DNA of 39,419 nucleotides from contig NZ_MJEI01000063.1 of the NCBI RefSeq assembly GCF_002095395.1, positions 1-39,419 on the forward strand, written 5' to 3'. This DNA is from Williamsia sp. 1135 (GTDB lineage: Bacteria > Actinomycetota > Actinomycetes > Mycobacteriales > Mycobacteriaceae). A program made the position numbers and the translations under genes. The notes below the pieces were generated by a model, which was not told the DNA's origin, searched no databases, and saw only the letters and a list, made by a program, of their open reading frames with translations. Shown here piece after piece: positions 1 to 39,419 of this stretch. Positions within the stretch are counted from its first letter, which is position 1; every line of letters begins with the position of its first letter.

Positions 1-335
1 CGGCCGCGGGGACTGACTTCGTACCCCTCGGCCAGGGCCCATTCACGAATGGCGCGGTTCCGTTCCTGCCCGCTGGGCGCGGCAGGCTTAGGTTCGGGCG
101 CCGTACCGCGTTCGGCGGCAGGGAAACGTTTGCGGCGCCCGCCGGTGCGGGTCGATGCCTGCAGCAGCCGGGCGACAGAAACTTCTCCGTTCTCGATGGC
201 GTCGAGATGGGCTGCGCTGGTGTCCAATTCGTAGGTGACGCCGAGCCACGACCACTCGATCGAACGGACGTCGTCAGGTTCTAGAGTGGCGCCGTCGAGG
301 TCGTCTGTGTACGCCATGGAGATTAGTTGCACCAT
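1..335 (-). CDS. lsr2: Lsr2-family nucleoid-associated protein, 3' end cut by window edge
   Basis: Lsr2 proteins bridge AT-rich DNA and silence horizontally acquired genes. The N-terminal dimerisation domain is visible (DDLDGATLEP, then WSWLGVTYELD and the helix DTSAAHLDAIENGEVS). A basic linker follows (GGRRKRF), and then the start of the DNA-binding domain (NRAIREWALAEGYEVSPRG). The window ends just as the RGR minor-groove motif begins, so the C terminus is missing. I chose ATG at 335, not 317, because the extra residues align with the N terminus of the paralogue at 2496-2849. No Shine-Dalgarno is visible. A TACAGT hexamer eight bases upstream of the ATG would fit a leaderless transcript. 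Family assignment is firm; chromosome-wide or plasmid-specific role is not resolvable here. Confidence 0.88.
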   Translation of the reverse strand, partial: MVQLISMAYTDDLDGATLEPDDVRSIEWSWLGVTYELDTSAAHLDAIENGEVSVARLLQASTRTGGRRKRFPAAERGTAPEPKPAAPSGQERNRAIREWALAEGYEVSPRG

Positions 336-419
336 GAGTACTGACTGTAACAAGGCCTCGATTGTTTGAATTCGACCTGCTGCGGGAGCAGGTTTCTACT
401 CCTGCAGGCGCGGCGATGG

Positions 420-713
420 TTAGTCCGCGCAGTCGCGGCACAGCAGCTCGTGGCCCTGCTGGCGGGCGAGTTGGCTGCGGTGCTGTACGAGAAAGCAACT
501 AGTGCAGGTGAACTCGTCGTTCCTTTTAGGAATGACCCGGACGGTGAGTTCTTCACCGGACAGATCTGCACCGGGCAGCTCGAACGAGTCAGCGTCTTCC
601 TCGCCCTGGTCGTCAACGATGGCGGCCTCTGCGCGCCGGGAAGTGAGGTCCTCGAGCGAGTCGGCCTCGGGGGCGTCGGGAACTGAGCGGGGCGCGTCGT
701 AATCGGTGGCCAT
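420..713 (-). CDS. DUF4193 zinc-ribbon-like protein
   Basis: This 97-aa protein has the whole DUF4193 layout found in mycobacteria (Rv2699c type). It opens with MATDYDAPR, has an acidic middle (DSLEDLTSRRAEA, SFELPGADLSGEELTVRVIPK) and ends in two CxxC knuckles (FTCTSCFLV and LLCRDCAD) that probably bind zinc. Its molecular role is unknown. The family is normally a conserved housekeeping gene near dut in the chromosome. Here it sits beside an lsr2 gene in accessory DNA, so it may be an extra copy. It is transcribed in the same direction as the lsr2 gene at 1-335, which lies downstream, with an 84-bp gap. Confidence 0.9.
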   Translation of the reverse strand: MATDYDAPRSVPDAPEADSLEDLTSRRAEAAIVDDQGEEDADSFELPGADLSGEELTVRVIPKRNDEFTCTSCFLVQHRSQLARQQGHELLCRDCAD

Positions 714-1139
714 GCGTTCTCTCTACCTCGTGGTCTGCGGGTTTTAACTCGTCGACTGTAGCGCCACCCCCACACGCATAAACCTCAAGTACCCACCTGC
801 CCTCCGCCGTGTGTCGCAGACTCTGGTGGTCGGCCTCTCGGGCGAGGCTACTGCGGCACCGGAGGTTCGGTAACGCTGAGAAGGTCTCGAGGAGATGGCC
901 ATGGTGCGGCGGGGAACCCCCAGATCGCCCCGCTGCGGCGTTCCTCGGCGTCATTCGATGTCGACCGAAGGCCTCCCCGGCCGCGCTCGGGGGCAAAGAC
1001 CGATGCCCACGACCTCACCCGCGGCTCTACGAACAGTGTCGAGACGACACATGGTGGACGCCGTTCGCCGCGTTTCTGTCACCCGACCTATCGTCGGCCG
1101 GGCTTCATCGGTACCGGCGCACGCGAGCACCGGCGAGCA
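714..1139. other. 426-bp stretch with no convincing gene
   Basis: Open frames here are arginine-rich or low-complexity translations typical of GC-rich non-coding DNA, and none has a good ribosome site with family resemblance. The left part probably carries the promoter of the DUF4193 gene. I see no tRNA, strong hairpin or repeat. Confidence 0.5.
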
Positions 1140-1484
1140 ATGATCGAGCAGAATGTGGCGATGCGCAGGTACTCGGACCAGTCCACTCGGGAACGAGCGA
1201 TCGGCATGTACACCGCTCGGCTGGCCGCCCGCGGCGGCTCGCAGGTTGGTGCCCGCCGTTACGTGGGCGCGATGCTGGGAGTGTCCGAAGCGACGGTGCG
1301 ACGCTGGATCACCACCCACGAAACACTGGTGGCCTTAAGCGACCCCGCCGCCGAGGCGGACCGCGCCGCCAAAAACGCTGCGCTACGCCAGCAGCGAGCC
1401 AACGAGCGCCGCGCCATCGACCTGCTGATCGCTGCGTCCGCAGAGTTCACCGTTGCGGACGTCCTGTCCCGGTCAGGTCGGTAA
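1140..1484 (+). CDS. Orphan IS3-type OrfA-like helix-turn-helix protein
   Basis: The 114-aa product resembles the short OrfA of IS3-family transposons. It opens with RRYSDQSTRERAIGMY, followed by an HTH (YVGAMLGVSEATVRRWITTHE) and a heptad-like tail (AALRQQRANERRAIDLLIAASAEF) that matches the OrfA leucine-zipper end. No OrfB integrase follows: the next gene, a STAS protein, is convergent and ends 43 bp away. I see no terminal inverted repeats. It is therefore either an insertion-sequence remnant or a domesticated DNA-binding protein. ATG at 1161 is an alternative start. The resemblance is by pattern only and divergent from typical OrfA. Confidence 0.5.
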   Translation: MIEQNVAMRRYSDQSTRERAIGMYTARLAARGGSQVGARRYVGAMLGVSEATVRRWITTHETLVALSDPAAEADRAAKNAALRQQRANERRAIDLLIAASAEFTVADVLSRSGR

Positions 1485-1526
1485 TCGTTAATGCGCGGCG
1501 GCCAGTTCGGTGTGGAAGCGATCCGT

Positions 1527-1925
1527 TCAGGTCAACGCCGAGAGGCCGCCGGCCAGGGTGGGGTAGATCGGGAAGACGCGGTCCAGGCCGACGAGTGTGA
1601 GGGGCCGGGACGTGGCGGGACCGTCTGCAACGACCGCGAAGGAGCCGCCATGCTCTTCGGCCGCGTGCTGGGCGTTGATCAACGCGGACATCCCCGCCGA
1701 TGCGAGAAAGTCGGTGTCGGTCAGATCAATGATCAGCCCGCCCGGCCTCGTTGCGACCGCGTTGTGGACAGCGGCATCAAGATGCGGTGCGGTCAAGGCG
1801 TCGAGGCTGCCGGTCACGCTCACCACGACCACGTCGTCGTGGCGGACCGTGGTCACTGATAAGAGAGGCACACTGCCCCTATTGTTCGCCGACTGCCCAC
1901 CATTCCCGTCGCCAATGAGTGACAC
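1527..1925 (-). CDS. STAS-domain anti-anti-sigma factor
   Basis: The protein is a single STAS domain of the SpoIIAA/RsbV type. These bind a partner anti-sigma kinase and are switched off by phosphorylation of one serine. The features are the strand pair VVVVSVTGSLDALTAPHLDAAV, the core LIIDLTDTDFLASAGMSAL containing the candidate phospho-serine in LASAGM, and a C-terminal helix (VFPIYPTLAGGLSAL). GTG at 1925 is preferred because AAAGGA lies six bases upstream. An upstream GTG at 1964 gives a 145-aa version without a clear ribosome site. No anti-sigma kinase or sigma factor is adjacent, so its partner must lie elsewhere. Confidence 0.85.
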   Translation of the reverse strand: MSLIGDGNGGQSANNRGSVPLLSVTTVRHDDVVVVSVTGSLDALTAPHLDAAVHNAVATRPGGLIIDLTDTDFLASAGMSALINAQHAAEEHGGSFAVVADGPATSRPLTLVGLDRVFPIYPTLAGGLSALT

Positions 1926-2127
1926 CACTGTTCCTTTCGATCGACCGTGCGTGCGATCACTCACGACGAAAAATGACCATCACAGTCTGCCACGGGCCTA
2001 TACAGCCATAATGCTCGCTGATTCACACGCCGGCGGGGGAGATGGTTGCCGACACTGGTGCGCGTGCGCGCCGTCGAAGACGGCGACGGCAGGGCCAGAA
2101 CAACAATGCGCCTGGTTCAATGAACCG

Positions 2128-2376
2128 ATGACCACAGACACCGGCAGCACCGACGAACCCACGCCCCCGTGGTCGATCGGGGACAGGGTGGGGATCGCCA
2201 GTTCTGCCGGGCAGCGGGTACGGTACGGCACCATCGCCGACGATTTCGGCGAGTTACCTGATGCGTCGACAGATCTCGGTGACGGGCGACCGATTCGCCC
2301 GAAACGGTTCGCCATCCTGCTCGACGACGGGTGGCTGGCCTTCGCCGATGACGCCGATCTCACCGCACCGGCATAG
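2128..2376 (+). CDS. Small conserved-looking protein, unknown function
   Basis: This 82-aa acidic protein has the pattern GDRVGIASSAGQRVRYGTIADDFGE followed by RFAILLDDGWLAFADDADL. Two short beta-rich blocks of this kind suggest a small SH3/KOW-like barrel, but I cannot place it in a named family. The start is ATG at 2128. The upstream sequence gives no strong ribosome site. It lies alone, between the divergent STAS gene and the convergent lsr2-like gene. The coding call rests on sensible protein composition and absence of a better frame. Confidence 0.5.
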   Translation: MTTDTGSTDEPTPPWSIGDRVGIASSAGQRVRYGTIADDFGELPDASTDLGDGRPIRPKRFAILLDDGWLAFADDADLTAPA

Positions 2377-2495
2377 GCGTACACCCTTCTTAGCACGGTG
2401 ATGGCCGGCATTCATGTGTTGGTCGCTGCGCCACCAACCCCGCCGCCCGCCGATGCTGCGCGGCGCCAGAGTTTAATCCGTCCGGCCCGCGGTTC

Positions 2496-2849
2496 TCACG
2501 TGTGTGGGGCCGGGATGGATGCCACCTGGTCAACGTCGCAGTTGTATGCCGAGACGATCTCGGCGGAGATGCGTCCCCGATTGCCGATCGGATGGCCGTG
2601 CTCGCGTGCCCAACTGCGGATGGCCGCGTTGGCGGAGGACGACAGATGCACGTCAGTTATTCGTGTCGACGCTGTCAGCAGCGTCGCCACCGATACCTGC
2701 CCATTGTCGATTTTCGCGAGATTGGCAGTGCTGGTATCGAATTGATAATTCACTCCGAGCCAGGACCACGTCAACGTGTGGAGGTAATCAGCATCGAGCA
2801 ATTGACCGTCAAGATCATCAAAATACTCGGTAACTAATTTCTCCACCAT
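2496..2849 (-). CDS. Second Lsr2-family protein (paralogue)
   Basis: This 117-aa product is full length for Lsr2. The dimerisation domain (EYFDDLDGQLL, WSWLGVNYQFDTSTANLAKIDNGQVS) parallels the partial protein at 1-335 closely. The DNA-binding domain (NAAIRSWAREHGHPIGNRGRISAEIVSAY) has the RGR motif used for AT-rich minor grooves. The linker between the domains is short and lacks the basic GGRR stretch of classical Lsr2. The last residues (DVDQVASIPAPHT) are unusual. ATG at 2849 is chosen because a perfect TATAAT lies just upstream, which implies a leaderless mRNA beginning at or near the ATG; TTG at 2855 is less likely. Two divergent paralogues within 3 kb suggest hetero-oligomers or separate silencing roles. 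Confidence 0.88.
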   Translation of the reverse strand: MVEKLVTEYFDDLDGQLLDADYLHTLTWSWLGVNYQFDTSTANLAKIDNGQVSVATLLTASTRITDVHLSSSANAAIRSWAREHGHPIGNRGRISAEIVSAYNCDVDQVASIPAPHT

Positions 2850-2857
2850 AAGCAATG

Positions 2858-2863
2858 ATTATA
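2858..2863 (-). promoter_or_regulatory. -10 box of leaderless lsr2-like promoter
   Basis: The minus strand reads TATAAT, a perfect sigma-70 type -10 hexamer. It ends eight bases before the ATG at 2849, so the transcript would begin at or next to the start codon. Confidence 0.6.
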
Positions 2864-3343
2864 CGACCACTGCCGCGTCGCAGGGGTGGCGGCGAGGTCG
2901 ATTCCAATCGTCCAACGAGTGAGGTGTGCAAGTACGCCCACGCTGATCGCCTGTCCGGACAATCCGCAGTAGGACCACGCTCGAAGATCCGCTCAGGTTC
3001 ACGCAACTTGCTGGTTCAGCAGTGCCCGGTCCGGCGGGATCGGGCGCACTGATCACCAGGCCAGGCCTAGAGTGTCACAATCGGCGCGCACACTCGACCG
3101 AGGTCGGCGAGCTGTAGTCCCTTTGTACGACAAGTGGCTCTTTGAAACGTTCACCCGTTCAGTTCAATTCGTGCCCTTCCCGTTGCCAGGATTGCGCTAC
3201 CAAATGTACGATTCGACCGGTTTCGACGGACCTGTGCAAGCTACTAGTTTGTAGCTCCCCTGGAGCACACTGGCTGTGGCTTTCGACTGTTGAATGTCCT
3301 CTGTTCTGAACCGAGCTACACCCTGTGGTTATCAACGGCGGAC
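2864..3343. other. 480-bp intergenic region
   Basis: No frame here looks coding. The left end serves the minus-strand lsr2-like promoter; the right end must contain the promoter of the large exported protein beginning at 3344. I see no RNA gene or strong repeat. Confidence 0.45.
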
Positions 3344-5719
3344 ATGAAAAGAGATGAAGTGACAAGGTCATCGATCAAGCGGTTCGGTCTCACCAAACGC
3401 ATCATCGCTTCGTCGGGCTTGGCAGCTGCTGTACTCGCCGTGGGACCAGTCGCAATCGCTGCGGCCGATGACAGTTCCTTCACTCCGATTTCGACAAGTC
3501 CAGCGACCGCGGGCGGCGCCACCAGCCCGACATCGTCCACATCAGAATCATCCTCGGCCGGCGTCTCGTCGAGCGAAGATGATGATCCGGCTACTGATGG
3601 TGTCGGAATCGAGGACAGCAGCGCAGAATCGGAGCCGGGGGGCGGTGAGTCCACATCGCCAGAAGCTGGTGAGGAGCCGGCGATCGGCAGCCCAGAAACC
3701 CCTCGCGGCAACTCAGGCGCTCCCGTCGAGGATCCCGCTGAGCCAGGACCAGATGGCGAGCCATCGCTGGACCCCTCAACACCAGTCCGGCCTGCTGAGT
3801 CAGGTCCAACGGTCAGTGAACCCGCGACGCCGCGGGATCAATCCTGGGTCCCGCCACGCGTGGTCGCCGACACGTCGACTACATCTCCGGCGCCTACTGG
3901 CGATAACGCAGGTACTGCCTCCCCTCGTACTCGCAACGACGAGGGCGCCCTGCTGCCGCTGCGTGGCGATTCGGCCACGCCGATGGCGTCTGAGTCCGAC
4001 GACCCGTCTTCCGGGACCACGCCGAGCGGGCCGCCGTCTGCGTTCACTCCCGCCGCTATATTCGGCGGATCTGTCCTGCCAGATATCTTCTATCGGCTGA
4101 CCAACGGTTCCGGTGGAGAGGGCCTGATTCTACTCAATCAAGGCGTCATGGCGGCGGCAGTGCTGAACCGGCGAAGCCGCGGCGACGGACAGGATCTTCT
4201 AGCCCTGATCAGGCCTGGAGAGAGCTTCTTCGTCCCCAAGTCCGTCATTGCCGAACTCTCGTTGGGCAAGCACGCCTGGGACTACGAGGCCGCCGACGCC
4301 GCCTTGGACGACCCCACGATATCGAGGTTTCTGACACGAGCTTTGGCACCAACAGAACAACAGTCTGGCGGCACCAGCCCAGCCGTCCAGAGTCAGGTGT
4401 CCACGCTTGCGCTGGCGATCGAGAGCGCCGAGATAGTCGATGAGTGGGAGTGGCTGTCGCAGTTCCCGGGTTACATCGATCTGCCGCTGCCGGGTGAGCC
4501 AGGGTATTCCGACGACCCTCGCGGCGACTCGACCAATACCGACAACGTCATCCGCTCCGACCAAAACTACTTCGCGCTCTGGCTCAACGAATCGACCTGG
4601 ACGTCTGCGTCTGAGGGCGATCCGCTGGACCGCTATTTCACCCTCGACGACGTTCCACTTGCCCAATGGAGCGGCAATGACTTCCTCAACATCGACTGGA
4701 TGTACGCGGTCACCGACGTGGCGTTTCTGGGCTACCGTTCCGGCGACCTCGAGCGAGAGCTCGGCTACGCGGACGGCTTTTATGATCCCGACTACAACGA
4801 TCCCGGCGGGAAAATCTACTACACAAACTCTGCGATGACGCCGGTGTTGGTGACCATTTACAGCAATGTGGGCGGTGTTCAAACTTCCGAACACATCACC
4901 CTCAACCCAGGTACCACTGTCGAAATTGCCAAACCTAGTGCGTTGGCGTACGACGTCATCACGGTGCAGTCACCCAGGGGCGACGACGGACGTATCAACG
5001 TCATCACCACCCAGGTGCTGGGTTTTCCCGAGCTGACACAAGACATCCGTAACATTGACCTGCCGGGGGCAATGCCGACCGGGAACGCAAACTATGACAA
5101 CGCGATTTACGCGTACGCAACCGGGCATGTCGATAATTACTACTTCTATCCCGACTCTGCCCCGGCATCGTGGACTTTCACCGCAGTCCCGCCCCCCGAA
5201 GAGCCGCCGATCGATCCCACCGACCCAACGATCAGCTACAAGATCACCGAGATCGAGCAAATTCTGTCGATAGTACTCAGTTCGCAGGCTTACTCATTTC
5301 TTAGTAACACCGCGACCCTGGTCGGGACACTTCTGGGCAACGACGTCTTCCTGGATGGGTCGATCGCCTCGAGCATCACCAAGATTGGCGGCCACATGGC
5401 TATCGGTGAGTACCGACAGGCCGCATTCGAATTTGGCTCCCTGGTCGTCGACGCGGCCGGCGAGATCGCCCGAGGCCCTGCGAAAGCGACCGCCGTACTC
5501 ACGCTGAGTGTCGCGGCAGCGCAAGTTGTTCTCTATGCGGGGGAGCAGGCCTCGGAGATCGACTGGAGTTCGACCGACGAGACCGGCGAATATCTGCGCG
5601 AACTGGGCTTCGCTGGCGCAGCCGGAGTGATCTTCGAGGAAACCGGGCGCGCATTCCTGACCGTTGGCAACGAACTCGGGCTCAAGCTCGCCGACGGCTT
5701 CCTCCGCGCACGAACCTGA
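3344..5719 (+). CDS. Large exported protein with Ser/Thr/Pro-rich stalk, unknown function
   Basis: The 791-aa product begins with a Sec-type signal peptide (KRFGLTKRIIASSGLAAAVLAVGPVAIAAADD, hydrophobic core about residues 17-38). A disordered region rich in Ser, Thr, Pro, Glu and Asp follows, to about residue 230, and probably forms a cell-wall-spanning stalk. Next comes a globular region rich in aromatic and acidic residues (about 235-620), a PPPEEPPIDPTDP hinge, and a helical C-terminal domain with small residues (about 640-790) that could associate with membrane. No catalytic motif is recognisable and I cannot name a family. ATG at 3344 is the first start giving an intact signal peptide; GTG at 3359 is possible. 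It stands alone, so context gives no function. Confidence 0.75.
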   Translation: MKRDEVTRSSIKRFGLTKRIIASSGLAAAVLAVGPVAIAAADDSSFTPISTSPATAGGATSPTSSTSESSSAGVSSSEDDDPATDGVGIEDSSAESEPGGGESTSPEAGEEPAIGSPETPRGNSGAPVEDPAEPGPDGEPSLDPSTPVRPAESGPTVSEPATPRDQSWVPPRVVADTSTTSPAPTGDNAGTASPRTRNDEGALLPLRGDSATPMASESDDPSSGTTPSGPPSAFTPAAIFGGSVLPDIFYRLTNGSGGEGLILLNQGVMAAAVLNRRSRGDGQDLLALIRPGESFFVPKSVIAELSLGKHAWDYEAADAALDDPTISRFLTRALAPTEQQSGGTSPAVQSQVSTLALAIESAEIVDEWEWLSQFPGYIDLPLPGEPGYSDDPRGDSTNTDNVIRSDQNYFALWLNESTWTSASEGDPLDRYFTLDDVPLAQWSGNDFLNIDWMYAVTDVAFLGYRSGDLERELGYADGFYDPDYNDPGGKIYYTNSAMTPVLVTIYSNVGGVQTSEHITLNPGTTVEIAKPSALAYDVITVQSPRGDDGRINVITTQVLGFPELTQDIRNIDLPGAMPTGNANYDNAIYAYATGHVDNYYFYPDSAPASWTFTAVPPPEEPPIDPTDPTISYKITEIEQILSIVLSSQAYSFLSNTATLVGTLLGNDVFLDGSIASSITKIGGHMAIGEYRQAAFEFGSLVVDAAGEIARGPAKATAVLTLSVAAAQVVLYAGEQASEIDWSSTDETGEYLRELGFAGAAGVIFEETGRAFLTVGNELGLKLADGFLRART

Positions 5720-6158
5720 CTGAAGTACCCCAGGTTTAGTTCCGCCTTTTATAGGAGGATGGAGCTGTGCCACGTAGACGGACCAGCTTCGTGCCTTCTA
5801 TGGTGCCCGCGGCTTCGTCGTGTGGAGAACGGCCAGGGGTTGCCGCCCTTACTTGGACACAACTGGACCGTACCCACGGCAACTTCGCCAGCATTCTCCT
5901 TCTACAAGGCATTGACCCCCACGACTCCGGTTGAGCCTGGGTCTGACCCCCCTCCAGTTTGACCAGGGGCCGGTCGCGCCGGAAGCCTATCGCGTCGAGA
6001 TACCGCACCCCTGCGGTCGAACTGGAATGGAGCGCGCGTCAGTCTGCTTGCCGCGATCCATGTTCTCCAGACGGTAGACCGTTATTCTGGCCAGGTGGAC
6101 ATCGTGGCGGAGGCCGGTCTGTCCGAGTGCACCCACACCGATACCTGCGAAAGTACCG
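5720..6158. other. 439-bp region without a firm gene
   Basis: The only notable item is AGGAGG at about 5755. It is followed by a GTG (about 5767) opening a frame of roughly 55 codons without recognisable features. ATG at 5759 opens another, but it abuts the ribosome site. Neither is convincing. The region may hold a decayed gene. Confidence 0.4.
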
Positions 6159-6425
6159 TTGAACACCCCCATTCTCATGGCTATGACGCTGGTGTTCGTG
6201 TTGCTACTTGGGATCTCAACGTGGACCGCTGCCGCAATGGGCGCCACCGCTACCATCCTCAATGCGCAAAGAAGAGTGCCGCACTCGTGGTTGTGGCTAT
6301 TGGCTGTCTGGGTAGTGCCACTGATTGGAGCCGGAGCATGGTGGCATCACCACCACCGCGTTGACTTCAATCAACAGACCGCATTTCGTCATTCGCACCG
6401 ACCGGCGCCGCCTGGGCGTGACTGA
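6159..6425 (+). CDS. Small two-helix membrane protein, PLDc_N-like
   Basis: The 88-aa product has two hydrophobic segments: MTLVFVLLLGISTWTAAAMGATATIL and WLWLLAVWVVPLIGAGAWW. The second is followed by a His/Arg cluster (HHHHR). The second segment resembles the phospholipase D nuclease N-terminal (PLDc_N) helix found as a stand-alone membrane protein in actinobacteria. That match is weak and by eye. The start is a TTG (NTPILM...); a downstream ATG about 15 bases later is equally possible. No partner gene is adjacent on the same strand. Confidence 0.5.
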   Translation: MNTPILMAMTLVFVLLLGISTWTAAAMGATATILNAQRRVPHSWLWLLAVWVVPLIGAGAWWHHHHRVDFNQQTAFRHSHRPAPPGRD

Positions 6426-6471
6426 TACGGATGCGGCTGATGCCTGCCTGACCCCGATGTCGGGACGTCGA

Positions 6472-7029
6472 TCATGGACGATCGGGCAGTGGATACGGGG
6501 TGCTGAACTCGGTGAACCATTCGGCCGGGGCTAGGTTAACGCCGCCGACCAGCTCCGTGACAGCCTCGGCGGGCACGTCGTAGAGGGTGAGCACATCGTG
6601 GTCCTGAAAAAGATCCACGGACAGGTCGCCCCAGGTGTCAGGGTCATCAGGATTGCCTGACCAGACCATCGCTTGCGTGGCCGGCAGCCCGGTATCGGCG
6701 GCCGCGGCTCGGCCGACGATCAGATGCAGCACCATTTCTTCACCTGTGCAGCGGGGGACCGGCGCTCCCCACCGCAGGGTGTCCTGGGCCAGACGGTCAG
6801 CGCACTCGGCCAGTTGGTACCGCCAGAATCGACTCTGCTCGAACGTGATTGATGGAAGCAGACTGAGTACTCTGAGTCGCTGGCGATCTACCGGATCGGT
6901 TCCTAGCTCGTCGGCATCAGCTCGGATGTCGGCTGCCACCGCGACGGCGGCAGCGATCAGCGCCTGCGCGCGGCGTTCCCCGACAGCGTCGATCAGTTCG
7001 ACGAACTCCGGATCGAAATCGCTGTTCAT
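6472..7029 (-). CDS. Unrecognised acidic protein, third gene of an HTH operon
   Basis: This 185-aa soluble, acidic protein has no family I recognise. The middle (FEQSRFWRYQLAECADRLAQDTLRWGAPVPRCTGEEMVLHLIVGRA) is probably alpha-helical. The tail (DTWGDLSVDLFQDHDVLTLYDVPA) looks like a small alpha/beta region. Its ATG at 7029 overlaps the stop of the upstream gene by one base (TGATG), so translation is coupled. An upstream in-frame GTG at 7032 is possible. It is the last gene of a three-gene unit headed by an XRE-like regulator, an arrangement common in plasmid or phage maintenance loci. No toxin motif is visible. Confidence 0.65.
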   Translation of the reverse strand: MNSDFDPEFVELIDAVGERRAQALIAAAVAVAADIRADADELGTDPVDRQRLRVLSLLPSITFEQSRFWRYQLAECADRLAQDTLRWGAPVPRCTGEEMVLHLIVGRAAAADTGLPATQAMVWSGNPDDPDTWGDLSVDLFQDHDVLTLYDVPAEAVTELVGGVNLAPAEWFTEFSTPYPLPDRP

Positions 7030-7295
7030 CACTGCAGTCGTGTGGTGTAGGTCTGGGCAATACTGGCGGCGTCGTCGGCCAGGGCAAGGGCTCCGATGAA
7101 ACCGTCTAGCCCGTCACAGGCATTGCTCAGAGCCACACTGGGCGTCAGTGGATCACCCAGCGTGTCCACACCGAGTTGTCCAATCGGCAAGCGCCGGTAG
7201 TCACGTGAAAGCTCGATCGCTGCGCGTCGCACCTCAGTGAGCTGCTCACGGATCGCGGCGAGTTGCTGATCCAGGTCAGCTGGTGTGGTGCTCAT
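7029..7295 (-). CDS. Small coiled-coil protein in HTH operon
   Basis: The 88-aa product has a predicted amphipathic helix at its N terminus (LDQQLAAIREQLTEVRRAAIELSRDYRR), followed by a region rich in small residues. No family is recognised. The ATG at 7295 overlaps the stop of the upstream HTH gene in an ATGA arrangement, and its own stop overlaps the ATG of the 185-aa gene. The three genes are therefore almost certainly co-translated. It could be a bridging or immunity-type partner of the third protein, but nothing in the sequence proves that. Confidence 0.65.
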   Translation of the reverse strand: MSTTPADLDQQLAAIREQLTEVRRAAIELSRDYRRLPIGQLGVDTLGDPLTPSVALSNACDGLDGFIGALALADDAASIAQTYTTRLQ

Positions 7296-7576
7296 GTGCG
7301 CTCCGGCGAAGTCTCGTCGGCGGGAATCATGATGAACCGGTGATCGAGGTAGCCGGCGTCTTGCAACGCAGCACCTAGGACCGTCGTGTACGGCGTGCCG
7401 GTAGTCGCGGCGATACCGTCCAGGGTGGTTCTGTTCGGAAGCGCTCTAACTCCGTTCGTGCGCATCAAACTCAATGTGGCACGCGAGATCCCGATGCGGC
7501 GAGCCGCTTCAGCGTCAGTTCGCTGGTCGGCCACCCGCCAGGCGTCGATGACCTCAAGGAGTCGAGAGCTGGACAT
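7292..7576 (-). CDS. XRE-like helix-turn-helix regulator
   Basis: The 94-aa protein carries a lambda-repressor-type HTH: LLEVIDAWRVADQRTDAEAARRIGISRATLSLMRTNGVRALPNRTTLDGIAATTGTPY. Recognition helix residues lie in SRATLSLM, and the second half has the usual tail for choosing target genes. ATG at 7576 (MSSSRLLEV) is preferred because the HTH begins directly after it; an in-frame ATG at 7615 (MLDNG...) has AGG close by and would give 107 aa. It heads a coupled three-gene operon and probably regulates it. The promoter region overlaps or abuts the first dif-like site at 7641, so recombination there could change the upstream sequence of this operon. Confidence 0.75.
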   Translation of the reverse strand: MSSSRLLEVIDAWRVADQRTDAEAARRIGISRATLSLMRTNGVRALPNRTTLDGIAATTGTPYTTVLGAALQDAGYLDHRFIMIPADETSPERT

Positions 7577-7640
7577 GATCTCAGTGTCGCAAACCAACAG
7601 ACCATTGTCGAGCATTACCTGACGTTTCGTTTGGCGCTAC

Positions 7641-7667
7641 TTGACATAATATCTATTATTGGTTGTC
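7641..7667 (+). repeat. dif-like Xer recombination site 1
   Basis: The layout is a left arm TTGACATAA, a 6-bp centre TATCTA and a right arm TTATTGG. This is the ATAA-6-TTAT architecture of XerC/XerD sites. On the minus strand the arm TTATGTCAA matches, from memory, the XerD-side half of actinobacterial dif. The centre is identical to that of site 3 (19039-19065). It lies between the HTH operon and the PIN toxin gene. The TTGACA is not followed by a usable -10 box, so a promoter is a poorer explanation. Confidence 0.55.
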
Positions 7668-7688
7668 CGCCAACGTGTTTCGTTGGAT

Positions 7689-8264
7689 CTAGCTCGCGGC
7701 GGCTCGGATCATCTCGACGGCGTCGATCATGCCGTATCGCCGCTCTAGTACTTCGAGTACGTGCTCGAGTGTTTCGGGAGGATTGGTGCGTCGGCCAATC
7801 ATTGTCCGCAGCGCGCGGACCGCAGCATCGGGCGAGACCGCTACCGTGTCAGCTACGAACACCGCTGGTTCGATCACCTGAATCTGAGCGGGCACTTTCC
7901 CCTGGGGGAGGTCTGAGATGTTGTCGGACACAATCGCTTCTGCACCACCGATGACAGCTGCGGCTACAAGGTGCTCATCGTCTGGATCCGGGAGGTTAAA
8001 TGAACCGTCGAGCACCTCCCAGCCAACGACACAGGCATCGTCGAACGCGGCTGCCATCTGCGCTACGAGGTGCGCTGCTCGTGCCGCGGCGTCTTCCGGA
8101 TCGGCGCCTCGGTCAACGAGTTTGCGCGCCTCGTGGAACTCGAGTTCTTCAAGGATGGCGTCCGACCATAGGGGGCGATATAGGTTCTCGGCTGCGAGTG
8201 AGAGCAGGACGTCTCGTTGTAGGCTCGGCCACAGTACGCAGGTGTCGAGAACGGCTACGAACAT
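7689..8264 (-). CDS. PIN-domain toxin (VapC-like ribonuclease)
   Basis: The 191-aa product has the PIN fold. The first metal-binding Asp lies in VAVLDTCVLWPS, and the acidic cluster lies in LPDPDDEHLVAAAVIGGAEAIVSDNISDLP. Between them is a helical insert (ILEELEFHEARKLVDRGADPEDAAARAAHLVAQM). The family acts as an RNase that is neutralised by its partner. It is longer than classical VapC (about 130 aa) and fits the actinobacterial PIN subgroup paired with excisionase-type antitoxins. The ATG at 8264 follows the antitoxin stop by 12 bp, which indicates one operon with the antitoxin first. It ends close to dif-like site 1. Confidence 0.85.
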   Translation of the reverse strand: MFVAVLDTCVLWPSLQRDVLLSLAAENLYRPLWSDAILEELEFHEARKLVDRGADPEDAAARAAHLVAQMAAAFDDACVVGWEVLDGSFNLPDPDDEHLVAAAVIGGAEAIVSDNISDLPQGKVPAQIQVIEPAVFVADTVAVSPDAAVRALRTMIGRRTNPPETLEHVLEVLERRYGMIDAVEMIRAAAS

Positions 8265-8276
8265 AGGTCGATTGTG

Positions 8277-8819
8277 TCAGCCAGCTTTTTCCGCTGTCTT
8301 GCGACGTGCTGCGACTGCTTTACGGGCCTCGCGCAGCTGCCGTCGGATCACCTCTGGGTCATCCTCGACGTCGATAGGCACCGACGTCGCCGCGATGGCG
8401 TCGTATTGCCGTGTCCGACGGGCATCCCGGTAGGCAAGCACGTCGTCAAGCAGCAGCCGATGCCGATTGCCGACCCGCTCGGCAGCGATCTGTTCGTCGT
8501 TGATCAACCGGACGATCGTAGGCCGACTTACACCCAGCAGGTCGGCGGCCTGCTGCGTCGTGAGGGTCATGCTCTGCGGCGCCACGGTGACAGCTCGGCC
8601 TTGAGACATTGCCTCAACTACCCGCTTGAGGACCTGATGAAGGTTCTCCGGCAGCTCAATTCGATCGTGCTCGTCGACCCCGACCAGGGCGTATGAAGGC
8701 TGTGCAGTAGTCCCCGCTGACCGTTCATGGGCTTGCAGGAAGCTCAGCACCGGCGCAAGCTGCTCAGCATGCTCGGGCAGGAACGTCTCAGAAGCGAGCG
8801 CCTGGGTTTGCGTTGCCAT
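8277..8819 (-). CDS. Excisionase/MerR-type HTH antitoxin
   Basis: The 180-aa protein carries the HTH LTTQQAADLLGVSRPTIVRLINDEQIAAERVGNRHRLLLDDVLAYRD at about residues 95-145. This is the helix-turn-helix type of excisionases and many antitoxins. An N-terminal region (PEHAEQLAPVLSFLQAHERS) and a charged C-terminal tail (VIRRQLREARKAVAARRKTAEKAG) flank it; the tail probably binds the PIN toxin. ATG at 8819 is chosen for the upstream GAGGTGG at about eight bases. The gene precedes the toxin by 12 bp, the standard antitoxin-first order. Inverted repeats over its promoter suggest autorepression. Confidence 0.82.
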   Translation of the reverse strand: MATQTQALASETFLPEHAEQLAPVLSFLQAHERSAGTTAQPSYALVGVDEHDRIELPENLHQVLKRVVEAMSQGRAVTVAPQSMTLTTQQAADLLGVSRPTIVRLINDEQIAAERVGNRHRLLLDDVLAYRDARRTRQYDAIAATSVPIDVEDDPEVIRRQLREARKAVAARRKTAEKAG

Positions 8820-8832
8820 GCCGGACCACCTC

Positions 8833-8870
8833 ACTATACGAACAAACCGAAATACTTTTCGATACGTTCG
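8833..8870 (-). promoter_or_regulatory. Promoter and probable autoregulatory operator of the toxin-antitoxin operon
   Basis: On the minus strand TATAGT (8833-8838) can serve as the -10 box. Upstream are a perfect CGAAA/TTTCG inverted repeat with a 4-bp centre (8848-8861) and an outer CGAAC/GTTCG pair (8839-8843 and 8866-8870). They cover the expected -35 region, the usual place for antitoxin binding. Confidence 0.5.
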
Positions 8871-8941
8871 AATATGCCAAATCGTGTCGAAAAAGTCCAC
8901 CCCTGCCACTGGGGGATGGGATGGCCCGCCGCGCACGATGG

Positions 8942-9442
8942 TCACCGCTCGTCGAGGTGCCGGTCGAGTGCTGCTTCCCAAAGGTCGATCTCGTAGGCAC
9001 TGAATAGATGCAGGGTGTCTTCGGTCAGGATGTAGCCGACGTCTTTGCTGGCGAGGACTTTGGCCTTGATGACCGGGTCATCGACGCCTTCGGCAAGTCG
9101 ATCGAGCATCGCGTCGAACGCATCCGCAGACAGCGGGGTCGGCACGGCGGCATCTGGGTCGGCCAGGAGCGGATCGCTCGGTCCGGGTTCGCGGCCGAAG
9201 CGGTCCACGAAGTCGCGCCGCAGGGCTTCGAGGGCGCCGGCCATCTCCGCAGCCTGGGGATGCTCCGGAGACATTGCCAGGGTGACATCGCCTGATGACG
9301 GGTCGACGTCTCGTTGGACGTAGTGCGGATCGGCGTGGCGCTCGAGGACCAACCGTGCGTGTTCTTCGCGTCGACGTTCGTCGGCGGCGAGCCGTGCTTT
9401 GCGGGCGCGGTTCTTGTCGGCGCGGGATCTGCTCACGGACAT
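8942..9442 (-). CDS. Unrecognised charged protein, third gene of the toxin-antitoxin module
   Basis: The 166-aa protein starts with a strongly basic helix (SRSRADKNRARKARLAADERRREEHARLVLERHADPHYVQRDVD). An acidic C-terminal part follows (DAFDAMLDRLAEGVDDPVIKAKVLASKDVGYILTEDTLHLFSAYEIDLWEAALDRHL). No family is recognised. ATG at 9442 (MSVSRSR) is chosen; there is no Shine-Dalgarno and GATAAC lies just upstream, so the mRNA may be leaderless. A 15-bp palindrome abuts the start. The gene lies upstream of the antitoxin, separated by 122 bp, and inside the same dif-like-site interval. A role in the toxin-antitoxin unit is possible but unproven. Confidence 0.65.
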   Translation of the reverse strand: MSVSRSRADKNRARKARLAADERRREEHARLVLERHADPHYVQRDVDPSSGDVTLAMSPEHPQAAEMAGALEALRRDFVDRFGREPGPSDPLLADPDAAVPTPLSADAFDAMLDRLAEGVDDPVIKAKVLASKDVGYILTEDTLHLFSAYEIDLWEAALDRHLDER

Positions 9443-9457
9443 ACTGTTATCAACAGT
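9443..9457. promoter_or_regulatory. Palindrome at start of the 166-aa gene
   Basis: The sequence ACTGTTATCAACAGT has perfect 6-bp arms around a 3-bp centre. It touches the start codon of the minus-strand gene at 9442. It overlaps the candidate -10 of that gene, so it is a plausible repressor site. Confidence 0.4.
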
Positions 9458-9500
9458 GGCAATCGAATATGCCACTCTTGCAGGACTTTCGAGCTTCTAC

Positions 9501-9527
9501 CTTACATAAGGTATCTTATCGGCGTAA
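9501..9527 (+). repeat. dif-like Xer recombination site 2
   Basis: Left arm CTTACATAA, centre GGTATC, right arm TTATCGGCGTAA. The right arm is identical over twelve bases to that of site 3. On the minus strand the arm reads CGCCGATAA, which matches my recollection of the XerC-side half of actinobacterial dif. The centre differs from sites 1 and 3, so recombination of this site with them would be disfavoured under normal Xer rules. Confidence 0.55.
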
Positions 9528-9546
9528 CCAATTGCGCTGCAATATA

Positions 9547-9566
9547 TTTCGTAACCAGTGACGAAA
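9547..9566. repeat. Near-palindrome beside dif-like site 2
   Basis: TTTCGTAACCAGTGACGAAA differs at one position from the perfect palindrome beside site 3. It begins 20 bp from the end of the right arm of site 2, nearly the same spacing as beside site 3. It could be an accessory-protein site for recombination, or a regulator operator. Confidence 0.5.
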
Positions 9567-9605
9567 CGTACCGCGAACTTGTACGCGGTTGACGACCTGG
9601 TGCCT

Positions 9606-9623
9606 TTCGTCACCCGTGACGAA
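9606..9623. repeat. Third copy of the TTCGTCAC/GTGACGAA palindrome
   Basis: TTCGTCACCCGTGACGAA has perfect 8-bp arms around CC. It lies 59 bp right of the copy at 9547, so two sites sit in tandem in the 214-bp gap between the 166-aa gene and the sigma-like gene. Confidence 0.5.
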
Positions 9624-9656
9624 TCACGTACTCTATACTTCCGTCGTCGGGTTCGA

Positions 9657-10121
9657 CTATGTGCCGGCGTCTGCTGACTGGGCCAGGTACTTTTCGACTT
9701 CTTTGCGCATCGTGAGGACGATCGCGGTGGGTAGTCCGACTTCGGCGCTGATGTGTTCGTCGTCGAGTCCGTCGACGAACGCTCCGACGAGCACCGGCCG
9801 CAGTTGTGGGGACATCTGCTCGAGGTAGCTGGTGAGTGTGAGCCAGTCCGGTAGCTCTGGCGGCGTGTCTGTAGCAGGTGCGGCGAGGATTGATTCTGCG
9901 ACGGATCCGATGCGCCCCGAGTAGGGCAATCCCTGGTAGCGAAACACTTTGGGTTTGGTGAGCATCCTGACGATTACCTCGATTGATACGGCCTCGGCGC
10001 GCTCCCAGTCCCCGTGTAGGCGGTGGCCGACGGTGAACCGAACAGCGTCATGAGTGTCGCGGACACGATCGAGCCAGTGTTGGAACTGTTCTTGCTTGAA
10101 GTCGCACCCTTCATGCGGCAC
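9657..10121 (-). CDS. Sigma-factor-like protein at the end of the amidase cluster
   Basis: This 154-aa protein reads like a short, degenerate ECF-type sigma factor. The first part (VGHRLHGDWERAEAVSIEVIVRMLTKPKVFRYQGLPYSGRIGSVAESIL) resembles region 2. The end (MSPQLRPVLVGAFVDGLDDEHISAEVGLPTAIVLTMRKEVEKYLAQ) resembles the region 4 HTH, which normally reads as an L(s)P..R....L....G.s..EIA..LG.p..TV..R. The match is to pattern only, and the residues that normally contact the -10 and -35 boxes are not well kept, so it could equally be a sigma-derived HTH adaptor. The start is GTG at 10121 with GAAGGG upstream. It is the last gene in the minus-strand cluster, 182 bp after cbtA. Confidence 0.5.
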   Translation of the reverse strand: MPHEGCDFKQEQFQHWLDRVRDTHDAVRFTVGHRLHGDWERAEAVSIEVIVRMLTKPKVFRYQGLPYSGRIGSVAESILAAPATDTPPELPDWLTLTSYLEQMSPQLRPVLVGAFVDGLDDEHISAEVGLPTAIVLTMRKEVEKYLAQSADAGT

Positions 10122-10241
10122 GGGAATTCCCTTCGATGGACTGGACGGTCGACACAGGAGCGGTGTTCGCCTGCCGTTGGAATGACTTGGTCGACGGGGG
10201 CCGCCACCTGAAATAGTCGGGATCGAGACAAACGCCCGAAG

Positions 10242-10285
10242 CCTGGTGGGGGCGCCTGTCGCTCGACTGGACTTCCCCCACCAGG
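10242..10285 (-). terminator. Strong hairpin after cbtA
   Basis: CCTGGTGGGGG pairs perfectly with CCCCCACCAGG across a 22-base loop. It begins 18 bp downstream of the cbtA stop. No U-tract follows, as is usual in actinobacteria, so it is a probable terminator or attenuator before the sigma-like gene. Confidence 0.5.
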
Positions 10286-10303
10286 GGTATTGGCGTGAGC
10301 TGG

Positions 10304-11107
10304 TTAGCTGACCAACGCCGACTCCGGGGTGCTGATGCTGGCGCGTCGTGCGATTCGTGTGAGTGCGAGCGTGAACACGATTCCCAGGACCGTCCAGAGG
10401 ACCACTTGGTTGATGACGGAGTAGAACCGGAAATCAGCCAGGGTGGCGGCAGGGAATCCATCAAAGAGAATCTCGTCGCCGTCAGTGAGTGCTGTGGGTA
10501 CGTCGTTGTAGGACGGCAGCACCGCGATAGAGATTGCCACCGCGACCACATAGAACGCGCCGGCGCTGATCGCGGCCAGGAGCCCACCGAGTTTGCCCAC
10601 CAGCCACAATCCGATCACCGCTGCAGCGATGGCGAACCCGACCGAGAGCAGGGTGATCGTAAGATACGCCCCGGTGCGCTCCCCGATCGTCTCGTCGTTT
10701 CCCACACCAGGCGGATTCGCAGGATAGGCAGCGAAGGGCACGAGGTACACCGCGACGAATCCTGTCGCTGCCAGCAGTGCGGCCGCCAACCGCGGGTCGG
10801 CTCCTCGGTGTCGGCGGCCGACGTAGGCCCACACGACGGTGAACGCAACGGCGAACAGGGCGCCCATCACCAGCCCGAAGACAATCGAACCGACCCCCGC
10901 ACCGATGTTCTCCTGCACCGACCGGCTGAACACCTCATGCTCGTGTCCGTGCTCACCGGTGAGGGCCGATTCAGCGTGCGAACGCTGCTCCTGGTAGTCG
11001 ATTCCCTTCCTCACCAACGGTTCGAGAACGATGCGGGCGAAGATGTAGGCGGCGATCCCTGCCAGCAGTCCGGCGAGCAGGCCGCTGCGGATGAACTTGT
11101 ATTCCAT
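10304..11107 (-). CDS. cbtA: CbtA-family membrane protein (cobalt uptake type)
   Basis: The 267-aa protein has the CbtA layout: a short N terminus (MEYKFIRSGLLAGLLAGIAAYIFARIVLEPLV), a loop with a His-rich patch (GEHGHEHEVFSRSVQENIGAGVGSIVFG), and about five further hydrophobic segments. The patterns YLVPFAAYPANPPGVG and ERTGAYL are typical of the family. CbtA and CbtB form a putative cobalt transporter that is normally controlled by a cobalamin riboswitch; I find no B12 element here. The ATG at 11107 lies 15 bp after the cbtB stop, so the two genes form one unit. In this window the pair belongs to the amidase/tubulin cluster, an unusual setting. Confidence 0.85.
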   Translation of the reverse strand: MEYKFIRSGLLAGLLAGIAAYIFARIVLEPLVRKGIDYQEQRSHAESALTGEHGHEHEVFSRSVQENIGAGVGSIVFGLVMGALFAVAFTVVWAYVGRRHRGADPRLAAALLAATGFVAVYLVPFAAYPANPPGVGNDETIGERTGAYLTITLLSVGFAIAAAVIGLWLVGKLGGLLAAISAGAFYVVAVAISIAVLPSYNDVPTALTDGDEILFDGFPAATLADFRFYSVINQVVLWTVLGIVFTLALTRIARRASISTPESALVS

Positions 11108-11122
11108 GGTGCTGGTTCCTGT

Positions 11123-11365
11123 TCAGTGGCAGGGGAAGCCGAGGAAGTGACGGGAATCGTGGACGAACTCGTGCACGTGGGTGTCGCTACCGAACACCGA
11201 CACCGCCCCCTGGTCATAACCCAGGAAGTAGTAGGCCAATAGGGCCAGGACAGTGGTCATGGTCAGCACCAGTGCCACGTTGATGGCCGACACCGTCGGG
11301 GTATCTAGTGTCAGCCCCTGGGTCAAAGTCTGTGGCAGTGCGCCACGTTCAGCAGCCGTGCTCAT
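11123..11365 (-). CDS. cbtB: CbtB-family membrane subunit (cobalt uptake type)
   Basis: The 80-aa product has a single membrane helix (INVALVLTMTTVLALLAYYFLGYDQGA). After it comes the C-terminal signature THVHEFVHDSRHFLGFPCH, whose four histidines and terminal Cys-His are the expected metal ligands of CbtB. ATG at 11365 is chosen because AGGAG stands eight bases upstream; an earlier in-frame start at 11395 lacks support. It precedes cbtA by 15 bp. Upstream is a 140-bp gap holding a strong hairpin and a GGTA tandem repeat instead of a cobalamin riboswitch. Confidence 0.88.
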   Translation of the reverse strand: MSTAAERGALPQTLTQGLTLDTPTVSAINVALVLTMTTVLALLAYYFLGYDQGAVSVFGSDTHVHEFVHDSRHFLGFPCH

Positions 11366-11443
11366 CGTGATATCTCCTAGGTTGTGTGTCTTCACAAAGG
11401 TCTGGGGCGATCATTGGTGGTGAAGCGGATAGAACGGCGGACC

Positions 11444-11475
11444 GAGTTGCCATCGCCATCGGGCGTTGGCAACTC
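11444..11475 (-). terminator. Perfect-stem hairpin between tubulin-like gene 2 and cbtB
   Basis: The 9-bp arms GAGTTGCCA and TGGCAACTC enclose, after a one-base mismatch, a second 4-bp stem CGCC/GGCG with a 4-base loop. No U-tract follows. It could lower read-through from the tubulin-like genes into cbtBA or protect an mRNA end. Confidence 0.5.
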
Positions 11476-11483
11476 GACCGACC

Positions 11484-11506
11484 GGTAGGTAGGTAGGTAG
11501 GTAGGT
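11484..11506. repeat. Tandem GGTA repeat, five copies
   Basis: Five perfect GGTA units run from 11484 to 11503. They end at the stop codon of tubulin-like gene 2 (TGA on the minus strand at 11506-11508). Such a tetranucleotide run can change length by slippage. Because it lies outside the frame, the effect would be on spacing or RNA structure. Confidence 0.8.
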
Positions 11507-13218
11507 CAGGGTGTGGGAACCACAGTCTTGACAACCTCGGTCATGACCTCGGTGGTGTAGTCGACCGCTGTCGCGGGTAGGTCAGCGTCGGCGTTGCCGA
11601 ACTCTTCGAGGGTGAGGTGGGTGTTCCACCCTGGCGATCCGGGCAACGCTTGTCCCATGATCCCTTCGAACTGGTCGGAGGGCTCGGAGAGAACGATTCC
11701 CAGTTCCAGCAACCAGGACGACAGTTCAATGCGTTCGGCTGTGGGTACGGCGTCGTAGAGTTTCTTCGCCTCGGCGAACGCGGTGAGGTCGGCTTTGGCA
11801 ACACCCGGGATGATGATGTTGGTGTACAGGGTCAGCTCGTCGAAGAACTCGTGGTCGGAGGTCCGCAAGAATCCGTCTTCGCCGGGAAGGAGGTATTGGC
11901 CCAGGGTTTCCTCGAGTGTGCGCTGGAGCGTGGGATTCCACTTGGTTCGTGCCGAATAGGTATGTGCTTCCATGTATTCGGTTTTGAATCCTTCCCGCAG
12001 GCCCATCCATTTGGGCATATAGCCGATCCAGTCGCTGATCGCGGCCCGCCACTTGCTCATCGGCTCGCCCGGGAGCACCTCTACGCCGGGGTGCATCAAC
12101 TTGGCGACGTTGAAGATCGTGAAGTTCCGGGGACCGAAGCTGATGCGTTCGTGCGGCGCCCCGGTGAAGCCTCCCGCGCGAAGGACACGGAAGATCTCCC
12201 TGCCGTAGTCATGGACCACATACCGGGCGAACGAGTCATCGACGAACTTGTTCGTGACATGCAGGGCCTGTTGGTGGCGGACCTCGGGCAGGACACCCTT
12301 TTTGATCGTCGTGTACCGGAACAACCGTTCCCACGACTGTTCCTGGGGCAGAGCCAGGAATCCACCGTTGAAGGGGTTTTTGTACATGTCACCCCAGATC
12401 GCGGTGATCTTGTCGTTCTTTCGTTCGTCGAGCATGCAATCGATTTCGTTGAGCGTGGTGTACACCGATGCGCCGCGCTGGTATTGCGGATCGCCTGAGC
12501 ACGGCAGGAAACCGGCGCCGATCACCGGGACCCGGCGGCCCAGTGCTCCGTTGGTCAAGTGCCGGGCCAGGTCCACGACCATGCCGCTACCGGTGCCGCC
12601 GCCGATGCCGAACGCCACCAAGACCATCGACGGCAGCCCCGTCTTGTCGATGCTGTCCGCGAAATCGCGGATCTCGGTGTAGAGCGGGCGGTCCCCGTCG
12701 TAGTACGCCCGGCCGTAAATGGCCTTGGCCAGTGAACGCGGGATGTGCTCATCGGCGGAGGGAACCTCGAGCTGGGCGACGTAGTTCTTCTCACCTGTGG
12801 GCAGGTGCGCCGTGGACGGCAGCCACGAGAAGGTCTCGGGCGCAGGCTCATTCCAGTCAAAGCGCGGAAACTCGCGGCCGAGGAACTGGGGGAACCGGTT
12901 GACGGTCTCAGCTAGCTCGTCGGCGGTGGGAACATCCAGGCTGACCGTGCGTATTTGCGCGCGCTCGGCGGGAATGCCTCGTTCCTCCAGGCGTGAGTGG
13001 AAGGAGTCTGCGTACTGCCGCAGCTGGCGCATGTCGCCTTCGCCGATGTCCACCGCCAAGGCGGTGAATCGAGCTCGGGGATCTTCCAGTAGGTCTTCGA
13101 TTTCGCCGGTGCGCAAGAACGCGTCGATGAGCTGCGCTCCCGCCTTTCCGATGCCGACGATGTTGATGCAGTGCGGGGATTGTTTACCGGTGGCGCTGTG
13201 GTACATCGAAAATGCCAT
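11506..13218 (-). CDS. Tubulin/FtsZ-superfamily GTPase-like protein 2
   Basis: The 570-aa protein has the nucleotide-binding hallmarks of the tubulin superfamily. They are a T1-type loop VGIGKAGAQL (residues 21-30), an acidic T2/T3 region (ALAVDIGEGD), and the signature FGIGGGTGSGMVVDLARHL with GGGTGSG at 206-212. A conserved block TTLNEIDCMLDERKND follows, where tubulins carry their base-contacting Asn. It is longer than FtsZ and best fits the Tubulin_2-like group of accessory bacterial homologues. A clear NxDxxD/E catalytic T7 loop is not evident, so polymer-coupled GTP hydrolysis is uncertain. It is a paralogue of the 512-aa protein and shares the WGD(M/L)YKNPF block. It follows the 105-aa gene by 19 bp. 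Confidence 0.8.
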   Translation of the reverse strand: MAFSMYHSATGKQSPHCINIVGIGKAGAQLIDAFLRTGEIEDLLEDPRARFTALAVDIGEGDMRQLRQYADSFHSRLEERGIPAERAQIRTVSLDVPTADELAETVNRFPQFLGREFPRFDWNEPAPETFSWLPSTAHLPTGEKNYVAQLEVPSADEHIPRSLAKAIYGRAYYDGDRPLYTEIRDFADSIDKTGLPSMVLVAFGIGGGTGSGMVVDLARHLTNGALGRRVPVIGAGFLPCSGDPQYQRGASVYTTLNEIDCMLDERKNDKITAIWGDMYKNPFNGGFLALPQEQSWERLFRYTTIKKGVLPEVRHQQALHVTNKFVDDSFARYVVHDYGREIFRVLRAGGFTGAPHERISFGPRNFTIFNVAKLMHPGVEVLPGEPMSKWRAAISDWIGYMPKWMGLREGFKTEYMEAHTYSARTKWNPTLQRTLEETLGQYLLPGEDGFLRTSDHEFFDELTLYTNIIIPGVAKADLTAFAEAKKLYDAVPTAERIELSSWLLELGIVLSEPSDQFEGIMGQALPGSPGWNTHLTLEEFGNADADLPATAVDYTTEVMTEVVKTVVPTP

Positions 13219-13237
13219 GGTGTGTCTCGCTTTCTCT

Positions 13238-13555
13238 CTAGTCCAGGTAGCCGAGGTCTTTGAGGACGGTGGCGGTCACCGTCGGACGCTCGTCGGCGAT
13301 GGTGGTGCGGTATTGGTCGATGAACTCGTTGGCGACGCGGGTCATGGTGCCTGCGTTGACCATGTCGATCGCCCGCTCCAGGTTCGAGCGGGTGAGGGAG
13401 GCTTTCCACAGTCGATGTGTGACGTGGATGTACTCGTCGTCGACGCCACTGACCGAGATCTTCGCCCCTCCCGGCAACGAGTCGACTTCGGCCCCGTCCC
13501 CGTATTTGGCGACGATCATGTCCCAGTCGAGCTTGTCGCCGTCCAGTCTGGCCAT
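13238..13555 (-). CDS. Conserved-looking 105-aa protein between the two tubulin-like genes
   Basis: The product begins MARLDGDKLDWDMIVAKYGDGAEVDSLPGGAKISVSGVDDEYIHV, likely a small beta domain. A helical half follows (SLTRSNLERAIDMVNAGTMTRVANEFIDQYRTTIADERPTVTATVLKDLGYLD). I recognise no family. It has no export signal. Its ATG lies only 3 bp after the stop of tubulin-like gene 1, and its stop is 19 bp before tubulin-like gene 2. A tightly coupled position between two polymer-type proteins suggests an adaptor or regulator of them, but that is inference. Confidence 0.75.
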   Translation of the reverse strand: MARLDGDKLDWDMIVAKYGDGAEVDSLPGGAKISVSGVDDEYIHVTHRLWKASLTRSNLERAIDMVNAGTMTRVANEFIDQYRTTIADERPTVTATVLKDLGYLD

Positions 13556-13558
13556 CTG

Positions 13559-15097
13559 TCAGCCGGCCACGAGATCGAGTTCGCCGCGAATCGCCGCGTG
13601 CGGGACAACGACCCAGCACGCGCATCCGAGCAGACATTCACCGCCGACACCTTCGAACCGTGTTGAGGGTTCACAGAGCAGCACACCCAGATCCAACAGC
13701 CAGGAGTGCCGCATCAGCTTCTCTTCCCATTCCAGGCTGTCGTAGGCCACGCGGCTTGGGACGAAGGACTTCAGATCTAGCTTGCTCAGTCGCGGAATGT
13801 ACAGACTCACCGACTCCGGTCCGGATGTGGCGAATCCGAGTCCGGTCGGACCGACGAGAGTCGAGACGACAGAGGTCACACCCTGCGCGGCATCCGATGC
13901 TGCAGAATCGTCGGCCTGCGCCTCGAAGAGGCGGACCTCCGCGAACTCGGGCACCACCGTGTCGGTCAGCTCCTGGGCGCTGAGCAGGTTGCCCGCAGAG
14001 GCGCCGACGCTGAGCAGGCTGATCCACTTGTCGGTCTGGTCGCCGCGGGTGGCCGGGTGCCAGGCGTTGGCCGGGACGTTGAGCCAGTTGAGCGCTTTGA
14101 TGGACTCATACAAGTGCAGCCCGCCATCGCGGAGCACAAAATCGCTCAGGCCTTGATCGATCCGGGCGTGAGTTTGCTCGACGCTGCCCGTCTCCTCGTA
14201 CACAGCGTTCTGCGGAACAGCGAAAAAACCTGCGGTGAAGGGGTTCTTGTACAGATCGCCCCACACCGTCATGACGCCCTTGTTTTTGTCTGCGTCGACC
14301 ATGCAGTCGAGTTCGTTGATCGTGATGAAGGTGCGGCCGTCGCTGAGCTCGACCGGGTCACCGTCGGACGGCAGGACCCCGATGCCCAACACCAATGCCC
14401 TGCGGCCCAGTCGGATATTGGACAGGTGGCGAGCGAGCTCCACCACGATGCCGCTGCCGGTGCCGCCGGCGAGCGAGAACACCACGCACACGATCGGGGT
14501 GTCTTTGCTGTCGAGGACCTTGTCCGCGAACCCATCCAGAGCTACCGCAACGTCCCCGCCGGTGTAGTAGTCGACACCGTACAAAGCTTTGGACACCGCT
14601 CGCGGGAAATGTGAACCGGCTGCGGGGATGTCGAGGTCGTTCGGCAACCAAGGCTCGTAGTTGGGGTTCCAGTAATAGCGGGGGTACTCGGTCTTGAGGA
14701 ACTCCCGGTACCGGCGCAACCCGTTGAACAAGGTCGCGTTGTCCAGCGCGGGAATGTTCACCGTCTGTCCGCTGACGCGGTCAGGGGCAGCGGCGAGCGC
14801 CTCGGTGACCGAGGTCAGTTCGGCGTCTCCGATGTCAATGGCCAGGGAATCAAAGGCGACGTCCGTGCCAGCCGCTACCCCGCTGCCGGAATGTGATGTG
14901 ATCATGCTCTCGATGACGTTGGCGCCGGTTTTTCCGATCCCCAGCACGTGCAAGGAGAACGGGCCCTCGTGATCGCCGATGCGGTGGACTCCCTCCCCCA
15001 CTAGTGCTTCAATCCGGGAGAGATCGGTAGTCAGTCCCAGAGACTCACTGTCGCAGGCATCGTGGGAGTGGCCGTGGTCGTGTCCAGAGGTAGACAT
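13559..15097 (-). CDS. Tubulin/FtsZ-superfamily GTPase-like protein 1 with His-rich N terminus
   Basis: The 512-aa protein has the T1-type loop VLGIGKTGAN (51-60) and the tubulin signature AGGTGSGIVVELARHL (210-225), with Ala replacing the first Gly. The ITINELDCMVDADKNKG block is shared with its paralogue at 11506-13218. The N terminus (GHDHGHSHDACDSE, residues 5-18) is a His/Asp/Cys-rich segment of the sort that binds Co, Ni, Zn or Cu. That is striking in an operon that ends in CbtAB. ATG at 15097 overlaps the amiB stop by one base (TAATG), with GGAAGG upstream, which supports this start and translational coupling. Upstream in-frame starts lie inside amiB. GTP binding is likely, and polymerisation is inferred from the family. 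Confidence 0.8.
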   Translation of the reverse strand: MSTSGHDHGHSHDACDSESLGLTTDLSRIEALVGEGVHRIGDHEGPFSLHVLGIGKTGANVIESMITSHSGSGVAAGTDVAFDSLAIDIGDAELTSVTEALAAAPDRVSGQTVNIPALDNATLFNGLRRYREFLKTEYPRYYWNPNYEPWLPNDLDIPAAGSHFPRAVSKALYGVDYYTGGDVAVALDGFADKVLDSKDTPIVCVVFSLAGGTGSGIVVELARHLSNIRLGRRALVLGIGVLPSDGDPVELSDGRTFITINELDCMVDADKNKGVMTVWGDLYKNPFTAGFFAVPQNAVYEETGSVEQTHARIDQGLSDFVLRDGGLHLYESIKALNWLNVPANAWHPATRGDQTDKWISLLSVGASAGNLLSAQELTDTVVPEFAEVRLFEAQADDSAASDAAQGVTSVVSTLVGPTGLGFATSGPESVSLYIPRLSKLDLKSFVPSRVAYDSLEWEEKLMRHSWLLDLGVLLCEPSTRFEGVGGECLLGCACWVVVPHAAIRGELDLVAG

Positions 15098-16134
15098 TAT
15101 TTTCCTTCCATTGGTGTAACCAAAAATTTCTGTGCAGCCTGCTCCGGCCCCACTGTCGTCGGGGGGCAGGGGTGTGATGGACGGCATGCGATGGTCTGGC
15201 CGCTGTCAACCACCACATGCAGAGCGCCGGGGTCGCGACGTGTCGCTGCAATCGCGTCCACGGCATCGGCAATCGCCGGCAGTAGGTGGCGGCGTATCGA
15301 TCTGCGCAAAGCCCGTGCGCCATACCGCGGATCGAACCCTTGCTCGACGAGGTAACCGACGAGGCTGTCGTCGAAGTCGATGTGCACGTACCGTTTAGCG
15401 AGCACCTGGGTGATGCGGCCAAGCTCGAGATCAACGATCTGTTGCGCGGCGCCGCGGTCGATCGCCGCAAACCTGACGACCTCGTCAATCCGATTAAGGA
15501 ACTCCGGGTCGAAGAAGCTCTCGATCGCCTTCCCGATGGCATCGTCGGGCGAACGACACCTCCACCACGGTCGGCGCGCCACCGATCGGCGGCTTCCCAG
15601 GTTGGTGGTCAAGATGACGTGACAGTTCCGGAACTCGATGGTCCCGGCCCCCGAACTGAGCCGCAGCACACCGTTGTCGAGGACATGGAGCAAGGCCCTG
15701 ATCACGACCGGATGCGCTTTCTCGACCTCATCGAAGAGCACGATCCCCGGCGTGTACGGATCGCCCTCGATCCTGCTCTTGTCGAACAGAGTCGTCGACT
15801 CCTTACTTCCGGAATATCCCGGGGGCGCACCGGAAAACGACGCGGCATAGTGCTCTTGAGCCAACGCGCTCATGTCGATCCGGCAGTAGTCTTCGGGTCC
15901 TGCTCGTAGTGCGCCCGCCAGCGCCCGCACCATCGAGGTCTTGCCCACACCGGTCGGGCCGGCGAACAACAGCACCGACAGAGGCCGGTCGTGGTGGCCC
16001 AGGCCAGCGCGTGCGATACGCACCGCTCGGCTCACCGCATCGACCGCATCGTGTTGCCCGATCACCGTTGCCGCCAGGTGGGCGGCAAGGGGGTCCTCGG
16101 GCTGGCGAATCTCGGTTCCTGGTGTGGTGGTCAC
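15097..16134 (-). CDS. amiB: AmiB-type Clp/Hsp100 AAA+ ATPase
   Basis: This 345-aa protein is a single AAA+ module of the ClpB D2/ClpX-like type, the size and form of Pseudomonas AmiB. Walker A is GPTGVGKT (59-66). The pore-loop equivalent is GAPPGYSGSKES and Walker B is IVLFDEVEKAHP (131-142). Sensor 1 is VILTTNLGS, the arginine finger lies in FFDPEFLNRIDEVV, and sensor 2 in GFDPRYGARALRRSIRRHLL. It lacks the ClpB N-terminal and D1 domains. GTG at 16134 follows the amiE stop by 7 bp. Such a protein could remodel or disassemble an oligomer. Candidate substrates are the hexameric amidase next door or, more novel, the two tubulin-like proteins encoded directly downstream. Confidence 0.85.
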   Translation of the reverse strand: MTTTPGTEIRQPEDPLAAHLAATVIGQHDAVDAVSRAVRIARAGLGHHDRPLSVLLFAGPTGVGKTSMVRALAGALRAGPEDYCRIDMSALAQEHYAASFSGAPPGYSGSKESTTLFDKSRIEGDPYTPGIVLFDEVEKAHPVVIRALLHVLDNGVLRLSSGAGTIEFRNCHVILTTNLGSRRSVARRPWWRCRSPDDAIGKAIESFFDPEFLNRIDEVVRFAAIDRGAAQQIVDLELGRITQVLAKRYVHIDFDDSLVGYLVEQGFDPRYGARALRRSIRRHLLPAIADAVDAIAATRRDPGALHVVVDSGQTIACRPSHPCPPTTVGPEQAAQKFLVTPMEGK

Positions 16135-16141
16135 GGCAGTC

Positions 16142-17179
16142 TCAGACTTCCTGAACCTTCTCCACAGGCAGGTCGCCCACGGGGCAATCGGCGACCCCGA
16201 TGGTGTCCCGGGTGAAGGCTTCGACGTTCTCCTGCGCCTTCTGCGCATCAGTCACCCAGGTCTTATAGAAGTCGAAAGGACAGTCGGCGATCCCTTTGTC
16301 GCCGTCGCCGGCGGCGTGAACGCCGGTGTATCCGCGGTGCATAAGTTTGAACAGATGGTTCTGCGACTGATCGTTCTTACGAGCGTCGCGGATCTCGTTG
16401 ATAGACAACTGGGCATACTGGATTCCGTACTCTTCGGCACCGGTCTCTCCGAGAGTCCGGCCATCGAAACCGATGACCGCCGAGTGCCCGAAGTAGGTGT
16501 AGACCCCATCGAAGCCGGCAGCGTTGGCGACCGCCACGTAGACGTTGTTGGCCCAGGCCATTGCCTTGGCCATCATCACGGTCTGGTCGGCAGCGGGGTA
16601 CATGTACCCCTGCCCCCGGACGATGAGCTCTGCCCCCTTCATGGCGCAGTCACGCCAGATCTCGGGATAGTTGCCGTCATCGCAGACAATCAGCGAGACC
16701 TTCATTCCCTTCGGACCGTCGCACACATACGTGCCCGACCCCGGATACCACGGCTCGATAGGAGTCCATGGCAGCACCTTTCGGTACTTCTGCACGATCT
16801 CACCCTGATCATTCATGAGAATGAGAGTGTTGTAGGGCGGCTTGTGGGGATGGTCTTCGTGCTGCTCACCGGTCAGCGAAAACACTCCCCAGGTCTTGGC
16901 ATCGCGGCAGGCCTGGGCGAAGACCTGGGTCTCGGGGCCCGGAATCGACGCCGCGGTCTCGTACATCTCGTCTGTGTCGTACATGATTCCCTGAGTGGAA
17001 TACTCCGGGAAGACAATGAGATCCATGCCAGGGATCCCCTGCTTGATACCGCGAACCATCTCAGCGATCTTGTTGGCGTTCTCCAACACCTCGGCCCCGG
17101 TGTGAAGCCGAGGCATCTTGTAATTGACCACCGCCACACCCACAGTGTCTGGGCTCGACGAAATATCTCCATGGCGCAT
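16142..17179 (-). CDS. amiE: Aliphatic amidase (EC 3.5.1.4)
   Basis: The 345-aa enzyme of the nitrilase superfamily hydrolyses short aliphatic amides to the carboxylic acid and ammonia. It aligns along its entire length with Pseudomonas AmiE from the start [24 protein letters not shown]. The catalytic triad is present at the canonical positions: Glu59 in VFPEYS, Lys134 in KYRKVLPW and Cys166 in [14 protein letters not shown] at 17179 is chosen to match the family start; a GTG at 17191 would add four residues. It is the first gene of the minus-strand cluster and is followed after 7 bp by amiB. Nearby MarR and AmiC-like genes probably govern its induction by amides. Confidence 0.95.
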
Positions 17180-17454
17180 ACCTAAGCTCACTTTCGACCA
17201 GGCGCATCATCCGAAACCCTTAGGCTCCGAACAACACACACTCCGACGCGGCGGCACAACCCTCAGCCGCCCGACTGCTTCCATGTGAAGTAGTACCAGA
17301 TGGAATCATTGCATAGCCTGGATTGCCGAAAGGTACGAACGAGGTAAACACTGTGTTTCGCATCCGCCGCACAGAGGTCAGCAGTCAGCTACCGCACTGC
17401 AGGCATGCCAAGGCAGCCGGCCTTGCAGACGCAACGATCAGGAGCTGGGAAGTA

Positions 17455-17892
17455 CTACTTGATGGACGCGGACACAGTTGCCGCCAGCACCTCGGCCAGG
17501 GCCCTGACCGCCCGGGTGTCTGCCTGCGGGAGCTGCGCGAGAAGGCGGGCTTCGGCCAAGTGCAGACGGGCCGCGAGCTCAGCGCCAGGTTTGGTCAACA
17601 GTGCCACCACCTTGCGCCGGTCGAAGGGATCGATCTGGCGAACAACGGCCCCCGACGACACCAACCGGTCTAGATTTCTCGTCAACGACGCCGCCGGCAG
17701 CGCCGCGATCTGCGCCAGCTCGGTCATAGGCAGAACCTCATGCTCGCGCAACGCACCCACGATGCGCCACTGCTCAGGCGAGACACCCTCGGCGTCGCTG
17801 GTGGACCGCAGCGCCGCAAAAAGCGCCCGCTCACACTGTGCAAGCAACAGCAACAAACTAGGATCAGAGGTGATCTTGACCGCCGAACTCAC
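17455..17892 (-). CDS. MarR-family regulator
   Basis: The 145-aa protein is a winged-helix MarR repressor. The HTH is LREHEVLPMTELAQIAALPAASLTRNLDRLVSSGAVVRQIDPFDRRKVVALLTKPGAELA, with the wing residues DPFDRRK. Dimerisation helices lie at each end. GTG at 17892 is chosen for the GGGGAGGGG just upstream; longer versions run into the divergent amiC-like gene. In Pseudomonas amide control runs through AmiC and the antiterminator AmiR. Here no AmiR is present and a MarR protein fills the regulatory position between amiE and the AmiC-like gene. It is therefore a candidate repressor of both flanking units. Confidence 0.88.
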   Translation of the reverse strand: MSSAVKITSDPSLLLLLAQCERALFAALRSTSDAEGVSPEQWRIVGALREHEVLPMTELAQIAALPAASLTRNLDRLVSSGAVVRQIDPFDRRKVVALLTKPGAELAARLHLAEARLLAQLPQADTRAVRALAEVLAATVSASIK

Positions 17893-17911
17893 GTCGCCCC
17901 TCCCCTGATAC

Positions 17912-17923
17912 TGGTCCGAACCA
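17912..17923. promoter_or_regulatory. Candidate MarR operator in the divergent promoter
   Basis: TGGTCCGAACCA is an imperfect inverted repeat with TGGT/ACCA arms. It is centred in the 54-bp gap between the MarR gene and the amiC-like gene, where a repressor could control both directions. Confidence 0.35.
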
Positions 17924-17946
17924 ACAACTGCCGAGGCTGATCGCAT

Positions 17947-19047
17947 ATGAACCACCCTCCTGTTGAACGTACCCGAGGATCGACACATTCGAGACCCAAC
18001 CGCGCAGGCCAGTCATATCGCATCGGCTACATCTACCCCCAATCAGGACCGGCCGGCATCTACGGCCCCTCCTGCCAATCCTGCGGCCAACTCGCCGTCG
18101 ACAGACTCAACGCAACCGATGGAATACGCTCACGACCAGTCGAACTAGTACCCATCGACGGAGGCCTCACCCCGCCCCAGGTAGCCCACCACGTCGACAC
18201 CCTCATCACACAAGGCTCCATCGACGCCATCACCGGATGGCACATCTCCGCCGTACGAGCCGAGGTAGCACGCACAACCGCAAGCCGCATCCCCTACGTC
18301 TACGCAGCGCTCCACGAAGGAGGGACACTAAACCCGCACGTGGTCTACGCAGGAGAAAGTCCCGCCATGCAAATCGGACCCGCCCTCCACTGGCTACACA
18401 CCGAAATGGGACTTCAACGCTGGGCCATCGTCGGAAACGACTACATCTGGCCCCGCAACACCGCCCAGTACGTCCGCCAATACACCCGAACCAACAACCT
18501 CACCATCACCGGCGAAAAATACGTACCCCTCGGAACAGACAACTACGACACCGTCGTCCACGAACTCACCACCAACCCACCCGACGGAATCATCATGCTC
18601 CTCGTCGGCCAAGACGCAGTGTCCTTTAGCCGAGCATTCACCAACGCCGGACTCACCACCGACATAGCCAGATTCAGCCCCATCATCGAAGAAAACGTCC
18701 TCCTGGCCGCCGACTCAAACAGCAACCACAACCTCTACGCCAGCGCCGGCTACTTCGACACCCTCCTCACCAGCCAAGCCCTCGACTTCGCCACCACCTA
18801 CCAAAACACCTACGGCGACCGCTCCCCCCGACTCAACAGCATCGGCGAATCCTGCTACGAAGCCATCATGCTCCTAGCCGCCCTACAAACCCCACCCAAC
18901 GACCCCCCACACGACCGAGTATTCGAATCCCCCCGCGGACAAACCACCCTCACCGGCAACCAAATAAACCAAGACATCTACATCGCACAAGCCAACGGAC
19001 TCGAATTCGACGTACTCGACAGAATCAACCACCCCAACTTAACGTAA
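17947..19047 (+). CDS. AmiC-like amide-sensing periplasmic-binding-fold protein
   Basis: The 366-aa product has the type 1 periplasmic-binding fold (IGYIYPQSGPAGIYGPSCQSCGQLAVDRLN, DAITGWHISAVRAEVAR, HVVYAGESPAMQIGPALHWL, GNDYIWPRN) but no signal peptide or lipobox. It is thus probably cytoplasmic, like Pseudomonas AmiC. It matches AmiC at the NVVYGG and GSDYIYPR blocks. AmiC binds amides and controls amidase expression with AmiR; no AmiR is present here. The third codon position is almost always C or A and rarely G outside Met and Trp codons, unlike the neighbours. The stop codon TAA at 19045 lies inside dif-like site 3, so the C terminus may have been set by recombination. It is about 20 residues shorter than AmiC. 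ABC-transporter binding proteins are the main alternative family. Confidence 0.8.
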   Translation: MNHPPVERTRGSTHSRPNRAGQSYRIGYIYPQSGPAGIYGPSCQSCGQLAVDRLNATDGIRSRPVELVPIDGGLTPPQVAHHVDTLITQGSIDAITGWHISAVRAEVARTTASRIPYVYAALHEGGTLNPHVVYAGESPAMQIGPALHWLHTEMGLQRWAIVGNDYIWPRNTAQYVRQYTRTNNLTITGEKYVPLGTDNYDTVVHELTTNPPDGIIMLLVGQDAVSFSRAFTNAGLTTDIARFSPIIEENVLLAADSNSNHNLYASAGYFDTLLTSQALDFATTYQNTYGDRSPRLNSIGESCYEAIMLLAALQTPPNDPPHDRVFESPRGQTTLTGNQINQDIYIAQANGLEFDVLDRINHPNLT

Positions 19048-19065
19048 TATCTATTATCGGCGTAA
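19039..19065 (+). repeat. dif-like Xer recombination site 3
   Basis: Left arm TTAACGTAA, centre TATCTA, right arm TTATCGGCGTAA. The centre equals that of site 1 and the right arm equals that of site 2. The left arm contains the TAA stop of the AmiC-like gene. Orientation is the same as in sites 1 and 2, so recombination between sites 1 and 3 would excise the DNA between them as a circle. Confidence 0.55.
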
Positions 19066-19084
19066 AGGATTGTGCAGCAACCTA

Positions 19085-19104
19085 TTTCGTCACCAGTGAC
19101 GAAA
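19085..19104. repeat. Perfect palindrome beside dif-like site 3
   Basis: TTTCGTCACCAGTGACGAAA has 9-bp arms, 10 if the flanking A and T are counted, around a CA centre. It starts 20 bp after the right arm of site 3, the same placement as the copy at 9547 relative to site 2. The combination is therefore a repeated composite of core plus palindrome. Confidence 0.6.
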
Positions 19105-19185
19105 TAGAACGTGGATCTCGCTTACTTGAGTTGCAGGGGCTGCCGTAGTCAAGTTCGCCTTGGTGCCGCCATATCGGCTCCGTGT

Positions 19186-20343
19186 TCAGAGAATTGAGGC
19201 GTCACGCGCAGCGAGCCACGTCACCGGGTCGACGTTCTGGCCTGAGGGTTCTTGGACTTCGAAATGCAGGTGCGGTCCGGTAGATTCGCCGCGGTTTCCG
19301 ACGGTGGCGATCTCCCGGCCCGCGACCACTGTTTGTCCTACTGAGACGGTGTTCTCGTTGTTATGACCGTAAGTGGTGATGGTTCCGTCGTTGTGGCGGA
19401 TACGTACCCACAGTCCGAATCCTTGTGCGGGGCCGGAGCTGATGACCACTCCGTCAGCGACGGCGACGATGGGCGTTCCTGTCGAGTTTGCGATGTCGAT
19501 GCCTTGGTGACTGCGACCGTCACCGAACGATGAAGTGATAGTGCCCGAGGTGGGCGCTACATACTGCCGACCGGTGTGCGGGCTTGCGGCCGGTGTGTCG
19601 GTCGGCGCGTCACCGGTGATCTGCGGCCCCGGCGGCGTGGTCGTCGGTGGGACTGCCTGGGTGCCAGTGGCGCTCGGCACAGGTGCGGTGAACACGCTCG
19701 AGGTCGACGACGGCGGTGTGGTCGATGATGATGGCGGGGGTGTGATCTCAGGGGTTGCGGGCACCGGGGTGGTCGACATCCGTGTTGTGCGCGGCAGCGG
19801 CGTGGGAGCTAAGGCGTGAACGATGCTCGGGCTGTGGGGAGTGCTGGCTGCGGCGAGCGTGGCCACGATATCGCCAAAATGTAGGGCCTTCATCGCTTCG
19901 GTGGTCGCGCTGGGATCGAGGCCGGCCAGTGGGGTCAGGCACTGAGCGAGGGCCTGGGGGTCACCATGCTTGGCAGCGAGGGTGGCGATCGACCATTGGG
20001 CAACGCACGTGGCCACTTCGCGACCCACACCCACCAGCGAAGCGACGCCATTGTCGGTGACCATCGCTTGAGCATTGATGAGCGCCAGCTGCAGCAACTC
20101 ACTACGCACGTGGGTGCTGTCGACGACCGGTAGGTCACCTGAAGCCACGCCTGCGACCTGCTCAGACACCAGCTGATGAGAGTTCATCAACGTGAGCTCG
20201 GGCGCACGGGACGTTTGTAGGTCTAGCTGTTGAAAAACCAGGGTTCCAGCAACGACTACGCAGCCAGCCGAGGTTGCTGCCGTCCACCGGCGCAGAGATC
20301 GAGGCCTGCGAGGGCCACGGGTGCCATAAATGTCAAAGCGCAC
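19186..20343 (-). CDS. M23-family (LytM) peptidoglycan endopeptidase, membrane-anchored
   Basis: The 385-aa protein has a basic N terminus and a single hydrophobic segment (AATSAGCVVVAGTLVF), giving a signal anchor. Next come a helical region of unknown role (about 45-175) and a Pro/Ser/Thr-rich linker (about 185-260). The C-terminal peptidase_M23 domain has zinc ligands His279 and Asp283 (HQGID) and the catalytic pair His358-x-His360 (GPHLHFEV). It would cut peptide cross-links in the cell wall. GTG at 20343 has AAAGGAG seven bases upstream. It is divergent from the copper island. It is a large-plasmid favourite (wall opening during conjugation), though no conjugation gene is in view. Confidence 0.9.
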   Translation of the reverse strand: MRFDIYGTRGPRRPRSLRRWTAATSAGCVVVAGTLVFQQLDLQTSRAPELTLMNSHQLVSEQVAGVASGDLPVVDSTHVRSELLQLALINAQAMVTDNGVASLVGVGREVATCVAQWSIATLAAKHGDPQALAQCLTPLAGLDPSATTEAMKALHFGDIVATLAAASTPHSPSIVHALAPTPLPRTTRMSTTPVPATPEITPPPSSSTTPPSSTSSVFTAPVPSATGTQAVPPTTTPPGPQITGDAPTDTPAASPHTGRQYVAPTSGTITSSFGDGRSHQGIDIANSTGTPIVAVADGVVISSGPAQGFGLWVRIRHNDGTITTYGHNNENTVSVGQTVVAGREIATVGNRGESTGPHLHFEVQEPSGQNVDPVTWLAARDASIL

Positions 20344-20756
20344 GGCAACGCTCCTTTCGGAGGGTGTCGGAGAGGCGGACCCGCGACTTCGAATCAGGGT
20401 TCAGCACCGGGCGTGTGACCCCACTATTGCACTCCTTTCCCAAATGCACCACAGGTATCAACAGTCCCACTGGAATCACAAAGATGTGATTAGCCGAGGC
20501 GGTTCAAATTGTGAGAACAGTTGGGAGAAAACATTTTCGGGTTCGCCAGCACAGAACACGGCAGGTGCGCGGCCCCGTGGTGAACGTCCGATTCACGAGA
20601 TCGCGGTACGAGTGCAACGTAGACCTAGTCCGGAGTGATTTTCTACGACCGGGTGAGTTTCGGCCATAGAGGTGACCGTCCACTACGATGGACGTCAATA
20701 CCTCCCAGGGGTAAACCTCACTGGAAGCGGGCGCAGAGACGAACGGGGGTGCACGT
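20344..20756. other. 413-bp divergent intergenic region
   Basis: The left end carries the ribosome site and promoter of the M23 peptidase gene. The right end carries the copper-type operator at 20699-20713 and the ribosome site (a run of five G) of the DUF6153 gene. No coding frame is convincing. Confidence 0.5.
20699..20713 (+). promoter_or_regulatory. Copper-type operator variant upstream of the DUF6153 gene
   Basis: TACCTCCCAGGGGTA is a G/C-rich inverted repeat with the TACC...GGTA ends of CsoR/RicR-type copper operators. It differs from the two identical 17-bp operators at 24259 and 28003. It lies 44 bp before the ATG. Confidence 0.45.
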
Positions 20757-21248
20757 ATGTCAGGGTCTGTCGGCCAGGCTGTGGACGCTCGCGTCGGGCT
20801 GCGCGGTGGGGCGAGTCGGCGGCGGTGGTTCACCGCATCGACCATGGCGTGCGCCGCCTTCACCGTGCTTTTGGGCGTGTTACTGATGCATTCGGTGCCG
20901 ATGGTGCATCCCCCTGGGCATGGTGCTTCTGGCGCCACGGCGGCCTCAGCCGTACGCTCCGACGGCGGTCACCACGCCGATGTCGACGAGCTGACCGCCG
21001 CAGTCGCTGCCGGGTCGGGTGCTGTGCTCGAGATGGGGTGCAGTGACGGCTGTTCACCGCATGTTGGGATGGCGATGTGCATGGCCGTGGTCAGTGTTGT
21101 GGCCGCTCTGCTGATGGTGCAACGACTACTGACGTACCAGCCCGCTGCTGGCGCCCAGAGTCACATGTTGTGGATGGGAAGGCATTCCTCGCGGGCGCCG
21201 CCGTGGGCCACACCATCTTTGGAGAAATTATCGGTGTTGCGGATCTGA
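20757..21248 (+). CDS. DUF6153-family membrane protein
   Basis: The 163-aa product has two hydrophobic segments (FTASTMACAAFTVLLGVLLMHSVPMV and MAMCMAVVSVVAALLMVQRLL). Between them is a His/Cys/Met-rich extracytoplasmic part (HPPGHG, GGHHAD, EMGCSDGCSPHVGMAMC), typical of DUF6153 proteins that precede DUF305 genes in actinobacterial copper loci. A role in copper binding at the membrane is likely but unproven. ATG at 20757 has a G-run ribosome site seven bases before it. It is the first gene of the copper island on the plus strand and has a copper-type operator upstream. Confidence 0.82.
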   Translation: MSGSVGQAVDARVGLRGGASRRRWFTASTMACAAFTVLLGVLLMHSVPMVHPPGHGASGATAASAVRSDGGHHADVDELTAAVAAGSGAVLEMGCSDGCSPHVGMAMCMAVVSVVAALLMVQRLLTYQPAAGAQSHMLWMGRHSSRAPPWATPSLEKLSVLRI

Positions 21249-21350
21249 CAGACGAGGTGCCAACGGCACGTTCGTTTGACACTCGCACGTGCCTAGAAGG
21301 CGCGTCGCGACGCTAGATCCCGCTCTGCCACTTTTCTTTTCAAGGAGACC

Positions 21351-22013
21351 ATGATGTTTTTGACCCGTTCCACCCGACTTAAAACTGCTGTATCTGCCGC
21401 TGGTGTGGCGGCGGCTGTGGTGTTGGCCGGCTGTAGCGACGATGGCGGTCACGATATGGATTCGATGGGCGGCGACTCGATGTCGTCAACCACATCGGCC
21501 AGTGCCGCCCCGTCAAGTTCGACTGGCGCCGCCGCACAGTTCAATGATGCCGATGTGATGTTCGCGCAGATGATGTATCCCCATCACGCTCAGGCTGTGG
21601 AGATGGCCGATCTGGTGCAGGGGCGCACCACCAACCCGCAGATCATCGAGCTGGCTGCGGCGATCAAGTCCGCGCAGGGCCCGGAGATGACGCAACTGCA
21701 GCAGTGGTTGGCGCAGTGGGGCAAACCCGCCCCGACCGCCGGCGCCGACATGGGCGGTATGGACCACGGCGGCAGCGGCGGCATGAGCGGGATGATGTCG
21801 GCTCAGGACATGACTGATCTGGCGGCGAAGAATGGCGCCGAGTTCGATCAGGCGTGGCTGACGATGATGATCGAACATCACACCGGCGCTATCGAGATGG
21901 CCAACACTGAGATCGCGGACGGTTCCAATGAGCAGGCCAAGCAGATGGCTCGCACGATCGTACAAACCCAGCAGACTGAGATCGACACCATGAAGGCGCT
22001 GCAAACGCAGTAG
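21351..22013 (+). CDS. DUF305 lipoprotein, copper-resistance associated
   Basis: The 220-aa product has a lipoprotein signal peptide ending in the lipobox VLAGC (Cys about residue 26). A Met/His/Asp-rich spacer (GGHDMDSMGGDSMSS) follows, then a DUF305 four-helix domain. The two family motifs are present: FAQMMYPHHAQAVEMADLV and LTMMIEHHTGAIEMANTEI. A Met/Gly-rich loop (GADMGGMDHGGSGGMSGMM) separates them. Such proteins are ferritin-like and bind metal through His and Met. AAGGAG stands just before the start, with ATG at 21351 or 21354. A strong hairpin follows the gene, which suggests it ends a transcript begun at the DUF6153 gene. Confidence 0.92.
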   Translation: MMFLTRSTRLKTAVSAAGVAAAVVLAGCSDDGGHDMDSMGGDSMSSTTSASAAPSSSTGAAAQFNDADVMFAQMMYPHHAQAVEMADLVQGRTTNPQIIELAAAIKSAQGPEMTQLQQWLAQWGKPAPTAGADMGGMDHGGSGGMSGMMSAQDMTDLAAKNGAEFDQAWLTMMIEHHTGAIEMANTEIADGSNEQAKQMARTIVQTQQTEIDTMKALQTQ

Positions 22014-22027
22014 ACCTGGCGCCGGTC

Positions 22028-22060
22028 CCCCGGTCTGGCACCGCCGGTGCCAGACCGGGG
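22028..22060 (+). terminator. Long perfect hairpin after the DUF305 gene
   Basis: The arms CCCCGGTCTGGCACCG and CGGTGCCAGACCGGGG are fully complementary over 16 bp, separated by one base, so the hairpin loop forms from the stem top. It begins 15 bp after the stop codon. No U-tract follows. Confidence 0.75.
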
Positions 22061-22174
22061 TCGGCGTTCCTCGCGTCCCCCTTTCTTGGCTTCAGCGGCA
22101 CCGCCCTGGCCGGGCTACCAACCCGGTCGCAGCCGTTGCCTGGCTTCCCTGTCTCATCACTTTTCGGAGTTTTT

Positions 22175-23410
22175 ATGCGAACCCCTCCCCGGTGGGGGCT
22201 GGCGGTGGTGGCGCTCTGTGCGGCAGCACTGACCGCCTGCACCACCTCGTCCCCGTCCACGCCATCTTCGAGCACGTCGGCAGCTGCCTCGGCCGACCGG
22301 CCGGGCGGTGATGCCCCGCAACTGACCATCACGCCCGGTGACGGCGCCGACACCGTCACACCCACTGATCGGGTGGAGGTGCAAACCTCTTTGGGGACAC
22401 TGGAATCGGTGGTGTTGACCAACGAGACCGGCGCTCAGATCGAGGGTTTCTACACCCCGGATCGGGTGGACTGGAAGCCAGCTGTGCCGCTGGGGTACGG
22501 CCGCACCTACACTCTGACCGCGGCCGCCGTGCACGAGGATCAGCGCACCGAGCGCACCATTTCGTTCTCTACGGTCACTCCGGGCACGCAGACCAAACCG
22601 ACTTTTGTCAGCACCGGTGGGAACTTGCTCACCGACGGCGCGTCCTACGGGGTCGGGATCGTGGTGGTGGCCCAGTTCGACGAGCCCATCGGCGACCGCG
22701 CCGCCGCCGAACGGTCGCTGGTGGTGCGCACCGACCCCCCAGTGACCGGGTCCTGGAACTGGGTCGACGAGCAAAACGTGCACTGGCGTCCCCGCGAGTA
22801 CTACACCCCCGGCACCACGGTGTCGGTGAGCGCCAACATCTATGGAGTTCAGCTGGGAGAGAACTTATTCGGTCAAGAGGACGTGAGTACCTCGTTCACC
22901 ATCGGTGATGCCCACGTCTCGATCGCCGACGACACCACCAAGCAGGTGTCGGTGTTCAGCAACGGCGAGTTGGTGCGCACCATGCCGACTTCAATGGGCC
23001 GCGGCGGCACCGAAACCGTCAACGGCCGCACCATCCACTTCTGGACACAATCAGGCACCTATACCGTGCTCGACAAGGCCAACCCGGTCATCATGGACTC
23101 CTCCACCTATGGGCTTCCGGTGAACTCGCGCCTGGGGTATCGCCAATCGATCAACTACGCCACCCGCATCAGCAACGACGGCATCTACCTGCACGAATTG
23201 ACCGACACCATTGCCCAGCAGGGCAACACCAACATGTCTGCCGGGTGCTTGAACCTCAACCCCGACAACGCTCGCTGGTTCTACGACTTCTCGGTTCCCG
23301 GAGACATCGTGGAGGTCCGCAACACCGGCGGCCCACCCCTGGAGCTGTGGCAGAACGGGGACTGGAGCGTGCCCTGGGAGCAGTGGCTCGCCGGCAGCGC
23401 GCTGTCATGA
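22175..23410 (+). CDS. L,D-transpeptidase lipoprotein (LdtMt2-like)
   Basis: The 411-aa enzyme forms 3-3 peptidoglycan cross-links. It has a lipoprotein signal (lipobox ALTAC, Cys22), two Ig-like domains (about 50-150 and 155-255) and a YkuD catalytic domain. Its motif HELTDTIAQQGNTNMSAGCLNL places the nucleophile at Cys358, close to the position in mycobacterial LdtMt2. The C-terminal extension (LELWQNGDWSVPWEQWL) is the usual family tail. ATG at 22175 has CGGAG about six bases upstream. Its stop overlaps the next gene in ATGA. Presence in a copper island suggests cell-wall reinforcement as part of metal stress tolerance. Confidence 0.93.
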   Translation: MRTPPRWGLAVVALCAAALTACTTSSPSTPSSSTSAAASADRPGGDAPQLTITPGDGADTVTPTDRVEVQTSLGTLESVVLTNETGAQIEGFYTPDRVDWKPAVPLGYGRTYTLTAAAVHEDQRTERTISFSTVTPGTQTKPTFVSTGGNLLTDGASYGVGIVVVAQFDEPIGDRAAAERSLVVRTDPPVTGSWNWVDEQNVHWRPREYYTPGTTVSVSANIYGVQLGENLFGQEDVSTSFTIGDAHVSIADDTTKQVSVFSNGELVRTMPTSMGRGGTETVNGRTIHFWTQSGTYTVLDKANPVIMDSSTYGLPVNSRLGYRQSINYATRISNDGIYLHELTDTIAQQGNTNMSAGCLNLNPDNARWFYDFSVPGDIVEVRNTGGPPLELWQNGDWSVPWEQWLAGSALS

Positions 23411-24258
23411 CATCAACTGTCCGCTGGCGCCGCTCGTCGCGTGGGGCGGCGCTGGCCGTGGCTGCGGTGATCGTGGTCGGCTGCGCCACCGACGATCCCC
23501 TCCCCGGCAGGCTGCCACCAGCACCGGGGACTGCGGCCACCACGGCCACTGCGCTATCCCCACTCCTGACGCATTTGCACGGGCTGCATGTGTCCGCCGA
23601 CCGAACACTATTGGCGGGCACCCATACCGGGCTGGTCGCGATCAACCCCACCGGCACTACCACCCCTGTCGGGACCTCCGATGATGACCTGATGGGGCTG
23701 ACCGGAGCGCCCGGCAGCGACCTGTTGTTCGCCTCCGGCCATCCTGGCCCCTCAAGCTCTGCCCCCAACCCCCTGGGCGTGCGGGCCAGCTCCGACGGCG
23801 GAAGAACCTGGGTGGACCGATCACTGTCCGGGCAGGTCGATGTCCACGTTCTGGCCGCAGCGGGCAACCTGCTCGTCGGCTCTGACGGAAGTCCGACTCT
23901 GATGGTCTCATCGGACGCCGGACACACCTGGAGCGTTGGGGCGCACCTGGTTCCACGCTCGCTGGCAATCACCGTCGACGGGATCTGGGCGGCCACCGAC
24001 GAAGGCGCTCTGTGGCACAGCACCGACGACGCGCGCTCGTTCGCCGAAATCTCCGCACCCACCATTGGGCTACTGGCCGGCAGCGGCAGCACATTATGGG
24101 CAGTCGATGCCGACGGCTACGCCTGGCAGCAACTCGAAGGCCGAGCATGGCTCAAACATTCCTGGATCGGGGCTCCCGACGCGATCACCGTCGCCACCGA
24201 CGGCACCGCCTACGCCGCCACCAACGCCGAGCTGTGGACCCTCACACCTCGCCCTTGA
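23407..24258 (+). CDS. BNR-repeat beta-propeller lipoprotein, unknown substrate
   Basis: The 283-aa product has a signal peptide with lipobox VVGC. Repeated beta-propeller blades follow with Asp-box like motifs (ASSDGGRTWVDRS, VSSDAGHTWSVG, HSTDDARSFAEIS). The type is found in the F510_1955-like family beside copper genes in actinobacteria. It has no recognisable hydrolase residues, so a binding or scaffold role is more likely than sialidase activity. Its ATG overlaps the L,D-transpeptidase stop (ATGA), which gives translational coupling. A CsoR-type operator begins one base after its stop codon. Confidence 0.82.
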   Translation: MTSTVRWRRSSRGAALAVAAVIVVGCATDDPLPGRLPPAPGTAATTATALSPLLTHLHGLHVSADRTLLAGTHTGLVAINPTGTTTPVGTSDDDLMGLTGAPGSDLLFASGHPGPSSSAPNPLGVRASSDGGRTWVDRSLSGQVDVHVLAAAGNLLVGSDGSPTLMVSSDAGHTWSVGAHLVPRSLAITVDGIWAATDEGALWHSTDDARSFAEISAPTIGLLAGSGSTLWAVDADGYAWQQLEGRAWLKHSWIGAPDAITVATDGTAYAATNAELWTLTPRP

Positions 24259-24275
24259 ATACCCCAGGGGGGTAT
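24259..24275 (+). promoter_or_regulatory. CsoR-type copper operator 1
   Basis: ATACCCCAGGGGGGTAT is a GC-rich inverted repeat of the CsoR operator kind. It is identical over 17 bp to the operator at 28003 and overlaps a possible -10 (TATGGT). It starts immediately after the stop of the upstream gene, so the copZ-copA transcript is separately controlled. Confidence 0.8.
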
Positions 24276-24297
24276 GGTAGACCGTAGGTAGGCCTTG

Positions 24298-24534
24298 ATG
24301 AGGCCTCCGTGCGTCACCACCTGCACGGCACGGCAGTTACAAGAGCAAGGGGTTGTCATGACCTGCGGCCATTGCGCGTCCTCGGTCCGCGAAGAGGTCG
24401 GCGCCCTGCCTGGGGTGTCCGATGTCGAGGTCGATCTGGACACCGGATCGGTCACCATCACCAGCACCGACTCGATCGAGCCAGCGGCGGTGAAGGCCGC
24501 CGTGGCCGAGGCGGGGTACCAGGTCGCCGAGTGA
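24298..24534 (+). CDS. copZ: CopZ-like copper chaperone (HMA domain)
   Basis: The 78-aa protein carries the HMA core MTCGHCASSVREEVGALPGVSDVEVDLDTGSVTITSTDSIEPAAVKAAVAEAGYQV. The Cu(I)-binding CGHC is at residues 23-26. It delivers copper to the ATPase. The region before the motif is unusual: a second Cys pair (PPCVTTC) and the sequence QEQGVV replace the usual beta strand. ATG at 24298 keeps a full-length domain. ATG at 24358 has AAGGGG six bases upstream but would delete the first strand. It lies 22 bp after the CsoR operator. Confidence 0.85.
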   Translation: MRPPCVTTCTARQLQEQGVVMTCGHCASSVREEVGALPGVSDVEVDLDTGSVTITSTDSIEPAAVKAAVAEAGYQVAE

Positions 24535-24617
24535 GCACAGCGATACCCGGCGCCGAACGAAAGTTTCTGCGGCGCCGGGTATCTGCCCCCGCTCATCCCG
24601 TCGCGTGAACTAGGAGA

Positions 24618-25601
24618 ATGATGATGAACACCGCTACCCGGCTAACTCTCTACGGCGCAGGCCTGGTGGTCACCTTTGGGGCCACTTTCGTCGTAGCCGC
24701 GGCGGTAGTGCCTGATCGGGTCGCCCGCGACTGGACTGCCTCAGCCGAGCACGCCGCCCACACCCCCACCGACACTGCTGCTGCTCCTGTCGCGGAGGCG
24801 CCACCGGTACGCGGAGTGTCGGTCGCTGCCGATGGCTACGCCCTGACCGCCGTGGTCGCACCCACCCGTGTCGGTGAGAGCGATGAGCTGGCATTCACCA
24901 TCACCGGCCCCGACGCCCGCCCGGTCACCGGATTTGAAACCTCCCACGACAAACAGCTGCACGCGATCATCGTCGCCAGCGACGGCTCTAACTACCGCCA
25001 CGTGCATCCCACGATGGATGCCGTGGGGCGGTGGTCGCTGCCTTGGCAGTGGCCCGCTGCCGGCAGCTACCGCGTTTTCGCTGACTTCGTTCCTGCCGCC
25101 ACCGGCACGGACATCACCTTGAGCAGCACTGTGACCGTGGCCGGTGAGGTGGCTCCGCCGGCGACACGGCCGGCGAGCTCCACCGATGAGGTGGCCGGCT
25201 ACCAGGTCAGCCTCACCGGGGACCTCACCACCGCCGGGGCATCCACGCTCACGGCCCGGATCAGCCGCGACGGCCAGCCGGTGACCACCCTGCAGCCCTA
25301 CCTCGGCGCCTACGGACACCTGGTCGCCCTGCGCGAGGGAGATCTGGCCTACCTGCACGTGCACCCAGAAGGCGCCGCACCTACTGGCCCAGAACAACTC
25401 TCGGGGCCCGACGTACAGTTCGCGACCGCCGCACCCACCCCGGGCAGATATTGGCTGTACTTCGACTTTCAGGTCGACGGCCAAGTCCACACCGCCGAGT
25501 TCGTCCTGAACGCCGCCGGACCCGCGGCCTCCACCCCCTCGGCCCCTACGGCCAGTCCGCCCCCGGCGCCGGCACCCACCGACGCCCACGGCGGCCACTG
25601 A
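24618..25601 (+). CDS. Membrane-anchored exported protein with His-rich motifs, copper locus
   Basis: The 327-aa protein has an N-terminal anchor (TLYGAGLVVTFGATFVVAAAVV). Two repeated beta-sandwich domains follow with matching motifs (NYRHVHPTMDAVGRWSLPWQWPAAGSYRVFADF and AYLHVHPEGAAP...PGRYWLYFDFQVDG). A Pro/Ala tail ends in AHGGH. The HVHP motifs and the H-rich end suggest extracytoplasmic copper binding. The family is an actinobacterial one that accompanies CopA; I know of no proven biochemical role. Three ATG codons lie in tandem at 24618, 24621 and 24624, with AGGAG just before them. It sits between copZ and copA in one operon. Confidence 0.78.
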   Translation: MMMNTATRLTLYGAGLVVTFGATFVVAAAVVPDRVARDWTASAEHAAHTPTDTAAAPVAEAPPVRGVSVAADGYALTAVVAPTRVGESDELAFTITGPDARPVTGFETSHDKQLHAIIVASDGSNYRHVHPTMDAVGRWSLPWQWPAAGSYRVFADFVPAATGTDITLSSTVTVAGEVAPPATRPASSTDEVAGYQVSLTGDLTTAGASTLTARISRDGQPVTTLQPYLGAYGHLVALREGDLAYLHVHPEGAAPTGPEQLSGPDVQFATAAPTPGRYWLYFDFQVDGQVHTAEFVLNAAGPAASTPSAPTASPPPAPAPTDAHGGH

Positions 25602-25634
25602 CCACCGCGCACAACCCCGTTCAAAAGGAACACC

Positions 25635-27965
25635 ATGGCTACTGCACCTGCATCTGCACCCCAGACCTCCGCTGCACTCGAACTCGAGATCGGCGGCATG
25701 ACCTGCGCGTCGTGCGCCAACCGGATCGAACGCAAGCTCAACAAACTGCCCGGGGTGACCGCGACGGTGAACTACGCCACCGAAAAGGCGAAAGTCACCG
25801 CAGGCTCCGGCGACCTCGACCCTGACACCCTGATCGCCACCGTCGAACAGGCCGGGTACACCGCCGCCCTGCCCACCGCGCGCACCAGCAATGGCGCCGA
25901 CGACGGCGACCAGCGCACCCGCCCCGACGGCGAGCTGGCCGCCTTGCGCCAGCGACTGTGGGTCTCGGTCGTGTTGACGGTGCCGGTGATCGCGCTGGCG
26001 ATGGTCCCGGCGTGGCAGTTCACCTACTGGCAGTGGGCCTCACTGACTCTGGCCGCGCCGGTGATCGTGTGGGGCGCCTGGCCTTTTCACAAAGCGGCGT
26101 GGATGAAGCTGCGGCACGGTACCGCCACTATGGACACCCTGGTCTCGGTCGGCACCCTCGCCGCCCTGGCCTGGTCGATCTATGCGCTGTTCTGGGGCAC
26201 GGCCGGACAGCCCGGGATGACCCACGGTTTCGAGTTGACCGTCTCCCCCACCGACGGTGCGGGCAACATTTACCTGGAAGTCGCCGCCGGGGTCACCATG
26301 TTCATTCTGGCCGGCCGCTACTTCGAAAAGCGTTCCAAACGCCAAGCCGGAGCAGCACTGCGTGCCCTGCTCGAGCTCGGTGCCAAAGACGTCGCCGTCG
26401 TGCGGGGCGGCACCGAAGCCCGCATTCCCATCACCGACTTACGCGTGGACGATGAGTTCGTGGTGCGGCCCGGAGAGAAGATCGCCACCGACGGCGTCAT
26501 CACCAGCGGACGCTCCGCTGTCGATGCGAGCATGCTGACCGGCGAATCGCTGCCGGTCGAAGTCAGCGAAGGCGACGCGGTCACCGGCGCGACCGTCAAC
26601 GCCGGCGGCCGGCTCATCGTGCGGGCCACCCGCGTGGGTACCGATACCCAGCTGGCGCGGATGGCTCAGCTCGTCGAAGATGCCCAATCGGGTAAAGCGC
26701 AGGTCCAGCGACTCGCTGACCGCATCTCCGGGATCTTCGTCCCCATCGTCATCGCGATCGCCGTCGCGGTCCTCGGCGGCTGGATCGGTGCCGGGTTCCC
26801 GCTCAGCGCCGCATTCACCGCAGCGGTGGCCGTGCTGATCATCGCCTGCCCCTGCGCCCTGGGGTTGGCCACACCCACCGCACTGCTGGTGGGCACCGGC
26901 CGCGGAGCCCAGCTGGGCATCCTGATCAAGGGCCCCGAGATTCTTGAATCGACCCGCGCTGTGGACACCATCGTCCTGGACAAGACCGGCACCGTGACCA
27001 CCGGAACGATGACCCTGCAGCAGGTCGTCACCGCCGACGGCGTTGCCCCCGACGATGTGCTGCGACTGGCCGGGGCGCTCGAGCACGCCTCCGAACACCC
27101 CATCGCCCGAGCCATCGCGACCGCCGCGGCCGAGGAGACCGGTCCCCTGCCGTCGGTGGAGTCGTTCACCAGCGTGGACGGCAAGGGCGTACACGGTGTC
27201 ATCGAGGGACACGCGGTGCTGGTGGGACGCGAGAGCCTGCTTACCGACTGGTCCCTGCACCTCGAGGGCACGCTGGCCGCGGCCAAGACTGCGGCCGAGC
27301 AGACCGGGAAAACAGCAGTCGTGGTGGCCTGGGACGGCCGCGTCCGCGGCGTGCTCGTGGTCGCCGACACCATCAAACCGACCAGCGCCGCCGCGATCGC
27401 CCAGTTCACGGCTCTGGGCCTGACCCCGATTCTGCTCACCGGGGACAACCGCGGCGCCGCCGACTACGTCGCCGCCCAGGTCGGTATCACCGACGTCATC
27501 GCCGAGGTCCTGCCTCAGGACAAACTCGCTGTCATCGCCGACCTGCAGAAGCAGGGCAAAACAGTGGCCATGGTTGGCGATGGTGTCAACGATGCCGCCG
27601 CCCTCGCCCAGGCCGACCTGGGGCTGGCGATGGGCACCGGCACCGATGTGGCCATCGAGGCCGCTGACATCACCCTGGTGCGTGGTGATCTGCGTTCAGC
27701 GGCCGACGCGATCCGGTTGGCCCGCAAAACATTAGACACCATCAAAATGAATCTGTTCTGGGCGTTCGCCTACAACATCGCCGCTATCCCCCTGGCCGCG
27801 CTTGGGCTGCTCAACCCCATGCTCGCCGGGGCTGCCATGGCATTGTCCAGCGTGTTCGTGGTGAGCAACAGCCTGCGCTTGCGCGGGTTCACCTCCCGCG
27901 CCACCTCAGCGGCGCCGACCCCACCCGCTTCGGCACTCACCCACCGGCCGTTGCAGCACGCCTGA
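25635..27965 (+). CDS. copA: Cu(I)-exporting P1B-1 ATPase
   Basis: The 776-aa pump expels Cu(I). The N-terminal HMA domain contains [16 protein letters not shown]. The transmembrane metal site is [10 protein letters not shown], and the phosphorylation motif is DKTGTVT. The ATP-binding domain has HP in [10 protein letters not shown] and [16 protein letters not shown]. The last helices carry YNIAAIPLA and [15 protein letters not shown], which match the YN and MxxSS residues of Cu(I) pumps. The size and domain order are typical. AAAAGGA stands before the ATG at 25635. It is co-transcribed with copZ and the His-rich exported protein under operator 1. Confidence 0.95.
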
Positions 27966-28002
27966 CCACTTCCCCACCCACCCGATCGTCACACCTCGAC
28001 TA

Positions 28003-28019
28003 ATACCCCAGGGGGGTAT
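28003..28019 (+). promoter_or_regulatory. CsoR-type copper operator 2 with overlapping -10
   Basis: This is an identical 17-bp copy of the operator at 24259. TATACG at its right end can serve as a -10, and CTCGAC 16 bp before it as a -35, so the repressor would sit on the core promoter. Confidence 0.8.
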
Positions 28020-28022
28020 ACG

Positions 28023-30176
28023 ATGGATGCCATGAACGCTCCGCAGCACAACCACCCGGCGCACTCACCCGCGACACCCACCGAGCACGCCCATGCTGGT
28101 GCGGTGCAGGAGCACACCTCGCATGAGCACCCCGGCCACGACGACCGCCACAGCGACCACGGTGCACACGGCGGGCATCAGGGTCACGCCGGACATGGTG
28201 ACCACGTCGGACAATTCCGGCGCCTGTTTTGGATCATGCTGGTGTTGGCCATTCCGGTGGTCGGATTCTCGAACATGTTCGCCATGCTCGTCGGATACGA
28301 GTTACCCGACAGCGAAGCAGTGACCTGGATTTCGCCGATTCTGGGCACCGTGATGTTCGCCTGGGGCGGCCGGCCGTTCCTGACCGGCGCGGTCAGTGAA
28401 GTGCGGTCACGGGCGCCGGGCATGATGCTGCTCATCGCCCTGGCGATCACGGTGGCGTTCGTGGCGTCATGGGGTGCGAGCGTGGAACTGCTGGACCATC
28501 AGCTTGATTTCTGGTGGGAACTGGCCCTGTTGATCGTGATCATGTTGTTGGGGCACTGGATTGAGATGCGGTCGCTGGCTCAGACGACGTCCGCGCTGGA
28601 CTCGTTGGCGGCGCTGCTACCCGACGAAGCTGAACGAGTCGACGGCGACACCACGGTCACCGTGCCGCCCTCGCAACTGCAGGTCGGTGACGTCGTCATC
28701 GTGCGCCCCGGCGCCAGCGTGCCTGCGGACGGAAAGATTGTCGACGGCACCGCCGAGATAGACGAATCGATGGTGACCGGGGAATCGAAGACGGTGCGCC
28801 GCAGCGCCGGTGACGCCGTGGTCGCCGGAACTGTCGCCACCGATTCGGGGCTGCGGGTGCAGGTTACCGCCACCGGCGACGACACTGCCCTGGCCGGAAT
28901 CGGACGACTGGTCGCCGAAGCGCAGAACTCGACGTCGCGGGCGCAGCGGCTCGCCGATACCGCCGCGGGCTGGTTGTTCTGGTTCGCCCTGGGTGCTGCG
29001 GTACTGACCGCCATCGCTTGGACCGTGCTCGGCTATCCCGACGACGCGGTCGTGCGCACGATCACCGTCCTGGTCATCGCCTGCCCGCACGCACTGGGCT
29101 TGGCCATCCCACTGGTGGTGGCCATCGCCACCGAACGCGCCGCCCGCGGCGGGGTATTGATCAAAGACCGCCTCGCGCTGGAAAGCATGCGCACCGTGGA
29201 CACCGTGCTGTTCGACAAGACCGGCACCCTGACCAAAGGCGAACCCACCGTCACCGCCATCCACGCAATCGCCGCCCATTCCGAGGACGATGTATTGGCC
29301 TGGGCCGCAGCCGCCGAAACCGACAGCGAACATCCCTTGGGCACAGCGATCGTGCACGCCGCACAGACTCAGCACCTCACCCGCGTTGCCGCTAGCGATT
29401 TCACCTCATCGCCCGCCGTCGGTGTCTCGGCTGTTGTGGACGGTCGCCGTATTGAGGTCGGCGGCCCGCGACTGCTCGAGCAGTACCAGCACAGTGAGCT
29501 CGACGTCGCCGAGCGCTGGCGGGCCGACGGCGCCATCATCTTGCACGTGCTCGCCGACGGGCAGGTCATCGGCGCCCTCAAACTGGCCGACGAGGTGCGT
29601 AGCGAATCACGCCAGGCCGTCGACGCGCTGCACAAGCTCGGTATCCAGGTCGTCATGATCACCGGCGACGCCGAAGCGGTGGCCCAGTCGGTGGCCACTG
29701 AACTCGGCATCGACCGCGTGTTCGCCGGAGTCCGCCCCGAACACAAAGCCTCCACAGTCAAAGAACTTCAATCCGAGGGCCGCACGACGGCCATGGTCGG
29801 CGACGGTGTCAACGACGCCCCAGCACTCGCCCAAGCCGACGTCGGCATCGCCATCGGCGCCGGCACCGACGTCGCGATCGCCTCAGCCGGGGTCATCCTC
29901 GCCAGCGACGACCCACGATCGGTGCTCTCAGTGATCGAGCTATCGCGAGCGAGCTACCGGAAGATGAAGCAGAACCTGTGGTGGGCCGCCGGTTACAACC
30001 TGATCTCCGTACCCCTAGCTGCCGGGGTCCTCGCCGGGATCGGGTTCGTCCTGCCCATGTCAGTCGGGGCGATCTTGATGTCGGCCTCTACCGTGGTCGT
30101 CGCACTCAACGCCCAACTGTTGCGGCGCCTGGACCTGCGACCGGACACCAGTGTGGCCGCTGCGCTCGGCAGGTAG
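28023..30176 (+). CDS. copB: P1B-3 type copper-transporting ATPase with His-rich N terminus
   Basis: The 717-aa pump has a His/Asp-rich N-terminal metal-binding region (many His in residues 5-58, e.g. HEHPGHDDRHSDHGAHGG) instead of an HMA domain. The transmembrane site is CPHALGLAIPL, the CPH signature of CopB-type Cu(II)/Ag pumps. Other motifs are DKTGTLT, SEHPLGTAIV and GDGVNDAPALAQADVG. Start choice: ATG at 28023 abuts the operator. ATG at 28032 (MNAPQHNH) fits a leaderless transcript from the TATACG box and may be the true start. Two pumps with different metal sites, each under the same operator, cover different copper states. Confidence 0.93.
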   Translation: MDAMNAPQHNHPAHSPATPTEHAHAGAVQEHTSHEHPGHDDRHSDHGAHGGHQGHAGHGDHVGQFRRLFWIMLVLAIPVVGFSNMFAMLVGYELPDSEAVTWISPILGTVMFAWGGRPFLTGAVSEVRSRAPGMMLLIALAITVAFVASWGASVELLDHQLDFWWELALLIVIMLLGHWIEMRSLAQTTSALDSLAALLPDEAERVDGDTTVTVPPSQLQVGDVVIVRPGASVPADGKIVDGTAEIDESMVTGESKTVRRSAGDAVVAGTVATDSGLRVQVTATGDDTALAGIGRLVAEAQNSTSRAQRLADTAAGWLFWFALGAAVLTAIAWTVLGYPDDAVVRTITVLVIACPHALGLAIPLVVAIATERAARGGVLIKDRLALESMRTVDTVLFDKTGTLTKGEPTVTAIHAIAAHSEDDVLAWAAAAETDSEHPLGTAIVHAAQTQHLTRVAASDFTSSPAVGVSAVVDGRRIEVGGPRLLEQYQHSELDVAERWRADGAIILHVLADGQVIGALKLADEVRSESRQAVDALHKLGIQVVMITGDAEAVAQSVATELGIDRVFAGVRPEHKASTVKELQSEGRTTAMVGDGVNDAPALAQADVGIAIGAGTDVAIASAGVILASDDPRSVLSVIELSRASYRKMKQNLWWAAGYNLISVPLAAGVLAGIGFVLPMSVGAILMSASTVVVALNAQLLRRLDLRPDTSVAAALGR

Positions 30177-30214
30177 CGACCTACAATGCACACGCCCGAC
30201 AACGAAGGACTTCC

Positions 30215-30538
30215 ATGGCTGCCAGCACACCCACCCACGACGGGGACCACACTGCCCCACACGGATACATCGACGACAAAAAGAAGTACCTTGCGCGCCT
30301 CAAACGGATCGAAGGCCAAGCCCGCGGGCTGCACCGGATGGTCGACGAAGAGCAATACTGCATCGACATCCTCACCCAGATTTCCGCGCTCACCAAAGCC
30401 CTCGAAGGCGTGGCGATCGGCCTACTCGATGATCACCTCAAACACTGCGTCGTTGACGCCGCCAAGACCGGCGGTCCAGAAGCCGAAGCCAAACTCAAAG
30501 AAGCCTCCGACGCCATAGCCCGATTGGTTCGGTCCTAA
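30215..30538 (+). CDS. csoR: CsoR copper-sensing repressor
   Basis: The 107-aa all-helical repressor has the Cu(I) ligands in the Cys-His-Cys pattern at Cys49 (QYCIDIL), His74 and Cys78 (DDHLKHCVVDA). The 25- and 4-residue spacings equal those in M. tuberculosis CsoR (Cys36, His61, Cys65). The conserved KKYLARLKRIEGQARGL helix forms the DNA and tetramer surface. Apo-CsoR would bind the operators at 24259 and 28003 and release on Cu(I) binding. ATG at 30215 has GAAGGAC upstream. It follows copB by 38 bp and is probably cotranscribed, which gives feedback control. Confidence 0.95.
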   Translation: MAASTPTHDGDHTAPHGYIDDKKKYLARLKRIEGQARGLHRMVDEEQYCIDILTQISALTKALEGVAIGLLDDHLKHCVVDAAKTGGPEAEAKLKEASDAIARLVRS

Positions 30539-30601
30539 AGCCCGCCCACGCCTCACTAGCTTCGGGACACAGACCCCCTCAGACCGAAAGCCTCTCGCCC
30601 C

Positions 30602-30856
30602 ATGACACACACCCCCCGCCTACCCCAGTGGTTGTTCACACTCGTGGTCACCTCCGGGGCGTCAATCGCCTTCTTTTTGGGGCTCGTGCTATCCGCTCCG
30701 TACGCCACCGACATCGCCCACACCCGCCAGCCGCACCCACCCCAGATCACCGATCCCGGCTGGCCACACCTACACAACTGGCTCTGGGCATCGGCCACGG
30801 GTGCCGCCGTGCTTACCGCCCTACTCGTTGGCATTGGCCGTATCGGCCGCGACTAA
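30602..30856 (+). CDS. Small two-helix membrane protein after csoR
   Basis: The 84-aa product has two hydrophobic segments (LFTLVVTSGASIAFFLGLVLSA and LWASATGAAVLTALLVGIGRI). Between them is a short loop with Tyr, His and Trp (HTRQPHPPQITDPGWPHLHNW). I recognise no family. ATG at 30602 is 63 bp after csoR on the same strand, so it may be the last gene of the copper operon, but it has no clear ribosome site. Confidence 0.55.
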   Translation: MTHTPRLPQWLFTLVVTSGASIAFFLGLVLSAPYATDIAHTRQPHPPQITDPGWPHLHNWLWASATGAAVLTALLVGIGRIGRD

Positions 30857-31022
30857 CCAACCGTCTTCGCGGCGACCCCGGAGTCTGCTAGAAACGTTTG
30901 CGCCTAAGGGCGAGAGCTGCACCGTTTGTCAGGATTCCAGCGACAGAATGCCAGGCGCATACTCTGCTCTCGCCGAGCAGATCTTCGTAGTTCTGCACAA
31001 TCGCCTAGGGCGCGCGGCGTTA

Positions 31023-33311
31023 TCACCTATGCCCAGTAGCCTGGGTTCGCTTGCCGCTCAGTAGCTGTCTGCCAGGCAGCCACCAGTTCCATCTGCCGAG
31101 TAGTCGCATCAGGGCAGGCACTAGAACGAGACGGATGACGATGGCATCGATGGCTACGGCGATGGCGAGGGCGAACCCGATTTGTTTGAGTTCAAGCATG
31201 TCGGCGCTCATGAAGCTGCCGAACACGACGATCATGATCGCCGCGGCGGCGGTGATGGGTCGTGCAGTATGGGTCAGTCCGGCTGCAACGGCGTATTGGT
31301 TGTCGCCGCTGGCAGTCCAAAACTCGCGAATTCGGCCAATGAGGAACACTTCGTAGTCCATGGACAGACCGAAGAGGACGGCGAACACCAGTGTGGGCAA
31401 ATAGGTTTGGATGAACCCCGGGCTGGTGAAGTCGAGGACGGATTCGCCGAGGCCCCATTGGAAGACCACGACTGTGATGCCGAGTGCCGCGCCGGTGGCC
31501 AAAAGGTTCATCACGATCGCTTTCAGGGGCAGTGCGATGCTGCGGAATGCGACGATCAGGAAGAGCAACGAGGTCGTCAGAACCAACCCGATGACCAGTG
31601 GCAGGCGTGCGGTCATTTCGCTGTCGAGGTCTACGAACTCTGCTGTGCTACCGCCGATGAGAATCTGGGCGTCAGGGGTCACAGTGGTTGCCTTCTTCCG
31701 TAGGTCGGCGACCAGGCGGGTGGCGTCTGCAGAGTCGAAGGGGACTGCCAGGATCAGTGAGGTTGTCAGGCCGCCGGTTCCGTCGATGGCGGGCCCGGCA
31801 GCGGCGATCCGCGGGTCCTCACTAGCCTGATCGAGGTATCTGGCGACTGCGGCTCGGCCGCCATCGGACAGTGGCTGGCCGGAAGGCCCAGTGGCTACGA
31901 CTTCGACCGGGGATAACGCACCGGGCGGAAAGTGTTCGGTAAGAGTCGTTGTCGCTCGACCGGACGGGGTGTTGGTCAGCGAGTTCGTACCCATGTCTAG
32001 TCCGTAGCTGATTCCGGTGAGTGGGAGCGCTGCGAGGACGAGGATCGCTGCGGCGGTGCCGCTGTAGAGGATGGGGCGTTCCATCATGCGGAAGGCCCAT
32101 CTGCCCCACCGCGTATCTGCTACGTCGTGCGCTTCGCTCGATAGTTCCGCGGGTTGCCACCGGCGTGGCAGCTGGCCACGGTTGATGGCCGGACCCAGCA
32201 CCCCGAGTAGCGCGGGCAACAGGCACAGCCCGACGACGAGCATCGCCGTCACGGCGGTGGCCACACCGATGGCTATGCCTCGAAAGATCGGGGCCGGGAT
32301 GACAGCAAGTGACACCAGAGAGATCATCACGATGATCCCGGAAGCCATGATCGTGCGCCCTGTGGTGGCCAGGGTCCGGCCGATCGCCTCGCCGATGGCC
32401 TGGTGATCTGAGCGGTCGGTGACTGCGCCGGCGTTGAGTTCTTCGCGGTAGCGGCTGACGATGAACATTGCGTAGTCGATGCCCACCCCGATACCGATCA
32501 TGGTGGCCATCGACATGGTCAGCGAATCGAACTCGGTGACGGCCGTCAGCGCAAACATCACTCCCGCGGTCACTAACAATCCGACCAGCGCTGTCACAAT
32601 CGGCACCACCGCAGCGGCCACCGCACCGAGCGCAACCACCAACAGCACCATGGCGACGGGAATGCCCAGCATTTCTGCGCGCTGTGCATCACTATTTTGG
32701 GCGGCGGTCGCATCGTTTTGCACGGGTGAGTAACCCGTCAACGCCACAGCGACGCTCCCCGTGTTCTGAGTTGTCAACGCTGTGTCGAGGCTGCGGGCCA
32801 CGTCTGCCCGTGCAGCCATGTTTCCGTTGATACCGACCAGGGCAATCGCTACGTCTCGGTCGCTCGGCGAGACCAATTGCCCTCGTGTGGCCGGGTCGTA
32901 CGGGTCCACGACCCGGCCGACCCCGTGCACCGCGCGCGCTACCGCGATCGATTGATCAACGACCCGACGAAATTGGGGGTCGTCGACCGCCATCCCGGCG
33001 CCGTCGAAAACTATGACATCTTGCTCGGCGCCGATCTGGGGAAAATGTTCACCCAGAACCACATCGACGCGGTCGGACTCAGAGCCCGCGATGCCGAAAT
33101 CCATGGCAGTCAAACGACTCTCCAAGGGCCCAAACGACAATGCACAGACAACAATCAGCAGCGACCATGCCATCAACACCGGCCACCGCCGCCGATTCAC
33201 CCATCTCCCCCAGCGCGACATCGCCGAACTGTTAGTGGGCCCCATGCCCCGGTCTGTACGAGCAGACCGATCGGCTGGCGTTGGCGACCCGCCCTCTGTG
33301 GCCGTAATCAT
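31023..33311 (-). CDS. MMPL-family RND transporter
   Basis: The 762-aa protein has the MMPL layout: twelve membrane helices in two halves, each preceded by a large extracytoplasmic loop. Family motifs are GIGVGIDYAMFIVSRYREELNAG and VLFGLSMDYEVFLIGRIREFW, each with the membrane-embedded Asp-Tyr pair used for proton coupling. The substrate may be a lipid, drug or metal complex; nothing here decides. ATG at 33311 (MITATEGG) is chosen; longer versions run into the divergent ArsR gene. It has no Shine-Dalgarno, which suggests a leaderless mRNA. It shares a promoter region with the CmtR-like gene, so it may belong to that regulon. Confidence 0.92.
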   Translation of the reverse strand: MITATEGGSPTPADRSARTDRGMGPTNSSAMSRWGRWVNRRRWPVLMAWSLLIVVCALSFGPLESRLTAMDFGIAGSESDRVDVVLGEHFPQIGAEQDVIVFDGAGMAVDDPQFRRVVDQSIAVARAVHGVGRVVDPYDPATRGQLVSPSDRDVAIALVGINGNMAARADVARSLDTALTTQNTGSVAVALTGYSPVQNDATAAQNSDAQRAEMLGIPVAMVLLVVALGAVAAAVVPIVTALVGLLVTAGVMFALTAVTEFDSLTMSMATMIGIGVGIDYAMFIVSRYREELNAGAVTDRSDHQAIGEAIGRTLATTGRTIMASGIIVMISLVSLAVIPAPIFRGIAIGVATAVTAMLVVGLCLLPALLGVLGPAINRGQLPRRWQPAELSSEAHDVADTRWGRWAFRMMERPILYSGTAAAILVLAALPLTGISYGLDMGTNSLTNTPSGRATTTLTEHFPPGALSPVEVVATGPSGQPLSDGGRAAVARYLDQASEDPRIAAAGPAIDGTGGLTTSLILAVPFDSADATRLVADLRKKATTVTPDAQILIGGSTAEFVDLDSEMTARLPLVIGLVLTTSLLFLIVAFRSIALPLKAIVMNLLATGAALGITVVVFQWGLGESVLDFTSPGFIQTYLPTLVFAVLFGLSMDYEVFLIGRIREFWTASGDNQYAVAAGLTHTARPITAAAAIMIVVFGSFMSADMLELKQIGFALAIAVAIDAIVIRLVLVPALMRLLGRWNWWLPGRQLLSGKRTQATGHR

Positions 33312-33332
33312 ATTTGAACGATAACATCGTGC

Positions 33333-33367
33333 TAAGGCGATGAATAGTCCTTTCAAACATCGCCTTA
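33333..33367. promoter_or_regulatory. Inverted repeat operator for the CmtR-like sensor
   Basis: TAAGGCGATG and CATCGCCTTA are perfectly complementary 10-bp arms, 15 bp apart, in the 74-bp gap between the divergent MMPL and cmtR-like genes. Extra half sites (AACATCG) lie on both sides. The position allows control of both genes. Confidence 0.7.
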
Positions 33368-33385
33368 TGTGGGTAACATCGCCGC

Positions 33386-33769
33386 ATGGCGATTGATGGT
33401 GATGGGTGTGTGGCTCCCGTGTCGGGCGAAGTCGTAGAACTGCGAGCGGCGGTGGCGCTGTTCCATAGCCTTTCGGACGCAACGCGTTTGGCCATCGTGC
33501 GGCATTTGGCCGGTGGAGAGGCCAGGGTGGCTGATCTGGTGGCCGCGCTCGGACTGGCTCAGTCGACTGTGTCGGCGCATGTGGCGTGCTTGCGTGACTG
33601 CGACCTGGTCCATGGCCGCCCGGAAGGCCGCCAGGTGTTTTATTCGTTGGCCCGTCCGGAACTGATGGATCTGTTGGCCTCTGCGGAGACTGTGCTGGCG
33701 GCTACGGGAAACGCAGTTGCGTTGTGTCCGAACTACGGCAACGGCTCTCAAGGTGATCGTGATGAGTGA
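33386..33769 (+). CDS. cmtR: ArsR-family metal sensor of CmtR type (Cd/Pb)
   Basis: The 127-aa winged-helix repressor has the ArsR HTH (ARVADLVAALGLAQSTVSAHVACLRDCDLV). The three CmtR ligands are in place: Cys68 and Cys72 in ACLRDC (equivalent to Cys57 and Cys61) and a tail Cys114 in ALCPNY (equivalent to Cys102). M. tuberculosis CmtR binds Cd(II) and Pb(II) at these sites. ATG at 33386 follows GTAACATCGCCGC without a clear Shine-Dalgarno. The gene overlaps the start of the ATPase gene by 8 bp, so the two form one operon. The divergent MMPL gene shares the operator region. Confidence 0.92.
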   Translation: MAIDGDGCVAPVSGEVVELRAAVALFHSLSDATRLAIVRHLAGGEARVADLVAALGLAQSTVSAHVACLRDCDLVHGRPEGRQVFYSLARPELMDLLASAETVLAATGNAVALCPNYGNGSQGDRDE

Positions 33770-35717
33770 TGCCTGTGGGTGTGCCCACGATGAACCCGGC
33801 GTCGACAACGGCGACGAGCACGCCGAACATTGGTGGCAGGTGAGCGAAATCAGGGCCGCGATGGTTGCCGCGGTGTTGCTTGCTGGCGCAGTGGTCGCCA
33901 GCCTGGTCGATGGTCCCCGGTACATCGAGCTGGGTTTGCAGGTGGGTGCGTTGATCATCGCCGGTTACACGTTTGCGCCGGCCACGGTGCGCCGACTAGC
34001 CCAGGGCAAGATCGGCGTGGGTACCTTAATGACCATTGCGGCCGTCGGTGCGGTGCTACTCGGCGAGGTCGGTGAGGCCGCCATGCTCGCTTTCCTTTTC
34101 GCGATCAGCGAAGGGCTTGAAGAATACGCAGTGACCCGGACTCGCCGCGGATTGCGGGCTCTGTTGTCGCTGGTACCCGAGACGGCCACGGTGCGGCGCG
34201 GCGACCGCGAGATCGTCGTCTCTCCCGCTGAACTCGGCGTCGGGGACACCATGATCGTCAAACCTGGTGAACGGCTGGCCACCGACGGCACCATCACCAT
34301 CGGGCAGACAGCGCTGGATACCTCAGCGATCACTGGCGAGTCGGTTCCCGTCGAGGCCGGCCCCGGCACTGAGGTGTTCGCCGGGTCCATTAATGGCACC
34401 GGTGTCCTCGAGGTCATGATCACCGCTGCTGCACAGGACAATTCACTGGCTAAGATCGTGCGAATTGTTGAGGCTGAGCAGTCGCGCAAAGGTCAGGCTC
34501 AGCGCCTGGCCGATAAGATCGCCCAACCCCTTGTGCCCTCGGTGATGGTTGCCGCCGCACTCATCGCCGCCGTCGGTAGTGTGCTCGGCGACCCGCGGAT
34601 ATGGATTGAACGGGCCCTGGTGGTGTTGGTAGCCGCCTCACCTTGCGCGCTGGCCATCGCCATCCCGGTGACCGTTGTCGCCGCGATTGGCGCTGCCTCC
34701 AAACTTGGTGTCCTGATCAAAGGAGGCGCCGCCCTTGAAGCGCTCGGACGGATCCGTACTGTCGCGCTCGACAAAACCGGCACCCTGACCCGCAATCAAC
34801 CCTCCGTCGTCGAGATAGCCACCACCGGTGGCGTGTCACGCACCGAGGTACTCACCGTCGCCGCAGCGCTGGAAGCGCGCAGCGAACATCCCCTGGCCCG
34901 GGCGATCCTGGCCGCCGCGACCGACCCGGTCAAATCCGCCGACAAGGTCGAGGCCGTCACCGGCGCCGGGCTCGCCGGATCCCTCGACGGGCGTCCTGTC
35001 CGGCTCGGACGACCGGGATGGATCGAGTCCGGCGCTTTGGCCGACGACATCGACCGTATGCAACGAGCAGGTGCCACCGCCGTACTCATCGAACGCGACG
35101 GCACCACCATCGGTGCCATCGCCGTGCGAGATGAACTCCGGCCCGAAGCACCCGCCGTGGTCGCCGGGCTACACCGCGACGGCTACTCCGTAGCCATGCT
35201 CACCGGTGACAACACCCGCACCGCCACCGCCCTGGCCGAACAAGCCGGCATCAACAATGTTCACGCCGATCTACGTCCCGAGGACAAAGCCCGCATCATC
35301 AACACCCTGCGCGCCCATCAACCCACCGCCATGGTGGGGGACGGCGTCAACGACGCTCCCGCGCTGGCCACCGCGGATCTGGGTATCGCCATGGGCGCCA
35401 TGGGCACCGACGTCGCGATCGAAACCGCAGACGTCGCCCTCATGGGCGAAGACCTCCGTCATCTACCCACCGCGCTGACCCACGCCCGTCGCTCACGCGC
35501 GATCATGCTGCAAAATGTGGCCCTCTCCCTAGCCATCATCACCGTCCTGATGCCCCTGGCCCTGTTCGGAGTCCTGGGCCTTGCCGCCGTCGTCCTCGTC
35601 CACGAAATCGCCGAAATCGCCGTCATCGGCAACGGAGTTCGAGCTGGGCGCACGGCGCGACTGCAACCGCCGGGCACCTCGACCACCGACCGCCCACGAG
35701 CAAAGACCCGCACATGA
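33762..35717 (+). CDS. P1B-type heavy metal ATPase with SPC motif (CtpG-like)
   Basis: The 651-aa pump has a short N terminus with possible ligands (CGCAHDE) and no HMA domain. The transmembrane metal site is ASPCALAIAIPVT, i.e. SPC in place of CPC. The catalytic motifs DKTGTLT, SEHPLARAIL and GDGVNDAPALATADLG are intact. SPC pumps with a CmtR regulator (CtpG type) export Cd or related divalent metals. ATG at 33762 has AAGGTG six bases upstream and overlaps the regulator by 8 bp. Its stop overlaps the lspA ATG. The metal is inferred from the sensor, not from the pump alone. Confidence 0.93.
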   Translation: MSDACGCAHDEPGVDNGDEHAEHWWQVSEIRAAMVAAVLLAGAVVASLVDGPRYIELGLQVGALIIAGYTFAPATVRRLAQGKIGVGTLMTIAAVGAVLLGEVGEAAMLAFLFAISEGLEEYAVTRTRRGLRALLSLVPETATVRRGDREIVVSPAELGVGDTMIVKPGERLATDGTITIGQTALDTSAITGESVPVEAGPGTEVFAGSINGTGVLEVMITAAAQDNSLAKIVRIVEAEQSRKGQAQRLADKIAQPLVPSVMVAAALIAAVGSVLGDPRIWIERALVVLVAASPCALAIAIPVTVVAAIGAASKLGVLIKGGAALEALGRIRTVALDKTGTLTRNQPSVVEIATTGGVSRTEVLTVAAALEARSEHPLARAILAAATDPVKSADKVEAVTGAGLAGSLDGRPVRLGRPGWIESGALADDIDRMQRAGATAVLIERDGTTIGAIAVRDELRPEAPAVVAGLHRDGYSVAMLTGDNTRTATALAEQAGINNVHADLRPEDKARIINTLRAHQPTAMVGDGVNDAPALATADLGIAMGAMGTDVAIETADVALMGEDLRHLPTALTHARRSRAIMLQNVALSLAIITVLMPLALFGVLGLAAVVLVHEIAEIAVIGNGVRAGRTARLQPPGTSTTDRPRAKTRT

Positions 35718-36247
35718 GCACCGAGAACAACGCCACCGGCCCTGACCAAACGACTGTCGCAGTGTTAGTTCGTCGGCGCCGGCGAGTTCTGTTCGCCGTC
35801 GCCGCCGCGCTGGCTGCCGTCGCGCTCGTCCTCGATCCCATCGCCCGCAGCACGCTCTCCGACGGCCGCACAATCGACCTCGGGTTGCTCCAGCTCAACC
35901 TCGCCTACAACACCGGTGTCGCTTTCAGCCTCGGCAATCAGCTGCCCACCGCCCTAATCCTCGCTCTCACCAGCCTGGTGACCCTGGGCCTTGCGATCTA
36001 TGCCTGGCGCACCGCACCGCAGCAACGAACTCTGCAGACCATCAGCTTCGCCGCCATCATCGCTGGGGCGACCGCCAACGTCATCGACCGTCTCCTCGAC
36101 GGCAAAGTCACCGACTACTTCCACACCGGGTGGTGGCCGACCTTCAACCTCGCCGACACCTACATCACCTGCGGCGCAGTCATACTGATCGTCACCGTCT
36201 TCCTCGAACCCGGCACCACCACCAGCAGCACCAGAAGCAGCAGCTGA
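35714..36247 (+). CDS. lspA: Signal peptidase II, plasmid-type, in heavy-metal operon
   Basis: The 177-aa aspartic protease has four hydrophobic segments. The catalytic dyad is Asp125 in ATANVIDRLLDGKVTDYF and Asp148 in FNLADTYITCG, together with the YNTGVAFSL motif. The start ATG overlaps the ATPase stop (ATGA). LspA processes lipoprotein signal peptides. Linkage of an lspA-like gene to a P1B ATPase is known in lead and cadmium operons (PbrC with PbrA in Cupriavidus), so it probably serves metal resistance here. It could also process the lipoproteins of the copper island. Confidence 0.93.
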   Translation: MSTENNATGPDQTTVAVLVRRRRRVLFAVAAALAAVALVLDPIARSTLSDGRTIDLGLLQLNLAYNTGVAFSLGNQLPTALILALTSLVTLGLAIYAWRTAPQQRTLQTISFAAIIAGATANVIDRLLDGKVTDYFHTGWWPTFNLADTYITCGAVILIVTVFLEPGTTTSSTRSSS

Positions 36248-36301
36248 GATACTCAACCAACGGACTGTCTGGTCGGTCAACGTGCCGGCCCCAGTGTGGG
36301 G

Positions 36302-37477
36302 TCAGCCTGCTTGCCCAGTGTTGTTCTGCCGGCGGATGAACTCAGCCATGCCGGGAACGGTGAATGCCACGACCCCGCGTTCGGGTGCCCAGATCAAGCC
36401 CTTCTTGATACAGGCGTCGCGGTGTGGCGCCACCGATTGCATGGAACTGCCCAGCGCTGTGGCGACCGCTGACGATCGCGGCTGATCAGTGCCACTGACA
36501 GCCATCGCGTGCAGGTATCGCCGTTCGGCCTCGGTCGCACGCAGCCACCGCGAGCTGTAAAAACCGGCGTCAAGAGAGGCGTGACCGGTGCTCACCGCAT
36601 CTTCGGCCTCGATCACATCGAACGGCGATGCTGTTGCTACGCGCCACAATTCGTATCCGAAGACCTGCAGAAAGTATGGATAACCGGCACTGGCAGTGAC
36701 CACATAGTCAGCGGCCTCGTCGGTGACGGCCTGCCCGAGCCGGGAAATCGGTGCAACGATCGCCGCCCGCGCCTCATCGCTCGATACCGGGCCGATGGTG
36801 CGATAGTCGAATTGCCGTTCAGCGTAGGACCGCGCATCCGCAAGCACCTGAGGCAGGTTCGGCAGACCCGCCCCAACCACGAAGAACGGCCACCCCCGCT
36901 GAGCGGCGCGGTGCTGGGTTGCCAGCAACACCTGCAGTAGCGGCGCCTCCAGCTCCTGCATCTCGTCGACAAACAGCCCGAATGCGCTGCCTTCTTTGCG
37001 GAGCTCCTCGCACAACTCTTCAACAAGATCTTCGAACTCGACCCCCAACGATGCAGGCGATGCGGGTGCGGCTTTCGACACGCTGACCCCGGTGCCGAAC
37101 GCTGTCGCCGACACTGAGAATTCCTCGGTCATCGTCCGTAGCCGGTCCACGATCGACCGGGCGAACGTTCGACGCCGAAGCGCGCGTGTGACGTCTTTGG
37201 AGATACGCCTGCGCAACGCTTCAGCGCCTTCTTGACTCGTCTGCGCTTCGACCTCGACGACAACCCAGTCGTGGCGCCGCGCCTGGTCGGCCATGGTTGC
37301 CAGCAACGTGGTCTTGCCGACTCCGCGCAGTCCCTGCAACATCAGCCCGCGGTCATACTGGCGTTGTTTGACCCGGGCGACGAGAAGATCAAACCGCTCC
37401 AGTTCCGGCGTGCGCCCCACCAGCTCAGGCGGGCGCGTACCGGAGCCGGGCGTAAAGGGATTGAGGCCAGATTCCAC
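36302..37477 (-). CDS. AAA/STAND-type ATPase, unknown role
   Basis: The 391-aa protein has Walker A GLRGVGKTTLL (about 48-58) and Walker B FGLFVDEMQEL. It also has a sensor-like region (FFVVGAGLPNLPQVL), an Arg-rich lid (RLGQAVTDEAADYVVTASAGYPYFLQVFGYELWR) and a C-terminal winged-helix-like part (ATALGSSMQSVAPHRDACIKKGLIWAPERGVVAFTVPGMAEFIRR). This is the layout of the ATPase_2/Orc1-Cdc6-like group. No effector domain is fused. GTG at 37477 has no Shine-Dalgarno; GATAGT eight bases upstream would fit a leaderless mRNA. It stands alone between lspA and the Mn transporter, so its partner is unclear. Defence or DNA maintenance are possible but unproven. Confidence 0.75.
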   Translation of the reverse strand: MESGLNPFTPGSGTRPPELVGRTPELERFDLLVARVKQRQYDRGLMLQGLRGVGKTTLLATMADQARRHDWVVVEVEAQTSQEGAEALRRRISKDVTRALRRRTFARSIVDRLRTMTEEFSVSATAFGTGVSVSKAAPASPASLGVEFEDLVEELCEELRKEGSAFGLFVDEMQELEAPLLQVLLATQHRAAQRGWPFFVVGAGLPNLPQVLADARSYAERQFDYRTIGPVSSDEARAAIVAPISRLGQAVTDEAADYVVTASAGYPYFLQVFGYELWRVATASPFDVIEAEDAVSTGHASLDAGFYSSRWLRATEAERRYLHAMAVSGTDQPRSSAVATALGSSMQSVAPHRDACIKKGLIWAPERGVVAFTVPGMAEFIRRQNNTGQAG

Positions 37478-37505
37478 CGCCGAACACTATCAAAAAGTAT
37501 ATGGG

Positions 37506-37528
37506 CGTATAGCACCACGCCTTATACG
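37506..37528. promoter_or_regulatory. Inverted repeat upstream of the orphan ATPase
   Basis: CGTATA and TATACG arms are 11 bp apart in the 210-bp gap between the divergent ATPase and mntH genes. They lie near the ATPase promoter and could be an operator. Confidence 0.3.
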
Positions 37529-37687
37529 AGCTGATACGGCTTTACACGTTGCTACCCGACGGCGCTCTGCGCACGCCGCACTGAGGCAAAATGCTCGCGC
37601 TCTCACTACCCGGACCCACAGATATCGGCAGCCCAAACTTTTTTCTTCGCATACCCGTACGCTGATCTGATCGAACGGCAGAAGGGC

Positions 37688-38938
37688 ATGGCGATGATGA
37701 CGGTCACAAACGGAGTACGGCCGCGTTTGCGGCGAGCCCGTTCGGGTTCGTTGCTGTTGGGACCAGCGTTTGTTGCTGCGATCGCTTACGTCGATCCCGG
37801 CAATGTCGCATCCAACGTCAGTGCCGGCGCTCAATTCGGGTATCTGCTGGTGTGGGTGATCGTCGCCGCGAATGTGATGGCGGGCCTGGTCCAGTACTTG
37901 TCGGCAAAACTCGGTGTGGTGACGGGCTTGTCGCTCCCGGAAGCAGTGCGCGAACGATCCTCACGAACGACACGGCTGGGATACTGGGTGCAGGCCGAGT
38001 TGGTGGCCATGGCCACCGACCTGGCCGAAGTGGTCGGCGGCGCCATCGCCTTGAACCTGTTGTTCGATCTGCCACTGCTGGTGGGCGGCATCATCACCGG
38101 TGTCGTGTCCATGGGGCTGCTGCTGGTTCAGGATCGACGCGGGCAGCGCCCATTCGAACGGGTGATCATTGGATTGCTGGCGGTCATCGCTATCGGGTTT
38201 GTGACCAGTGTGGTGGTGGAGCCACCCTCGCCGGCCGCGGCCGCGGCCGGCCTGATCCCCCGCTTCGAGGGCGCCGAAAGTGTGATGCTTGCCGCGGCCA
38301 TGCTCGGTGCCACCGTCATGCCACACGCGGTGTATCTACACTCAGGGCTGGTCCGAGATCGGCACGGCCGCAACGAACCCGGACCGTTTCGTCAGCGTTT
38401 GCTGAAGATCACCCGTGTCGATGTGTGCCTGGCGATGCTGGTCGCGGGCACGGTCAACATGTCGATGCTGTTGCTCGCGGCAACGACGCTGCAGGGCCGC
38501 GACGACGTCGACACCATCGAGGGCGCCCACCGCGCCATCGGTCAGACGTTGGGTCCGGTGGTGGCGCTGCTGTTCGCGCTAGGGCTGTTGGCGTCAGGTC
38601 TGGCATCGACCTCGGTCGGGGCCTACGCGGGTGCGATGATCATGGACGGTTTACTGCGTCGACGGATACCGATCGTCGTCCGGCGATTGGTCACGCTGAT
38701 TCCGGCGATCGCGATTTTGGCGGTGGGTATCGATCCCACCCGCGCATTGATCGTCTCGCAAGTAGTGCTCTCGTTCGGAATCCCCTTCGCGCTCATCCCG
38801 TTGGTGCGTTTGACCAGCGACCGCGCATTGATGGGCGCAGACATCAACCACCGCGTCACAACAGCGCTGGCGTGGCTGACCGCCGCAGTGATCATCGTCC
38901 TCAATGTGGCGTTGATCTACTTGACTGTGGCGGGGTGA
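37688..38938 (+). CDS. mntH: NRAMP-family divalent metal (Mn/Fe) transporter
   Basis: The 416-aa protein has about eleven membrane segments. The NRAMP metal-site motif DPGN lies at residues 36-39 (AYVDPGNVAS), and the second, MPHAVYLHS, supplies the Met and His-region ligands. It imports Mn(II) or Fe(II) with protons. ATG at 37688 has AGAAGGGC directly upstream. It begins 210 bp from the divergent ATPase gene. The reason for a Mn importer in a metal-export region may be replacement of enzyme metals under Cu or Cd stress; that is inference. No metalloregulator site is clear in its promoter. Confidence 0.94.
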   Translation: MAMMTVTNGVRPRLRRARSGSLLLGPAFVAAIAYVDPGNVASNVSAGAQFGYLLVWVIVAANVMAGLVQYLSAKLGVVTGLSLPEAVRERSSRTTRLGYWVQAELVAMATDLAEVVGGAIALNLLFDLPLLVGGIITGVVSMGLLLVQDRRGQRPFERVIIGLLAVIAIGFVTSVVVEPPSPAAAAAGLIPRFEGAESVMLAAAMLGATVMPHAVYLHSGLVRDRHGRNEPGPFRQRLLKITRVDVCLAMLVAGTVNMSMLLLAATTLQGRDDVDTIEGAHRAIGQTLGPVVALLFALGLLASGLASTSVGAYAGAMIMDGLLRRRIPIVVRRLVTLIPAIAILAVGIDPTRALIVSQVVLSFGIPFALIPLVRLTSDRALMGADINHRVTTALAWLTAAVIIVLNVALIYLTVAG

Positions 38939-39073
38939 GCGACCCAATGGTGGTACGTGGCTACGTCTTACCCGGGCTGCGCAGCGCCCACCAACACGCT
39001 GTCGCAGGAGGGGAATGTCACCCGCTACCAGCTCAGGCGATATGCCGAGTCCGGCGGCGCCAGCTGTGGTGCC

Positions 39074-39088
39074 TACCCTGAAAGGGTG
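39074..39088 (+). promoter_or_regulatory. Copper-type operator and -10 overlapping the copD-like start
   Basis: TACCCTGAAAGGGTG has the TACCC-N5-GGGT layout I recall for RicR operators. TACCCT can serve as the -10, and the GTG start codon lies at the predicted +1, so the mRNA would be leaderless. Confidence 0.4.
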
Positions 39089-39419
39089 AGTACGCCGAGC
39101 GCCGATTCGATCGACATCCGCCGTAGTGCCGCGGCGAGTATCGGTTGGGTGCTGGCCTGGGTTGCGGCCGCCGTTGCCATTGCTGTCACCGCCATCTCCG
39201 CGAGCAAGGCGCTGGATCTGGCCGGCGTCGGTGACCCCGGCGCGCTGACCCGCTACGGGCTGCCCACCGTGCAGACGATCGGTGAGATCGGTGCAGTGGT
39301 GGCCGTCGGTGGGGCGCTGTTCGCAGCGTTCTTCGTTCCGCCGCAATCCGACGGGGTTCTCGACGTCGGCGGGTACCGCGCAATCCGGTTCGCATCGGTG
39401 GGAGCGTTGGTCTGGGCGA
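39086..39419 (+). CDS. CopD/CtaG-like copper membrane protein, 3' end cut by window edge
   Basis: The first 111 codons are visible. They encode a hydrophobic segment (SIGWVLAWVAAAVAIAVTAIS), the loop ALDLAGVGDPGALTRYGLPTVQTIGEIGAVVAVGGALFAAFFVPP and then YRAIRFASVGALVWA. This is the beginning of the mycobacterial CopD plus cytochrome-c-oxidase-assembly fusion (Rv0102 type), which has a role in copper handling at the membrane. The C-terminal domains lie outside the window. GTG at 39086 coincides with the expected transcript start after TACCCT. Confidence 0.8.
   Translation, partial: MSTPSADSIDIRRSAAASIGWVLAWVAAAVAIAVTAISASKALDLAGVGDPGALTRYGLPTVQTIGEIGAVVAVGGALFAAFFVPPQSDGVLDVGGYRAIRFASVGALVWA

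Follow-up and report, generated by a model that had tools for sequence, protein, structure and literature searches.

In the 39,419-nucleotide stretch of Williamsia sp. 1135 DNA that we analysed (the window), one locus is very probably a nitrile-degradation operon built around a predicted cobalt acetonitrile hydratase, AnhA-AnhE-AnhB. The first tubulin-like protein, the 105-amino-acid protein, and the second tubulin-like protein of this locus are most likely AnhA, AnhE, and AnhB, the predicted halves and chaperone of a cobalt enzyme, and thus a cytoskeleton-type fold appears to have been turned into a metal enzyme. The gene set itself is already known from Rhodococcus jostii RHA1; of interest here are the FtsZ/tubulin fold, assigned from predicted structure, and the predicted metal site.

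The open reading frame coordinates reproduced the gene order, strand, and spacing given in an earlier sequence-only reading of this DNA, with eight genes all on the minus strand. The aliphatic amidase gene amiE (16142 to 17179, ATG at 17179) is followed after a 7-bp gap by an AmiB-like AAA/Clp-type ATPase gene (15097 to 16134, GTG start), the TAA of which overlaps by 1 bp the ATG of anhA (tubulin-like 1; 13559 to 15097). A 3-bp gap separates anhA from anhE (105 amino acids; 13238 to 13555), and a 19-bp gap separates anhE from anhB (tubulin-like 2; 11506 to 13218). On the 3' side of anhB lie cbtB (11123 to 11365, from the chosen ATG at 11365, with a longer frame from a GTG at 11395), cbtA (10304 to 11107), and then a sigma-like gene (9657 to 10121). 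The genes for a MarR-type regulator (17455 to 17988, minus strand; PF12802/PF01047) and an AmiC/urea-receptor-like ligand-binding protein (17947 to 19047, plus strand; PF13458), both with uncertain start codons, probably also are part of the cluster.

Correspondence to the probable RHA1 acetonitrile hydratase genes

AnhA and AnhB of the window were 74.5% and 73.5% identical to RHA1_RS41530 and RHA1_RS41540, respectively, which RefSeq labels "tubulin-like" and "hypothetical". The gene between them, RHA1_RS41535, encodes 99 amino acids (11.09 kDa) with one His and no Cys, and its homologue in the window, a cobalt metallochaperone by homology, has a mass of 11.63 kDa and two His; the AnhE of locus L029 is the same as that of the window over 105 amino acids and is 74% identical to RHA1 AnhE. 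We take the AnhE of RHA1 to be an 11.1-kDa protein with a single His, which fits RHA1_RS41535. On plasmid pRHL2 the genes run in the order MarR, ligand-binding protein, aliphatic amidase, tubulin-like protein, 99-amino-acid protein, tubulin-like protein, helix-turn-helix (HTH) gene, and nickel transporter. Published accounts describe the RHA1 acetonitrile hydratase as a purified, active cobalt nitrile hydratase with one Co, two Cu, and one Zn per enzyme and give the gene order as alpha-AnhE-beta, with AnhE as a cobalt metallochaperone. The window order agrees with the published one, and from this order together with the size and His count we infer that the pRHL2 triplet is anhAEB. No ordinary nitrile hydratase alpha gene was found on pRHL2, the only RHA1 replicon covered. 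A table in PMC6941271 has a single entry for an RHA1 nitrile hydratase, and this entry bears no plasmid label; according to the footnote, unlabelled numbers are chromosomal, and a chromosomal reading of the entry would disagree with the pRHL2 location.

The sequence-only reading knew of no system described with these genes, a statement that gives way to the match with the characterised RHA1 triplet. The window and RHA1 share gene order, protein sizes, an aliphatic amidase, MarR and ligand-binding neighbours, and a metal transporter. In contrast to RHA1, the window carries the AmiB-like AAA+ gene inserted between amiE and anhA (no relative is annotated within the 31.6-kb RHA1 stretch, for which the gene table is incomplete), CbtAB occupies the place of the nickel-type transporter, and the MarR and sensor genes upstream of amiE are swapped in order and orientation.

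The description of the locus as an amidase operon was borne out by AmiE, which scored 686 bits against the aliphatic amidase equivalog NF009802 (NCBIfam; cut-off, 427) and matched the solved aliphatic amidase 2uxy with an E value of 2.6e-193. The ATPase matched AAA_2 (PF07724) and ClpB_D2-small (PF10431) in Pfam and may act as a chaperone that assists the amidase or the hydratase. CbtA and CbtB matched PF09490 (227.9 bits; cut-off, 30.7) and PF09489 (38.8 bits; cut-off, 27), but with the NCBIfam models they scored 17.5 and 17.7 bits, far below the cut-offs. The metal supply proposed earlier for CbtAB holds as probable delivery of cobalt. For the sigma-like protein, Pfam gave no match and NCBIfam a weak one only (23.4 bits; cut-off, 202); it shared 31% identity across 133 columns with the product of a gene adjoining anhB in a Rubrobacteraceae locus, and we regard it as a candidate regulator or accessory factor. 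The ligand-binding protein, in which no obvious signal peptide was seen by eye, matched AmiC (1pea) with an E value of 2.8e-15, urea receptors and another receptor scoring higher, and it is probably an amide or nitrile sensor. The Pseudomonas amidase operon, amiEBCRS, shares AmiE, an AmiB-like ATPase, and an AmiC-like sensor with the window, which differs from it by the extra hydratase triplet, cobalt transport, and the MarR gene.

Predicted tubulin/FtsZ fold of AnhA and AnhB

The assignment of both proteins to the tubulin superfamily was marginal by Pfam and was backed by predicted structure. AnhA and AnhB scored 27.3 and 22.8 bits against PF13809 (cut-off, 27) and 25.0 and 27.5 bits against PF00091 (cut-off, 33), and PF13809 matched 39 of the 48 scanned A3 rows. 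The AlphaFold models had a pLDDT of 87.7 for AnhA and 85.1 for AnhB, each with a pTM of 0.90, and Foldseek matched them to FtsZ/CetZ/tubulin and FtsZ/TubZ/tubulin, respectively. Among the 50 matches listed per model, the Foldseek probability was 1.00 for both, the alignments covered 403 to 530 (AnhA) and 456 to 598 (AnhB) columns with gaps included, and the TM score was 0.44 to 0.64 by target and only 0.31 to 0.47 by query; the rmsd was about 6 to 13 Å among the matches listed. The solved homologues found by sequence were FtsZ and tubulin-like chains only (E values of 0.0044 to 0.3). Comparison of the A3 and A2 profiles with the FtsZ of the same genome was weak (4.4% and 9.9% probability), and the superfamily claim therefore rests on structure prediction and Pfam. 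By prediction, AnhA and AnhB have the FtsZ/tubulin-superfamily fold, a membership that is, on these predicted structures, unreported for acetonitrile hydratase in the open-licence PMC literature covered; among the matches listed from it, no title or abstract opening ties nitrile hydratase to tubulin or FtsZ. A search of AnhE against solved structures gave a tau-containing chain as the best match (E value of 0.0068), which we took as chance, no stretch passing alone.

The G-G-T-G-[ST]-G nucleotide loop is present, and GGTGSG is nearly invariant among the relatives, one subunit A row having ADGTGSG in its place. This near invariance counts against a hydratase, since a nucleotide-free enzyme could dispense with the loop. 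GTP hydrolysis by FtsZ and tubulin uses an acidic T7 loop, NxDxxD; by eye, no loop of this type was apparent in the NPF..GF stretch. The FtsZl/Tubulin_2 (PF13809) group shares the predicted fold and the GGTGSG loop with AnhAB, which differ from it by the extra Cys motif and by cobalt and nitrile gene neighbours; the neighbours described for FtsZl1 are vWA, kinase, GTPase, and OmpA genes.

Related loci and the cysteine motif

A genome scan found 59 loci, 54 of them bacterial, and since 53 of the 54 carried A, E, and B, the gene set is not a chance association. The exception (L086), a contig of 4.2 kb that holds fragments, is excluded from the 53-locus counts together with the archaeal relatives (L085 and L087 to L090), which lack AnhE. 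Subunit roles were assigned by position except in three loci, where they were set manually: L053, in which A spans two frames and the second piece was taken; L078, with the order B-A-E; and L084. In L063 the AnhE frame stands before anhB. Judged by length and match, L032, L033, and L070 are identical to the contigs of G373, G188, and G007, respectively. A relative of AnhE occurred at all 53 loci. With flanks that often were cut, a Co/Ni transporter and a CobW-type GTPase were each present at 24 of the 53 loci, an amidase at 37, and a relative of the AmiB-like ATPase at 7; relatives of the sigma-like and MarR genes were found at 26 and 20 loci, respectively. All eight annotated stretches of Rhodococcus plasmids had genes for both an aliphatic amidase and a Co/Ni transporter no more than about 7 kb from the triplet, a ninth, unannotated stretch being outside this count. 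The related loci come from five phyla, with metagenome bins as the sole source for one of the five. Their occurrence is patchy: 3 of 61 genomes, the Williamsia genome included and all of one genus; 3 of 9 genomes of the genus; and 3 of 396 of the phylum, again with the Williamsia genome included. Among viral sequences, none of 31 stretches with the pattern was confirmed, and PHROGs yielded no families.

The motif C-x-x-G-C-A-C lies near the C terminus; in AnhA it reads C-L-L-G-C-A-C (residues 488 to 494; 13616 to 13636, minus strand) and would provide the cobalt ligands, and ALPGSPG stands at this position in the AnhB of the window. Ordinary nitrile hydratases hold cobalt in a C-x-x-C-S-C claw. 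That claw is absent from the window AnhA, and C-x-x-G-C-A-C resembles it in sequence with a spacing (C-x3-C-x-C) one residue longer, a likeness unreported in the open-licence PMC literature covered. RHA1 retains the motif in AnhA, presumably the cobalt subunit of its enzyme. Among the 52 loci with both ends readable (L082, with subunit B cut by the contig end, was kept out), the motif was present in both subunits in 34, in A only in 7, in B only in 11, and in neither in none. All three Cys were gone from 19 of the 21 motif-less subunits, and one was kept at the motif positions in the other 2. A tree of 107 rows was built by a quick method with SH-aLRT as its only support measure; it omitted the partial rows, which were A of L035, L042, L045, and L053 and B of L082. 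On this tree the motif distribution needed three changes, and the same number was obtained with the motif columns removed.

Ordinary cobalt nitrile hydratases (alpha and beta subunits with an activator) share with AnhAB the predicted reaction, cobalt, a claw-like Cys motif, a metal chaperone, and amidase and CobW-type neighbours. However, AnhAB subunits are more than twice as long, and their CxxGCAC stands against CTLCSC, both motifs being carried by locus L026. Neither the window proteins nor the 48 A3 rows matched PF02979/PF02211, the rows matching tubulin families only; homology to the ordinary enzymes was rejected for lack of a common Pfam family.

Proposed function and alternatives

In the operon as we propose it, CbtAB would import Co2+ and AnhE would carry it to AnhA, where the C-x-x-G-C-A-C loop may hold it through three thiolates and, by analogy with the Cys-x-x-Cys-Ser-Cys claw, the backbone amides of Cys-Ala-Cys. 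AnhA and AnhB, as paralogous FtsZ/tubulin-superfamily proteins, would form an enzyme, not a filament; the metal would activate water or the nitrile, and AmiE would hydrolyse the released amide, giving the acid and ammonia. Regulation of the pathway may lie with the AmiC-like protein and MarR, and the AAA+ protein perhaps aids folding or activation.

The sequence-only reading had instead pictured a two-component tubulin-like polymer, remodelled by AmiB, on which the amidase is arranged or by which it is moved. The predicted fold of both proteins, the retained GGTGSG loop, and the close packing of their genes with amiE and the AAA+ gene are consistent with such a polymer, which we nevertheless consider highly improbable: the triplet matches the RHA1 hydratase set, the AAA+ relative recurs at so few loci, an NxDxxD-type T7 loop is not apparent by eye, and a filament is not expected to have cobalt genes and a cobalt chaperone. 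Tubulin-like genes regularly without amiE, an arrangement at odds with the polymer, were found in part: where each flank reached 4 kb or more (33 loci), 9 loci had no AmiE match and 7 had none of the three amidase types sought. The lack of all three types at these 7 loci also counts against the hydratase pathway proposed here.

Within the nitrile hydratase reading, the motif could play a structural role, binding zinc, copper, or an iron-sulfur cluster, with cobalt held elsewhere, for example, by conserved His. The two Cu and one Zn of the published metal content would suit this, and AnhA His 38, 50, 224, 347, and 464 are conserved in 96 to 100% of rows. However, loss of the motif from one subunit and never both, mostly with all three Cys, and its retention in RHA1 AnhA make a structural site quite unlikely. 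A related hydratase acting mainly on other small nitriles or thiocyanate instead of acetonitrile is also unlikely, though somewhat easier to accept, as about 74% identity permits a shifted substrate and an FmdA-type acetamidase/formamidase adjoins 9 of the 53 relatives and ordinary nitrile hydratase genes adjoin 3; against it, the window keeps the aliphatic amidase and AmiC-like sensor, as in RHA1.

For the cobalt acetonitrile hydratase, we think it likely that a tubulin branch left the cytoskeleton to become a heterodimeric enzyme and, independently of the ordinary nitrile hydratases, invented a three-Cys claw that serves the same metal and the same reaction. The ancestor would have had the claw in both subunits, with later inactivation of one of the two, which one depending on the lineage. 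We therefore propose that the active site lies in AnhA in Rhodococcus and Williamsia, and that Agrobacterium and related Pseudomonadota have it in AnhB; its place may be the same subunit contact that tubulins use for GTP hydrolysis. With the RHA1 subunits annotated as tubulin-like and hypothetical, an enzyme of biocatalytic interest is therefore hidden in annotation. The reciprocal motif loss predicts the cobalt-binding subunit for each lineage, and the active site of acetonitrile hydratase is open to direct test with three point mutations. Overall, if the proposal is true, metal catalysis is possible on a tubulin fold, and the cysteine-claw chemistry of nitrile hydration would have arisen at least twice in nature.

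Gene content and probable match to RHA1 acetonitrile hydratase

The gene order and gaps given in the sequence-only reading were borne out: all eight genes lay on the minus strand with the spacing it described. The family scan assigned amiE (16142-17179) to the amidases and its neighbor (15097-16134) to ClpB-D2-type AAA+ ATPases, while the two tubulin-like proteins, encoded at 13559-15097 and 11506-13218 on either side of the 105-amino-acid gene (13238-13555), gave only marginal PF13809 scores (27.3 and 22.8 bits; cut-off, 27). CbtB (11123-11365) and CbtA (10304-11107) were recognized by Pfam but in NCBIfam scored far under the cut-offs. For the sigma-like gene (9657-10121) the scan gave no Pfam match. 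A MarR gene (17455-17988, minus strand) and a divergent ligand-binding protein gene (17947-19047, plus strand) probably belong to the cluster too. The ligand-binding protein matched solved AmiC (E = 2.8e-15), with urea receptors and another receptor scoring better, and inspection by eye revealed no obvious signal peptide. Further along the window, 25635-35717 and 37688-38938 encode three P-type ATPases, of which one bears a heavy-metal-associated domain, together with a transporter of the Nramp type; this is perhaps a metal-handling region.

Plasmid pRHL2 of Rhodococcus jostii RHA1 carried the same triplet (tubulin-like, about 100 amino acids, tubulin-like) together with genes for an aliphatic amidase, MarR, a ligand-binding protein, and a nickel-type transporter. 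The acetonitrile hydratase of this strain reportedly resembles no characterized nitrile hydratase, its subunit AnhA is said to take up the cobalt, and its AnhE is said to be an 11.1-kDa protein with a sole histidine; the middle gene product on pRHL2 has 99 amino acids, 11.09 kDa, one histidine, and no cysteine. According to two publications, the genes of the cobalt enzyme are ordered alpha-AnhE-beta, and AnhE is a cobalt metallochaperone (PMC3511329, PMC3680314). No ordinary (PF02979/PF02211-type) nitrile hydratase alpha gene was found on pRHL2, the one RHA1 replicon searched, and the window subunits were 74.5% (A) and 73.5% (B) identical to the RHA1 large subunits. Based on this gene order, the size and histidine count of the middle gene, the lack of an ordinary alpha gene on pRHL2, and these identities, we interpret the three window genes as anhA-anhE-anhB. 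A table in PMC6941271 speaks against this reading: it includes one nitrile hydratase of RHA1 that bears no plasmid label, and by the footnote of the table such an entry would be chromosomal.

Fold and candidate metal site

AlphaFold models built on 48 aligned sequences for A and 46 for B reached mean pLDDT values of 87.7 and 85.1, respectively, with a pTM of 0.90 each. Foldseek matched them to 836 (A) and 908 (B) chains of solved structures at E ≤ 0.001 (best E, 1.3e-8 and 3.4e-9), and the best 50 for each were all FtsZ, CetZ, TubZ, tubulin, or microtubule entries. Alignments in these best 50 spanned 403 to 530 (A) and 456 to 598 (B) columns, gaps counted, with TM-scores of 0.44 to 0.64 by target but only 0.31 to 0.47 by query and an rmsd of about 6 to 13 Å. 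When the profiles were compared with the FtsZ encoded in this genome, the match was weak. Taken together, these results suggest that A and B are diverged members of the tubulin superfamily with inserts. The loop GGTGSG was nearly invariant among their relatives, and no counterpart of the FtsZ NxDxxD T7 loop was seen by eye.

AnhA of the window has C-L-L-G-C-A-C at residues 488 to 494, near the C terminus. Among 53 related loci, C-x-x-G-C-A-C occurred in both subunits in 34, in B only in 11, and in A only in 8; setting aside one A-only locus whose B was cut by a contig end left 34/11/7 of 52, and none lacked it in both. The tree set contained 21 subunits that lacked the motif; 19 of them had no cysteine at any of the three positions, and two (A of L068 and B of L076) kept one. 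In the tree, which comprised 107 subunits, the motif label required three changes, also with the motif columns dropped, and we read these changes as losses: in A of a group of Pseudomonadota, in B of a Rhodococcus-Williamsia-Gordonia-Mycobacterium group, and in B of two Bacillota. Loss from one partner and never from both is the pattern that a catalytic site common to a paralogous pair would show. C-x-x-G-C-A-C is a candidate metal site. RHA1 kept the motif only in AnhA, in agreement with the reported cobalt uptake by that subunit.

Ordinary nitrile hydratases hold cobalt by C-x-x-C-S-C, and a Rubrobacteraceae locus (L026) carries both types, CTLCSC in the ordinary enzyme and CIWGCAC in the tubulin-fold one. 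As the two have no family or fold match in common, their likeness would be convergent. In L026 (1140-2905 and 7515-11141) the genes of the two types are neighbors, as they are in two Rhizobacter bins (L065 and L084), predicting two unrelated enzymes side by side for one reaction. The window's own genome has one ordinary alpha gene on another contig (L091, G000:C91:16789-17340), and the genome of a Paenibacillus locus (G453) had no PF02979 match.

Distribution and neighbor genes

When 84,980 species genomes were scanned with an alignment whose seed patterns excluded the cysteine motif, 59 loci emerged. Five were archaeal, one (L086) was a bacterial fragment, and the remaining 53 were bacterial loci that carried A, E, and B; the 53 came from Actinomycetota, Bacillota, Cyanobacteriota, Pseudomonadota, and Myxococcota, the last represented by metagenome bins. 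Only L078 had the order B-A-E, the other 52 having A-E-B, and a Williamsia limnetica cluster (L070) was nearly identical to that of the window. The archaeal relatives (L085 and L087 to L090) are large, distant open frames of 877 to 903 amino acids (L090 cut) in MAGs of Nitrososphaeria, Desulfurococcales, Pyrodictiaceae, and Thermoprotei, and neither an AnhE match nor the motif was found in these loci.

Neighbors were counted only in the flanks present, many of which were cut. An amidase of any of three types was near the triplet in 37 of 53 loci (26 of the 33 in which each flank reached 4 kb or more), and AmiE was near it in 33 (24 of 33), although some AmiE matches, only 37 to 46% identical, may be other C-N hydrolases. 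Cobalt/nickel transporters and CobW-type GTPases occurred in 24 loci each, ligand-binding proteins in 29, MarR in 20, CbbQ/vWA in 8, AmiB-like AAA+ proteins in 7, and ordinary nitrile hydratases in 3. A small sigma-70-like family tied to the cluster (26 loci; for example, window 9657-10121 and L026 6934-7452) may be a regulator or accessory factor. Loose BLAST gave 36 AnhE-like matches outside the triplet in 24 loci, one being the true AnhE of L063; the extra matches (L034 to L050, L061, L069, L077 to L079, and L083, many of Pseudonocardia type) in most cases lay downstream of anhB and close to the sigma-like gene.

The large subunits matched in 15 of 72,556 plasmid records (12 Rhodococcus, 2 Shinella, and 1 Agrobacterium), and 12 of these neighborhoods were inspected. 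In all eight annotated Rhodococcus stretches, an aliphatic amidase and a cobalt/nickel transporter were located no more than about 7 kb from the triplet; six of the stretches had an AAA family ATPase, and a ninth, unannotated stretch is outside this count. On the Agrobacterium plasmid, CbtAB, a GTP-binding protein, CbbQ/vWA genes, and an amidase accompanied the triplet. At the one of two match places inspected per Shinella record, no full triplet was annotated; each stretch encoded a tubulin-like protein of shorter length beside CbbQ and vWA genes, with an amidase about 7 kb off. Shorter tubulin-like proteins without the motif (382 amino acids in the two measured) lay by CbbQ/vWA genes on Rhizobiaceae plasmids (L017, 16619-17767; L019, 11983-13131; L023, 14983-16131).

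Novelty and proposed pathway

The enzyme itself is already known from RHA1. We found no link of nitrile hydratase with tubulin or FtsZ in the open literature searched. A 2010 description of FtsZ-like families proposed a role in membrane remodeling, and its main text has none of the terms "hydratase," "amidase," "cobalt," and "Rhodococcus" (PMC2875224); in a 2023 survey, the Tubulin_2 group comprises divergent FtsZ-like sequences used to root the tree, and "hydratase" and "enzyme" do not appear (PMC9871819). The RefSeq product names of these subunits in RHA1 are "tubulin-like doman-containing protein" and "hypothetical protein." The tubulin-superfamily place of the enzyme and its cysteine motif thus seem unreported in the literature searched.

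In the proposed pathway, CbtAB would import cobalt, AnhE would load it into AnhA, AnhAB would hydrate small nitriles, and AmiE would hydrolyze the resulting amide, with the AmiC-like protein and MarR as putative sensor and regulator. The AAA+ protein would be optional and may help activation, its place elsewhere perhaps being taken by CobW-type GTPases or CbbQ/vWA pairs.
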